Below are positions 1-44,125 of a stretch of 44,125 nt of DNA, in pieces. Location of the stretch: positions 1 through 44,125 of the IMG/VR virus record IMGVR_UViG_3300036985_001023; one strand, written 5' to 3'. Positions within the stretch are counted from its first letter, which is position 1. The number at the start of each line of letters is the position of its first letter. The DNA comes from a virus. A program made the translations under genes and the position numbers. A model generated the notes under the pieces. It was given only the letters and a program-made list of their open reading frames with translations, was not told the DNA's origin and searched no databases.

Positions 1-1129
1 ACTCAAGCACAAAGTCCTTAATCACCTCCTCGTTTACGTCAGATATGGTGTTGTTAACCACCCTAACAAATACAAAGTTGTTAGACTCAGCTGGGTAGTA
101 CTTGTAGAAACCATTGATCCTCAGGTACTCCCTAAATAGGTGAGGCACCAGATCAATCTTGCCCTTGCTTGTCTTGGTCCAGAATGTATTGCTGTCAGCT
201 GTCTCGATGAGGTAATCGATAACGTCTACATTATGATTGGCCTTGACCTCCTTCTCTGGTACACCCTTCTTAAGGTCGTTCTTTATGTTGGTAGTCTTGT
301 CTATGTCCTCGTAGAACTTAGTCCCGTGTGATGCAATGTTCCTATACGCTGACCACACAATCGTGCCTATCTCCTTCTCCATGTCCCCATCGTCATACGA
401 CATCAAAACAGACTTGGCCTCCTCTTGTGGTATACCGAACTCATTTAAGGCTGACGCTAGTATGAACAGGTTGTTGTTCCTCTGTCCCTTTACCATGCCG
501 TAGCTCTTGTTCCACCATATGGTTAGCCTCCTTGTTATCTCGTTTGTGTCGTTTATAACAATCTTTGGCCTTACGTATGCAATGTCAGACGAGTCGGAGT
601 CCATCTCTACCCACGTAGATGACAGCTCATTGACGTATATATCCTCGTCATAAGACTCATAGCATACACGTGAAATATTTTTACAGCTAACATCAAACTC
701 GTCACAGTCATAATATTTTTTAAGTGAAGAGAAATACTTCTTGTGGTTCATCGGATCTTTTGGTATGCTAACCAAAACCTTTAGTCCATCACCAGATGGT
801 GACGTGAAGACACAGTAGCTGTACTTATCCTCCATTAGCATTTCCCTCTTATTATATAGGTCTTGCTCATTTTTAAACCCATCAAAGTCTATGCATATAA
901 ATCCGCTGTGCTCTATAATCGCATTGTCTGATCGTCTGCTGAATGTACCAGAGAAACATATCGCTGGTAGCTTCTTCTTCTTATCATTCCTCTCGTCCTT
1001 GTTAGATGAATTCCTTACATCCATTACCTTGTCCTTCGAGGCACCATTCCTTATCCTATCGATTGCCATTGAGATATCCTTGTAGAACGGCTCAGATGTA
1101 TCGTTTATGGTCTTGAAGTAAGTTATCAT
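1..1129 (-). CDS. Primase-helicase, N-terminal part (VirE-N/BT4734-like domain), cut by left edge
   Basis: Open reading frame of 376 codons running off the left edge, so the C-terminal part is missing. The N-terminal third matches the VirE-N/BT4734-like domain that heads primase-helicases of Bacteroidota phages and mobile elements. Visible motifs are FICIDFDGF (residues 77-85, an acidic DxD pair), FTSPSGDGLKVLV (108-120), a histidine at 129, and FDVSCKNISRVCYESYD (145-161). These resemble the hhhDhD and SxxG motifs of archaeo-eukaryotic-type primases. The expected role is primer synthesis, with a helicase domain probably beyond the edge. The start ATG overlaps the stop of the upstream gene as ATGA, so the two are translationally coupled. 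Domain identity is fairly sure; the helicase half is inferred. Confidence 0.82.
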   Translation of the reverse strand, partial: MITYFKTINDTSEPFYKDISMAIDRIRNGASKDKVMDVRNSSNKDERNDKKKKLPAICFSGTFSRRSDNAIIEHSGFICIDFDGFKNEQDLYNKREMLMEDKYSYCVFTSPSGDGLKVLVSIPKDPMNHKKYFSSLKKYYDCDEFDVSCKNISRVCYESYDEDIYVNELSSTWVEMDSDSSDIAYVRPKIVINDTNEITRRLTIWWNKSYGMVKGQRNNNLFILASALNEFGIPQEEAKSVLMSYDDGDMEKEIGTIVWSAYRNIASHGTKFYEDIDKTTNIKNDLKKGVPEKEVKANHNVDVIDYLIETADSNTFWTKTSKGKIDLVPHLFREYLRINGFYKYYPAESNNFVFVRVVNNTISDVNEEVIKDFVLE

Positions 1130-1347
1130 TTGCTTAGTTCTTTCTTTAGTTTGGTTAGGTATAGTATATTGTCCATTTGCTCCTCTATGGCGTGGTCTAT
1201 CCACTCAGTGACAGACAAATCATCTCTGTCCATAGTGTTATTATACTTCTTAATCCCCTTGATCGATCTTTCTTTAAATCGAAAAATTACAGAGTCGACT
1301 ATAGTGTCAACCTGACCTTGTGTTGAGTTTGAATACCACATATACAT
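1126..1347 (-). CDS. Small MazG-like all-alpha protein (putative nucleotide pyrophosphohydrolase)
   Basis: 73 residues. The segment from about residue 25 to 65 (KERSIKGIKKYNNTMDRDDL, then a helix with EEQMDN) has the look of short phage proteins related to MazG/dNTP pyrophosphohydrolases, where an EExxD helix binds magnesium. Such enzymes would clean or adjust the nucleotide pool during phage replication. It is much shorter than a complete MazG and has only one clear acidic helix, so catalysis is not certain. It lies just 3' of a rho-independent terminator and is coupled by ATGA to the primase gene. The leader is A/T-rich without a Shine-Dalgarno sequence. Confidence 0.5.
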   Translation of the reverse strand: MYMWYSNSTQGQVDTIVDSVIFRFKERSIKGIKKYNNTMDRDDLSVTEWIDHAIEEQMDNILYLTKLKKELSK

Positions 1348-1367
1348 TAAAATTAAATTGATTACTT

Positions 1368-1402
1368 AAAAAAGAGGGTAGGCCATCCATAACTGCCTAC
1401 CC
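1368..1402 (-). terminator. Rho-independent terminator, leftward
   Basis: On the minus strand, GGGTAGGC pairs perfectly with GCCTACCC (8 bp, 11-nt loop) and is followed by TCTTTTTT. It ends transcripts coming from the small-RNA region at 1403-1513, or attenuates entry into the MazG-primase pair. Confidence 0.8.
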
Positions 1403-1513
1403 AGAGTTTTTCCAAAAATGGTTGGTTAACCACAGAACTCTAACTGTACCTATGAAGTGAAGTCGGGATAGGACTCGAACCCATAATCATGTGACCATCT
1501 CACATCCCGACTT
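1403..1513 (-). ncRNA. tRNA-like small RNA without anticodon arm, followed by a hairpin
   Basis: Minus-strand bases 1513-1460 fold as a reduced tRNA. AAGTCGGG (1513-1506) pairs with CCCGACTT (1467-1460) as an 8-bp acceptor stem. TGTGA-GATGG-TCACA (1504-1490) forms a 5-bp D-arm-like hairpin with GG in the loop. ATGGG-TTCGAGT-CCTAT (1484-1468) is a standard T-arm with a seven-base TTCGAGT loop. There is no anticodon arm and no encoded CCA, and the whole is 54 nt. A second hairpin (AGAGTT/AACTCT, 1441-1403) with a 10-bp palindrome inside follows, and then the terminator at 1402-1368. No promoter was recognised. It could be a functional tRNA mimic, an RNA-processing site, or a tRNA relic. Confidence 0.5.
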
Positions 1514-1519
1514 ATTAAC

Positions 1520-1693
1520 CTAATTCTTTTTCATCATGCTTACTAGCCAGTGGCCGATGAAGATTGGCATTGATATCCATCCTAGACACACACACCATAC
1601 TATGATGACTAACTGTCCTATGCCATCTGCCAATCGATCATGCATTACACCATACATGAATACTGATGAAAATAAATAATAAAACAACAACAT
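1520..1693 (-). CDS. Small membrane protein, 57 aa
   Basis: 57 codons from ATG at 1693 to TAG. The N-terminus (MLLFYYLFSSVFMYGV) and the centre (GQLVIIVWCVCLGWISMPIF) are hydrophobic, suggesting two membrane segments, and the tail is basic (KK). It begins 2 bp after the stop of the DUF3127 gene, in the same operon. No family was recognised. It is supported by tight packing and by the length of the open frame. Confidence 0.5.
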   Translation of the reverse strand: MLLFYYLFSSVFMYGVMHDRLADGIGQLVIIVWCVCLGWISMPIFIGHWLVSMMKKN

Positions 1694-1695
1694 GA

Positions 1696-2037
1696 TTAAA
1701 AGGGTAGATCTGCGTCAGTGTCGTTTGCGTCACCTACAGCAATAGCTGGCTCTGGCTTCTGAGTTTCCTCTATCGCCTCTACTCTCCACGCCTCTAAGTT
1801 GTTGAAGTACTTGCCTTGGTACTCACGTCCTCTAATACGAAAACATACCTCAACTTCTTGACCCTCAGCGATTTTATCTAACTTTTCGCAGTTGTTCTGC
1901 GTCAGCTGAAATGAAATATCTTGTGGATACTTCTCGTCAGGCTCGTTTAATACAAACTCTCGCTTTTGGAATTTGTCTGTGATCTGAACCGTGTCATTGA
2001 TCACCTTCATCACCCCCCTCATTTTAAATTCACTCAT
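1696..2037 (-). CDS. DUF3127 family protein, SSB-like
   Basis: 113 residues. The body (MRGVMKVINDTVQITDKFQK, then REFVLNEPDEKYPQDISFQL, then IRGREYQGKYFNNLEAWRVE) matches DUF3127, an OB-fold-like family found in Bacteroidota and their phages. The C-terminus is acidic and ends DTDADLPF, like the partner-binding tip of single-stranded DNA-binding proteins (SSB). The likely role is binding single-stranded DNA at the replication or recombination complex. The start overlaps the stop of the exonuclease gene (2034-2037). Two alternative starts (Met6, Met10) are possible. The family call is confident; the SSB role is inferred. Confidence 0.75.
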   Translation of the reverse strand: MSEFKMRGVMKVINDTVQITDKFQKREFVLNEPDEKYPQDISFQLTQNNCEKLDKIAEGQEVEVCFRIRGREYQGKYFNNLEAWRVEAIEETQKPEPAIAVGDANDTDADLPF

Positions 2038-2804
2038 TTGTTTTTTGATTTTAGTAAATTATAATACTCATTTGCATACTTCTCGGCAGCAGCTAGCCGT
2101 TTGTCCATCTTGACAATATCATCGCTCGTAAGCTTTACGGGTACTATTGTAGCCCTCAATTCATCTTCTAAGTCCTCCATGTAGTGCAGGCTATCGTGCT
2201 CATACTCAGGCTTCAACGCCTCTGGAGTGGTTGTCAATATAAACGCAACCTCGCCATCTGACCAGTCATCACCAGTCATCTTAGTCAGCATGTATAGGTA
2301 GTGTTTTACTTGCCACTCATACCCACTATCGTATGCCTTCTTCACCGTTTTAGGAAACGTCTTCTTTGACCATGACGACTTCAAATCGATTACCTTTCTT
2401 CTTTCACAATCAACAACATCTGGGTGACCACCCGATATTCCGTGCTCAAGTTCGTAGAAGTTGTCGAACGACTCCTGCTTATGATAGTCCGTGAAGAAGA
2501 TACGATTGTATATCTCGCATGACTCTGCCTCAACGTCCCATCCCTTCTGTGTCTTTGAGTTGGAGAAGTTCTCCTCGTACTTGTATATCTGCCTATCGAT
2601 AGTCTCCTCGATTAAAGTCTTGGCACCTGTACTTAGCTCTACCGAGTCTTGCTTTAACTCTAACTTGTCACGTTCTCTTGCTTGTGCCTCTGTCAACTTT
2701 ATCTTAGATTTTAGTTCAGTAAGCTTTGCTAATTGGATGTCAGTCAGTCCGTCATCGCCCAAGAACAATGGTGCGCATGACGATGATCTAATTCTTAATT
2801 TCAT
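2034..2804 (-). CDS. PD-(D/E)XK exonuclease (YqaJ/lambda-exonuclease type)
   Basis: 256 residues. A helical, charged N-terminus (about 20-85) precedes a nuclease core. In the core are GHPD (126-129), VIDLKSSW (138-145, the D-x-K pair) and YEWQVKHYLYML (162-173), the arrangement of YqaJ/lambda-exonuclease-like enzymes. Aspartate replaces the usual glutamate of ExK, which this superfamily allows. The likely role is 5'-3' resection of double-stranded ends for recombination or replication. It overlaps the genes on both sides (4 bp with DUF3127, 17 bp with the 161-aa gene), so it belongs to one translationally coupled recombination module. Confidence 0.8.
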   Translation of the reverse strand: MKLRIRSSSCAPLFLGDDGLTDIQLAKLTELKSKIKLTEAQARERDKLELKQDSVELSTGAKTLIEETIDRQIYKYEENFSNSKTQKGWDVEAESCEIYNRIFFTDYHKQESFDNFYELEHGISGGHPDVVDCERRKVIDLKSSWSKKTFPKTVKKAYDSGYEWQVKHYLYMLTKMTGDDWSDGEVAFILTTTPEALKPEYEHDSLHYMEDLEDELRATIVPVKLTSDDIVKMDKRLAAAEKYANEYYNLLKSKNK

Positions 2805-3273
2805 TTAGTATCTCCATTTGTTCGTTAGTAATAGTGTACGCCTTCTTGATCTTGTCAATGGTCGTTCTGCCAGACTCCAAGGCCTCGATGGCCTTTGTTA
2901 GTTGATCAGCTGTTAGTATAGGTAGCTCCTTCTTTGGTAAAGGTCGGACGCTAAATCGTAGCGCATCAACCAAACCTTGAGGACTCTTTACCTTCTCTGT
3001 CATCATTACAATCTGCTTGCCTACGTAGTCTTCTGCGTTGAATGAGTTGAAGAACGTCTCTAGTCGCTTGAAGTTTGACCTGTTGCATATCATTGGCTTG
3101 TCAAATTCTTTTAGCTTCACGAAGACCTTGTCCTCCTTGCCCATCTCTCCGACAAATACGTCTTGATATATCCTATCGATTGTTACAACCTTTGGCTCGT
3201 ATTTACCATTTACCTCCAAGTCCCACGAGCCTAGGTACTTGTTGTCTTTCATTAGATTTCTCCAGTGTGCCAT
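2788..3273 (-). CDS. Conserved phage protein encoded next to exonuclease
   Basis: 161 residues. The order of motifs KYLGSWDLE (13-21), DKPMICNRSNFK and VDALRFSVRPLPKK recalls a protein found beside exonuclease or single-strand annealing genes in many phages, whose usual pattern is K-P-M-I-L-N followed by DALRI. The C-terminal 50 residues form a helical tail. A function in recombination is inferred from context only. It is the first gene of this group: the leader TAATTAAATAAATATATATG is A/T-rich, and a near match to TAnnTTTG (AATCTTTG) lies about 25-30 bp before the start. Confidence 0.5.
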   Translation of the reverse strand: MAHWRNLMKDNKYLGSWDLEVNGKYEPKVVTIDRIYQDVFVGEMGKEDKVFVKLKEFDKPMICNRSNFKRLETFFNSFNAEDYVGKQIVMMTEKVKSPQGLVDALRFSVRPLPKKELPILTADQLTKAIEALESGRTTIDKIKKAYTITNEQMEILNEIKN

Positions 3274-3304
3274 ATATATTTATTTAATTAGGGGGTTACA
3301 AAGA

Positions 3305-3694
3305 TTATAAAATTTCGCTTAACAGCAATGAATATTTATCTTTTTTTATTAACAATTTTTGTTTTCGTTCCGTGAGCTCGTTAATGTTGTACAAGTCAGA
3401 GTCCATCTCAGCGTAGCGTATTAAAGATTCTACCTTCTTAATCTTTCTGTCGCAAACGTCTACATTTAGGTTGTAGCAACCTGCTAGCCATCCGTTGTTC
3501 TCGAATACAAGCATCTGAAATTCATCTATCTTTTCGTACTTGTCGTTAGATGTCATCGTGTTCATAATCTCAATGCGATTGTCAGAATCAAACAACTCTA
3601 TCTTAACTCCGTGGTCTATGTACCACGAGCTGTATCCCGTTCGGTAGATCTTATCTTCCGATGTTAGGTCGTTCCATGATTTATTCTGGTTCAT
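3305..3694 (-). CDS. Hypothetical protein, 129 aa
   Basis: No family recognised. Soluble and acidic in the middle; the last 45 residues are rich in K, E and L and probably form a coiled coil. It overlaps the upstream exported-protein gene by 14 bp (3681-3694), so it is co-translated with it. The leader ATTTATATATATATG is A/T-rich. Confidence 0.6.
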   Translation of the reverse strand: MNQNKSWNDLTSEDKIYRTGYSSWYIDHGVKIELFDSDNRIEIMNTMTSNDKYEKIDEFQMLVFENNGWLAGCYNLNVDVCDRKIKKVESLIRYAEMDSDLYNINELTERKQKLLIKKDKYSLLLSEIL

Positions 3695-4067
3695 ATATAT
3701 ATAAATATTTATTTAATAAAAATAATTCAGTATACACATTCTCTTGGTGTTTAACAACTAATCTATAACCTCCATTTTGTATTTTGTTACAAAATAAAAG
3801 ATATACACGTTTTCTATCTTCATAGTCAGGCCAAAATGTTGATATTAAAACATCAGACTTTTTATCTATAAAAGTATAATTTGTGTCTCGACCATTAGCG
3901 TCTATTACACGCATGATTGTATTAATAGCCTCGTTTTTTGTCTTAAAGACTGAGGAAAATACATCGTCTCCGTTATCTAATCGCACCGAGTCTAAACCCA
4001 CGAAGTTTTGTGCGAATGATGTTACCGATATTCCTAAGAATAACATCGTTGTTTTAAGTGTTCTCAT
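3681..4067 (-). CDS. Exported protein with signal peptide, 128 aa
   Basis: The N-terminus MRTLKTTMLFLGISVTSFAQ is a standard signal peptide (basic start, hydrophobic core, A-Q cleavage site typical of Bacteroidota), so the mature product of about 108 residues should sit in the periplasm. The rest has alternating hydrophobic residues and aromatic clusters (VYLLFCNKI, YRLVVKHQ, LYIYEPE), suggesting a beta-rich fold. No family recognised. An exported early phage protein could alter the host envelope, for example by superinfection exclusion, but nothing in the sequence proves this. Confidence 0.65.
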   Translation of the reverse strand: MRTLKTTMLFLGISVTSFAQNFVGLDSVRLDNGDDVFSSVFKTKNEAINTIMRVIDANGRDTNYTFIDKKSDVLISTFWPDYEDRKRVYLLFCNKIQNGGYRLVVKHQENVYTELFLLNKYLYIYEPE

Positions 4068-4084
4068 TTTATATTTAATTTAAG

Positions 4085-4252
4085 TTAAATTACTAATTCT
4101 CCAAATGCAATAATCATATAATACACAAGAAATATAGACGATACCATGGCTATTATCATTAATGGTGCCCCTATAAATCTGTACCTTGAAAGTCGTATTG
4201 ATAGCCAGCACGATAGCGTGAAGACTGTCATTAATATTAAAAAGTTTGTCAT
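4085..4252 (-). CDS. Small membrane protein, 55 aa
   Basis: 55 codons from ATG at 4252 to TAA. Two hydrophobic stretches (MTNFLILMTVFTLSCWLSI and APLMIIAMVSSIFLVYYMII) flank a short basic loop (RLSRYR), which fits a two-span inner-membrane protein. It begins 3 bp after the stop of the 89-aa gene. No family recognised. Confidence 0.55.
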   Translation of the reverse strand: MTNFLILMTVFTLSCWLSIRLSRYRFIGAPLMIIAMVSSIFLVYYMIIAFGELVI

Positions 4253-4255
4253 GTC

Positions 4256-4525
4256 TTAAGTTTTAGTGAATCTTGGACTGCACCCAAGAAGTATGCTAGG
4301 GCGGAAGCCCCTCTCTTTTATTTTGTAAATTTTAATCGTGTCCTCTACTATCTCATCGAATACCTTCTCCTCTATCTCGTAGTCCATGTATGGTATAACC
4401 TTCTGACCCATCTCGTTTATCTCTGCATTATTAAATAGCTCGTCAAACGATGCAGGTGGTATCGAGTATGCGTACAGCTGTCGGTAGCAGTGCATGATAG
4501 CTATGTCTATTTTTTTTTGCTTCAT
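4256..4525 (-). CDS. Hypothetical protein, 89 aa
   Basis: No family recognised. Soluble, with an acidic centre (YEIEEKVFDEIVEDTIKIYK) that should form helices. It is joined to the upstream 55-aa gene through a TAATG overlap, so the start at 4525 is well supported. Confidence 0.6.
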   Translation of the reverse strand: MKQKKIDIAIMHCYRQLYAYSIPPASFDELFNNAEINEMGQKVIPYMDYEIEEKVFDEIVEDTIKIYKIKERGFRPSILLGCSPRFTKT

Positions 4526-4692
4526 TACTCTAGTCCTAGTTTCTCGATTAGTATTAGTAGTGTCGTGTACTTGGTTTGTAGTCTCTGAGTACTTGGGTCT
4601 TTGTATCCAAACTCCAATACCATCTCCTCGTACTCACCCTTTAGCTCTAACATGTAGGCAAGGATTGTTGTTGTCATTTCTTCTTTGTTCAT
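4525..4692 (-). CDS. Small helical protein, 55 aa
   Basis: 55 codons from ATG at 4692 to TAA; the stop overlaps the next start as TAATG. The sequence (MLELKGEYEEMVLEFGYKD, then a second helix TTLLILIEKLGLE) looks like a helical hairpin. Met6 is an alternative start. No family recognised. Coupling to the following gene is the main support. Confidence 0.55.
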   Translation of the reverse strand: MNKEEMTTTILAYMLELKGEYEEMVLEFGYKDPSTQRLQTKYTTLLILIEKLGLE

Positions 4693-4703
4693 CTGTCTTT
4701 AGT

Positions 4704-4898
4704 TTAATAGTCCATACCATAATCTTTTAGGTCTAGTGGAGAAATATTTCCGCTCTCTAATATGTCAATTAGCCCGTGAAATTGTTTCGCTCCATCAATT
4801 CCCATGTCGTTCATATCTTTTATGAAACGATCTGCGTGTTTATTGCAGTACTCAACTGCATCATCTGTTGTCATCTTCTCTCGTTTTTTTATAGTCAA
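4704..4898 (-). CDS. Hypothetical protein, 64 aa (start uncertain)
   Basis: No family recognised. The core begins MTTDDAVEYCNKHADRFIKD. The first eight residues (MTIKKREK) overlap the upstream gene by 38 bp; starting at Met9 (position 4874) cuts the overlap to 14 bp and is equally likely. Helical and acidic. Confidence 0.5.
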   Translation of the reverse strand: MTIKKREKMTTDDAVEYCNKHADRFIKDMNDMGIDGAKQFHGLIDILESGNISPLDLKDYGMDY

Positions 4899-5061
4899 TA
4901 ATAAATCCTATCGCCACAATGATGTTCATGCCACATGACATTAGTATCTCGTGGATGTCAGCGTACACATTCATTGACAAGTGTACGTGACCCACCATCC
5001 AAAATGGTATGGATAAGTTTTGGCTCACCCATACCAATAGATACTTTATAAAGTGTTTCAA
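4861..5061 (-). CDS. Small membrane protein, 66 aa
   Basis: Two hydrophobic segments (about 4-25 and 41-55, the latter MNIIVAIGFIIDY) with a charged C-terminus (KKTREDDNR) suggest a membrane protein. It overlaps the exported-protein gene by 4 bp (ATGA at 5058-5061), which fixes the start. No family recognised. Confidence 0.5.
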   Translation of the reverse strand: MKHFIKYLLVWVSQNLSIPFWMVGHVHLSMNVYADIHEILMSCGMNIIVAIGFIIDYKKTREDDNR

Positions 5062-5510
5062 GGAGCAACCACGAAGTTATATGCAGTCGTGCTTCCAGAC
5101 ATCTTGAACTCATATGTTTCTGATTCACATGTAGTATCATTAATTCTTACCTTTAATGATGAAGCACTTTTAAAGCTAGATAGTATCTCATGTGTTGTCA
5201 AATTGTCTATAAAAAATAATGTCTCATTATCATCAGAAACATAACAATCTATAATATTATATTTTTGATATACCCCATTAACCAAGAAAGACATATCTAC
5301 ATTTACAATATCATCACATATGTATACACCGCCAATATAAAAAGATATTTCATTGTTATAATTCTCAAGTTTTAACCATTGATTTTTAGCAACATTAGTA
5401 TATGCAATCTTATATGGAGTATCAAATCCATTGTCTACTTTTTTGGTTACCCATTGTGCACTTGCTGTATAGCTTAGTGCTAATCCTATTGTCATTAATA
5501 AAGTTTTCAT
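5058..5510 (-). CDS. Exported protein with signal peptide, 150 aa
   Basis: MKTLLMTIGLALSYTASAQ is a typical signal peptide with an A-x-A-Q cleavage site, leaving about 131 residues in the periplasm. The mature part is rich in beta-prone segments (ISFYIGGVYICDD, SLKVRINDTTCES, TAYNFVVAP). It has three cysteines, of which two or more could form a disulphide outside the cytoplasm. It is the second exported early protein, after 3681-4067, without clear similarity between the mature parts. The leader AATTAAATAAATTATAATATG has no Shine-Dalgarno sequence. Confidence 0.65.
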   Translation of the reverse strand: MKTLLMTIGLALSYTASAQWVTKKVDNGFDTPYKIAYTNVAKNQWLKLENYNNEISFYIGGVYICDDIVNVDMSFLVNGVYQKYNIIDCYVSDDNETLFFIDNLTTHEILSSFKSASSLKVRINDTTCESETYEFKMSGSTTAYNFVVAP

Positions 5511-5577
5511 ATTATAATTTATTTAATTGCGCCTACTCTGTAAGGTTTTCAGCGTCCCCTTTGCACTCGTAATGAAT

Positions 5578-5763
5578 TTAGTTTGAATTAGTTTCCTGAA
5601 CCAAAAATTGAACGATTGATATCTCTATAGATATGATTGTAGCTCCTATGTCAGTAAAGAACATGTTGAAGTAAAAAGTAGCGTCTTCCTTAGAATTTGC
5701 CCATACCTTGTCTACAAATCTATCCTTCCCGAATACAGTGTAGTTGATCTTATATGCTCTCAT
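5578..5763 (-). CDS. Small conserved-type phage protein, 61 aa
   Basis: No named family. The pattern YKINYTVFGKDRFVDKVWAN followed by SKEDATFYF resembles small single-domain alpha-beta phage proteins in which a beta hairpin precedes a helix. Coupled to the upstream 44-aa gene by an ATGA overlap. A TATATTTG element (5777-5770) lies 6 bp before the start and could be a promoter or chance in the coding sequence. Confidence 0.55.
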   Translation of the reverse strand: MRAYKINYTVFGKDRFVDKVWANSKEDATFYFNMFFTDIGATIISIEISIVQFLVQETNSN

Positions 5764-5894
5764 AATTTACAAATATATATAATGTTATTACTATCGCCAA
5801 ACTTTTTTAAGGCCTCAGCATAATTCCTTGCGTCTACGTTCACTCCCGAACATAGACCCCTCGATATCTCGAAGCATATGTGGTATGTCGTCAT
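5760..5894 (-). CDS. Small phage protein, 44 aa
   Basis: 44 codons from ATG at 5894 to TGA. It has ATGA overlaps with the genes on both sides (5760-5763 and 5891-5894), which is strong support for a gene this short. The sequence THYICFEIS-like start, then DARNYAEALKKF, has the beta-hairpin-plus-helix plan of its 61-aa neighbour. No named family. Confidence 0.6.
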   Translation of the reverse strand: MTTYHICFEISRGLCSGVNVDARNYAEALKKFGDSNNIIYICKL

Positions 5895-6304
5895 AGCTCT
5901 AGCTCTATATGGTTAATAACTTGGTACTCGTAGTCAACGTCATTGTTGTACGGGTATGCTTGAATGATGTAAGTTAGCCACTCCTTCTCGTTCTTAAACT
6001 CATGCTTCTGCATGTAGTCAAAGTGTACGTCAAACTTGCCCTCGGCAAACTCGATGGTGTACCACTCGTCCAAATCATCAAACTGGATGGTCTTGGTCTC
6101 AACTCCGTAAGTCAAGTCGACATAGCGGAGGATAGGATTGATTTTTGCTTTCATTGGTTTATTGGTTAGATTAAATTTACTCATTATCTGCTCCTCTTCC
6201 ATTATTAAGGCGGAGCCGTATACATTCATTATTTCATTTGTAGTCATCTGTTCATCTTTCATTAATTGGCTGAATAGCCATTCAACTGCTGTCTGTTCTT
6301 TCAT
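5891..6304 (-). CDS. Hypothetical protein, 137 aa
   Basis: The first 45 residues (KEQTAVEWLFSQL, then a Met- and Glu-rich helix ending MEEEQIMSKF) match a widespread N-terminal module of small Bacteroidota phage proteins of unknown role. The rest (about 55-137) is an acidic alpha-beta domain with DLDEWYTIEFAEGKFDVHFD. The two parts may be a fusion. It is the first gene to the left of the iteron block at 6305-6648, so its transcription probably starts there. Confidence 0.6.
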   Translation of the reverse strand: MKEQTAVEWLFSQLMKDEQMTTNEIMNVYGSALIMEEEQIMSKFNLTNKPMKAKINPILRYVDLTYGVETKTIQFDDLDEWYTIEFAEGKFDVHFDYMQKHEFKNEKEWLTYIIQAYPYNNDVDYEYQVINHIELEL

Positions 6305-6648
6305 TTAGTGTTGGTTTTTAGTGATTAGTGTTGGTTTATGTTGATTTTATGTTGATTTGAAATTCTGTAGCCCTTGGTACTGCTAGGTTAGTGTTAGAAT
6401 GTTAATTTTTACCCTTCTATAGAGAAAAAAAAATAAATAATATATATATACAGTATATAGTATACTATACACTGCGTTATTTTAATTTCACGCTAGTTTT
6501 GTCTTCAAAATCAACATTCCGACACAAAGTCAATGGTAGTAAGGCTTTCAGAAAAAAAAATTAACACTAAATCAACACGGGTTAACACTAGTATTTGTTA
6601 AACGATTGATTAATAGGTTGTTAGATGTTTTGATTTCAACACTCACAA
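6305..6648. other. Intergenic iteron/palindrome block, candidate replication origin or control region
   Basis: 344 bp without a gene. On the left are repeats of the type T(A/G)TTG(A/G)TTT: TTAGTGTTGGTTT (6305, 6325) and ATGTTGATTT (6338, 6349), plus TTAGTGTTAG (6388). On the right, inverted copies appear: AAATCAACAT (6508), AAATCAACAC (6569), TTAACACTA (6561, 6582). Between them is an A/T-only tract (6425-6450) and a perfect 14-bp palindrome TATAGTATACTATA (6456-6469), extended by imperfect arms to 6451-6474. Iterons facing a melting-prone core are typical of replication origins. A strong leftward promoter with operator repeats is the main alternative. Confidence 0.45.
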
Positions 6649-7005
6649 TCATAGGTCGATTGAATGGCCGTTGTCAATGTTGAAGATGGCCTTCTGATTG
6701 TTAATCCTGCCCATCAAGATTGCGTCCAATAGATTGTCCATTACAATTGATACGTCTAGGTACAGCCATCCATCGTCTACCCATCCGCCTATGTTGTTCT
6801 CGGGTATAGATAGTTCGAGCCCGTGTATAGAGATGAATTCCTTGATTGTCTGCTCGATCGATTGTCTTGTGTCATCTATTGGTGTCTTGGAGCCTCCCTT
6901 CAGACTGACCGCATAGCCAGTTGTTGGTGATGTACCATTTGATAGATTGAATGTAGCTCCACCATTCTCGATGATGGAGTCCACGAAGTCATGTAGGTTG
7001 TTCAT
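6649..7005 (-). CDS. Conserved phage protein with NNIGGWVDDGWLYLDVS motif, 118 aa
   Basis: The segment NNIGGWVDDGWLYLDVSIVM (about 65-84), followed by AILMGRINNQKAIFNIDNG, matches a small protein common in phages and plasmids of many hosts, in which the aromatic W-x-D-G-x-x-Y-L-D-x-S strand-turn-strand is the hallmark. The N-terminal GGATFNLSNGTSPTTGYAVSLKGG also belongs to this family. Function unknown. It is the last gene of the small-gene array; its start lies 2 bp from the upstream stop, and it lacks the conserved linker motif. Confidence 0.65.
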   Translation of the reverse strand: MNNLHDFVDSIIENGGATFNLSNGTSPTTGYAVSLKGGSKTPIDDTRQSIEQTIKEFISIHGLELSIPENNIGGWVDDGWLYLDVSIVMDNLLDAILMGRINNQKAIFNIDNGHSIDL

Positions 7006-7007
7006 GG

Positions 7008-7217
7008 TTACTTAAGTTTAGTGGTTATTATTTCTACTCCTACACCTATAGCGTAAAATATCTCTTCGTTGATGTGCTCGTTATTAAACGCCATGTCTAG
7101 TGCTGACATTTTTTGTTTGTCAGTTAAGCTGTCGTCATCTACATCGTGGATGCTCCATAAATTGTCTACGTAATATCCTGCGTTACGTAGTACTTGCTTT
7201 GCTTGTTCTGTTGTCAT
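7008..7217 (-). CDS. Small conserved phage protein (TEQAKQVLRNAGYYVDNLW type), 69 aa
   Basis: The N-terminus TTEQAKQVLRNAGYYVDNLW followed by a short acidic DVDDD stretch and a C-terminal helix (ALDMAFNNEHINEEIFYAI) is the signature of a widespread small phage and mobile-element protein of unknown function. The start at 7217 is set by the conserved 12-nt linker AACCTAGAACTT between the upstream TAA and this ATG. Confidence 0.7.
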   Translation of the reverse strand: MTTEQAKQVLRNAGYYVDNLWSIHDVDDDSLTDKQKMSALDMAFNNEHINEEIFYAIGVGVEIITTKLK

Positions 7218-7229
7218 AAGTTCTAGGTT

Positions 7230-7418
7230 TTAGTTGGTTGTTAAAATTATTTCTGTTAGTATTGAATTAGTCTCAGCGTCATATAGACCTTCTGACATTT
7301 CGTTAACTTGATTTACATCGCTATCTTCGTTGTGTCTGTAAGATACTTCGATGGTTGATAAATCATATCCATCATCTATTAATGAATTTAATTTATCTAA
7401 TAATTCTTGTGCGTTCAT
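7230..7418 (-). CDS. Small acidic phage protein, 62 aa
   Basis: NAQELLDKLNSLIDDGYDL, then IEVSYRHNEDSDVNQV and YDAETNSILTEIILT, resembles a conserved family of short acidic phage proteins of unknown role (helix followed by beta strands). The start at 7418 is set by the linker AACCTAGAACTT, identical to that of the next gene. Confidence 0.65.
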   Translation of the reverse strand: MNAQELLDKLNSLIDDGYDLSTIEVSYRHNEDSDVNQVNEMSEGLYDAETNSILTEIILTTN

Positions 7419-7430
7419 AAGTTCTAGGTT

Positions 7431-7655
7431 TTAAAATGTTAGTTTATCGAATTCAGTGTACATGTCTGCATACTCCATAGGAAATCTATCCTTCAATGCT
7501 TGGAGTAAGATATCGTTGTCAAATTCCTCATACCCGTCTCGCTCTGCATTTACGATTGGTTGGATGACCTCAGCTATTTGGTCATCGTCTAGTGTTGTTA
7601 CTAGGTAGAAGTCCTCTTCTGCCCACGCTGTTGTGTTGATTCTAATTACTCTCAT
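7431..7655 (-). CDS. Small acidic phage protein (INTTAWAEEDFYL type), 74 aa
   Basis: RVIRINTTAWAEEDFYLVTTL, then IQPIVNAERDGYEEFDNDIL, matches a small family seen repeatedly in Bacteroidota phages. Function unknown. The start is preceded by AAAAACCTAGAACCTATG, a close copy of the array motif. Confidence 0.65.
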   Translation of the reverse strand: MRVIRINTTAWAEEDFYLVTTLDDDQIAEVIQPIVNAERDGYEEFDNDILLQALKDRFPMEYADMYTEFDKLTF

Positions 7656-7679
7656 AGGTTCTAGGTTTTTAAAGGTTAG

Positions 7680-7895
7680 TTACATTTCAATTCCACACTC
7701 CATTGCCGACATCTCGTCTATGTCCCCGTTAGGCATGATGATACCTCGGTCTATTAATAGCTTGGCCGTCCGTCCGTAGTGGCCTTGTAGACTCCATGCT
7801 GAGCCATCTTTTATTAGTTCAGCGAACAGGTACACCATACCTGCCCCGTCTAGCATACCACATTCGTATGCGATAATTTGATCAATCTTGTTCAT
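7680..7895 (-). CDS. Small phage protein with LQGHYGRTA motif, 71 aa
   Basis: The central SAWSLQGHYGRTAKLLIDRG is the hallmark of a very common small phage protein found across unrelated hosts, with an N-terminal IIAYECGMLDGAGMVYLFAELI helix pair. Function unknown. The start is set by AAAACCTATAAACTATG, a variant of the array motif. Confidence 0.7.
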   Translation of the reverse strand: MNKIDQIIAYECGMLDGAGMVYLFAELIKDGSAWSLQGHYGRTAKLLIDRGIIMPNGDIDEMSAMECGIEM

Positions 7896-7907
7896 AGTTT
7901 ATAGGTT

Positions 7908-8135
7908 TTAATAACTCCATAGAGTTAGGTTAGGGTTCTCTTTTATTCTGGCTTTAACTTTAACTATTAGCTTGTCCATAATAGCTATTGTCTTAGCTCC
8001 TTTGTATTCAGTGATTTCTCTGTTGGTCTTGCGTCTGTAGTAAGTGACATATACTTTCGTTCTGTCTTCTTTCAATACGCTTAACTCTGCTACTGCATCT
8101 GTGATGGTTACACATCCTATCCATATTCTGTCCAT
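7908..8135 (-). CDS. Hypothetical protein, 75 aa
   Basis: No family recognised. I place the start at 8135 (MDRIWIGCVTITDAVAEL) because the array motif AAAAACCTAGAACTTATG ends there. An open frame extends upstream to 8192, but that would run into the neighbour and ignore the motif. The product has a beta-strand start, then basic residues around YYRRKTNREITEYKG and a helix KLIVKVKARIKE. Confidence 0.6.
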   Translation of the reverse strand: MDRIWIGCVTITDAVAELSVLKEDRTKVYVTYYRRKTNREITEYKGAKTIAIMDKLIVKVKARIKENPNLTLWSY

Positions 8136-8148
8136 AAGTTCTAGGTTT

Positions 8149-8406
8149 TTAAAGTTCATACTCGTTTCCATCCTCGTCATAATAAACGTCATCGTCTATC
8201 TCTTCCCACTCTGTGTAATAATATTCTTCTTGCTCATATGCTTCGTTAAGTATGAATTCATCAGATAGACCTTCCATACCACCACGGCCTCTAAGCCAAT
8301 CAATTAAGTGTTTCTCATCAGAGAAGTATAATTCTCCATCTCCAACAACAAATCCTTCGTTCATGCCAATTCCTGTGGCATCACATTTTCTTGCATATCT
8401 TTCCAT
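8149..8406 (-). CDS. Very acidic small protein, 85 aa
   Basis: I place the start at 8406 (MERYARKCDATGIGMNEGFV) because the array motif AAACACTTAGAACTTATG ends there; the frame is open to 8448. The C-terminal third is extremely acidic (EQEEYYYTEWEEIDDDVYYD), which is common in DNA mimics and inhibitors of DNA-binding proteins. No family recognised; DNA mimicry is only a possibility. Confidence 0.6.
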   Translation of the reverse strand: MERYARKCDATGIGMNEGFVVGDGELYFSDEKHLIDWLRGRGGMEGLSDEFILNEAYEQEEYYYTEWEEIDDDVYYDEDGNEYEL

Positions 8407-8419
8407 AAGTTCTAAGTGT

Positions 8420-8629
8420 TTATTGGTTATCAAATTGTGCGTTCTCAATTAAAGTTAGTATTTGGTCATACAATTCTGTTACAAAACAACCACCATTGTT
8501 ACCGAGTCCAAATATGTAAGTGTTTTCGTTAGGTTTTTCGCCTTCGATATTTGATACTGATACTATATAGTTTATGTTTGCCATAAATACAGCTCCATTG
8601 GGTCTAGTTAATTGAATGAAATTTTTCAT
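8420..8629 (-). CDS. FlbD-like small protein, 69 aa
   Basis: KNFIQLTRPNGAVFMANINYIVSV followed by TYIFGLGNNGGCFVTELYDQILTLIE has the layout of the FlbD-like fold (LTR-x-NG, a strand with N-x-x-x-I, then V-x-E-x-x-x-x-I). Such proteins occur in phages without any link to flagella. Function unknown. The start follows AAAAACTTAGAACTTATG. Confidence 0.5.
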   Translation of the reverse strand: MKNFIQLTRPNGAVFMANINYIVSVSNIEGEKPNENTYIFGLGNNGGCFVTELYDQILTLIENAQFDNQ

Positions 8630-8656
8630 AAGTTCTAAGTTTTTAGTTAGTTAATA

Positions 8657-9148
8657 TTATCCTTTAGTAAATGCAATACCATAGTTTATGCTACGAATAG
8701 TCATCCATTCTCTTGCTTCTTTGGTAGTACCAATCATTACTTCTTCACCTGTAGCTAAATCATGGAATTTACCATACTCAATATCGAATACAGATGGATT
8801 CATTAGTTCACTATATATTCTATGGATGTCACTATGTTTATTGATGCAATCCATATCATTGTAAGTAAAACCATCCTTGGTTACAGGGCTCTTGTCTAGT
8901 CTAAAGAATCCTCCGTTGGTCATTGATGAGCTATAGCTGAAGCTAGTGAATAATCTAAGACCATCGTCTAGAGTATACTCAACAAAGTATCTATCGTATT
9001 GATACATATTATCTTTATCAACTTTGTAGAATATTACATTGCTGTATTTGTCTAGCATTCTTTTAATGTTGCTCTCCCATACCTGTGGATTGTAATTACG
9101 ACCATCGCTGTTGCGAATTTCATCTGCTGTTAAAATGTGTGCTCTCAT
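8657..9148 (-). CDS. Hypothetical protein, 163 aa
   Basis: The largest product of the small-gene array. No family recognised. The middle has beta-prone stretches (YFVEYTLDDGLRLFTSFSYSS, NGGFFRLDKSP). The end (ATGEEVMIGTTKEAREWM) looks like a short strand-helix unit. The start is set by AAACACTTAGAACTTATG, the same 13-nt linker as before 8406. Confidence 0.6.
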   Translation of the reverse strand: MRAHILTADEIRNSDGRNYNPQVWESNIKRMLDKYSNVIFYKVDKDNMYQYDRYFVEYTLDDGLRLFTSFSYSSSMTNGGFFRLDKSPVTKDGFTYNDMDCINKHSDIHRIYSELMNPSVFDIEYGKFHDLATGEEVMIGTTKEAREWMTIRSINYGIAFTKG

Positions 9149-9161
9149 AAGTTCTAAGTGT

Positions 9162-9518
9162 TTATTGGTTAATAAATTTAGCTGTGTAATCTCTATCTGT
9201 TATTGCTTTGTAGTTGTCAGTATCGAACGGGTTCTTAACTACGTTTCTGAACTCTCTACCATTAGGCATGCTGTATTCGATGACATATCCGTGTACAGGT
9301 GAATAGTTTACAAAGTATCCATCCCTGTCCGCTTGATTTCTGAACACCTGTACCTCGTCATTTTGTACAAGTAGCTGTACCTCTCTCATAGTAAAGTCTA
9401 CGAGGATTGTCTCGTGCTCTAGCACACACTCTAAGGTGATGCGATTGCCTACTATCTCGTGTACCTTATGGTCACTACCTTTCATGTCTCTGTGGTTTAC
9501 ATTTACGATTGCTCTCAT
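9162..9518 (-). CDS. Hypothetical protein, 118 aa
   Basis: No family recognised. Begins MRAIVNVNHRDMKG and is mostly beta-prone (RITLECVLEHETILVDFTM, GYVIEYSMPNG). It is the first gene downstream of the structured region 9542-9890, and its start follows AAAACCTAGAAACCATG. Expression probably depends on read-through of the terminator-like hairpin at 9542-9595. Confidence 0.6.
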   Translation of the reverse strand: MRAIVNVNHRDMKGSDHKVHEIVGNRITLECVLEHETILVDFTMREVQLLVQNDEVQVFRNQADRDGYFVNYSPVHGYVIEYSMPNGREFRNVVKNPFDTDNYKAITDRDYTAKFINQ

Positions 9519-9541
9519 GGTTTCTAGGTTTTAGTTAGTAT

Positions 9542-9595
9542 AAAAAAAAAGATTTTGTTGACACTTCCTCGTGAGTGTATTCCGATACAAAATCT
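9542..9595 (-). terminator. Terminator-like hairpin ahead of the small-gene array
   Basis: On the minus strand AGATTTTGT (9595-9587) pairs with ACAAAATCT (9558-9550), enclosing a second stem ACACT/AGTGT with loop CACGAGGA, and is followed by a run of T to 9542. The start of the 118-aa gene is only 24 nt further. This placement suits an attenuator, or the 3' end of the RNA from 9596-9890. Confidence 0.6.
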
Positions 9596-9890
9596 AATAA
9601 AAATCTTAAGCAATCGATAGGTGGTTTCAAATGTGTACTTCTTCCTTTGCTAGCCAACACATTCTAGATACTTTTTTTGGTTTGCATTAGTATCCATTGC
9701 AATCAATAATGATGGTACCATGCCCCATCACTAGGCATTATCTCTCTGCACTCAGTTGTAATACAATTACCTATGAACAGCATCACCTGTTTTATAGTAT
9801 TGTAAGAGGTTCCTTTTAAAATGGGGAATCGAACCCCATAACATTACCATCTTGCTTACTCCACTTTCAGCAATGGACGTTACGATATTA
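9596..9890 (-). ncRNA. Structured non-coding stretch with a tRNA T-arm
   Basis: 295 bp without a gene on either strand. The minus strand carries a perfect T-arm ATGGGG-TTCGATT-CCCCAT (9839-9821), preceded by a 5-bp hairpin TTGCT/AGCAA and by AGATGGT, which also occurs in the tRNA-like RNA at 1460-1513. No acceptor stem can be drawn. Further inverted repeats are TGATGG/CCATCA near 9720-9740, ATGCC/GGCAT, GATACT/AGTATC, and AATGTGT/ACACATT near 9630-9665. A possible promoter element TATGTTTG (9924-9917) lies upstream inside the preceding gene. It resembles one processed RNA ending at the terminator at 9542, but expression is unproven. Confidence 0.4.
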
Positions 9891-10133
9891 TTACAACTTC
9901 TCACCCTTGGTTTTTACAAACATACTCTTTTTAAATCTGATCAGATGACCCTCCTCGTACTTGAGCAGGTCTTCTAGCTTATCTCTATCAACGTCAATTA
10001 TTCCGTGTATAGGATGCTTGATATCGTTGATGCCCACAAAGTTAATGTTGCGGATTAATTGCTCTCTGATGGTTATCTCTCTGATGTATCCATCGGTCTT
10101 GTGGAATCCAATGTTGTTCATTCGCTCGTTCAT
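9891..10133 (-). CDS. Hypothetical protein, 80 aa
   Basis: No family recognised. Basic at the C-terminus (IRFKKSMFVKTKGEKL) with a central IDVDRDKLEDLLKYEEGH. The start at 10133 is 5 bp after the TAG of the 49-aa gene; that stop lies inside a degenerate copy of the array motif (AAATAGAAATTATG). Met5 is an alternative start. Confidence 0.55.
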   Translation of the reverse strand: MNERMNNIGFHKTDGYIREITIREQLIRNINFVGINDIKHPIHGIIDVDRDKLEDLLKYEEGHLIRFKKSMFVKTKGEKL

Positions 10134-10138
10134 AATTT

Positions 10139-10288
10139 CTATTTTTTAATAATGTTAAATACTCCATACTTGTGGCTTCCTTGAGCCATTAATTGATTTT
10201 TCTTCCAATAGCACAATGCCATATTGGGAAAGTAATAGGTCTCACATATAGTCGAGCCATTAATTACATATTGCAGTTGATATATCAT
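10139..10288 (-). CDS. Small conserved-type phage protein, 49 aa
   Basis: 49 codons from ATG at 10288 to TAG. IYQLQYVINGSTICETYY, then ALCYWKKNQLMAQGSHKYGV, then FNIIKK, follows the pattern of short phage proteins with a strand, an NG turn, a helix with Lys-Lys, a G-x-H turn and a final strand. Overlaps the preceding 31-codon gene as ATGA. Function unknown. Confidence 0.55.
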   Translation of the reverse strand: MIYQLQYVINGSTICETYYFPNMALCYWKKNQLMAQGSHKYGVFNIIKK

Positions 10289-10380
10289 GGCTTTGTATTT
10301 AAGCTAATAGTGACATATATAATCATAAATAATGATAAAATCATTAAGCAAACACCGATATATGTTGTTATATTATCCAT
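10285..10380 (-). CDS. Membrane peptide, 31 aa
   Basis: 31 codons, MDNITTYIGVCLMILSLFMI onward, a single hydrophobic span with a short basic tail. It ends in an ATGA overlap with the 49-aa gene, which is the chief reason to accept so short a frame. Leader is A-rich (AAAAAAAAAAGAAATGG). No family recognised. Confidence 0.4.
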   Translation of the reverse strand: MDNITTYIGVCLMILSLFMIIYVTISLNTKP

Positions 10381-10406
10381 TTCTTTTTTTTTTAGTTAAT
10401 TATTAA

Positions 10407-10616
10407 TTATTGACCGACAGCATAGCGTTCGTTAAATTGCTCTTGAGTTACCTCACTATTTTCGATGCCCAAGTTGAATGCTACCTCTGTTACGAATTCT
10501 CCGTTGTCGGGATTCAATATGCTGTCATTCCAATTACCTGTGCATGTTTCGGTTTCTTTGACCATAGCGCATCCGCTTAGGATGATTGTTGCTATTAAAA
10601 TTGATATCGCTTTCAT
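10407..10616 (-). CDS. Small lipoprotein, 69 aa
   Basis: MKAISILIATIILSGCAMV is a lipoprotein signal peptide with lipobox LSGC (Cys16), so the product is likely anchored to a membrane facing the periplasm. The mature part of 54 residues is acidic, with CTGNWNDSILNPDNGEF, and has no recognised family. Small phage lipoproteins often block superinfection; that role is possible but unsupported here. The leader TAAAACCTATG looks like a shortened array motif. Confidence 0.65.
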   Translation of the reverse strand: MKAISILIATIILSGCAMVKETETCTGNWNDSILNPDNGEFVTEVAFNLGIENSEVTQEQFNERYAVGQ

Positions 10617-10621
10617 AGGTT

Positions 10622-10771
10622 TTAGTTTTGATAAAACGCCTCGTCAAACAGGTAGTTATAACGATTAGTTATATAGTTAATAAAATTGTTTAAGTGACCC
10701 TCGTTTGAGAATTTTTTCTTCATAACGACCTGCTTTCCGCTGATGTTTATGAACGTCAGTACTACCTCCAT
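10622..10771 (-). CDS. Hypothetical small protein, 49 aa
   Basis: 49 codons from ATG at 10771 to TAA: a strand (MEVVLTFINISGKQVVMKKK) followed by a helix (GHLNNFINYITNRYNYLFDE). Overlaps the upstream 35-codon gene by 10 bp and stops 5 bp before the lipoprotein start. No named family. Confidence 0.5.
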   Translation of the reverse strand: MEVVLTFINISGKQVVMKKKFSNEGHLNNFINYITNRYNYLFDEAFYQN

Positions 10772-10869
10772 GCTCTTACTCTTAAGCGGTTAGTTCGTAC
10801 TAAGATTCCCTCGTTGTAGAAGCCCCAAATCTCGAAGGCTCCATCAATCATGATGATTTTACTAGTCAT
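10762..10869 (-). CDS. Hypothetical small protein, 35 aa
   Basis: 35 codons, beginning MTSKIIMIDGAFEIWGFYNE and ending with a basic tail (RLRVRAWR). The main support is a full array motif, AAAACCTAGAAACTATG, directly before the start, together with two RNA hairpins upstream (10895-10932). No family recognised. Confidence 0.5.
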   Translation of the reverse strand: MTSKIIMIDGAFEIWGFYNEGILVRTNRLRVRAWR

Positions 10870-10894
10870 AGTTTCTAGGTTTTAATTGGTTAAG

Positions 10895-10932
10895 ACGGCA
10901 TCTCGTGAATGCCGTTTCGACTATTAAAGTCG
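10895..10932 (-). promoter_or_regulatory. Twin hairpins in the leader of the 35-aa gene
   Basis: On the minus strand CGACT/AGTCG (5-nt loop) is followed by ACGGCAT-TCACGAG-ATGCCGT (7-bp stem). The loop TCACGAG also occurs in the hairpin at 9561-9578 with an unrelated stem; both hairpins lie 30-50 nt ahead of an array motif. This suggests a shared regulatory element recognised by its loop. Confidence 0.45.
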
Positions 10933-10946
10933 TCGTCAGTTAACCT

Positions 10947-11051
10947 TTAGATAGAGCAGTGAACACCGATTGTGATTACATTGTGGATGATGACTACTAC
11001 TAATAAGATAATACCGCTTAATAAAACGATAGGAGCTGTTACATTATTCAT
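10947..11051 (-). CDS. Membrane peptide, 34 aa
   Basis: 34 codons from ATG at 11051 to TAA (MNNVTAPIVLLSGIILLVVV onward), a single long hydrophobic span with a short polar end. No array motif before it and no overlap to confirm it, so it rests on composition alone. It would be the first gene of the leftward arm. Confidence 0.35.
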   Translation of the reverse strand: MNNVTAPIVLLSGIILLVVVIIHNVITIGVHCSI

Positions 11052-11072
11052 TTGATAGGTATTTGTTGGTTA

Positions 11073-11167
11073 GTGGTGCAGTAGGTATCGCTCCTATTAA
11101 TAGTCATTCTAACTGCACCTGTATGTTGTTACTTGCACCACGCTTATATAGATGGAATCGAACCATC
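11073..11167 (-). ncRNA. Two adjacent tRNA-like elements
   Basis: Minus-strand GATGG-TTCGATT-CCATC (11167-11151) is a perfect T-arm without a visible acceptor stem. Nine bases downstream, GTGGTGCA (11141-11134) pairs perfectly with TGCACCAC (11080-11073), closing a 69-nt element. Inside it, TAAC/GTTA could form a D-like arm and TAGG-AGCGATA-CCTA stands where a T-arm should be. The inner space is too short for an anticodon arm. It resembles the element at 1460-1513 in plan, less convincingly. It could be decayed tRNA genes. Confidence 0.35.
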
Positions 11168-12060
11168 ACAAGTATATTGTTTTGTTTTGGCGGGAGCGTT
11201 AACACTCGTTCTCCCCTATCGTTTTTGTCTTGCAATCACTCTCTATGCCTCACTCTTTAAACATCTATCTATGTATCACCATAGCCTACCGACATTAATA
11301 CCCTCGACATATACCATTTTGCATCGTGTACCTTTCCAATATCTAACATTTTTGATTTAAGCATTCATGTTCATTCTTAGTAGACTAATATTCCGTGCCC
11401 TTAATACTTTCATCTAGTCTATGTCATAATGACTGCTAGAACTAAGAGTCTTGTTGTTCATCCCCATGTGTGTCGCTTGTAAATCGCTGTTGGCTCGTTT
11501 GCCTTACATACTTATAATGCTATTTGTTTATAAATGTTACACTTTGTGTGAAAGTTTTTTTTCATTTGACAGGTTATTATTGTAAATATATGATGTATAT
11601 CGTTGTGTATCAACAAGTTACAGAGGTAAAAAATAATTGAAAAAAGTTTGTTATTTTTTTGTAACTGATGTTGTTACCCCCTCACTACAGCCGTGCGATT
11701 GGTTCAGATGCATTCCTTTTGGTCGGTCGACATGTCGACAAATCGATTGGTCTCAATGCGTTTCTATTTAACATAATGCAAATTATAGTACAACATTTTT
11801 GAGCGGTAGGTCGGTCGGCCTATCGGTCGGTCGGCTGATAGATGGTCATCAGAGGTAGCACAGCTGTAGTGGTAGCGGTGGCTGTAGTGGTATCGACTGC
11901 ACAGCGGAGGTGCACAGCTACGCCCTAGGAAAAGCTAGAAAATTCTGACTCAATAGACCAAAAGGTAGACCCCCCCCTTCGATTTCAAATCGTTTTCCCT
12001 TTGGGCTGGCTCACGTCAGATGGGCCTATTACCCAAAACCTACACATATCCAATCATATT
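11168..12060. other. Non-coding divide between left and right arms, with repeats and palindromes
   Basis: About 890 bp with no convincing gene. Visible items are: an imperfect inverted repeat at 11617-11665 (GTTACA/TGTAAC outside, AAAAAATAA/TTATTTTTT inside); a perfect palindrome GTCGACATGTCGAC (11726-11739); GGTCGGTCG repeats (11721, 11809, 11825); GCTGTAGTGGTA twice (11863, 11881); GCACAGC three times (11858, 11899, 11912); CGATTT/AAATCG near 11980; and TTTGGG/CCCAAA at 12000-12037. The stretch 11800-11930 is far richer in G and C than the rest. It probably holds the control signals for both arms. A plus-strand frame in 11063-11360 has no supporting features. Confidence 0.5.
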
Positions 12061-12066
12061 TTTTCA

Positions 12067-12074
12067 TATCTTTG
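12067..12074 (+). promoter_or_regulatory. Promoter -7 element TATCTTTG of the rightward arm
   Basis: Exact match to Bacteroidota TAnnTTTG, ending 4 bp before the ATG at 12079. Transcription would start at or very near the ATG, giving a leaderless or nearly leaderless mRNA. Confidence 0.6.
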
Positions 12075-12078
12075 TATC

Positions 12079-12216
12079 ATGGAAGTATTCATAGAAAACA
12101 GAATGTCATTTGGTTTAAACTTAGGTTTTGAATTATTCCAACCAGACGAACTGTATGACGACTATGAGCTAGAGATTAATTTGTTAATAATAAAAATAAT
12201 AATAGTATGGCACTAA
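12079..12216 (+). CDS. Small protein, 45 aa, first gene of the right arm
   Basis: 45 codons, MEVFIENRMSFGLNLGFELF onward, with an acidic centre (DELYDDYELE) and a hydrophobic end. I choose ATG 12079 over an upstream TTG at 12001 because a promoter element sits between them. It overlaps the 457-aa gene by 10 bp. No family recognised; it may be mainly a leader peptide coupling translation of the next gene. Confidence 0.45.
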   Translation: MEVFIENRMSFGLNLGFELFQPDELYDDYELEINLLIIKIIIVWH

Positions 12217-13580
12217 AATTTGGTAGAAGTACCGTTAAAACTACAAATCCACCAACAGATATTACTGTTAAACAAGAAAAACAGACACGTCCAAAGACTC
12301 CAGAGCGTATTGCTAAAGAGTCTAAGTACAACGCTGATTTAGAAGTATACAACAAATCTAAAGCTGATCAGTCTTCTGCTGAAGCTGAATACTCATCCAG
12401 TATGGGTAAGTATAACAAGAACATGAAGACGTACAATGAGATGCTTAAGACTGGAACTCCAATTCAAAGTCAGTGGGGAGCAAGTTTAAATAAAGAACAA
12501 CTGGCTAGGGTTAATGCTGCAAATCAGAGATCTAATCCAGGGATGCTATCATCTTCAAGAATTAGAGTACCAAAGGGAGGAGATCCAGAATCATTTACAA
12601 AAGATAGCGAAAATAATACAACTAAAGGACTTGGATTGCATTTACCTGAGTATGTAAAACCACAAGTTCCATCAAAGAGACAGACATCATCTGTTTCGGA
12701 GCCTGTTCAGGATTGGGAGGAAGACTATCTTCCAACAATGAAAGTTACAGGAATTTCAACTAAAAAAGGAAAGTTAATACCAGCAAAAGAGGATGTTACA
12801 TGGGAGGCTCCAGTAATGACAGAAAAAAAGGGATCTCGTATGGGATACACTAAAATAAAATCAGGCGGTGAAACTGGTGTTGAGGGAGCGGCACAGCCAT
12901 TTAATAAAAAGGCTGTTGGACCTAATAAAATAAAATACAACACTGAGCAACGAAGGTCTGCTGCATACTACGGAGACAACACTTCAACAGGTGAAAAAAT
13001 AACAGGTAAAACTGAATCAGAGTTGCGTCAGTTGAAGAAAGAGACAAGAGGAGAAGCTGGAAAAATGTTAAAAGAGGGTCGATTTGGAGATGCATTAACA
13101 ATAGGAAAGGACCTTTCTCAAATCAAAAAAGCAACTAGATATGCTAAAGATGCTGACTTGTCTGTAGGTTCAACAACAGGAGTTACTATGGAGGGTCAAG
13201 GGTCAAATCTACGTTACTTTACACCAGAGAAAACTAAAAAGGTTACTCAAGACGGTAGACAGGCAATGGGTGAGGGTGCCATGGCTGGATATAAAGAATT
13301 TCAGACTCAAGAAAAGGGGAAAGCTTTTAGAGCTCAGTCTGAAAACGCAGCCAATAGAAATAACATGTCAAAAAAACTTGCGGACGTTGCCACCGCAGCA
13401 GCTACACCAACTAGTTCTTTTTCTACATCCGCTATTACTAGAGGACAGATGAAGGATAAGTTTGCAACAGCAAACCCAACCGCTACTCCAAGACAGGTTC
13501 GGCAAGGAGTTCGGGCAGAAGCTGCTGCAAACAGACAGATAATTAAAGCTGTAGTATCAAAACAAAAGGAAAAACAATAA
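12207..13580 (+). CDS. Hypothetical low-complexity protein, 457 aa
   Basis: Rich in K, T, S, A, Q and G, with no cysteine that I can see and few large hydrophobic segments. Residues 10-80 (KTTNPPTDITVKQEKQTRPK and a helical KESKYNADLEVYNKSKADQS) look extended or coiled. The C-terminus is basic and alanine-rich. The composition fits a mostly unstructured virion or scaffold-related protein, possibly injected with DNA, but no family was recognised. A terminator follows at 13586. Confidence 0.55.
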   Translation: MALKFGRSTVKTTNPPTDITVKQEKQTRPKTPERIAKESKYNADLEVYNKSKADQSSAEAEYSSSMGKYNKNMKTYNEMLKTGTPIQSQWGASLNKEQLARVNAANQRSNPGMLSSSRIRVPKGGDPESFTKDSENNTTKGLGLHLPEYVKPQVPSKRQTSSVSEPVQDWEEDYLPTMKVTGISTKKGKLIPAKEDVTWEAPVMTEKKGSRMGYTKIKSGGETGVEGAAQPFNKKAVGPNKIKYNTEQRRSAAYYGDNTSTGEKITGKTESELRQLKKETRGEAGKMLKEGRFGDALTIGKDLSQIKKATRYAKDADLSVGSTTGVTMEGQGSNLRYFTPEKTKKVTQDGRQAMGEGAMAGYKEFQTQEKGKAFRAQSENAANRNNMSKKLADVATAAATPTSSFSTSAITRGQMKDKFATANPTATPRQVRQGVRAEAAANRQIIKAVVSKQKEKQ

Positions 13581-13585
13581 AAATT

Positions 13586-13608
13586 ACCCACCAATCGGTG
13601 GGTTTTTT
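13586..13608 (+). terminator. Rho-independent terminator after the 457-aa gene
   Basis: ACCCACC-AATC-GGTGGGT (7-bp stem, 4-nt loop) followed by TTTTTTG. It separates the first two right-arm genes from the chaperonin operon. Confidence 0.85.
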
Positions 13609-13630
13609 GTTTTATATGATAAAATTTTAC

Positions 13631-13638
13631 TAAATTTG
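13631..13638 (+). promoter_or_regulatory. Promoter -7 element TAAATTTG before groEL
   Basis: Exact TAnnTTTG, 16 bp ahead of the groEL ATG. A TTTG (13606-13609) in the tail of the terminator lies 21 bp upstream and could serve as the -33 element. Confidence 0.6.
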
Positions 13639-13654
13639 ACCAAAATATAATCAA

Positions 13655-15214
13655 ATGATAGTAAAACAAGTCTATTTTGGCGATGAAGGCCAGAAAAAAT
13701 TAAAAAACGGCATTAAAATTATCGCTGGGGCGGTAAAAAGCACATTAGGTGCCAGAGGTCGGACGGTATTAATAGAGTCAGAGAACCATGTAGGTGGTAT
13801 CACCGTAACAAAGGACGGTGTGACGGTTGCAAAGTCGATCAACCTGTACGACCCGACCGAGAACTTGGCCGTTATGATGATGCGTCAGGCTGCTGACAAG
13901 ACATCCACCGTTGCTGGTGACGGTACGACCACGTCAATCGTGTTGGCAGAGGCTATAATCAATGCGGCAGACGAGCACGTTGAGTCAAACACCAACGTGA
14001 TAGAGGTGATACGTGAGATCAACGACATAACGGCATCTGTTGTGGCTAGACTTGGCAAGATGAGCAAGAAGGTCAGCGGCAAGAAGCTATATGACGTGGC
14101 ATCGATCAGTGCAAACAACGACAAGCAGATCGGCAAGATGATATCCGATGCATTCAACGAGGTTGACATGGTTACCGTGGAGAACAGCATGAATTCTGAG
14201 ACTCATGTAGAGATTATTAGTGGCATGAAGATAGACCGTGGCTACACGTCTAAGTACTTCATCAACGACCACAAGAAGCAGGAGTGTGTGTTAGACAATC
14301 CATACGTACTGATCACAGATCACGAGATAAACAACCTATCAAACCTAGAGTCTATACTTGCACCAATTGTTAGCCAAGGAAGGTCGTTATTGATCATAGG
14401 CACGCTTGGCCAGAACGCAGTGAATACATTAAACGTGAACGTAGCACAGGGCAAGATTAAGGCGTGCAACATTATACCACCATCGTTTGGATATAGGAAG
14501 AAGGATCTGCTAGAGGACCTGGCCGTTGCGCTTGGCGGTACGTACCTATCTGAGGACACTGGAGACGACTTAACGCTTATTTCTATGTCTGACCTAGGAA
14601 GGGCATCTAAGGTCGTTGTGAAGAAGAATATGACGGTATTTATGAACACATCAGAGATGAAGGATGCTATCGACATGAGGGTAGCTGACCTGAAGCACCA
14701 GGTGTGGGAGACCACAGACGCAAACGACAGAGAGTTCTTAAAGGAAAGGATTGCAAACATATCTGGAGGTGTTGGCGTTATATATGTTGGTGCACTTAGT
14801 GACATCGAGCAAAAGGAGAAGAGGGACAGAATCGATGACGCTGTGTGTGCTGTGATGGCTGCGATGGAGGATGGGATACTTCCTGGAGGAGGTGTTGCAC
14901 TATTGAACTGTTTAGACTTGGTGATGGGCGACAGCATAGCTCAGAACATAATGTTCGATACGTTGAGCGCACCATTTGATCAGATACTTATAAATGCAGG
15001 CAAGGACCCACATGCTATTAAGCTAGAGTTGGCAGGCATGGGCGAGGGCTATGACGTAAAGAACGAGGTGTACGGTAACATGATGAAGATGGGGATTATA
15101 GATCCAACGAAGGTTACTAAGAACGCACTGCTTAACGCTGTGTCTGTGGCAACAACAATTATGAGTACAAACGCAATTATAACAAACATAAGAGACTATG
15201 AAGGTTCTAAATAA
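13655..15214 (+). CDS. groEL: Chaperonin GroEL (phage-encoded)
   Basis: 519 residues, against about 545 for bacterial GroEL. It would assemble into an ATP-driven folding chamber in the cytoplasm. Conserved features are TLGARGRTV (30-38), TKDGVTVAK (52-60), the ATP-binding GDGTTT (88-93, Asp89 equivalent to E. coli Asp87), and the catalytic aspartate at 395 in DDAVCAVMAAMEDGILPGGG. The usual Gly-Met-rich C-terminal tail is missing: the protein ends RDYEGSK. The coding sequence is richer in G and C than the structural genes, which may mean a separate origin. groES follows, overlapping by 17 bp, so the gene order is reversed from bacteria. It probably folds phage structural proteins. Confidence 0.97.
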   Translation: MIVKQVYFGDEGQKKLKNGIKIIAGAVKSTLGARGRTVLIESENHVGGITVTKDGVTVAKSINLYDPTENLAVMMMRQAADKTSTVAGDGTTTSIVLAEAIINAADEHVESNTNVIEVIREINDITASVVARLGKMSKKVSGKKLYDVASISANNDKQIGKMISDAFNEVDMVTVENSMNSETHVEIISGMKIDRGYTSKYFINDHKKQECVLDNPYVLITDHEINNLSNLESILAPIVSQGRSLLIIGTLGQNAVNTLNVNVAQGKIKACNIIPPSFGYRKKDLLEDLAVALGGTYLSEDTGDDLTLISMSDLGRASKVVVKKNMTVFMNTSEMKDAIDMRVADLKHQVWETTDANDREFLKERIANISGGVGVIYVGALSDIEQKEKRDRIDDAVCAVMAAMEDGILPGGGVALLNCLDLVMGDSIAQNIMFDTLSAPFDQILINAGKDPHAIKLELAGMGEGYDVKNEVYGNMMKMGIIDPTKVTKNALLNAVSVATTIMSTNAIITNIRDYEGSK

Positions 15215-15455
15215 ATATATTATCGTTGATAAATTAGTAGAAAAAAAGACCACCTCGAGTGGTCTTATAATGAGCGGAGATGAGTACAAGGACATGCGCT
15301 ACCAGTACGGTAATGTCATAAACTTTGGCCCTTTAGTTTCTGGTATGGAGATAGGGGACAAGATAATGTTCGACAGGGTGTCTGGTCACGAGGTCATTAT
15401 AGAGAACGATAGGATGTTCATTCTTCAAGAGAAGGATGTTGTTTGTGTTCTTTAG
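15198..15455 (+). CDS. groES: Co-chaperonin GroES (phage-encoded)
   Basis: 85 residues, slightly shorter than the bacterial 95-97. KYIIVDKL begins the barrel. The mobile loop at about 15-28 carries SGLIM in place of the GGIVL that docks on GroEL. GNVINFGPLVSGMEIGDKIM matches the second half of the barrel, and the end (ILQEKDVVCVL) matches the final strand. It caps the GroEL chamber. The start lies inside the groEL 3' end, so the pair is co-translated. Its 3' end overlaps by 38 bp the end of a leftward gene. Confidence 0.92.
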   Translation: MKVLNKYIIVDKLVEKKTTSSGLIMSGDEYKDMRYQYGNVINFGPLVSGMEIGDKIMFDRVSGHEVIIENDRMFILQEKDVVCVL

Positions 15456-15927
15456 CCTCCTTATTAATTCTTTTTATTGCTATGGCTAGAGTCTTCTGTG
15501 CGAATGTAGCGTTAGGTCTGAACACGATGTTCCTTCTTGGCGATTCGGGTATAGGCTCTAGCCCCATTAACTTTCTGTAGATACTGGCTACCATCTTCTT
15601 AGCCTTGAACGACAGCTCGTACATATCGTACTCTCCCTTTCTACGTTCTCTCCACTTTGATATAAATCCGTCACGCAGCAGTTTATCAAATCTTGCACGA
15701 TCCCAGCTCATAAATTTAGAGTACTCATGGAATTTAGATCTAGTGAACAAGTTCTCTGTATATAAAAACATTAGCATGTCCATATCTGCCTGTGACTTTA
15801 TGCCATAGTTGTGTATGGCCCACTTGCGTATTATACCCCAATTCTTCAGGAAGTCATACCTTACTTCCTTTCTTTGATATATTTTTTCTTTTCTTTTACT
15901 TATTACTTGTTTTATATTTGGAATCAT
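15418..15927 (-). CDS. Putative winged-helix DNA-binding protein
   Basis: 169 residues from Met at 15927 (MIPNIKQVISKRKEKIYQRK); an in-frame Met at 15954 is less likely because it overlaps the promoter. The middle (SQADMDMLMFLYTENLFTRS, then KFMSWDRARFDKLLRDGFIS, then a basic wing KWRERRKGEYDMYELS) follows a MarR-like helix-turn-helix plan. The C-terminal part (ESPRRNIVFRPNATFAQKTL) is basic. It is the only leftward gene within the right arm and converges on groES, so its RNA is antisense to the groES end. It may be a regulator or a DNA-binding virion protein. Confidence 0.55.
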   Translation of the reverse strand: MIPNIKQVISKRKEKIYQRKEVRYDFLKNWGIIRKWAIHNYGIKSQADMDMLMFLYTENLFTRSKFHEYSKFMSWDRARFDKLLRDGFISKWRERRKGEYDMYELSFKAKKMVASIYRKLMGLEPIPESPRRNIVFRPNATFAQKTLAIAIKRINKEAKEHKQHPSLEE

Positions 15928-15932
15928 TTGAT

Positions 15933-15959
15933 TATATTTGTGCTTAGAAAGCAAAGTTA
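15933..15959. promoter_or_regulatory. Overlapping divergent promoters
   Basis: A rightward TATATTTG (15933-15940) precedes ATG 15959. A leftward TAACTTTG (15959-15952) precedes ATG 15927. The two -7 elements face each other 11 bp apart, so the transcripts overlap at their 5' ends and the promoters should interfere. The product of the leftward gene could act here. Confidence 0.5.
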
Positions 15960-16324
15960 TGAAAAATAGAACTACATCTGTTACTACTGGCCCAAAAAAA
16001 ATGGAAAAGACTACTGGTAACTCTACTCCTCCTCCGTTAATTCAAGCACTTATACAGAAGGTAGAGAGTGATAGATTAAACTCTATACCATTTAAGAACT
16101 CTTCTATTAACGTATTTGATAAAAAACGTTACGATATATCTAGAGAGTTTGATGGACAAGAGGTACCTGGATCATTGACTGTTAGGCCTACCATTTCTGG
16201 CGGCACTGTCGAGACAGAGAGATTTGATATACCTGGAGCTGGAACAAATATGTCTAGAACTAGAATGAACGCTGAGGGTCAGCCTATGCGAAGGGTTGTA
16301 AGAGATAAGAACATTAATCAATAA
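15959..16324 (+). CDS. Hypothetical protein, 121 aa
   Basis: Start chosen at 15959 (MKNRTTSVTTGPKKMEKTTG), 18 bp after a promoter element; an in-frame ATG at 15938 overlaps that element. Basic, rich in T, S, P and R, with a central SREFDGQEVPGSLTVRP and no hydrophobic core evident. No family recognised. It begins a run of small basic proteins (15959-16915). Confidence 0.55.
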   Translation: MKNRTTSVTTGPKKMEKTTGNSTPPPLIQALIQKVESDRLNSIPFKNSSINVFDKKRYDISREFDGQEVPGSLTVRPTISGGTVETERFDIPGAGTNMSRTRMNAEGQPMRRVVRDKNINQ

Positions 16325-16336
16325 AAACAAATAAAA

Positions 16337-16495
16337 ATGAAAGCAAAATCAAAAATGGTTGCAGAAAAAAAGACTGGTGAAAAATATGCATCTAAGCCAG
16401 CGATGAAGAAACACGAGAAGATGGAGGGTAAGAAAGAGATGATGAAGGAGTACGGAATGAAGGCCGCAATGGCAAAGATGGCAAAGAAGAAGTAG
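16337..16495 (+). CDS. Lysine- and methionine-rich basic peptide, 52 aa
   Basis: 52 codons of which 18 are Lys and 9 are Met, ending MAKMAKKK. Composition suggests nucleic-acid binding, perhaps packed with the genome. The stop overlaps the GTG start of the next gene as TAGTG. No family recognised. Confidence 0.55.
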   Translation: MKAKSKMVAEKKTGEKYASKPAMKKHEKMEGKKEMMKEYGMKAAMAKMAKKK

Positions 16496-16713
16496 TGATT
16501 ATAATTAAGAGACACAAGGGCCTTGGTGATACTATAGCAGCTATCACCAAGGCAACTGGTTTAGATAAGCTAGCTACTGAAGACTGCGGATGCAATAAAA
16601 GAAAAGAGGCATGGAATAGTCCAGACCTATTAATAAATAAAATATTCTATGGGACAGAGCAAGACATCAAAGTTTTACGCAGAGAATCCGAAGGCAGCGG
16701 AGAAGAGGCGTGA
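16495..16713 (+). CDS. Small phage protein with CGC motif, 72 aa (GTG start)
   Basis: The start is GTG, joined to the previous stop as TAGTG. GLGDTIAAITKATGLDKLAT followed by CGCNKRKEAWN matches a small protein frequent in Bacteroidota phages, with a helical first half and a Cys-x-Cys-x-x-R/K end. Function unknown. The last 22 residues overlap the next gene by 65 bp in another frame. Confidence 0.6.
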   Translation: MIIIKRHKGLGDTIAAITKATGLDKLATEDCGCNKRKEAWNSPDLLINKIFYGTEQDIKVLRRESEGSGEEA

Positions 16714-16915
16714 GTACCAGAGGGATTTAAACAAGACAGAGGTTCAAAAAAAGTACAGGGCCGACCACAATAAAGCAAACAGAAAGGCAGGCACATATGG
16801 CAACGGTGACGGTGTGGATATGAGTTCAACAAAAAGTGGTAAATTTGTAAAAGAAAAAGCAAGTATAAATCGTGCTCGAAACGGATCTAACGGAAAGAGT
16901 ACAAAGAAAAAATAG
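16649..16915 (+). CDS. Small basic phage protein (RKAGTYGNGDG type), 88 aa
   Basis: SKTSKFYAENPKAAEKRREY, then ADHNKANRKAGTYGNGDGVD, closely follows a small protein widespread in aquatic phages, where N-R-K-x-G-T-Y-G-N-G-D-G is nearly invariant. Strongly basic, probably DNA- or RNA-associated. Function unknown. Overlaps the preceding gene by 65 bp; this motif makes it the surer of the two. Confidence 0.7.
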   Translation: MGQSKTSKFYAENPKAAEKRREYQRDLNKTEVQKKYRADHNKANRKAGTYGNGDGVDMSSTKSGKFVKEKASINRARNGSNGKSTKKK

Positions 16916-16938
16916 TAACTTTACAAAAAAAAATAATT

Positions 16939-17475
16939 ATGCCAGTAACAATACCAGCAGGAACAAAGTTTGAGGCTATTAAGTCTACAACTAATGTAAA
17001 CAGACGATCAGCGTTAGTAAACGCTAACGATCTAACCTATACCATCGAGGACATTGCTGCTGCGGCAGGAGGTGCTAAAGTAGCACAAGTTGAAATCACA
17101 CAAGCTGAAATATTAAACGCTTCAGGATTTTTAAAAGTATTAGTGCCTTCTGTAACTAATAAAATACTAATACCTATATCTTTAGCTGTATACAGAAAAC
17201 CAGGTGGTACTAACTATACCATTTTTAATTCAATAAGGTTACACACAATTATTGGGTTTAATTCTTCAAGTCTTGGTAATACAGCAGACGCTGCTTTTTC
17301 AGGCTCAACAGAAGGCTCTTTAGCGTTAACTTATGCTTTGTCACTTATTAATAATTTATCACCAAATAATAATTTGTCTTTAGTTTCGGGAACTGTATCA
17401 TCTCCAAGTACAATTTCAGGAGGAACAGGAGATTTAATTGCTTACATCACTTATATAGAAATAGATACTAACTAA
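16939..17475 (+). CDS. Putative virion protein, 178 aa
   Basis: MPVTIPAGTKFEAIKSTTNV, then ITQAEILNASGFLKVLVPSV, is rich in T, S, N and G, with alternating hydrophobic strands, like small beta-sandwich decoration or fibre-associated proteins. No named family. A near promoter element TAACTTTA lies about 16 bp before the start. Confidence 0.55.
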   Translation: MPVTIPAGTKFEAIKSTTNVNRRSALVNANDLTYTIEDIAAAAGGAKVAQVEITQAEILNASGFLKVLVPSVTNKILIPISLAVYRKPGGTNYTIFNSIRLHTIIGFNSSSLGNTADAAFSGSTEGSLALTYALSLINNLSPNNNLSLVSGTVSSPSTISGGTGDLIAYITYIEIDTN

Positions 17476-17511
17476 TAAATAAACGCATTAAAAACTATAA
17501 AAAATAAAAAG

Positions 17512-17772
17512 ATGGCATATCAAAAATTACAAGTATCAAGAGTTAGCGCAGTAGTAAATAGCGACACAGTTGACATTCCATATGTTGGAGATCCGTCATC
17601 TGTTTGGCCGTGTATATTATATTCTGGGTCTGGTGGTAACATAAGAGTTATGACCGCAGGTGGTGATGACGCATTATTTGTGGGTGTACCTGCTGGGTCA
17701 TTTGTACCCGTACAGGTTATAAGAGTATTTGCTACAGATACAGATCCTACTGACATTATGGCTTGTTGGTAA
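17512..17772 (+). CDS. Small virion-type protein, 86 aa
   Basis: MAYQKLQVSRVSAVVNSDTV, then DIPYVGDPS, GGNIRVMTAGGDDALFVGVP and PVQVIRVFATDTDPTDIMACW match a small all-beta protein common in phage structural clusters, usually near fibre genes. Exact role unknown (decoration or fibre-base protein). Confidence 0.6.
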   Translation: MAYQKLQVSRVSAVVNSDTVDIPYVGDPSSVWPCILYSGSGGNIRVMTAGGDDALFVGVPAGSFVPVQVIRVFATDTDPTDIMACW

Positions 17773-17773
17773 G

Positions 17774-18106
17774 ATGTCTATATCTGCCTCCATATCAGCT
17801 AGTGTTGGATCAACTCCAATTATTGATAGGCGACCAAGTGAGCCTGTTAATATTGATCCTCCTGTATTATCAGGTGATTTTTTAGTAGGGAATGTAGTTG
17901 CATGCAGCGAAGGTACATGGACAAACGATCCATTTGATTTTCAGTACCAATGGTACAGAGACTCAGTAGAGATAACGGAGGCTAATAGGCCTGATTACTT
18001 ATTAACTGGGGACGACAGAGGAACGACCATTAGTTGTCTTGTAACAGCTACTAATGATTTTGGTAGTGGATTTCGGTATAGCAATGAAGTCTTTATAAAT
18101 CGATAA
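17774..18106 (+). CDS. Ig-like domain protein, 110 aa
   Basis: Start placed at 17774 (MSISASISASVGSTP), 1 bp after the previous stop; an open frame reaches back to 17729. Residues about 28-108 form an Ig-like domain: PPVLSGDFLVGNVVACSEGTW, then FDFQYQWYRDS with the core Trp, and GTTISCLVTATNDFGSG with the core Cys. Such domains decorate virions and bind surface sugars weakly. Likely a decoration protein or fibre-base part. Confidence 0.65.
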   Translation: MSISASISASVGSTPIIDRRPSEPVNIDPPVLSGDFLVGNVVACSEGTWTNDPFDFQYQWYRDSVEITEANRPDYLLTGDDRGTTISCLVTATNDFGSGFRYSNEVFINR

Positions 18107-18120
18107 ATATATTTTTTATA

Positions 18121-18447
18121 ATGACTGGAAAATTCAGTAATCAAGGCGATATAATACCAGCTGGGACTATACTACATACGTGTCCGTTAAACAATATTAC
18201 TGAAATTACATACATGAGGTTTAACAACTCAGTTAACAACTACATCATAGATGTGTATAAGTATGACAGCTCTATATCTACAAATATAAACCTTTATAGA
18301 AAGAGTCTAACACTCGGAGATACTATTACTGATAGCATGTTGTACGTATTAAATCCTGGTGACTATATATACGTAGAGTGCAGTGTATCTGATACGACAT
18401 ACATTATAACTGGTCAAGACATGCCAAATATAAACATGATACGATAA
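18121..18447 (+). CDS. Small structural protein, 108 aa
   Basis: All-beta composition: GKFSNQGDIIPAGTILHTCP, RFNNSVNNYIIDVYKYD and YVLNPGDYIYVECSVSDTTY. It ends in a TAATG overlap with the fibre gene, so it is co-translated with it and may be a fibre-base or chaperone-like protein. No named family. Confidence 0.55.
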   Translation: MTGKFSNQGDIIPAGTILHTCPLNNITEITYMRFNNSVNNYIIDVYKYDSSISTNINLYRKSLTLGDTITDSMLYVLNPGDYIYVECSVSDTTYIITGQDMPNINMIR

Positions 18448-20861
18448 TGCAGGTAGTTGATGCGAATGGCAACATGTATGGCGATGACAATTTAGAGATA
18501 AATGACATCAACGGTAAGCCTAAGACTACGGGTGGTGGTGGTGGTAGTGTTACGTCAGTAGGCACAACTGGATTAATATCAGGTGGGCCAATTACAACTA
18601 CAGGAACCATCAGTACGTCTATGAATACCAATAAACTTGTTGGTAGAAGCACAGCAGGAACAGGTATAATGGAAGAAATTACTGTTGGTTCAGGTCTCAC
18701 ATTATCAGCAGGTACATTAACAAACACTGCAACACCTACACCACTTGGATATTATGGAGCTTGGCAAGATAATTTAATTCAAACTGCTGCTGCTAGTAAT
18801 ACAGGATATGCAATGATTTATAGAGTTGCTGATATTACTCCTAGTGGTATATCAATTGTTAATAATGGCAGTGGAAATCCTACAAGAATAACATTCGCAA
18901 ATACAGGTATATATAACATTCAATTTTCTTCACAATTTCAAAATCTAGCTAATTCTCCACAAGATGTAACTATATGGTTAAGAAAAAATGGTACTGATGT
19001 AGCAGGGAGTTCAGGAGTTGTAGGAATGGAGGCAAGAAAAAATCCAGGTGATCCATATCACACAATAGTAAGTTGGAATTATTTATTAAGTGTAGTTGCA
19101 GGAGAGTACTATGAATTAGTATGGAGTACAACAAACCATACAAACGTAGAAATGCACTCTTATGCAGCTGGTTCTCCTCCTCCATCAGCAGCATCAGTTA
19201 TTTTAACAGTTACACAACAATCTGGTATAATGGCAGGTACAGGCATTACTGCACTTAATAGTTTAACTGGAGCTGCTCAAACATTTGGTAACGACACGAA
19301 TGTTACTATGGTATCATCTGGAACTACTCATGCAATTACATGGGCTGGTACTCTAGCTGATAGTAGGATAGCTAGTGCATCAACTTGGAATGCTAAACAA
19401 GATGCGTTAGTTAGTGGTATAAACATTAAAACAATAAACTCTACCTCATTGTTAGGAAGTGGTGATATTGCTATCTCAAGCAGTTTAACCGTAGGTACAA
19501 CTCCTATAGCTTCAGGTACTATTGGTAGAATATTATTTCAAAATGGCAGTAATTTATTAGGACAAGACTCAGACTTATTTTGGGATAACACGAATAAGAG
19601 GTTAGGGGTAGGTGCAACTCCTAATACTTCCACTAGATTAGATGTAAGATCTCAGGGTGCATTAATTACTGATGTAGCATTTAGAGTTAGAAATAGTGCA
19701 AATACTGCTAATATATTAACAGTTAATGGCAAAGGACAAATTTGGGCAAATGGCTCAGGAGCAATAGGCACAAATACATCTTTTGGCGAACTTGCATTAA
19801 ACTCAAACACAACAGGTACAAATAACACTGCGTTTGGGTATAATGCAGGAGAATTAAATTCAACAGGAATATATAATGTTTTTTTAGGTTACGGGGCAGG
19901 GCAAAATGGAACAACGGCAGCATCTAGTATTTTTATAGGTACAAATGCAGGGCAAAATTCAAATGCTAACAATGGTATATTTATAGGTCAGTCAACAAGT
20001 TTAACAGGGGGCTTAGGTACGGTTTCCATTGGGTATGTAGCAGGTGCAGGAACAGGTACTCACAATGTATCTTTAGGTTATCAATCAGGGGTAGGAATGA
20101 CAACTGGAAGTACTAATATTCATATAGGATATAGAACAGTCACAAGTGGTATTACAACTGGAAATTATAATACTTTAATTGGTGGGGAGTGTGTTGTTGG
20201 TGCAGTATCAAACACCGCAGTTTTATCAGATGGACAAGGTAACATAGCTATAAGAAAAGATGCTAACAATTTTGTAGGGGTAGGATATACAGGAATTGCA
20301 ACATTAGGTGCAAAACTAGATGTAAGAGCACAAGGTGCACTAAGTACAGATTTAGCTTTTAGGGTAAGGAATAGTGCTGGTACTTTAGATATAATAAAAG
20401 CACAAGGAGATAATGAAATAAACATTAGGGCTAATTTATCGCTAGGTAATTTTGCAGCAGGCTCAACTAGAAAAGTTTATGTAGTTAGAGATGCTGAGAC
20501 TTTTGGTATTGATGTTGCTTGGGCAGGAGCTACTACTACAGGGGCAAGAATAACTAATAGTGGTACAGGAGCTAACACAGCATTATTGGTTAATAGTTTT
20601 AATGGCACTAGCAATTTAGCTATAGCAATTTCAAATGGTGATATATCAATGTCAGGAACTGCGGGAACTAAAATAGGAGTAACAACTGCTCAAAAAATAG
20701 GTTTTTGGAACGCAACCCCAATAGTACAGCCAACAACAGCAGTAGCTGCTGCTACATTTGTAGTAGGAGCAGGAACGGCAGTAAACACTGCGAGTACTTT
20801 TGATGGATATACATTAAGTCAAATTGTTAAAGCATTAAGAAATACAGGTATATTAGCATAA
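18447..20861 (+). CDS. Tail fibre with C1q-like and trimeric repeat regions, 804 aa
   Basis: Residues 1-40 form the attachment end with a GGGGGS linker. About 40-95 and 260-330 contain repeats typical of fibres (SVTSVGTTGLISGGPITTTG). About 95-255 (YYGAWQDNLIQTAAASNTGY, RITFANTGIYNIQFSSQFQN) resemble a C1q/TNF-like jelly roll. Two related units start near 398 and 624 (LDVRSQGALITDVAFRVRNS and LDVRAQGALSTDLAFRVRNS). Between them, 440-570 hold YadA-head-like turns (NTAFGYNAGELNSTGIYNVF). The end STFDGYTLSQIVKALRNTG is a conserved tip. It should be a trimeric host-recognition fibre. Codons from 18730 on are more A/T-rich than in the flanking genes, a sign of exchange. Confidence 0.8.
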   Translation: MQVVDANGNMYGDDNLEINDINGKPKTTGGGGGSVTSVGTTGLISGGPITTTGTISTSMNTNKLVGRSTAGTGIMEEITVGSGLTLSAGTLTNTATPTPLGYYGAWQDNLIQTAAASNTGYAMIYRVADITPSGISIVNNGSGNPTRITFANTGIYNIQFSSQFQNLANSPQDVTIWLRKNGTDVAGSSGVVGMEARKNPGDPYHTIVSWNYLLSVVAGEYYELVWSTTNHTNVEMHSYAAGSPPPSAASVILTVTQQSGIMAGTGITALNSLTGAAQTFGNDTNVTMVSSGTTHAITWAGTLADSRIASASTWNAKQDALVSGINIKTINSTSLLGSGDIAISSSLTVGTTPIASGTIGRILFQNGSNLLGQDSDLFWDNTNKRLGVGATPNTSTRLDVRSQGALITDVAFRVRNSANTANILTVNGKGQIWANGSGAIGTNTSFGELALNSNTTGTNNTAFGYNAGELNSTGIYNVFLGYGAGQNGTTAASSIFIGTNAGQNSNANNGIFIGQSTSLTGGLGTVSIGYVAGAGTGTHNVSLGYQSGVGMTTGSTNIHIGYRTVTSGITTGNYNTLIGGECVVGAVSNTAVLSDGQGNIAIRKDANNFVGVGYTGIATLGAKLDVRAQGALSTDLAFRVRNSAGTLDIIKAQGDNEINIRANLSLGNFAAGSTRKVYVVRDAETFGIDVAWAGATTTGARITNSGTGANTALLVNSFNGTSNLAIAISNGDISMSGTAGTKIGVTTAQKIGFWNATPIVQPTTAVAAATFVVGAGTAVNTASTFDGYTLSQIVKALRNTGILA

Positions 20862-20872
20862 AAAATAAAACT

Positions 20873-21184
20873 ATGAGCATACAAATTAAAGCAACAAAAG
20901 ACAAAGAAATTCTAATAGCAGGAACTGAGTACAAACTTAGTGAGGTTTATGGTAGATTAGAGTTTGCAGCAAGAGCTAATGGAACTACTTTAGAGATATC
21001 TACAGCTACTTATGTAAGCAAAGAAACTTACGAACAGGGTATGTTATTATATACTGATATAACAGCAGGTAATATAGTAGCTACACTAGAACCAGGTGAA
21101 ATACAATCTCTAGAGACTGCTGAGAAGTATGCTAAGTTGGGATATGAGCAATTAGGATACGAGGTAGTTATAAATTTAGTGTAA
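20873..21184 (+). CDS. Hypothetical protein following the fibre, 103 aa
   Basis: SIQIKATKDKEILIAGTEYK, then GRLEFAARANGTTLEISTATY, then AEKYAKLGYEQLGYEVV. Small proteins of this kind often follow fibre genes, where some act in fibre assembly. No named family; the role is inferred from position only. Confidence 0.5.
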   Translation: MSIQIKATKDKEILIAGTEYKLSEVYGRLEFAARANGTTLEISTATYVSKETYEQGMLLYTDITAGNIVATLEPGEIQSLETAEKYAKLGYEQLGYEVVINLV

Positions 21185-21195
21185 TTCTTTTTCGC

Positions 21196-21203
21196 TATCT
21201 TTG
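21196..21203 (+). promoter_or_regulatory. Promoter -7 element TATCTTTG before the lysis cassette
   Basis: Exact TAnnTTTG ending 5 bp before ATG 21209; same 12-base context TATCTTTGTATC as at 12067. A nearly leaderless lysis transcript is implied. Confidence 0.6.
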
Positions 21204-21208
21204 TATCT

Positions 21209-21697
21209 ATGAAGTACTTACCAATATTACTTATATTATTTTCTTCTTGTTCTCTTGAAAAGAGACTTGCTAAGTACTGTCCACTGTGCGTTCAAAAGGA
21301 TAGCACATCAGTAGTTACTCAAGTTAGAGACACTACCATTACTATTCCTGGAGAGACGGTATATATTCAGGACACACTATACTGCGACTCACTTGGTAAT
21401 ATTATTTCAAAGCTTGGAGATAAGCTAAGAGATAATGACGGAAAGATAATTACGCTAGAGACAAGGTTAAGGAATAATGTTTATACTTCTAAGGCTAAGG
21501 TGCACACTATTTATAAGACTATAAAGGGCAATGATATTATAAAAACCAAGATTATAACGAAGACACTTAAGCCAGAGAGAATAAAATTTATACCATGGTG
21601 GGTAAATTTCTTAGCTGTGCTTGGTGGTATTGTATTCATTATATTATTAGTGTATATAGTAATAAAAATTATTAAAAAAACATTAATGCCTATATAA
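21209..21697 (+). CDS. Candidate unimolecular spanin (lipoprotein with C-terminal membrane span)
   Basis: 162 residues. The N-terminus MKYLPILLILFSSCSLEKRL is a lipoprotein signal with a likely lipid-bearing Cys14. The middle (about 35-125) is charged and beta/helix mixed (DTTITIPGETVYIQDTLYCD, RLRNNVYTSKAKVHTIYKTI). The C-terminus, about 129-153 (WWVNFLAVLGGIVFIILLVY onward), is one membrane span. An outer-membrane lipid anchor and an inner-membrane anchor in one chain is the plan of unimolecular spanins (phage T1 gp11), which fuse the two membranes in the last step of lysis. The holin starts at its stop (TAATG). Confidence 0.6.
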   Translation: MKYLPILLILFSSCSLEKRLAKYCPLCVQKDSTSVVTQVRDTTITIPGETVYIQDTLYCDSLGNIISKLGDKLRDNDGKIITLETRLRNNVYTSKAKVHTIYKTIKGNDIIKTKIITKTLKPERIKFIPWWVNFLAVLGGIVFIILLVYIVIKIIKKTLMPI

Positions 21698-22188
21698 TGA
21701 GAATACAACTAGCTATACTGTTAACGACAATACAGAAATCAATAATACAATTGTTAACGGTAGTTGGTGCCTTCTTCCTTCCTATATCTGGCATCTTATT
21801 TTTAATTGGTTTTGCTATAATATTAGACACATTGACTGGAATATGGAAGGCTAAGAAGTTAAAGATAGCGATTACATCCAGGAAACTTTCAGCTATTATC
21901 TCTAAGCTAATGCTATACGAGGTGGCTGTAATTGGTTTCTACTTGATAGACTACTGGATCCTTAATGATATCATTATGAAATTTTTCTCAGTACCACTAA
22001 TGCTTACAAAAATCCTTTCACTAGTACTAGTAAGCATCGAGTGCATCTCCATATCGGAGAATTATAAAGCTGTGAAGGGCATCGACATATGGTCAAGTTT
22101 CAAGAATTTACTGCAAAGATCTAAAGAAATTAAACAAGATATAGATGGAGTTAGATACAACAAAGATAATTCAGAGTCGTCTATCTGA
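21697..22188 (+). CDS. Holin (phage_holin_4/toxin-secretion family)
   Basis: 163 residues. Hydrophobic segments at about 15-48 and 68-115, with the family signature D-T-L-T-G (44-48) in FAIILDTLTGIWKAKK, then S-R-K-L and K-L-M-L-Y-E. The C-terminus (about 125-163) is charged and cytoplasmic. It permeabilises the inner membrane and times lysis. It lies between the spanin candidate and the amidase, overlapping the latter by 44 bp. Confidence 0.8.
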   Translation: MRIQLAILLTTIQKSIIQLLTVVGAFFLPISGILFLIGFAIILDTLTGIWKAKKLKIAITSRKLSAIISKLMLYEVAVIGFYLIDYWILNDIIMKFFSVPLMLTKILSLVLVSIECISISENYKAVKGIDIWSSFKNLLQRSKEIKQDIDGVRYNKDNSESSI

Positions 22189-22792
22189 CGATCAGTATTT
22201 TCAAGACATTCACAAAAAAAAACAAATCTACTTACACCACACGGCTGGTGGAGGAAATGCAGTTTCGGTTGCAAAATACTTCCAACAGAAGGAGGGGCGT
22301 GTAGCTACTGCATTTGTTATTGGTGATAAGGGTGCAATAGTGCAGTTATTCTCATCAAAGCATTGGGCATACCACCTTGGTTTGAAGCCTGAAGTTTTTG
22401 CAGAAAATGGCGTAGATTATAGAAGCTTAGATAAAATTTCAATCGGTATAGAAATCTGTAATTATGGTCCACTGACTAAAAGAAACGGGTACTACTATAA
22501 CTATGTAGGTGGAAAGGTAGATTATACACAGGTAACTATTTTAAAGAATAAATACAAAGGCCACATCTATTGGCAAAAGTATACAGACGAGCAGATTGAG
22601 TCTACAAGACAGCTTCTCGTTTACTTGTGTGATACTTATGGTATATCGAAAGATTATAACGACTCTATTTTTGATATTGATAAGCGTGCACTAAAGAGTG
22701 AGAATGGTATATTTACACATAACTCAGTTCGTCACGACAAGAGTGATATTTACCCTTGTCCTAGGATGATCGAAATGCTTAAAAATTTATGA
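22145..22792 (+). CDS. Endolysin, N-acetylmuramoyl-L-alanine amidase (Amidase_2)
   Basis: 215 residues. IYLHHTAGGG (28-37) carries the zinc-binding His31/32, SIGIEICNYG (99-108) is the conserved core strand, and THNSVRHDKSDIYPCPRM (191-208) holds His192, Lys199 and Asp201, the other zinc and catalytic positions. It cuts the bond between N-acetylmuramic acid and L-alanine in host peptidoglycan. No signal peptide, so it relies on the holin. It has no separate cell-wall-binding domain, as usual for phages of Gram-negative hosts. Confidence 0.9.
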   Translation: MELDTTKIIQSRLSDDQYFQDIHKKKQIYLHHTAGGGNAVSVAKYFQQKEGRVATAFVIGDKGAIVQLFSSKHWAYHLGLKPEVFAENGVDYRSLDKISIGIEICNYGPLTKRNGYYYNYVGGKVDYTQVTILKNKYKGHIYWQKYTDEQIESTRQLLVYLCDTYGISKDYNDSIFDIDKRALKSENGIFTHNSVRHDKSDIYPCPRMIEMLKNL

Positions 22793-22941
22793 AAATAATA
22801 AGTCATTGGCCAAAAATTTCTTTTGGACTAGTTTATTTTAAATTAGTATTGGGACCTATTAGGTTTTTATCTTTGGATATAGACTTGTATAGGAAATTTT
22901 ATTCATTTACTTTTCTTAACTTTACAGTTAGAAACAGATGA
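22789..22941 (+). CDS. Small hydrophobic protein, 50 aa
   Basis: 50 codons with ATGA overlaps at both ends (22789-22792 and 22938-22941), which makes it very probably real. Aromatic and hydrophobic (WPKISFGLVYFKLVLGPIRF, then YRKFYSFTFLNFTVRNR). Could be membrane-associated. No family recognised. Confidence 0.55.
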   Translation: MKIISHWPKISFGLVYFKLVLGPIRFLSLDIDLYRKFYSFTFLNFTVRNR

Positions 22942-23072
22942 AGAAACAATCAGAGGTTAGGACAATGGTGAAAAGGTTTATTAGTAGACCTGGGATTCAC
23001 GCTAAAACAAAAACATCTAAGATGAAGTCATCTAAGAACTATAAGAAACAATATAAAGGTCAAGGAAAATGA
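22938..23072 (+). CDS. Small basic protein, 44 aa
   Basis: 44 codons, KRFISRPGIHAKTKTSKMKS, then NYKKQYKGQGK; a strongly basic short protein of a type seen repeatedly in Bacteroidota phages (R-P-G-x-H-A-K-T-K). Overlaps its neighbours as ATGA on both sides. Function unknown. Confidence 0.6.
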   Translation: MKKQSEVRTMVKRFISRPGIHAKTKTSKMKSSKNYKKQYKGQGK

Positions 23073-23473
23073 AAGTACAAAATTATAACATAGTTGCCCC
23101 AAGTATAAACGACACTGTCTTTGGTACAGCAAATGGCGACACGGCAAATTTTAATGTTCAAAGTCTTTTAGCGTTAAATTCAGTTCCATTGATAAACTCT
23201 ACTGCAACATTAACTGCGGCTACCATATCAAGCACAAACACATACTTTACATCAGCAACTCCTGGTGCTAGTTTTGCAATAACAATGCCTACAGCTAGCT
23301 CATCAATCAATGGTGCTAAGTACGTTATTATGTCTACAGCTACACGTGCAACTACAACATGGATCACTCCTGGAGCAACAGCTATACTGGGTGCACCAGC
23401 TACACTAACAGCAAATACCCCTATTTGTTTTCAGTACGACAATGATACTACTAAGTGGTATATATCTATGTAA
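23069..23473 (+). CDS. Putative virion protein, 134 aa
   Basis: Rich in T, A, S and N with short strands: DTVFGTANGDTANFNVQSLL, then TFTSATPGA-type turns and a C-terminal CFQYDNDTTKWYISM. This resembles small trimeric spike or fibre-tip domains. No named family. ATGA overlap with the preceding gene. Confidence 0.5.
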   Translation: MKVQNYNIVAPSINDTVFGTANGDTANFNVQSLLALNSVPLINSTATLTAATISSTNTYFTSATPGASFAITMPTASSSINGAKYVIMSTATRATTTWITPGATAILGAPATLTANTPICFQYDNDTTKWYISM

Positions 23474-23484
23474 CGAATTTTTAC

Positions 23485-23492
23485 TATATTTG
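23485..23492 (+). promoter_or_regulatory. Promoter -7 element TATATTTG
   Basis: Exact TAnnTTTG, 21 bp before ATG 23514. The leader AAATTAAATTAAATAAAATG is also present unchanged before the 363-aa gene at 29796, so the two transcripts share a 5' sequence. Confidence 0.6.
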
Positions 23493-23513
23493 TAACAAAT
23501 TAAATTAAATAAA

Positions 23514-23759
23514 ATGGAAGATAAAAAAATCTCAGACGAAGAGTTAGATAAACTTAGGTCTTTAAACCAGTCTTACAAAGACTTAAAATTTCAAATAGCT
23601 GACATAGAGGTAACATTCTATCGTTTAAAGAGTCAGAAAATCTCTACTATCGCCAATCTAGAAACATCTGCGTTTGATCTTTCATCTTTTCAGGATGAAC
23701 TGATTACAAAATACGGTGCAGACATCAAGATTAATCTTCAAACAGGTGAATATAATTAG
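23514..23759 (+). CDS. Small coiled-coil protein, 81 aa
   Basis: SDEELDKLRSLNQSYKDLKF, then QIADIEVTFYRLKSQK, then a helix SSFQDELITKYG and a short final strand INLQTGEY: a two-helix coiled coil of about prefoldin-arm length. Found in this position (before terminase) in related phages as far as I recognise the type; function unknown. Confidence 0.6.
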   Translation: MEDKKISDEELDKLRSLNQSYKDLKFQIADIEVTFYRLKSQKISTIANLETSAFDLSSFQDELITKYGADIKINLQTGEYN

Positions 23760-23967
23760 AAAAATATCTATAGGTCCAGATTACATGAAGTGCATGCACT
23801 ATGTAGTTGGACAGGAAGTCTTAGATAGGACGTATAGAATTGAGTCTATACTGTCAGAGAAAGACGGGTCTATATGTATATGGATAATTAAGGATGGAGA
23901 GATAATAAAGTGGAAGCAGTTCTCCAACACAATGCCAATTTCAATAGAATTTAAAATTGATTTTTAA
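23746..23967 (+). CDS. Small phage protein (RKISIGPDY type), 73 aa, GTG start
   Basis: The recognisable family sequence NIIRKISIGPDYMKCMHYVV, then GQEVLDRTYRIESI, begins at GTG 23746, overlapping the previous gene by 14 bp. An upstream ATG at 23716 in the same frame would add ten unlikely residues. A small all-beta protein of unknown role. Confidence 0.6.
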   Translation: MNIIRKISIGPDYMKCMHYVVGQEVLDRTYRIESILSEKDGSICIWIIKDGEIIKWKQFSNTMPISIEFKIDF

Positions 23968-24527
23968 TGAAGTCACCCTACTGTTTCATCATCAAACCAT
24001 TTGATGGGAGACGGTATGATAACTTAAGGACGTATGGTGACATAAGCTTCATCATAAGTTCTTCTCAAGATGATCATACTGTGTCTAATAGATTCGCTAT
24101 AGTTGAGTCTGTTCCTATATACTATGACGGACCTGTGATGCCAGGAGACCTAGTAGTTGTTCACCATAACGTATTTAAGTTTTACCATGACATGAAGGGC
24201 AGACAAAAGTCTAGCTGGCATCACCTTATTGATGACTATTTCATTATTGAACCTGAACAGATGTACTTATACAAGAGAGGTACTGAAGACTGGAAGGCCA
24301 CACCACCATTTTTATTTGTAAAGCCAATAGACTCTGAGGATAAGATGTTTACTAATTTAGGTAGATTTGAAGAACTTTGGGGAGAGATAGTATACAAGAA
24401 CGATGACTTCACTTCGGCAGATGTTGGTGACGTGGTGTCATTCACACCAGAGAGCGAGTACGAGTTTAATATAGATGGAGAGATGCTTTATAGAATGTAT
24501 AATAAGAACATATGTCTAAAAAAATAG
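23967..24527 (+). CDS. Putative tandem GroES-fold protein next to terminase, 186 aa
   Basis: The second half aligns with the GroES of this same phage without gaps over the key stretch: GEIVYKNDDFTSADVGDVVSF here, GNVINFGPLVSGMEIGDKIMF there, both 17 residues from the first Gly to the Gly-Asp. They continue with ...EYEFNIDGEMLYRMYNKNIC and ...HEVIIENDRMFILQEKDVVC. The first half (NRFAIVESVPIYYDGPVMPGD, then LVVVHHNVFKFYHD) shows a similar barrel with a Pro-Gly-Asp turn, suggesting two domains. It may be a second co-chaperonin, as phage T4 gp31 replaces GroES, or a barrel used in packaging. No named family recognised; fold assignment is my inference. Confidence 0.5.
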   Translation: MKSPYCFIIKPFDGRRYDNLRTYGDISFIISSSQDDHTVSNRFAIVESVPIYYDGPVMPGDLVVVHHNVFKFYHDMKGRQKSSWHHLIDDYFIIEPEQMYLYKRGTEDWKATPPFLFVKPIDSEDKMFTNLGRFEELWGEIVYKNDDFTSADVGDVVSFTPESEYEFNIDGEMLYRMYNKNICLKK

Positions 24528-24787
24528 AGATACTAGAGGCTGGTAAGGCGGCAATTGATGAGCTTATTAAGGTGCTTAAGTCTCCTATAATAACTCACGC
24601 TGAGGACGATCTATCGGCAGACAAGTTGAAGAATGCTGCTGCATCAAAGAGGCTTGCATTTGAGGATGCATTGTCTATGTTATATAAGATAGAGGAGGAG
24701 GAGAACAGAGAGAATGACGTTCCAGTAAAGGACATAAGTATGCAGGGTTTTGCCGAGGGAAGGGCTAAGATAAAGAATGGAAAATAG
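24512..24787 (+). CDS. Putative small terminase subunit, 91 aa
   Basis: A helical protein: KIEILEAGKAAIDELIKVLK, then SADKLKNAAASKRLAFEDAL, then LYKIEEEENRENDVPVKDIS. It directly precedes and overlaps the large terminase (by 11 bp), the usual place of the small subunit, which binds DNA and starts packaging. No DNA-binding motif is obvious, so the role rests on position and helical content. Confidence 0.5.
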   Translation: MSKKIEILEAGKAAIDELIKVLKSPIITHAEDDLSADKLKNAAASKRLAFEDALSMLYKIEEEENRENDVPVKDISMQGFAEGRAKIKNGK

Positions 24788-26999
24788 ACTATATAGTGTA
24801 ATCACAGACTACATTCCAAAGGGTGTAGTATCTACAAAGAACAAGTTTAAGACTTGGGACTATGGATACAATAGTGACTACGATGTAATAGTTATATCTA
24901 AGGATGGAACCATAGGTGAAATATACGAAGTAAATAGTATAAAGATTGCTTTACCACCAGCACCAGCAGAGATTGATAACACAAATAATAGATGGTCTCC
25001 ACATGAGTACGACAAGGACTTATTAAGAATAAAGACAATATTTGACTGGAATAGGAGAGACAATAAATTTAAGTCTCAGTACATAGACTATATAGAGAGA
25101 GAGTTTGACAGACGTGACTCTGGTTATTGGTTTATGAATAACAATAAGAAGACATACATAACGGGTACACATTATATGTACCTACAGTGGACCAAGATAG
25201 ATGTAGGTCTTCCAGACTTTCGTGAGTCAAATAGAATATTTTATATATATTGGGAGGCTTGTAAGGCTGACAATAGGGCGTTTGGTATATGCTATCTAAA
25301 GAATAGACGATCTGGATTTTCATTTATGTCTTCTGGAGAGGTATGTAATACTGGCACGATTGTTCGTGACTCTCGTATAGGCATACTCTCAAAGACTGGT
25401 AATGATGCCAAGAAGATGTTTACCGATAAGGTAGTCCCAATAGTTAGAAACTATCCGTTCTTCTTTAAGCCTGTGCAGGATGGTATGGACAATCCAAAGA
25501 CAGAGCTATCATTTAGAGTTCCAGCCAGCAAAATTACAAGAAAAAATATTGACGAAGAGAAGAACAACGACATAGATGGACTTGACACCACTATTGACTG
25601 GAAGAATACAGCTGACAATAGCTATGACGGTGAGAAGTTACTTCTGCTTGTACATGACGAATCTGGTAAGTGGCTTAAGCCTGAGAATATATTAAACAAC
25701 TGGCGAGTAACCAAGACGTGTCTTCGATTAGGTAGTAGGATTATAGGCAAGTGTATGATGGGATCAACATCTAATGCACTGTCAAAGGGTGGTGACAACT
25801 TCAAGAAACTTTATAACGACAGCGACCCTAGAAATAGATCTGCAAATGGTCAAACAAAGAGCGGTCTGTATTCATTGTTCATTCCAATGGAGTGGAACTA
25901 TGAGGGGTATATTGATGAATTTGGATGGCCTGTACTAGAGGATCCATCTAAGGCAGTAATAGGAATAGATGGAAACAAGATACAAAATAGCGTTATAACA
26001 TATTGGAACAACGAGGTGTCATCATTAAAGTCTGACGCTGACGCATTAAACGAGTTTTATAGACAATTTCCTAGAACGGAGTCTCATGCCTTTAGAGATG
26101 AGTCCAGACAGTCTATCTTCAATTTGACGAAGATATATCAACAGATAGACTACAATGACTCTTTGATAAAGGAGAGATTCCTGACTAGGGGGTATTTTCA
26201 CTGGTTAAATGGTGAGAAGGACTCAAAGGTGGTATGGACCCCAGACCCAAAGGGTCGTTTTAATGTGTCTTGGGTTCCAGAGGTATCTCTAAGAAATAAT
26301 GTGATAACTAGAAATGGCAAGAAATACCCAGGTAATGAGGGCATGGGGGCGTTTGGATGTGACCCATACGACATATCTGGAGTAGTTGGTGGAGGTGGAT
26401 CGAATGGTGCACTTCACGGTATGACAAAGTTCCACATGAACAATGGTCCAACTAACGAATTCTTTTTAGAGTACGTTGCTAGACCACAAACAGCAGAGAT
26501 ATTCTTTGAGGATGTCTTGATGGCTTGTATCTTTTATGGTATGCCAATACTAGCAGAGAACAATAAGGCTAGACTATTGTATCATTTTAAGAATAGGGGA
26601 TACAGGGGATACTCAATGAACAGGCCAGACAAACACCTTAACAAGCTATCTAAGACAGAGTTAGAGATAGGCGGTATACCAAACTCATCAGAGGACGTAA
26701 AGCAGGCTCACGCATCATCTATTGAGTCTTATATTGAGGAGTATGTTGGACTAGATACGGAGGGTACGTATAGAGATGCGAGCAATATGGGCTCTATGTA
26801 CTTTACCAGAACACTTGAGGATTGGGCAAGATTTGATATTAATAATAGAACTAATTTTGATGCTTCCATAAGCTCTGGTTTGGCTATTATGGCTACACGT
26901 AGATATATGTTTGTGCCAGAGTCTAAAGAATCAAAAATAAGTATTAAATTTGTAACATACGATAATCGTGGAACAAGAAGCGAAATTATAAAAAAATAA
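24777..26999 (+). CDS. terL: Terminase large subunit
   Basis: 740 residues. It powers packaging of DNA into the head and cuts the concatemer. After a 165-residue N-terminus, KNRRSGFSFMSSGE (175-188) stands for the Walker A region in the form usual in Bacteroidota phages, LLLLVHDESGKW (288-299) is Walker B with Asp294-Glu295, and MGSTSNALSKGG is the coupling motif. The nuclease domain starts at FGCDPYD (Asp529) and includes ARPQTAEIFFEDVL and later acidic residues. The stop overlaps the portal start as TAATG. Confidence 0.9.
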   Translation: MENRLYSVITDYIPKGVVSTKNKFKTWDYGYNSDYDVIVISKDGTIGEIYEVNSIKIALPPAPAEIDNTNNRWSPHEYDKDLLRIKTIFDWNRRDNKFKSQYIDYIEREFDRRDSGYWFMNNNKKTYITGTHYMYLQWTKIDVGLPDFRESNRIFYIYWEACKADNRAFGICYLKNRRSGFSFMSSGEVCNTGTIVRDSRIGILSKTGNDAKKMFTDKVVPIVRNYPFFFKPVQDGMDNPKTELSFRVPASKITRKNIDEEKNNDIDGLDTTIDWKNTADNSYDGEKLLLLVHDESGKWLKPENILNNWRVTKTCLRLGSRIIGKCMMGSTSNALSKGGDNFKKLYNDSDPRNRSANGQTKSGLYSLFIPMEWNYEGYIDEFGWPVLEDPSKAVIGIDGNKIQNSVITYWNNEVSSLKSDADALNEFYRQFPRTESHAFRDESRQSIFNLTKIYQQIDYNDSLIKERFLTRGYFHWLNGEKDSKVVWTPDPKGRFNVSWVPEVSLRNNVITRNGKKYPGNEGMGAFGCDPYDISGVVGGGGSNGALHGMTKFHMNNGPTNEFFLEYVARPQTAEIFFEDVLMACIFYGMPILAENNKARLLYHFKNRGYRGYSMNRPDKHLNKLSKTELEIGGIPNSSEDVKQAHASSIESYIEEYVGLDTEGTYRDASNMGSMYFTRTLEDWARFDINNRTNFDASISSGLAIMATRRYMFVPESKESKISIKFVTYDNRGTRSEIIKK

Positions 27000-29428
27000 T
27001 GGATAAATCACCAGTTATAATCAATCAATACCCGTTTCCCAATCAAATGGCATCTGAGGAAGAAAAAGCCACTGAAAAATACGGACTAAATGTTGGCAAG
27101 GCCATAGAGGGTGAATGGTTTAAGAGAAGAAACAATTCCTGTAGGTTTTACGACCAACGGGGAGAGTTCAATAGACTTAGGCTATACGCTAGGGGTGAGC
27201 AGCCTGTACAAAAATATAAGGACGAGTTATCTATAAATGGAGACATGTCGATGCTAAATCTTGACTGGACTCCAGTACCTATTATACCCAAGTTTGTAGA
27301 CATCGTAGTTAACGGTATGTCAGACAGACTTTTTGAAGTAAGGGCTGAGTCTCAAGATGTTATGTCTGCTGAGAAGAAGAACATATTTCAGGATATGATC
27401 GAGGCTGACATGTTAGCAAAAGACTTCTTAAATATTACTAAGGAGGAGTTTGGTATCGATGCATTTAATGTTGATCCAAAAGAATTGCCAGAGAATGATG
27501 AGGAGTTGTCATTGTATATGCAATTAAAGTATAAGCCAAGCATAGAAATAGCACAAGAGGTTGCGATCGATACGCTTTTTAAGATGAATGATTATTCAGA
27601 AACAAGAAAGCTGGTAGATTATGACTTGACTACTATTGGTATAGCTTGTGTTAAACACTCATTCCTACCAAATGATGGGGTAAATATTGAGTACGTAGAT
27701 CCTGCTAATTTAATACATAGCTATACAGACAAGGCTGACTTTTCTGATTGCTATTATTTTGGTGAGGCCAAGCAGGTACACTACACTGAATTATTAAAGA
27801 TAAATCCAAACTTGACGGACGAAGAACTAACGGAAATTAAAAATGCTGGTTCAGCTTGGACTAGTTATTTCCCTATAATTAGAAGCTATCAAGATGATGC
27901 ATTTCAAAATGAAGTTGTTACGTTGTTATACTTTAATTACAAGACATCTAAACACTTTGTGTGGAAGAAGAAGATATTAGAAAATGGTGGTGAAAAGATA
28001 ATAAGAAAGGATGAGTCATTCAATCCTCCAGTTGAAGAGGGTATGATGTTCGAAAAGGTTGAGGCGGTTAGAGACGTATGGTATGATGGTATACTTGTAG
28101 CTGGTTCAAATATTTTATTAAAGTGGGAGTTAATGCGTAATATGGTTCGGCCTAAGTCTGCAACACAGATGGCATTACCAAACTATGTATTGCACGCACC
28201 TAGAATGTACAAGGGGATGAAGGAGTCTCTAGTTAGACGAATGATCCCATTTGCTGATCAGATACAATTGACTCACCTTAAGCTTCAACAGGTAATGGCT
28301 AGAGTTGTTCCTGATGGGGTATTTATTGATGCAGATGGTATCAATGAGGTTGACTTGGGTACTGGTGCAGCATACAATCCAGAGGATGCGCTTAAGTTGT
28401 ACTTCCAGACAGGTAGTGTTATTGGTAGAAGTTATACACAAGATGGTGACTTTAATAACGCAAGAATTCCGATTCAAGAGTTAAACTCAAATAGTGGTCA
28501 AGCAAAAATGGCTGCACTTGTTAATAACTATAACCACTATCTAAGTATGATTAGAGATGTGACAGGCATTAATGAGGCTAGAGATGGAACGTTACCTCAT
28601 CCAGATGCACTAGTTGGTGTACAAAAGTTGGCAGCTATGAATTCTAACGTAGCTACTAGACACATACTAGAAGCTGGTCTTAACATTACTAAGCGTTTAG
28701 CTACATGTGTATCAATTAGGGTTGCAGACATACTAGAGTACTCTGATTTTGCTGAAGAGTTTGCTATGCAGATTGGAAAGTCTAATGTATCTATATTGAG
28801 CGAAATAAAAGATTTATATCTACACGATTTTGGAATATTTATAGAGCTATCTCCAGATGAAGAGCAAAGAGCAAACCTAGAGGCAAACATACAGATAGCC
28901 TTACAGCAACAGACGATTGACTTAGAGGATGCTATTGACATACGAAACATCAAGAACATTAAGCTTGGCAATGAGTTGCTAAAGGTTAAGAGACGTAAAA
29001 GAATGGAGAAGCAACAGCAGGATAAGCAGATGGAATATCAAATGCAAATGCAGACTAATATGCAATCTCAACAGGCAGCTGCTGAACAAAAGGCTCAATT
29101 GTTTCAAATGGAATCTCAATCTAAGATACAGATAAAGCAGGCGGAGGCTGAGTATGGTATACAGCAGTTGACAGCAGAGGCTAATCTAAAGAAAGAGTTA
29201 ATGGCTATAGAGTTTGACTATAATATGCAACTAAGAGGCATGGAGTCAAGTCAATTAATGAGCAGAGAAAAAGAAAAAGAAAAGGCAAAGGATAACAGGG
29301 TTGACTTACAGGCAACTAGACAATCAGATCTAATTAACCAAAGAAAAAATAACCTTCCACCTTTAAACTTTGAGAGTAATGAGGATACACTAGATGGATT
29401 TGACTTAGAATCATTTAATACTATATAA
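26999..29428 (+). CDS. Portal protein
   Basis: 809 residues. It forms the ring at one head corner through which DNA enters and leaves. The N-terminal segment (FDQRGEFNRLRLYARGEQPV, then MSMLNLDWTPVPIIPKFVDI) is characteristic of large portals in Bacteroidota podovirus-like and crAss-like phages. The C-terminal 150 residues are a long Q-, E- and K-rich coiled coil (EKQQQDKQMEYQMQMQTNMQ) that probably lines the barrel inside the head. Position after terL supports the call. Confidence 0.85.
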   Translation: MDKSPVIINQYPFPNQMASEEEKATEKYGLNVGKAIEGEWFKRRNNSCRFYDQRGEFNRLRLYARGEQPVQKYKDELSINGDMSMLNLDWTPVPIIPKFVDIVVNGMSDRLFEVRAESQDVMSAEKKNIFQDMIEADMLAKDFLNITKEEFGIDAFNVDPKELPENDEELSLYMQLKYKPSIEIAQEVAIDTLFKMNDYSETRKLVDYDLTTIGIACVKHSFLPNDGVNIEYVDPANLIHSYTDKADFSDCYYFGEAKQVHYTELLKINPNLTDEELTEIKNAGSAWTSYFPIIRSYQDDAFQNEVVTLLYFNYKTSKHFVWKKKILENGGEKIIRKDESFNPPVEEGMMFEKVEAVRDVWYDGILVAGSNILLKWELMRNMVRPKSATQMALPNYVLHAPRMYKGMKESLVRRMIPFADQIQLTHLKLQQVMARVVPDGVFIDADGINEVDLGTGAAYNPEDALKLYFQTGSVIGRSYTQDGDFNNARIPIQELNSNSGQAKMAALVNNYNHYLSMIRDVTGINEARDGTLPHPDALVGVQKLAAMNSNVATRHILEAGLNITKRLATCVSIRVADILEYSDFAEEFAMQIGKSNVSILSEIKDLYLHDFGIFIELSPDEEQRANLEANIQIALQQQTIDLEDAIDIRNIKNIKLGNELLKVKRRKRMEKQQQDKQMEYQMQMQTNMQSQQAAAEQKAQLFQMESQSKIQIKQAEAEYGIQQLTAEANLKKELMAIEFDYNMQLRGMESSQLMSREKEKEKAKDNRVDLQATRQSDLINQRKNNLPPLNFESNEDTLDGFDLESFNTI

Positions 29429-29430
29429 TT

Positions 29431-29769
29431 ATGAAAAAACGAGCAATTAAAACTACTACAGCTCCCCCATTAAAGCTTATTCCAGATTTATATGGTCACT
29501 ACAGCAATGCTAATGATTATTCTTCATCTGCTGGATTAACACTACAGAAAAATAATTTTACTTTAAAGTCTCATGTAGGTTCTTCCCCAGGATATAAGTT
29601 TGGAGATATTAGTGCAGATTATTCAATTCCTATTAAAAATAATAAATTAGATTTGTATGGATCTATTAGTAAGGAGTCATCAAATCCATTCAGTTTAAAT
29701 GAGATAGGAGCAAAGTATACAATTAATATAGGTAATAAAGATAAAAATAAAAATAAAAAAAAGTTATAA
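29431..29769 (+). CDS. Hypothetical basic beta-rich protein, 112 aa
   Basis: Starts basic (MKKRAIKTTTAPPLK) and ends with a run of K and N (NKDKNKNKKKL). The middle repeats a pattern of alternating strands (SSSAGLTLQKNNFTLKSHVG, FGDISADYSIPIKNNKLDLY, GSISKESSNPFSLNEIGAKY) like short beta-barrel hairpins. No family recognised. Lies 2 bp after the portal gene. Confidence 0.5.
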   Translation: MKKRAIKTTTAPPLKLIPDLYGHYSNANDYSSSAGLTLQKNNFTLKSHVGSSPGYKFGDISADYSIPIKNNKLDLYGSISKESSNPFSLNEIGAKYTINIGNKDKNKNKKKL

Positions 29770-29774
29770 CTTTG
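29767..29774 (+). promoter_or_regulatory. Promoter -7 element TAACTTTG before the capsid operon
   Basis: Exact TAnnTTTG, overlapping the stop of the previous gene, 21 bp before ATG 29796. The leader TAAATTAAATAAAATGGAAG is shared with the gene at 23514, including the first codons. Confidence 0.6.
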
Positions 29775-29795
29775 TAATAAATTAAATTAAATAAA

Positions 29796-30887
29796 ATGGA
29801 AGGAGAATTTAAAGTAAGGACTGTAGAGTTCGAAGAAAAAAGTGTTGCAGAAATTGAAAATCAATTGCTAAAGGAGCATGATGATAAAATAAATGGAACA
29901 CCTGAATCTGAGAATATAGATACTGTAAACTTACAACCAGTAGTAGAAGAAAATATTGTTGAAGAACTAGACGATAATAGAGTTCTTTCATATCTTGGGA
30001 AAAGATGGAATCGAGAGATTACATCGTTAGATGAATTGGCAGACCAACGAAGGGATAACGAAGAGTTACCTGAAGATGTGTCTACCTTTTTAAAGTATAA
30101 AAAAGAAACTGGACGAAGCATCCAAGACTTTAGTCAATTGAGTAAAGACTATGATGCTGAAGAACCAAATTCTTTGTTGTTTGAATATTATAAGAGTCAA
30201 AATGCAGATTTAGACGCTGAAGATATTAAGTTTGATATAGAAAATAATTTTTCATATGATTCAGATTATGATGATGAAAAAGATATCAAGAAAAAACAAA
30301 TAGCAAAGAAAAAAGAGCTTGCTAAAGCGAAGAAGTATTTCAACGAGTTGAAAGAACAGTACAAGGTTCCACTTGAGTCAAGGGAGTCCTTTGTTCCACA
30401 AGAAGAAAGAGATGCTTATAATGCTTACAAGAAAAATAGAGAGTCTTCCTCGCTTAACGATGAAGAGCAACAGAAGAGGTCTAGGTATTTCTCTGACAAA
30501 ACAAATGAATTATTTTCAGATAAATTCGAAGGTTTCGGGTTTAACATTTCTGAGAATAAGAAGTTAGTTTATAAGCCAGCAGAACCTAAAACCTTATTGC
30601 AAGAACAAGCTAATTTAAGTGGCTTCATTTCGAAGTTCTTAAATGATGATGGATATCTTGCAGATGCTGAAGCCTTTCACCGTGCTATTTCTGTAGCCTC
30701 AAATCCAGAAAAATTTGCTAAGTTCTTTTATGAGCAAGGCAAATCAGAAGCAATTGATGGTGTATCTAGGGAATCAAAGAATATTGACATGACTAGACAA
30801 ACACCTCAAACAGCTCCTAGTAATGGAATGCAGGTTAGAGTTTTAGATCAAGAACGTGGAAGCAGATTAGTAATAAAAAAACGTTAA
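29796..30887 (+). CDS. Putative capsid scaffolding protein, 363 aa
   Basis: Highly charged and mostly helical, with an acidic first half (LDDNRVLSYLGKRWNREITS, DSDYDDEKDIKKKQIAKKKE) and a basic end (DQERGSRLVIKKR). Placed between portal and major capsid protein, the usual site of the scaffold that guides head assembly and is then removed. The basic C-terminus would bind the capsid protein, as in known scaffolds. Sequence similarity to a named family is not visible. Confidence 0.65.
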   Translation: MEGEFKVRTVEFEEKSVAEIENQLLKEHDDKINGTPESENIDTVNLQPVVEENIVEELDDNRVLSYLGKRWNREITSLDELADQRRDNEELPEDVSTFLKYKKETGRSIQDFSQLSKDYDAEEPNSLLFEYYKSQNADLDAEDIKFDIENNFSYDSDYDDEKDIKKKQIAKKKELAKAKKYFNELKEQYKVPLESRESFVPQEERDAYNAYKKNRESSSLNDEEQQKRSRYFSDKTNELFSDKFEGFGFNISENKKLVYKPAEPKTLLQEQANLSGFISKFLNDDGYLADAEAFHRAISVASNPEKFAKFFYEQGKSEAIDGVSRESKNIDMTRQTPQTAPSNGMQVRVLDQERGSRLVIKKR

Positions 30888-30909
30888 ACAATTTAAAAAC
30901 TAAAAAAAA

Positions 30910-32352
30910 ATGGCTGGTACATTACAAACGAATCCAGGTGTATCGATTACACCTAGCTCAGTAAAGGCAACATTGCCTACAAACTATATTACAAACTTTG
31001 ATTTCTTAAGTCAGTATCTTCCTGATACATACGAGCAAGAATTCGAACGTTACGGTAATAGATCAATTGCATCTTTCTTACGTATGGTAGGTGCAGAACT
31101 TCCTTCTAACTCTGACATGATCAAATGGGCAGAACAAGGTCGTTTACATACAAAATATACAGATGTATTTACTACACAGGTAGCAGGTGCTATTGCTACA
31201 CCTGTTGTTTATAACATGCAAGCAAGTGTTGTCTGTAACTTTAGAGTTGGTCAAACTGTATTTATTTCTCAGAATGCTGGTACTGCATCAAATAAAGGTG
31301 TTATTACCGCAGTTGCTGCTAACGGAAGTACATTTACAGTAGCTTATTATGAGGCTGCTCAAGCTATTATCGCTGGTACATCTTCTACTAATTTATGTAC
31401 TGTATTTGTTTACGGTTCTGAGTTTCAGAAGGGGACTTTGGGTATGGATGGATCTAACGAAGCTGAAGATCTATTCTTTAGTAACAAACCAATTATCATT
31501 AAGGACAAGTACACTGTGTCTGGTTCAGATATGGCTCAAGTTGGATGGGTTGAAGTAACTACTGAAAATGGAGCTACTGGATACTTATGGTACATAAAGT
31601 CAGAACATGAGACTCGTCTTCGTTTTGAGGACTACTTAGAGATGGCTATGGTTGAGGGCGTTCCTGCTGCTGCATCATCTGGTGCTTTAGCTACTTTAGC
31701 TCCTGGTACTGCATATGTACCTGGTGGACAAGCTCAAACAAATGCTGCTGGTACAGAGGGTATGTTCAATGCTATTGAAACTCGTGGTAACGTTTGGTCT
31801 GGTGGTACCCCATCTTCATTGGGTGACTTTGATACAATTGTACAACGTCTTGACAAGCAAGGAGCTATCGCTGAAAATGCATTGTTCTTAAATCGTCAGT
31901 TCTCTTTTGATATTGATGATATGTTAGCTGCTCAAAACTCTTACGGAGCTGGTGGAACTTCTTACGGATTGTTCGACAACTCAGAAGAGATGGCACTTAA
32001 CTTAGGTTTCTCTGGATTCCGAAGAGGGTATGAGTTCTACAAGACTGATTGGAAATACTTAAACGATGCTACCCTTCGAGGTGGTTTAGTTGGTGGTCTA
32101 ATCAATGGCGTATTGGTTCCAGCTGGAACAATGAGCGTATACGATCAAGTGTTAGGTAAAAATGCTCGTAGACCATTCTTACACGTACGTTACCGTGCTT
32201 CTGAAACTGAAGACAGACGTTACAAGACTTGGATTACAGGTTCAGCAGGTGGTGCACAAACAAGTGATTTAGATGCAATGGAGGTTAACTTCTTATCTGA
32301 AAGAGCTTTATGTACATTAGGTGCAAATAACTTCTTCATCTTTAAGGGATAA
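30910..32352 (+). CDS. Major capsid protein
   Basis: 480 residues. ITNFDFLSQYLPDTYEQEFE, then RYGNRSIASFLRMVGAELPS, then SDMIKWAEQGRLHTKYTD is typical of HK97-type major capsid proteins of Bacteroidota phages. Later parts include a beta-rich insertion (about 75-165, with TVFISQNAGTASNKGVITAV) and FDIDDMLAAQNSYGAGGTSY. Codon choice is the most regular of the window (many GGT, GCT, CGT), as expected of a highly expressed gene. A strong terminator follows. Confidence 0.85.
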   Translation: MAGTLQTNPGVSITPSSVKATLPTNYITNFDFLSQYLPDTYEQEFERYGNRSIASFLRMVGAELPSNSDMIKWAEQGRLHTKYTDVFTTQVAGAIATPVVYNMQASVVCNFRVGQTVFISQNAGTASNKGVITAVAANGSTFTVAYYEAAQAIIAGTSSTNLCTVFVYGSEFQKGTLGMDGSNEAEDLFFSNKPIIIKDKYTVSGSDMAQVGWVEVTTENGATGYLWYIKSEHETRLRFEDYLEMAMVEGVPAAASSGALATLAPGTAYVPGGQAQTNAAGTEGMFNAIETRGNVWSGGTPSSLGDFDTIVQRLDKQGAIAENALFLNRQFSFDIDDMLAAQNSYGAGGTSYGLFDNSEEMALNLGFSGFRRGYEFYKTDWKYLNDATLRGGLVGGLINGVLVPAGTMSVYDQVLGKNARRPFLHVRYRASETEDRRYKTWITGSAGGAQTSDLDAMEVNFLSERALCTLGANNFFIFKG

Positions 32353-32365
32353 GAATAATTGATAT

Positions 32366-32397
32366 AGAGGGGGGCACGGTGTCTCCCTCTTTATTTT
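32366..32397 (+). terminator. Rho-independent terminator after the capsid gene
   Basis: AGAGGGGGGC pairs with GTCTCCCTCT (10 bp including two G-T pairs) and is followed by TTATTTT. It would keep capsid mRNA abundant compared with genes downstream. Confidence 0.8.
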
Positions 32398-32421
32398 AAA
32401 TTTTAATTTAAATTATATATA

Positions 32422-33186
32422 ATGGAAAAGATCAAAAGAGTAAAATTAGAAGCGAAAGATCGCATCTATTTATTAAAGGGAGAAGCATCTCCACTAAGCT
32501 ATTTTATAGCATCAAAAGACACACCAAGAAAGAGATTGCTTTACTATAATGAAGAGACAAACTCTAATCACGCACTTAGGTATGCTAGAAATTCTAATAC
32601 ACCATTTCAAGAAGAACAAGATGCAAATGTTATTTTGGAGCCTATTGTTTTTGAGGATGGCGTATTAAATGTACCAAAAAACAATCCTGTTCTACAAGAG
32701 TTTTTACATTATCACCCGAATAACGGTAATGAATTTTATGAGTTTGACAATGAAAAGGATGCTCAGGAAGACATGATGATGTTGTATGATCAACTTGATG
32801 CACAGTTAGCGGCAAGAGACTTAGATGTATCTACACTTGAGTCAGTAGCTAGGTTGTTGATGGGATCAAATGTAGAATCAATGAAGACCTCTGAATTAAA
32901 GAGAGACGTGATGATGTTTGCAAAACGATATCCTCAAGACTTTATGGAGGCTATAAATGACCCAGCACTAAAGGTAACTAATATAGCCGCTAGAGCTATG
33001 TCTGATGGATACCTATCATATCGAAACAATAAAAAAGAAATTTTTTATAACCTTAAGGACAATAAGAAAAAGTTAATGACAATTCCATTTGGAGAAGATC
33101 CATTATATGTATTGTCTTCTTATCTACAGTCTGACGAGGGATTAGATCTATACAAATACCTTGACGATAAGTTTTCAGAAAATTAG
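32422..33186 (+). CDS. Conserved phage structural-cluster protein, 254 aa
   Basis: NHALRYARNSNTPFQEEQDA, then NVILEPIVFEDGVLNVPKNN, then LQEFLHYHPNNGNEFYEFDN are strikingly patterned segments of a protein found directly after the major capsid protein in many aquatic phages. The second half is helical (KTSELKRDVMMFAKRYPQDF). Function unknown; location suggests a head-completion or assembly role. Confidence 0.65.
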   Translation: MEKIKRVKLEAKDRIYLLKGEASPLSYFIASKDTPRKRLLYYNEETNSNHALRYARNSNTPFQEEQDANVILEPIVFEDGVLNVPKNNPVLQEFLHYHPNNGNEFYEFDNEKDAQEDMMMLYDQLDAQLAARDLDVSTLESVARLLMGSNVESMKTSELKRDVMMFAKRYPQDFMEAINDPALKVTNIAARAMSDGYLSYRNNKKEIFYNLKDNKKKLMTIPFGEDPLYVLSSYLQSDEGLDLYKYLDDKFSEN

Positions 33187-33194
33187 TATATTTG
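33187..33194 (+). promoter_or_regulatory. Promoter -7 element TATATTTG
   Basis: Exact TAnnTTTG immediately after the stop of the 254-aa gene, 32 bp before ATG 33227. With the terminator at 33532 it would give a one-gene transcript. Confidence 0.55.
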
Positions 33195-33226
33195 TACTTT
33201 ATAAACCCATTTAAACTTTTTAAACA

Positions 33227-33511
33227 ATGGAAAAATTTTTAAGATTCCCTATTTCTGGTAGCACATACATCTTAGTATCTGCAACAAACATTGCATTAAT
33301 CAGCCAACTTACTGGTACTACTACTGCAATTTATTACAAGTCTGGTGGCTCTGCTACTGATGTTGTAACAATTACTCACGCATCTTTAATTAATGATGGA
33401 TTTCGTGACTTCGTTCAGAATCAAGTAATCAATGCGTTACAAACGCCTTGGACTGCTGTTTCTTTTGATGTTACTCCTCCTGTAGCTGTATCAGGTATTG
33501 CTATATCTTAA
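33227..33511 (+). CDS. Small structural protein in its own transcription unit, 94 aa
   Basis: FLRFPISGSTYILVSATNIA, then TTAIYYKSGGSATDVVTITH, then RDFVQNQVINALQTPWTAVS: a beta sandwich-like pattern. It is enclosed by its own promoter element and terminator, and its codon use is as regular as that of the capsid gene, which suggests a product made in large amounts, such as a capsid decoration or cement protein. No named family. Confidence 0.6.
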   Translation: MEKFLRFPISGSTYILVSATNIALISQLTGTTTAIYYKSGGSATDVVTITHASLINDGFRDFVQNQVINALQTPWTAVSFDVTPPVAVSGIAIS

Positions 33512-33531
33512 TTTTAAGCTAAATTAAAAAT

Positions 33532-33562
33532 AAAAGGGCACTTAGTTTAAGTGCCTTTTTTT
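33532..33562 (+). terminator. Rho-independent terminator
   Basis: GGCACTTA-GTT-TAAGTGCC (8-bp perfect stem, 3-nt loop), preceded by AAAAG and followed by seven T. Works on paper in both directions. Confidence 0.9.
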
Positions 33563-33565
33563 ATT

Positions 33566-33573
33566 TATCTTTG
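33566..33573 (+). promoter_or_regulatory. Promoter -7 element TATCTTTG of the connector/tail operon
   Basis: Exact TAnnTTTG 4 bp after the terminator's T run and 14 bp before ATG 33588. Starts the run of connector and tail genes. Confidence 0.6.
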
Positions 33574-33587
33574 TAAAAAGCATCCCG

Positions 33588-34316
33588 ATGATAGATGACG
33601 TTAGACGTACCGTACTAAACATAGTAAACAAAGATAATAGAGGTTACATAACTCCTGATGAATTTAATACGTTTGCTAGGATGGCTCAAAATGAAATATT
33701 TGAGCAGTACATGTACTCGTATACAAATGAGATAGTTAAGCAAAATAATCGACTGAATGGCGAGGGGTATTCAAATATCCCACAAAAGATATCAGAGATG
33801 CTTGATAGATTTTCAGTTTATACTCCACTTACATATGATGCTGCTCCTGCAAAGTTTAATACGCCTACTGACTATTACTACATAGAGAAGATAGTGTACA
33901 ATAATGTTACTGAAGTAGAAAGGGTTGAGCATAGCAAGATATTTAATCTACTGGCATCAAACTTAACTGCTCCAACGGTGAACTATCCAGTTTATATATT
34001 GTCAACTGGAACATCGAGTGTCTTGAACCCTCAGTTGTTGTCTGAAGACATAAAAATTTATCCTTTATCTATTACCAATAACGTACTCATAAGGTACATA
34101 AGATATCCACACATTCCACTTTGGTCATTTATATCTACTCCTAATGGTGAGGCTTTATTTGATTCAGCAACCTCTGTTGACTTTGAGTTACCAGACAACG
34201 ACTTTGTTAATTTGGTTGTAAAGATACTACAGTATGCAGGTATTTCAATAAGAGAACAAGAGGTGTCAGCGGCAGCAAAATCAGAAGAGGTACAGGACGC
34301 TCAACAAAAACAATAA
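33588..34316 (+). CDS. Putative head-tail connector (ring) protein, 242 aa
   Basis: IDDVRRTVLNIVNKDNRGYI, then TPDEFNTFARMAQNEIFEQY at the N-terminus, a central FNTPTDYYYIEKIVYNNVTE, and LIRYIRYPHIPLWSFISTPN near the end form a pattern conserved in Bacteroidota podovirus-like phages just after the capsid genes. Likely one of the ring proteins between portal and tail. The exact ring is not assignable from sequence alone. Confidence 0.6.
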   Translation: MIDDVRRTVLNIVNKDNRGYITPDEFNTFARMAQNEIFEQYMYSYTNEIVKQNNRLNGEGYSNIPQKISEMLDRFSVYTPLTYDAAPAKFNTPTDYYYIEKIVYNNVTEVERVEHSKIFNLLASNLTAPTVNYPVYILSTGTSSVLNPQLLSEDIKIYPLSITNNVLIRYIRYPHIPLWSFISTPNGEALFDSATSVDFELPDNDFVNLVVKILQYAGISIREQEVSAAAKSEEVQDAQQKQ

Positions 34317-34319
34317 CAT

Positions 34320-35228
34320 ATGTCATATATAACTAATTATCAGTACTACACAAATAATGGAACTATCCCACAAGATACCAACTGGGGTTCTTATCAGTAC
34401 GTAAGTCTATTTGATATTGTTAACAACTTTATGCTTATGTATGTAGGCAACGACAAGCTAGTAAACAATGTTGATAGATACACACTATTGTTTCATGCAA
34501 AGAGGGCTGTACAGGAGTTAAACTATGACGCACTTAGAAATATTAAGGTTCTAGAGATAGAGATGGGAGACGATCTAAAGTTAATCCTTCCTCCAGACTA
34601 CGTGAACTATGTTAGAATATCAATGCTTCGTAATGGACTACTTATCCCATTGGTTGAGAATAGAACAGTAATGTCAGCAACGGCTTACCTACAAGACAAT
34701 GACCTAGAAGTTGTATTTGATTCAAACGGTCAGGTTGTGATCGCTGACTCAAAGCTAGACATACTAAGACAAAATAAGGAGCTATACACTGGCCCAGGTG
34801 CGTATAACGGATCTATGGGATGGTGCTGTGACGGTGACTGGTTCTTTGGATATAGACTAGGGCAGCGGTACGGAATGAATCCTGAAGACTCTAACATTAA
34901 TCCTAAGTTTTCAATCAACAAATCATCAGGGATAATTGATTTTTCTAGTGGTGTTGAGAATTCATTCATCATACTTGAGTACGTGTCAGACGGAATGGAG
35001 AATGGTGACGAGACAAAAATTACAATAAATAAACTAGCAGAAGAGTATCTATATTCTTACCTAAAGTGGGCTGTGCTTAATAATAAAATTGGCGTTCAAG
35101 AATACGCCATTGCTAGAGTTAAGAAAGAGAAGACAGCGACCCTTAGAAATACTAAAATACGACTAAGTAACATGCACCCATCAAGGCTATTAATGAGCTT
35201 GAGAGGTAAAGATAAATGGATTAAATAA
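34320..35228 (+). CDS. Putative head-tail connector or tail-tube protein, 302 aa
   Basis: VDRYTLLFHAKRAVQELNYD, then LKLILPPDYVNYVRISMLRN, is the signature of a structural protein that follows the previous one in related phages (L-P-P-D-Y-V-N-Y-V-R). The C-terminus is basic (ARVKKEKTATLRNTKIRLSN). Likely a tail-hub or tube component. Starts 3 bp after the preceding gene. Confidence 0.6.
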   Translation: MSYITNYQYYTNNGTIPQDTNWGSYQYVSLFDIVNNFMLMYVGNDKLVNNVDRYTLLFHAKRAVQELNYDALRNIKVLEIEMGDDLKLILPPDYVNYVRISMLRNGLLIPLVENRTVMSATAYLQDNDLEVVFDSNGQVVIADSKLDILRQNKELYTGPGAYNGSMGWCCDGDWFFGYRLGQRYGMNPEDSNINPKFSINKSSGIIDFSSGVENSFIILEYVSDGMENGDETKITINKLAEEYLYSYLKWAVLNNKIGVQEYAIARVKKEKTATLRNTKIRLSNMHPSRLLMSLRGKDKWIK

Positions 35229-35230
35229 TT

Positions 35231-38200
35231 ATGCCTGACTTACAAAGAACATTCCTTGCTGGAAAGATGAACAAAGATGTTGACGAGAGGTTACTGCCTG
35301 ACGGACAATATCGACATGGGCGAAATATTACCATAGACACATCTTCTGGATCTAATATAGGCGCACTTCAGAACGGATTGGGTGCGAAAAAAGTATATTC
35401 TATTACACAGGTAGTAAATAGCTTTGTTGGACACGAGAGTGTAACCAAAACTATAGGTGCGGTTGCGTATGAGGCTAAGAACCTTATATATTGGTTTATT
35501 ACATGTCCATCATCAAACGCTATAATAGAATATAATCAATCTAGCGGAACAACGTCAAGGGTACTTGAGTGTCCTGTATCTGGTGGTTTAAACTATCTAA
35601 ATTTTGACTCAGATAGAATAATAACAGGTGTAAATTACCTAGAGGGAGAGGACGGTAACTCATACTTATTCTGGACTGACAACTATAATCCACCTAGAAG
35701 AATCAACATAACAAGGTGCAAATCTTATGGTCAAAATGACCCAAGAATTCCATTAGACATAAATGTTATTCTTAACCCTCCAATGACCGCTCCGTACATA
35801 TTCCTAAGTAATGACAGTACAATCCAAACAAATAATCTAGAGGAGAAGTTTCTATACTTTGCGTACAGATATAAGTACATAGACAACGAGTACAGCTCAA
35901 TATCTCCGTTCTCTTCAGTTGCATTTGTTCCAGGGCCACTTAATATAGACGTTGAAACTGGTGATAATAAGGGAATGGTCAACACCAAGAACAAGGCTGA
36001 TATTACATTTGAGACAGGAAATCAATTTGTAACAGAGATACAGTTGCTTGTTAGAGACACTCGAAGCTTAAATGTAATGATTATAGAGAGTTTGAATAAG
36101 GCAAACATGTCAATACAAAGTAACAGTACGTTTAGCTTTACATTTAGAAATAATAAAATATATGCTCCTATATCTACAGATCAGATAACAAGACTGTTTG
36201 ACAATGTACCGTTAAGGGCTCAGGCACAAGACATGATAGGAAATAGGTTGCTATATGGTAACTACCTACAATTTAGAAACATTGCAGACTGTAATGGCGT
36301 TGGCATAAACATGAACTTTACTGTTAACTATGCATCATCTGCTATTCCTACAGATCCTATTACATCACTTTTTATTCCAAAGCCAACATTCAGAAGTGAC
36401 AGGGACTACGAGGTAGGAATTATATATGGTGATGACTATGGACGCATGACAACGGCACTTACGTCTACCAACACTAACGCTACAAATAATAGTACCAACG
36501 CTGTATACATTCCACCAAAAGAATCAGACAAAGCAAATAGTTTAGTAGTTAACATAGTAAATACACCTCCTTGCTGGGCTACAAACTATAGACTTGTAAT
36601 AAAACAGGCAAAACAGACATACTATAATATATTTCCAAGAGGTTTTTTTGCACAGGGTTCATTTAGATATTTTTTAATAAATGAATCTGATAGAGATAAG
36701 TTTAGTGTGGGTGGTTATATTATATTTAAAACAGCTAATAATGGACCAACTTATAGTAATAAACAATTTAAAATACTTGAGTTTGAATTAAAACAAGCTT
36801 TGTTTTTACCAACTGCTCCAGAGGGGTTATACTTTAAAATAAAAGTTGATTATTCCGATACATTTTTAAATGCAACTACAATACAAAATATAACTACTAC
36901 TAATCAGGGGACTAATTGTTCAAATCCTGGAAATAATGCCTTTCAATATAGCACACCTGTTTTAAATAATGCAGGCTTTCCCAGCAACCCTGTTCTTTCA
37001 TATGTATCTTCACCTGTGCTTTATGGTTCATTTAATAGTAATCAAAATGCCATATCTATAAATTTTTTAGGTTCATATTTAGTTGGGGGAGTTTCGTTTA
37101 CTGGATCTCAAGGTAATTATTGGGGCAAACGTGATTTAAGATACACAATTGAAATAAGACCTAACAATAAATATAACTACACTTCTGACTTAACGGGTCA
37201 ATCTGGATGGCAACTAAATGATTTACCTATAATTGTAGGAGCAATAGATTTAATAAAATTGCCGTCTAGTGTTCAAGGCACTTTTGTTTTGGATCCACAA
37301 TTTGCATTTGCTATAAAATGGAATAGCAATTCAGTATCATCTGGAGATAGATTTAAAATTAACTGTAGATCCAAAAATGGGGATAGTTATTTCCCTGGAC
37401 CTAATTTAGTTAATGGATTATTGAGTAATGACTATCATGATAATGGTGGTTATGCAATTGTCAATGGTAACTATAACGGCCCCATATATGCTGGAGCTAT
37501 TATAAATATACAAGTAGTAGAGGATAGATTTAATACACATGCAAATACAAGCGTACAGACATTTACCTCTCAACAAAATTATAAAAATATAGAGGAGTGG
37601 TTTGTTGAGTCTGGAGATTACCTTAATTTCAATCAAAACAATAATTCTGGACAAAATATATACTCAAAAGGAATTTCTTTTAGAAATACAGTTGGCCCCA
37701 CACAAGGAGCTGGAGTTGGAAATGGACAAAATGTACAACTTTATTCTCCATCACTAGGACAAAATGGCCCTACAAATTATGTGTATAATTGGTATAATGG
37801 AGTAAATACAAAAATGTTTTTACGTGGATTTGGTTCTAGAGATGGTAATAATAAGCAAAATGTAATAAAAGTTTCTCTAACTATAAGTCAAACTCCTCCA
37901 AATAAAACAGTTGTGTGCGAAACTGCTCCATCTGAGAATGATGTAGATATATTTCACGAATTAACCAAGACGTATCCAATTATAAATAATAAGCATATAT
38001 CAAGGTGGCAGTATAATACAAAACAAAGTGCTGCGGGTGGTACTAGGTTAACACAAACAGCTAAAACTCAACCACATTATTTTACTGCTGGAGAAAAGGT
38101 ATGTGTAAATTCAGTTGGAATAACACCAACAACATTCTACACAATTACTTCTGTACCTAACAGATACGCTATAATTATAAATCTTCCGTTCCCTGGTGGC

Positions 38201-39286
38201 CCAACAGTTCCTGGAGGCGTGGCATATACTATTGGTGAAAAAGATCAAACGTCTGTAACAAATGGCGCAACAATACAATTAAATCATCCAGACTCTGTAA
38301 ACAGTGACTACAATTCCTTTTGTTTTGGGAATGGCCTAGAGTCATACAGGATTAAGGATGACTATGCGAATGCAACCATGGGGTATAGCCCAAGAGTTAC
38401 AACAATAATAGAGGACTACTCTGAGCAAAATCAATTTGCATCGTTAACATATAGTGGAATATTTAGGGGTGACTCATCTGTAAATAGACTAAATGAGTTT
38501 AATCTATCACTTGCTAATTTCATGAATTTAGATAAGCAGTACGGGCCTGTAAGAAAGCTACATGCTAGAGACTCTGATCTATTGGTTTTACACCAAGACA
38601 AAGTCACATCTGTATTGTATGGTAAGAACTTACTAGTTGATGCTTTAGGAGGTGGTCAGGTAGCATCTATACCAGAAGTACTTGGTAATCAGATAGCATA
38701 TCCAGGGGAGTACGGTATAAGTAATAACCCTGAGAGCTTTGCTTATAATGGAAGTGAAATTTACTTTACAGACGAAAAGAGGGGTGTTGTACTAAAGTTA
38801 ACTGGGAATCAAATATCTAACATATCGTCAGATGGTATGACAGACTACTTTAGAGACTTAATGATCGACACAACGAATAAGCAAAAAATAGGGGGGTATG
38901 ACCCATACAACAGGGCATATGTAATTTCTTCTAATCAAACAACATCAATACCTTGTCAGTTATCATTGTTTCCAACTCAAAAATCAGTTGGATCTTCAAT
39001 AGGTGGAACTCCTATATTTTTATTTGCTGTTACCACGCCTCAGCCTACTTGGGCTATACAATTAATTGACAATGGATTTGGGACAAATTGGGTAACTTAC
39101 TTTTTTCCTCCAGGAGGATACGATCAACTTATATTTGGAAATATAGCTCCAAACAATACTGGAGCAGTAAGAAGTGTTATATTTAGGGTCTATTATTGTG
39201 GAGTATATAAAAACTTTATGTTAACACAAGGCAGCGGTACTCTTACTGCAATAACAAATATTGTACAAACAAATCCAACATTTTAA
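35231..39286 (+). CDS. Large tail stabilization-type protein with C-terminal BACON-like domain, 1351 aa
   Basis: The N-terminus (FLAGKMNKDVDERLLPDGQY, then RHGRNITIDTSSGSNIGALQ) and the stretch at about 1090-1210 (YGPVRKLHARDSDLLVLHQD, GGGQVASIPEVLGNQIAYPG, YFTDEKRGVVLKLTGNQISN) define the large stabilization-type tail protein of podovirus-like and crAss-like phages. Residues about 1248-1340 look like a BACON domain: TPQPTWAIQLIDNGFGTNW, then NNTGAVRSVIFRVY, then FMLTQGSG. Bases about 36600-38290 (residues 457-1020) are more A/T-rich with different codons, so the middle has probably been exchanged. It would connect the head to the tail fibres. Confidence 0.75.
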   Translation: MPDLQRTFLAGKMNKDVDERLLPDGQYRHGRNITIDTSSGSNIGALQNGLGAKKVYSITQVVNSFVGHESVTKTIGAVAYEAKNLIYWFITCPSSNAIIEYNQSSGTTSRVLECPVSGGLNYLNFDSDRIITGVNYLEGEDGNSYLFWTDNYNPPRRINITRCKSYGQNDPRIPLDINVILNPPMTAPYIFLSNDSTIQTNNLEEKFLYFAYRYKYIDNEYSSISPFSSVAFVPGPLNIDVETGDNKGMVNTKNKADITFETGNQFVTEIQLLVRDTRSLNVMIIESLNKANMSIQSNSTFSFTFRNNKIYAPISTDQITRLFDNVPLRAQAQDMIGNRLLYGNYLQFRNIADCNGVGINMNFTVNYASSAIPTDPITSLFIPKPTFRSDRDYEVGIIYGDDYGRMTTALTSTNTNATNNSTNAVYIPPKESDKANSLVVNIVNTPPCWATNYRLVIKQAKQTYYNIFPRGFFAQGSFRYFLINESDRDKFSVGGYIIFKTANNGPTYSNKQFKILEFELKQALFLPTAPEGLYFKIKVDYSDTFLNATTIQNITTTNQGTNCSNPGNNAFQYSTPVLNNAGFPSNPVLSYVSSPVLYGSFNSNQNAISINFLGSYLVGGVSFTGSQGNYWGKRDLRYTIEIRPNNKYNYTSDLTGQSGWQLNDLPIIVGAIDLIKLPSSVQGTFVLDPQFAFAIKWNSNSVSSGDRFKINCRSKNGDSYFPGPNLVNGLLSNDYHDNGGYAIVNGNYNGPIYAGAIINIQVVEDRFNTHANTSVQTFTSQQNYKNIEEWFVESGDYLNFNQNNNSGQNIYSKGISFRNTVGPTQGAGVGNGQNVQLYSPSLGQNGPTNYVYNWYNGVNTKMFLRGFGSRDGNNKQNVIKVSLTISQTPPNKTVVCETAPSENDVDIFHELTKTYPIINNKHISRWQYNTKQSAAGGTRLTQTAKTQPHYFTAGEKVCVNSVGITPTTFYTITSVPNRYAIIINLPFPGGPTVPGGVAYTIGEKDQTSVTNGATIQLNHPDSVNSDYNSFCFGNGLESYRIKDDYANATMGYSPRVTTIIEDYSEQNQFASLTYSGIFRGDSSVNRLNEFNLSLANFMNLDKQYGPVRKLHARDSDLLVLHQDKVTSVLYGKNLLVDALGGGQVASIPEVLGNQIAYPGEYGISNNPESFAYNGSEIYFTDEKRGVVLKLTGNQISNISSDGMTDYFRDLMIDTTNKQKIGGYDPYNRAYVISSNQTTSIPCQLSLFPTQKSVGSSIGGTPIFLFAVTTPQPTWAIQLIDNGFGTNWVTYFFPPGGYDQLIFGNIAPNNTGAVRSVIFRVYYCGVYKNFMLTQGSGTLTAITNIVQTNPTF

Positions 39287-39290
39287 TAAA

Positions 39291-42146
39291 ATGAATACAA
39301 ATCAATCGTTTGAATATACAGGAAGTTCTCAGTATGACATAAATAATGTTATACTTAGTAATGCTAGCATTGCATTATTTGATACGTTGACTGGAGTTGG
39401 TGGGGTTGACTTTATGCCATCTAATGGATCAGTTGTTACGGTAAAGTCTGGAGATCCATCTGGAGCATTTAATGGCTTAGTGCCTACATTAAACAATAAG
39501 TTATACTATTTAGTTTCAGATCAACTTTATGATCAGTCAGACACAGATATAATGATAACCGATCGAACAGAAATACCTGTGATTTTTAACGGTGGTATAT
39601 TTGAGGGCACGTTCACATTTGTCAATCCAAATGACTATGAATATTTATACCTATTTTGGGACTATTCTGACAATATTGGCAATGCAGGGACTGTGTCTTT
39701 TTTAGGTGAAACATCAGACAGGTCTATATTGTTTCCACTTGGAATTAATATTGGCATAACAGGTATAAAATATAATGCAATAGATTACCCTACTAGATTT
39801 CAGATAATGTGGGGTGACGTTATTGTTGCTGACTCGCAGTATGTTGGGTTAAATACATTGTCAAACTATGATGCATTAATAAATAATGGTGTAGACCCAT
39901 CAAATATAGCACTTCAGGCACCGTATGATGGACTAGTAAACAATGGTGCTGGTAGTCTATTATTTAAAAAGTTTGCTGCTGGAACTGGATTTGACGATGC
40001 TACAATTATAGTATCATCTCCTGTTTCTGCAAGTTCAGTTTGGATTATAAGTAGGATCGATACATATTTAAATAGCTTTTGGATAGATATAACTGATGGT
40101 ACCGATGCTGATGTGTGTACTCAGTGTCCTTTAGATGAATACTATCATAATGGCTTAGGATTACGTCCAGTGTCAGGTGACACTGTATACCCAGTTTCAA
40201 ATGGTTTGAAAATATTTGAGGGTAACGATGCATATCATATGATTGATACTTCTATATGTACTATTCCAACGCCTGTAGATAAGACATATTGCATAATAAA
40301 TGATCTAGGTATAGTAACATATATATCTGAATGTAACTGCCCTGATTTTGCGGTACCATTTATATACCAAGAGGACATATATTTTAATATAAATGAAAAC
40401 GTAAGTATACCAATAAGTGCTGCCAATTTTCCAACATCATGGACCGTTGACACTCCATGTATTAATTGTCTATTAACAGGTGGTACTGATTCTACATTGT
40501 TTGAGTATACTGACTGCGATGGAAATTTAAAGAATATAACAGTTTCACAAGGGATTGACATGCCGATATGTACATTATCATTTCCAACTGTTGTAAGAGG
40601 TAGTGGATTGGTTTCAGTCAATGGCACATGTAACTCTACCGTTTTCCCTTCTGGGATTACGTTTGACAGTGGAGTACTCTCTGGAATAGTTAATGAGGCT
40701 ACTAATTTTAGTATGGATTTAGTTGCTGAAAATTGTTTTGGACAAAGCGAAACTAGAACAATAGGTGTTTACATCGGTCAATCAAGTGATTACAACCCAT
40801 TCTTAATAGACATAGAGCAATTTAAAAAAACATCTGCTGACTGTTGCACTATAACGCCATCGTTCACACTTTCATACTTTAGTGGTTCTGGACTAGTTCC
40901 AACAAAAGGAGATCAAATATTTTTAGATAGAAACGGAGAAGACTTTCTTATTGGTGGTAATAAGTGGTACTATATAGATAAGTCAGACTACGTAATAAAG
41001 ATTGATTCAAATGGATACGTAAATAATATAGCTGTGTGCCCTGGTAGTACTACAACAACTACAACTACAACTACTACCACCTTGCCTGCTGGTGATTATT
41101 TTGAGGCACAGGCATGTTCAGATCCAACTATATCTGTAACATTATTAGATTCAAGTATGTTTGGTATATTGGTTGGAGATGTAGTTAAGACTACAGACGG
41201 TAACTGCTGGACCATAACAGCATCGTCTATTGGAGGATTTCCATTTTACTATATAGAGAATCCAGTTACTATATACCCCGACTGTTCAACGTGTACGGGC
41301 ACAACGACAACGACAACTACGACAACGACTACGACAGCTCCAGTTATCACTCCATTTAGTATGGACATTACTGGTACGACATCTAACTTTAATGCGTGTA
41401 CCATAACACCCTCTCTAACAACTATGTACCATAATGGTGTTAATCCTAATCCAACATTAAATGATTTTATTTACTCTGATGCATTGGGTGCTAATTTATT
41501 TAATGGTGGTTACCTATGGTACTACTCTGATTTTGGCGGTGGTTCATTAGCTGCGATTAACATAGCTAATACGGGGCAGGTGTTGCAGGTTAATAACTGT
41601 CTAGTCGTTACTACTACAACAACAACTACTACAATACCGTTCTTCTATTATTATGGTGAGAAATGCACAAACTTGGGCGGTCCTTCATACTTACTAGAGT
41701 ATCAGAATCTATCTGGTTTTGATATTGGAGCAATAGTAAAAGATAGTGCTGGTGAGTGTTATCAGATAATGTCGGCTACAGGTCCAGGTATAGTTGATGG
41801 AACAATATTTTTTCAGTATGAAAACTGTGCTGACTGCATAGGAATTACTACGACTACTACGACTACTACGACTACAACTACTACGACTACTACGACTACT
41901 ACTACGACTACTATGCCACCATTGACAGAGGTAATTTGTAAGACTGGATCATATATTAACGTATGTAATGGCGATATATCATTGTACTATATTACAGATA
42001 CACTTGGATCAATGATAGGAGGTAATATATACACAGACCCATCTGGAATAATATTGGCTCCAGCAAATTACTACATGCTTTTTGATGGGTCAATTGCTTA
42101 TGAGTGGGATGGGTCTATATGGACTGGAAATACTAAAATCTGTTAA
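39291..42146 (+). CDS. Modular adhesin with poly-threonine linkers, 951 aa
   Basis: Start placed at 39291 (MNTNQSFEYTGSSQYDINNV), after the previous stop; an upstream in-frame ATG at 39261 would overlap it. Residues about 430-500 (VFPSGITFDSGVLSGIVNEA) look like a putative Ig (He_PIG) domain. The rest alternates two cysteine-containing modules joined by threonine runs at about 587-597, 671-682, 774-781 and 853-874. Module A has C-x-I-T-P-S and GG-x-x-WYY; module B has G-x-x-VK, C-W/Y-x-I and a final C-x-x-C. It is probably a receptor-binding or surface-sticking tail protein. Threonine runs could be glycosylated; the next gene resembles a glycosyltransferase. Confidence 0.65.
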   Translation: MNTNQSFEYTGSSQYDINNVILSNASIALFDTLTGVGGVDFMPSNGSVVTVKSGDPSGAFNGLVPTLNNKLYYLVSDQLYDQSDTDIMITDRTEIPVIFNGGIFEGTFTFVNPNDYEYLYLFWDYSDNIGNAGTVSFLGETSDRSILFPLGINIGITGIKYNAIDYPTRFQIMWGDVIVADSQYVGLNTLSNYDALINNGVDPSNIALQAPYDGLVNNGAGSLLFKKFAAGTGFDDATIIVSSPVSASSVWIISRIDTYLNSFWIDITDGTDADVCTQCPLDEYYHNGLGLRPVSGDTVYPVSNGLKIFEGNDAYHMIDTSICTIPTPVDKTYCIINDLGIVTYISECNCPDFAVPFIYQEDIYFNINENVSIPISAANFPTSWTVDTPCINCLLTGGTDSTLFEYTDCDGNLKNITVSQGIDMPICTLSFPTVVRGSGLVSVNGTCNSTVFPSGITFDSGVLSGIVNEATNFSMDLVAENCFGQSETRTIGVYIGQSSDYNPFLIDIEQFKKTSADCCTITPSFTLSYFSGSGLVPTKGDQIFLDRNGEDFLIGGNKWYYIDKSDYVIKIDSNGYVNNIAVCPGSTTTTTTTTTTTLPAGDYFEAQACSDPTISVTLLDSSMFGILVGDVVKTTDGNCWTITASSIGGFPFYYIENPVTIYPDCSTCTGTTTTTTTTTTTTAPVITPFSMDITGTTSNFNACTITPSLTTMYHNGVNPNPTLNDFIYSDALGANLFNGGYLWYYSDFGGGSLAAINIANTGQVLQVNNCLVVTTTTTTTTIPFFYYYGEKCTNLGGPSYLLEYQNLSGFDIGAIVKDSAGECYQIMSATGPGIVDGTIFFQYENCADCIGITTTTTTTTTTTTTTTTTTTTTTMPPLTEVICKTGSYINVCNGDISLYYITDTLGSMIGGNIYTDPSGIILAPANYYMLFDGSIAYEWDGSIWTGNTKIC
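41049..41912 (+). repeat. Four ACN-triplet tracts encoding threonine runs
   Basis: Tracts at 41049-41081 (11 codons), 41301-41336 (12), 41610-41633 (8) and 41847-41912 (22). All four Thr codons occur, but ACT and ACA or ACG alternate, as in a slipping microsatellite. Length may vary within the phage population. Confidence 0.85.
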
Positions 42147-43066
42147 TGAAGAGACTAAGATTTTTATCTGCACAGCCAGCAATAGATTATTATTCTTGGC
42201 AGGTAGAGATTTATATACATAACTTTATAAGTCTTGGTTATAAAGAAAACCATATAGATATTGTTGCAGGCTATCAAGAAGACATACCTGAGTCATGGAT
42301 AAAGCTACAAAAAAGATTTCCAAAGGCTAGGTTTTTTTTCTATGAAGACACTATGGGAGAGTGTAAATATCTTCCAGCAATACAGGGTCATTTATTGAAA
42401 AAACATTTTAAAGCCCATCCATATCTAAAGAGAGACGCTATTTTCTTTCATGATGCTGATTTTTTATTTACTAAATATTTTGATTTCTCAAAGTTTTTAC
42501 ATGATGACATTTGGTACTTCTCTGATACCATAAGCTATATAGGATACGATTACATAATGAGCAAGGGCGAGGAGGTCTTAGATGCTATGTGCGAAACAGT
42601 CGGTATAGATAAAAATGTTATCAAGAGCAATCAGAAGAACAGCGGTGGAGCACAGAAGTTATTTAAAAATATAGACCATGAGTACTGGGAGCAAGTGGAA
42701 GAATGCTCTTTAAAACTGTACGATGTTTTAATAAATAAGCAACATGTAAAGAAGGAGGGAGACCCACATGGAATACAGGCATGGACGGCAAGCATGTGGG
42801 CAGAGCTTTGGATGGGATGGAAGCTAGGACATAGCGTTGTTGTTCCTAGTGAGTTTGATTTTTGTTGGGCCACGTGCCCTATATCAAGATGGGATAGTGT
42901 CAATTTTTTTCATAACGCAGGCGTAATGAATGATAAAATGGGAATGTTTTGTAAGGCAAAGTACATGGACAAGTATCCGTTCAAAGAAGACTTGAATGTT
43001 GTTCCAGAAAGGTGCTCTTATATGTACTATAAACTATTAAAATCTATTGATACTTGTCTTGAGTAA
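42146..43066 (+). CDS. Glycosyltransferase-like protein, 306 aa
   Basis: KRLRFLSAQPAIDYYSWQVE at the start, then DAIFFHDADFLFTKY (97-111) with a D-x-D-like metal site (Asp103, Asp105), then a conserved-looking NSGGAQ, IQAWTASMWAELWMGWKLGH and FFHNAGVMNDKMG. This layout suits a GT-A type glycosyltransferase. It overlaps the adhesin stop as TAATG, so it may modify that protein's threonine runs. No family assigned with certainty; the donor sugar cannot be told. Confidence 0.5.
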   Translation: MKRLRFLSAQPAIDYYSWQVEIYIHNFISLGYKENHIDIVAGYQEDIPESWIKLQKRFPKARFFFYEDTMGECKYLPAIQGHLLKKHFKAHPYLKRDAIFFHDADFLFTKYFDFSKFLHDDIWYFSDTISYIGYDYIMSKGEEVLDAMCETVGIDKNVIKSNQKNSGGAQKLFKNIDHEYWEQVEECSLKLYDVLINKQHVKKEGDPHGIQAWTASMWAELWMGWKLGHSVVVPSEFDFCWATCPISRWDSVNFFHNAGVMNDKMGMFCKAKYMDKYPFKEDLNVVPERCSYMYYKLLKSIDTCLE

Positions 43067-43074
43067 TTTTTTTG

Positions 43075-43082
43075 TAAATTTG
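43075..43082 (+). promoter_or_regulatory. Promoter -7 element TAAATTTG
   Basis: Exact TAnnTTTG ending 4 bp before ATG 43087, with TTG about 18 bp upstream as a possible -33 element. Nearly leaderless transcript implied. Confidence 0.6.
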
Positions 43083-43086
43083 TACT

Positions 43087-43890
43087 ATGGCAGATGTAAC
43101 TATTTCGTATTCTGAGAAGGTTTCTGGGTGGACCTCCTTTTGGTCTTATATACCCGAATGGATGGTGTGTCTAAATAGTGATTTTTATACGTTTAATCAG
43201 GGTAATTTATATAGACATAATGACGTATCAATTCCAAGGACTAGGTACTACAATAATGTTGTTTATGGGTGTAGTGTTCAGACGATATTTAATGACGATC
43301 CAGCAAGCGTAAAAATGTTCAAGACAATCGATCTTGACTCCAACAATAGCTGGAACGTAAGTCTAACTACAGATCTTCAGGACGGAAGCATATCAAGGGA
43401 TTGGTTTGAAATAAAGGAGGGGGAGTGGTATTCATTTATACGATACAATCCAGAAAATCTATCATTGCTTACTAACATCAATCAGGTAGATGCATCGGCA
43501 AATTATATGCGAGGAATGGGAATAATAGCAACGGAAACTTCTCCTATATATACATTAAATCTAAGTGCAGTAACACCTAACTTTAGCACTACATATACAT
43601 ATGGATCAAGCGTGTACACACTAGACCAAGGGCCACTAGGGACTGGCGCACTTGTGTATCTAGGTCAGCTTGACTTTACAACTAATTCAGGAGAGGTTCA
43701 TATGATACCAGGGACTGTGGTGGCTACCCCAAATCCTGGTCAATACCTAGTATCTATATCAGATCCACTCGCACAGTCATACGGTGTTAGGGGTTACTAC
43801 CTAGACATTACATTAACTCTCCCAATTACAGAGACCGCAGAGACAGAATTATTTGCTGTTGGAACGTCAGTTTTCAAAAGTTATATGTAA
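43087..43890 (+). CDS. Conserved tail-cluster protein, 267 aa
   Basis: SYSEKVSGWTSFWSYIPEWM, then VCLNSDFYTFNQGNLYRHND, is the signature of a structural protein of Bacteroidota and crAss-like phages (K-V-x-G-W-T-S-F-x-S-Y-x-P-E-W). The second half is beta-rich (LGQLDFTTNSGEVHMIPGTV). Likely part of the tail tip or fibre base; biochemical role unknown. Confidence 0.65.
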   Translation: MADVTISYSEKVSGWTSFWSYIPEWMVCLNSDFYTFNQGNLYRHNDVSIPRTRYYNNVVYGCSVQTIFNDDPASVKMFKTIDLDSNNSWNVSLTTDLQDGSISRDWFEIKEGEWYSFIRYNPENLSLLTNINQVDASANYMRGMGIIATETSPIYTLNLSAVTPNFSTTYTYGSSVYTLDQGPLGTGALVYLGQLDFTTNSGEVHMIPGTVVATPNPGQYLVSISDPLAQSYGVRGYYLDITLTLPITETAETELFAVGTSVFKSYM

Positions 43891-43895
43891 ATTTG
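43888..43895 (+). promoter_or_regulatory. Promoter -7 element TAAATTTG before the GNAT-like gene
   Basis: Exact TAnnTTTG overlapping the previous stop and ending 3 bp before ATG 43899. It has the same context (GTAAATTTG) as the element at 43075. Confidence 0.5.
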
Positions 43896-43898
43896 TTT

Positions 43899-44125
43899 AT
43901 GGATGTAAGGTATTTAATAGACAGCGACTACGAAATACTAGTTGACTGGTGGAAAGATTGGAGATGGGATGCACCTCCAAGAGACATGCTCCCACAAGAT
44001 GGAGTTGGCGGTTTAATGGTTTCTAAAGATGGCGTTGACATATGCGCTGGATTTATATACTTCACAAACTCAAAGACGGCATGGATAGAGTTCATCGTTT
44101 CAAACTTCAAATACAAAGAAAAAGA
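43899..44125 (+). CDS. Putative GNAT acetyltransferase, cut by right edge
   Basis: 75 codons are in the window. MDVRYLIDSDYEILVDWWKD, then a glycine-rich GGLMVSKDGVDICAGFIYFT and NSKTAWIEFIVSNFKYKEKD-type end, match the N-terminal half of GNAT-fold acyltransferases often found after the tail genes of Bacteroidota phages. The acetyl-CoA-binding loop would lie beyond the edge. Target unknown. Confidence 0.55.
   Translation, partial: MDVRYLIDSDYEILVDWWKDWRWDAPPRDMLPQDGVGGLMVSKDGVDICAGFIYFTNSKTAWIEFIVSNFKYKEK

Follow-up and report, generated by a model that had tools for sequence, protein, structure and literature searches.

A 44,125-nt stretch of DNA from a virus of flavobacteria (IMG/VR record IMGVR_UViG_3300036985_001023, positions 1 to 44,125; the window) carries about a dozen unrelated small genes whose starts look alike, which raises the question of what the shared start sequence does and why so many different genes have it. 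Searching the window for AAAACCTAGAACTT-ATG (the tag, 14 nt plus the ATG) with up to 3 mismatches gave 11 matches, each starting a small minus-strand gene between 7217 and 10869, as compared to a mean of 0.35 and a maximum of 3 in dinucleotide shuffles (Table 1). The shared start motif described in an earlier note on this DNA is confirmed. The search recovered all ten starts listed there, and of the two copies called degenerate, the one at 10133 is real and the one at 10616 is weaker, with a TAAAA core. The latter is probably a decayed tag, because the matching site in a related contig (G017) reads CAAAACTAGAACCT with TAGAA intact; its gene encodes a small, lipoprotein-like product with a weak Cor-like match. 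The product of gene 7680-7895 matches DUF7417 (E=4e-20). No TAGAA was found at −8 in the other window genes checked, in agreement with the statement that the motif is absent elsewhere.

Table 1. Start leaders and associated features of the small-gene array in the window.
Feature	Position	Strand	Sequence or remark
Leader + ATG, gene 7008-7217	7215..7231	-	AAAACCTAGAACTT-ATG, 0 mismatches; upstream TAA stop at −15
Leader + ATG, gene 7230-7418	7416..7432	-	AAAACCTAGAACTT-ATG, 0 mismatches
Leader + ATG, gene 7431-7655	7653..7669	-	AAAACCTAGAACCT-ATG, 1 mismatch
Leader + ATG, gene 7680-7895 (DUF7417)	7893..7909	-	AAAACCTATAAACT-ATG, 3 mismatches
Leader + ATG, gene 7908-8135	8133..8149	-	AAAACCTAGAACTT-ATG, 0 mismatches
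Leader + ATG, gene 8149-8406	8404..8420	-	AACACTTAGAACTT-ATG, 2 mismatches
Leader + ATG, gene 8420-8629	8627..8643	-	AAAACTTAGAACTT-ATG, 1 mismatch
Leader + ATG, gene 8657-9148	9146..9162	-	AACACTTAGAACTT-ATG, 2 mismatches
Leader + ATG, gene 9162-9518	9516..9532	-	AAAACCTAGAAACC-ATG, 3 mismatches
Leader + ATG, gene 9891-10133	10131..10147	-	AAAAAATAGAAATT-ATG, 3 mismatches
Probably decayed leader + ATG, gene 10407-10616	10614..10630	-	CAAAACTAAAACCT-ATG; core TAGAA to TAAAA
Leader + ATG, 35-aa gene 10762-10869	10867..10883	-	AAAACCTAGAAACT-ATG, 2 mismatches
Hairpin, 7-bp stem ACGGCAT...ATGCCGT	10895..10915	-	then CTTAACCAAT and the 10869-gene leader
Hyper-variable array, mostly single-gene cassettes with the tag as probable joint	7008..10869	-	from families, gene gain/loss and joint breakage
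Untagged gene (family 3)	10622..10771	-	behind the 10869-type gene (family 2)
Next gene after the array (family 11)	6649..7005	-	related but different leader, TAAACTTAAGTAACC-ATG

The tagged window proteins all belong to different families, as expected from the earlier remark that they are not similar, and their sequences diverge immediately past the ATG. Both observations argue against the genes being tandem duplicates with the leader as a duplication relic, a reading that the row of small genes invites and to which we give almost no weight.

The tag is tied to gene starts beyond the window. Among 31 relatives, 125 of the 150 strong matches, scored without the ATG, run into an ATG, and the remaining 25 are in line with the 30 of a reversed control, so that all of the excess lies at gene starts. 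The earlier note had set a condition for refutation, that in related genomes the motif be as common elsewhere as at gene starts; this comparison did not refute the motif. The tag precedes 61 protein families, and in family 11, that of the gene following the array, it occurs in 4 of 8 members. A profile of 131 sites (consensus AAAACCTAGAA) has an A-box, AAAA, at −14 to −11, then mostly CC, and an invariant core TAGAA at −8 to −4 whose bases are conserved at 95–99% (G at −6, 95%). Position −3 is A (51%) or C (48%), G never occurs at −3 to −1, and the sequence upstream of the tag is unconserved. Extended pairing with the initiator tRNA (UUAUG) was rejected since −3 to −1 is variable. Within 12 orthologous families identity is 0.88 for the core and 0.98 for TAGAA, as compared to 0.76 at synonymous third positions, 0.64 at −3 to −1 and 0.37 upstream, values inflated by the choice of most sites by motif score. 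A count free of such selection comes from the family of the 7655 gene, where TAGAA stands at −8 in 14 of the 22 distinct orthologs. The same gene lacks TAGAA when it lies behind gene family 9 (L045, L050, L052 and L057); the tag is therefore not strictly required for expression, and at least one gene can do without the core.

The tag also frequently contains the end of the preceding gene. At 130 sites in the window and its relatives, upstream stops fall at −15 (40 sites), −16 (10), −17 (3) and −14 (2), and in a further 17 it is the TAG at −8, within the tag itself, that ends the upstream gene, placing 72 of 130 stops within 17 nt ahead of the ATG. The motif does often fill the stop-to-start gap, as had been noticed. 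RNA structure around tagged starts is weak by folding; stems of at least 7 occur at 14 of 131 sites (6.75 in shuffles), and the hairpin context before the 10869-type leader is also found in relatives, there with another stem sequence. A structured RNA was rejected on the weak folding together with the lack of any Rfam match within 6900-12300 and of any tRNA.

A repeated element ahead of each gene could be a promoter from which the genes are transcribed singly. Individual array genes are not preceded by the −7 box of Bacteroidota, TAnnTTTG; the only two on the array strand, at 10044 and 9924, lie within one coding region. Together with the unconserved upstream sequence and the zero spacing to the ATG, which would imply leaderless RNAs, this makes such promoters highly improbable.

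The position of the A-box coincides with a host preference. In 334 Flavobacterium starts we found an AAAA peak at −14, and in Flavobacterium johnsoniae an A region at the same place has been linked to translation (Baez et al. 2019, PMC6847099). These A-rich, Kozak-like regions share with the tag the A's at −14 to −11 and weak structure near the start. F. johnsoniae prefers A at −6 and −3 (PMC6847099), whereas the tag has G at −6 and A or C at −3, and host genes lack the TAGAA core: it occurs at −8 in only 2 of the 334 starts, and a host gene signal was rejected on this ground. The long Shine-Dalgarno (SD) sequence of rpsU in Flavobacteriales (up to 13 pairs; McNutt et al. 2023, PMC9976891) is likewise a special initiation signal on an SD-blind ribosome background, and differs in that the tag, as recognized earlier, has no SD character, with no complement to the 16S CCUCC at about −12 to −6. 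A second SD-like interaction, in which TAGAA(A) would pair with the last bases of 16S rRNA beyond the sequestered anti-SD, was considered since the core is complementary to the TTCTA of the flavobacterial 16S gene end (CACCTCCTTTCTAGAG) in 10 of 10 Flavobacterium copies read; a first 16S probe in MAGs gave no match. We regard this pairing as very unlikely. It would comprise only 4–6 base pairs, the A may already be missing from the mature 3′ end, and a core at −8 to −4 leaves too little distance to the AUG for the usual geometry of the tail. In addition, A and C are about equally frequent at −3, and the longest overall complement between tag and 16S does not exceed that of shuffled tags. The suggestion of a modified ribosome or phage factor found no support. 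No ribosomal-protein homolog, and in particular no bS21-like factor, was recognized among the window proteins scanned, which took in part of the small ORFs, and the 7655-family gene also occurs untagged. In sum, neither a promoter nor a modified ribosome finds support.

Close relatives differ by whole genes at the tag. We identified about 25 motif-bounded insertions or deletions, in which whole genes delimited precisely by two tags had been added or removed; in one (L055 versus L048) the flanks are 100% and 96% identical. In pairwise comparisons 34% of tagged joints are kept and 79% of untagged joints; counted by distinct adjacency the values are 27% and 46%, a modest effect (permutation p = 0.034). 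The adjacency of families 2 and 3 held in every pairwise comparison in which it could be followed, and these genes are a fixed two-gene cassette. An array of this type also occurs in cultured elemovirus phages on Flavobacterium sp. BAL314, which use a leader of their own, AACTAAAATTTATACATT-ATG, before some of the genes and differ from one another by insertions of single genes. These exchanges support the earlier idea of a homology boundary between cassettes. Gene gain and loss at the tag do not prove a crossover inside it, which we infer.

More distant phages, with terminase identity down to 49%, have leader dialects that share the TAGAA core and differ in the rest. At unselected sites TAGAA occurs in 8 of 40 starts of L210, where a promoter-like sequence precedes the TAGAA leader, and in 6 of 29 of L315; L371 and L423 use AAAACAATTAGAAnn-ATG and provide two further motif-bounded insertions. 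A phage-wide signal of the L210 gene family was rejected, TAGAA not being enriched among its 51 relatives. A megablast search with the structural region found no match among phage records.

Could the tag be a pure recombination joint, its likeness kept by cassette recombination and its translational role limited to supplying a stop and an ATG? Motif-bounded gene gain and loss, the more frequent breakage of tagged joints, a gene that has or lacks the tag depending on its neighbor, and a recombination-type exonuclease gene (2034-2804) downstream on the same strand all fit. Recombination alone leaves unexplained the uneven conservation (TAGAA 0.98, −3 to −1 0.64), the dialects that keep only TAGAA and so have little homology to one another, the coincidence of the A-box with that of the host, and the L210 leader behind a promoter-like sequence; we consider it unlikely. 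The T4 proteins RegA and RegB act at the start region of early mRNAs. A similar phage regulator of early mRNAs, a translational repressor or endoribonuclease switching the gene set together, would explain why a single set of genes has a non-SD core where translation begins and why structural genes lack it. No candidate regulator was identified and the presence of the tag follows cassette neighbors rather than gene identity alone, making this reading distinctly doubtful.

The closest known element is the start-associated sequence (SAS) of cluster K mycobacteriophages, whose function is unproven (Pope et al. 2011, PMC3203893). Both the SAS and the tag are short, asymmetric and repeated, keep one orientation and mark where many small genes begin that are unrelated and mainly non-structural; both lie outside the structural module, vary among relatives, and can contain the upstream stop. 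The SAS, GGGATAGGAGCCC, contains an SD core, lies 3–7 bp from the ATG and mostly follows gaps of more than 50 bp, whereas the tag has no SD core, keeps an exact spacing to the ATG and mostly sits in tight gaps, and there is direct evidence that it bounds the genes exchanged. The PeSL cassettes of T4-type phages (Arbiol 2010, Comeau 2014), as cited in PMC4503421, are similar in placing a repeated regulatory element among small genes of a hyper-variable region and in their tie to cassette shuffling, which for the tag is seen between close relatives. As described there, PeSL combine an early promoter with a stem-loop; for the tag no promoter was seen in a search covering the TAnnTTTG type, and a hairpin occurs at a minority of sites. 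The tag is best read as a start-associated type without an SD part, in phages of SD-blind Bacteroidota, that would work like the cluster K SAS. The boundary or linker sequences of lambdoid phages are short and conserved, lie at module borders and can guide recombination. In the tag, by contrast, one repeated sequence links individual genes, and the start region is part of it.

We propose, with a probability of roughly 60%, that the tag is a portable stop/start leader for translation initiation that also acts as the homology joint of single-gene cassettes. The small accessory genes would sit on a presumed polycistronic phage mRNA, each with a leader made up of a stop for the preceding gene (TAA at −15/−16 or the tag's own TAG at −8), an A-box where flavobacterial genes favor A too, and the phage-specific TAGAA core, followed by three freer bases and the ATG. 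Because stop and start share about 17–25 bases, genes that end and begin in a tag could be freely combined with one another. Homologous recombination between tag copies, in co-infecting phages or within one genome, would add, remove or reorder single-gene cassettes and leave expression unbroken. The effect on initiation, its feeding by upstream termination and a reader of TAGAA are, like the crossover, what we infer. The fixed distance to the ATG, a core conserved above synonymous sites and the A-box at the host position favor the initiation signal that had been suggested, and a single element seems to serve both as this signal and as the homology boundary. More tentatively, TAGAA, 2–3 bases before the ATG, may itself be what the SD-blind ribosome of Bacteroidota, or else a phage factor, recognizes in the mRNA exit channel; as an initiation signal in its own right it would be used in dialects by several phage lineages and would have spread as the joint at which single-gene cassettes are swapped.

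Phage start-associated sequences have had no proven mechanism since 2011, and how Bacteroidota choose start codons without SD pairing is an open question, for which the tag is a compact natural test sequence in the phylum. Its dialects let the core be told apart from the remainder of the leader. With a joint that carries both stop and start, the tag offers a concrete account of how single accessory genes may be traded without loss of expression.

The window spans an entire 44,125-base virus record; its plus strand carries the terminase, portal and other virion genes, and its minus strand carries small genes. A search of the window for AAAACCTAGAACTTATG, allowing up to three mismatches, identified 11 copies of the tag, a leader of about 14 bases directly before the ATG. 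All 11 are on the minus strand, each at a small-gene start in the interval 7217–10869; shuffled sequence yields 0.35 copies. The search recovered the ten gene starts listed in the earlier note and showed that the degenerate copy it placed at 10133 is real; its second degenerate copy, at 10616, is probably a decayed version of the tag, since the corresponding site of a related contig (G017) retains the TAGAA core at −8 to −4. TAGAA at −8 was absent from every other window gene checked. The tagged proteins of the window belong to different families (E<1e-4), and DUF7417 in the 7895 gene is the only clear known domain among them. About 350 bases inside the array (9535–9890) lack a clear gene; their minus strand has a tRNA T-arm-like word, GGGGTTCGATTCCCC, with a similar word near 11150, and no tRNA or Rfam family was found for this region.

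Public viral contigs contain the exact 17-mer in 35 stretches, with 2–5 copies in several of them. We retrieved 31 relatives through the protein of the 7655 gene and scanned their loci with a window-derived profile covering the 14 positions upstream of the ATG, which itself was left unscored. There were 150 strong matches, from contigs that may be fragments, with near-duplicates removed by hand and with genes in common between loci, so that the sites are not fully independent. Because 125 of these matches are followed by an ATG (124 by an open frame) and the reversed profile yielded only 30 matches, the excess is located at gene starts. Equal frequency away from starts in related genomes, which the earlier note held would speak against its proposal, is thus not what we observed.

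Among 131 non-identical sites, A occupies −14 to −11 (the A-box) in 83–97%, −10 and −9 are mostly C, and TAGAA occupies −8 to −4 in 95–99%. Position −3 is A or C, −2 and −1 are variable with G never seen, and the second codon is A-rich; AACCAA preceding a T at −15 forms a weaker upstream part. The stop codon of the upstream gene lies at −15 in 40 of 130 sites, at −16 in 10 and at −17 or −14 in 5, while the TAG of the core is itself that stop in 17/130; the tag therefore supplies stops in two frames. AAAA at −14, the position of the A-box, occurs in 34 of 334 Flavobacterium starts against a background of 12, and the same A region has been described in F. johnsoniae and linked to translation (Baez et al., PMC6847099). 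TAGAA at −8 is rare in Flavobacterium (2/334 starts). Tagged starts are weakly structured, similar to other minus-strand starts of the phage.

Ortholog identity in 12 gene families, at sites picked by motif score, is 0.88 over −14 to −4 and 0.98 for TAGAA. Identity is lower elsewhere: third positions in unchanged codons reach 0.76, the bases at −3 to −1 reach 0.64, and those at −40 to −21, where the adjoining gene often differs, reach 0.37. A check on every distinct 7655-gene ortholog, made without score-based choice, gave TAGAA at −8 in 14/22; among those lacking it are four loci where this gene stands behind family 9 or has that leader.

A single exact copy of the tag led to six contigs (L177, L201, L200, L179, L193 and L210). 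Their remaining starts, which played no part in selection, have TAGAA at −8 behind a different upstream sequence; in L210 this applies to 8/40 starts, with about 0.002 expected per position. L315 and L316, retrieved by gene similarity only, have 6 TAGAA starts each. In L371 and L423 a dialect, AAAACAATTAGAAnn-ATG, precedes many starts, one base closer to the ATG. The terminase of the L371 record is 71% identical to that of the window; the corresponding figures are 70% for the L179 and L190 records, 49% for L315 and 25% for L193, and no terminase match was found in the L210 record. The close terminase relatives G001–G003 have at most one TAGAA start, on contigs of 37–41 kb that may lack the array. 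Leaders without TAGAA occur in three copies each in G015 (TTAAAACAAGTAA shortly before the ATG) and G022 (CTAAACGAC-ATG). L252 (G023 42800–44100) contains a long repeat with a 51-base period (AACACAGCAA...). L243 (43746–50000) and L282 (MW202828.1) contain about 14 copies of a perfect 16-bp palindrome, GTGTCGTTAACGACAC, mostly just upstream of small genes, in a phage that encodes an annotated repressor (40229–40705); these look like a stoperator-type operator set distinct from the tag.

Features of the window and of a second phage lineage
Feature	Location	Strand	Remarks
Small lipoprotein-like gene	window 10407-10616	minus	weak Cor superinfection exclusion match, E=5e-5, residues 1-28 only
Hairpin ACGGCAT...ATGCCGT, then CTTAACCAAT and tag	window 10895-10915	minus	
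Adjoining GroEL-like (Cpn60, 519 aa) and GroES-like (85 aa) genes	window 13655-15455	plus	
Small-gene array (>10 genes), most of them preceded by AAAACAATTAGAAnn-ATG	L371 3845-10553		second phage lineage

The hairpin context recurs in relatives with a compensated stem (ACAGCAC...GTGCTGT), which suggests that some of the joints carry an additional stem-loop.

Gene orders in the arrays are mosaics across loci, despite terminases in G017 and G014 that are 98–99% identical to that of the window. In about 25 distinct cases, A-tag-B in one phage corresponds to A-tag-X-tag-B in another, X being one or two genes, and L371 and L423 add two more motif-bounded insertions. The clearest case is L055 versus L048: the two share gene A at 100% identity and gene B at 96%, and they match through the end of the first tag. 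Untagged genes (e.g. families 3, 10 and 8, as clustered at one BLAST threshold) mostly remain behind fixed partners. Over all locus pairs, 34% of adjacencies with a tag between the two genes are kept versus 79% of those lacking one; per distinct adjacency the values are 27% versus 46% (permutation p=0.034). Cultured elemoviruses of Flavobacterium sp. BAL314 have the same kind of array with other leaders and with a gene pair for an annealing protein and an exonuclease downstream of it, and differ from each other by single-gene insertions at starts. Genes are thus gained and lost between tags, and we infer that the crossover site lies within the tag.

The nearest systems in kind are the Start-Associated Sequences (SAS) of cluster K mycobacteriophages, likewise of unproven role, and the PeSL elements, mobile regulatory cassettes of T4-type phages. 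The tag resembles SAS in position and gene-set behaviour but differs in sequence and in its SD and gap features; it has gene shuffling in common with PeSL, but no TAnnTTTG box before individual array genes matches their promoter feature. Searches of open-licence papers turned up no earlier description of the tag.

Judged from its position and conservation, the tag is most likely an mRNA leader used at initiation, a reading that fits its constant spacing to the ATG, its A-box and conserved core, and where the upstream stops lie. The end of the flavobacterial 16S gene (CACCTCCTTTCTAGAG) includes the complement of TAGAA; pairing between the two is unlikely, as the match is short, is no better than that of shuffled tags over the whole 16S, and lies too near the start codon. 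Under the initiation-leader reading, ribosomes that have just finished the preceding gene may help initiation at the tag. Placing the stop and the start together in a single short sequence that the genes have in common would make all gene boundaries equivalent, so that recombination within it would leave the genes in working order.
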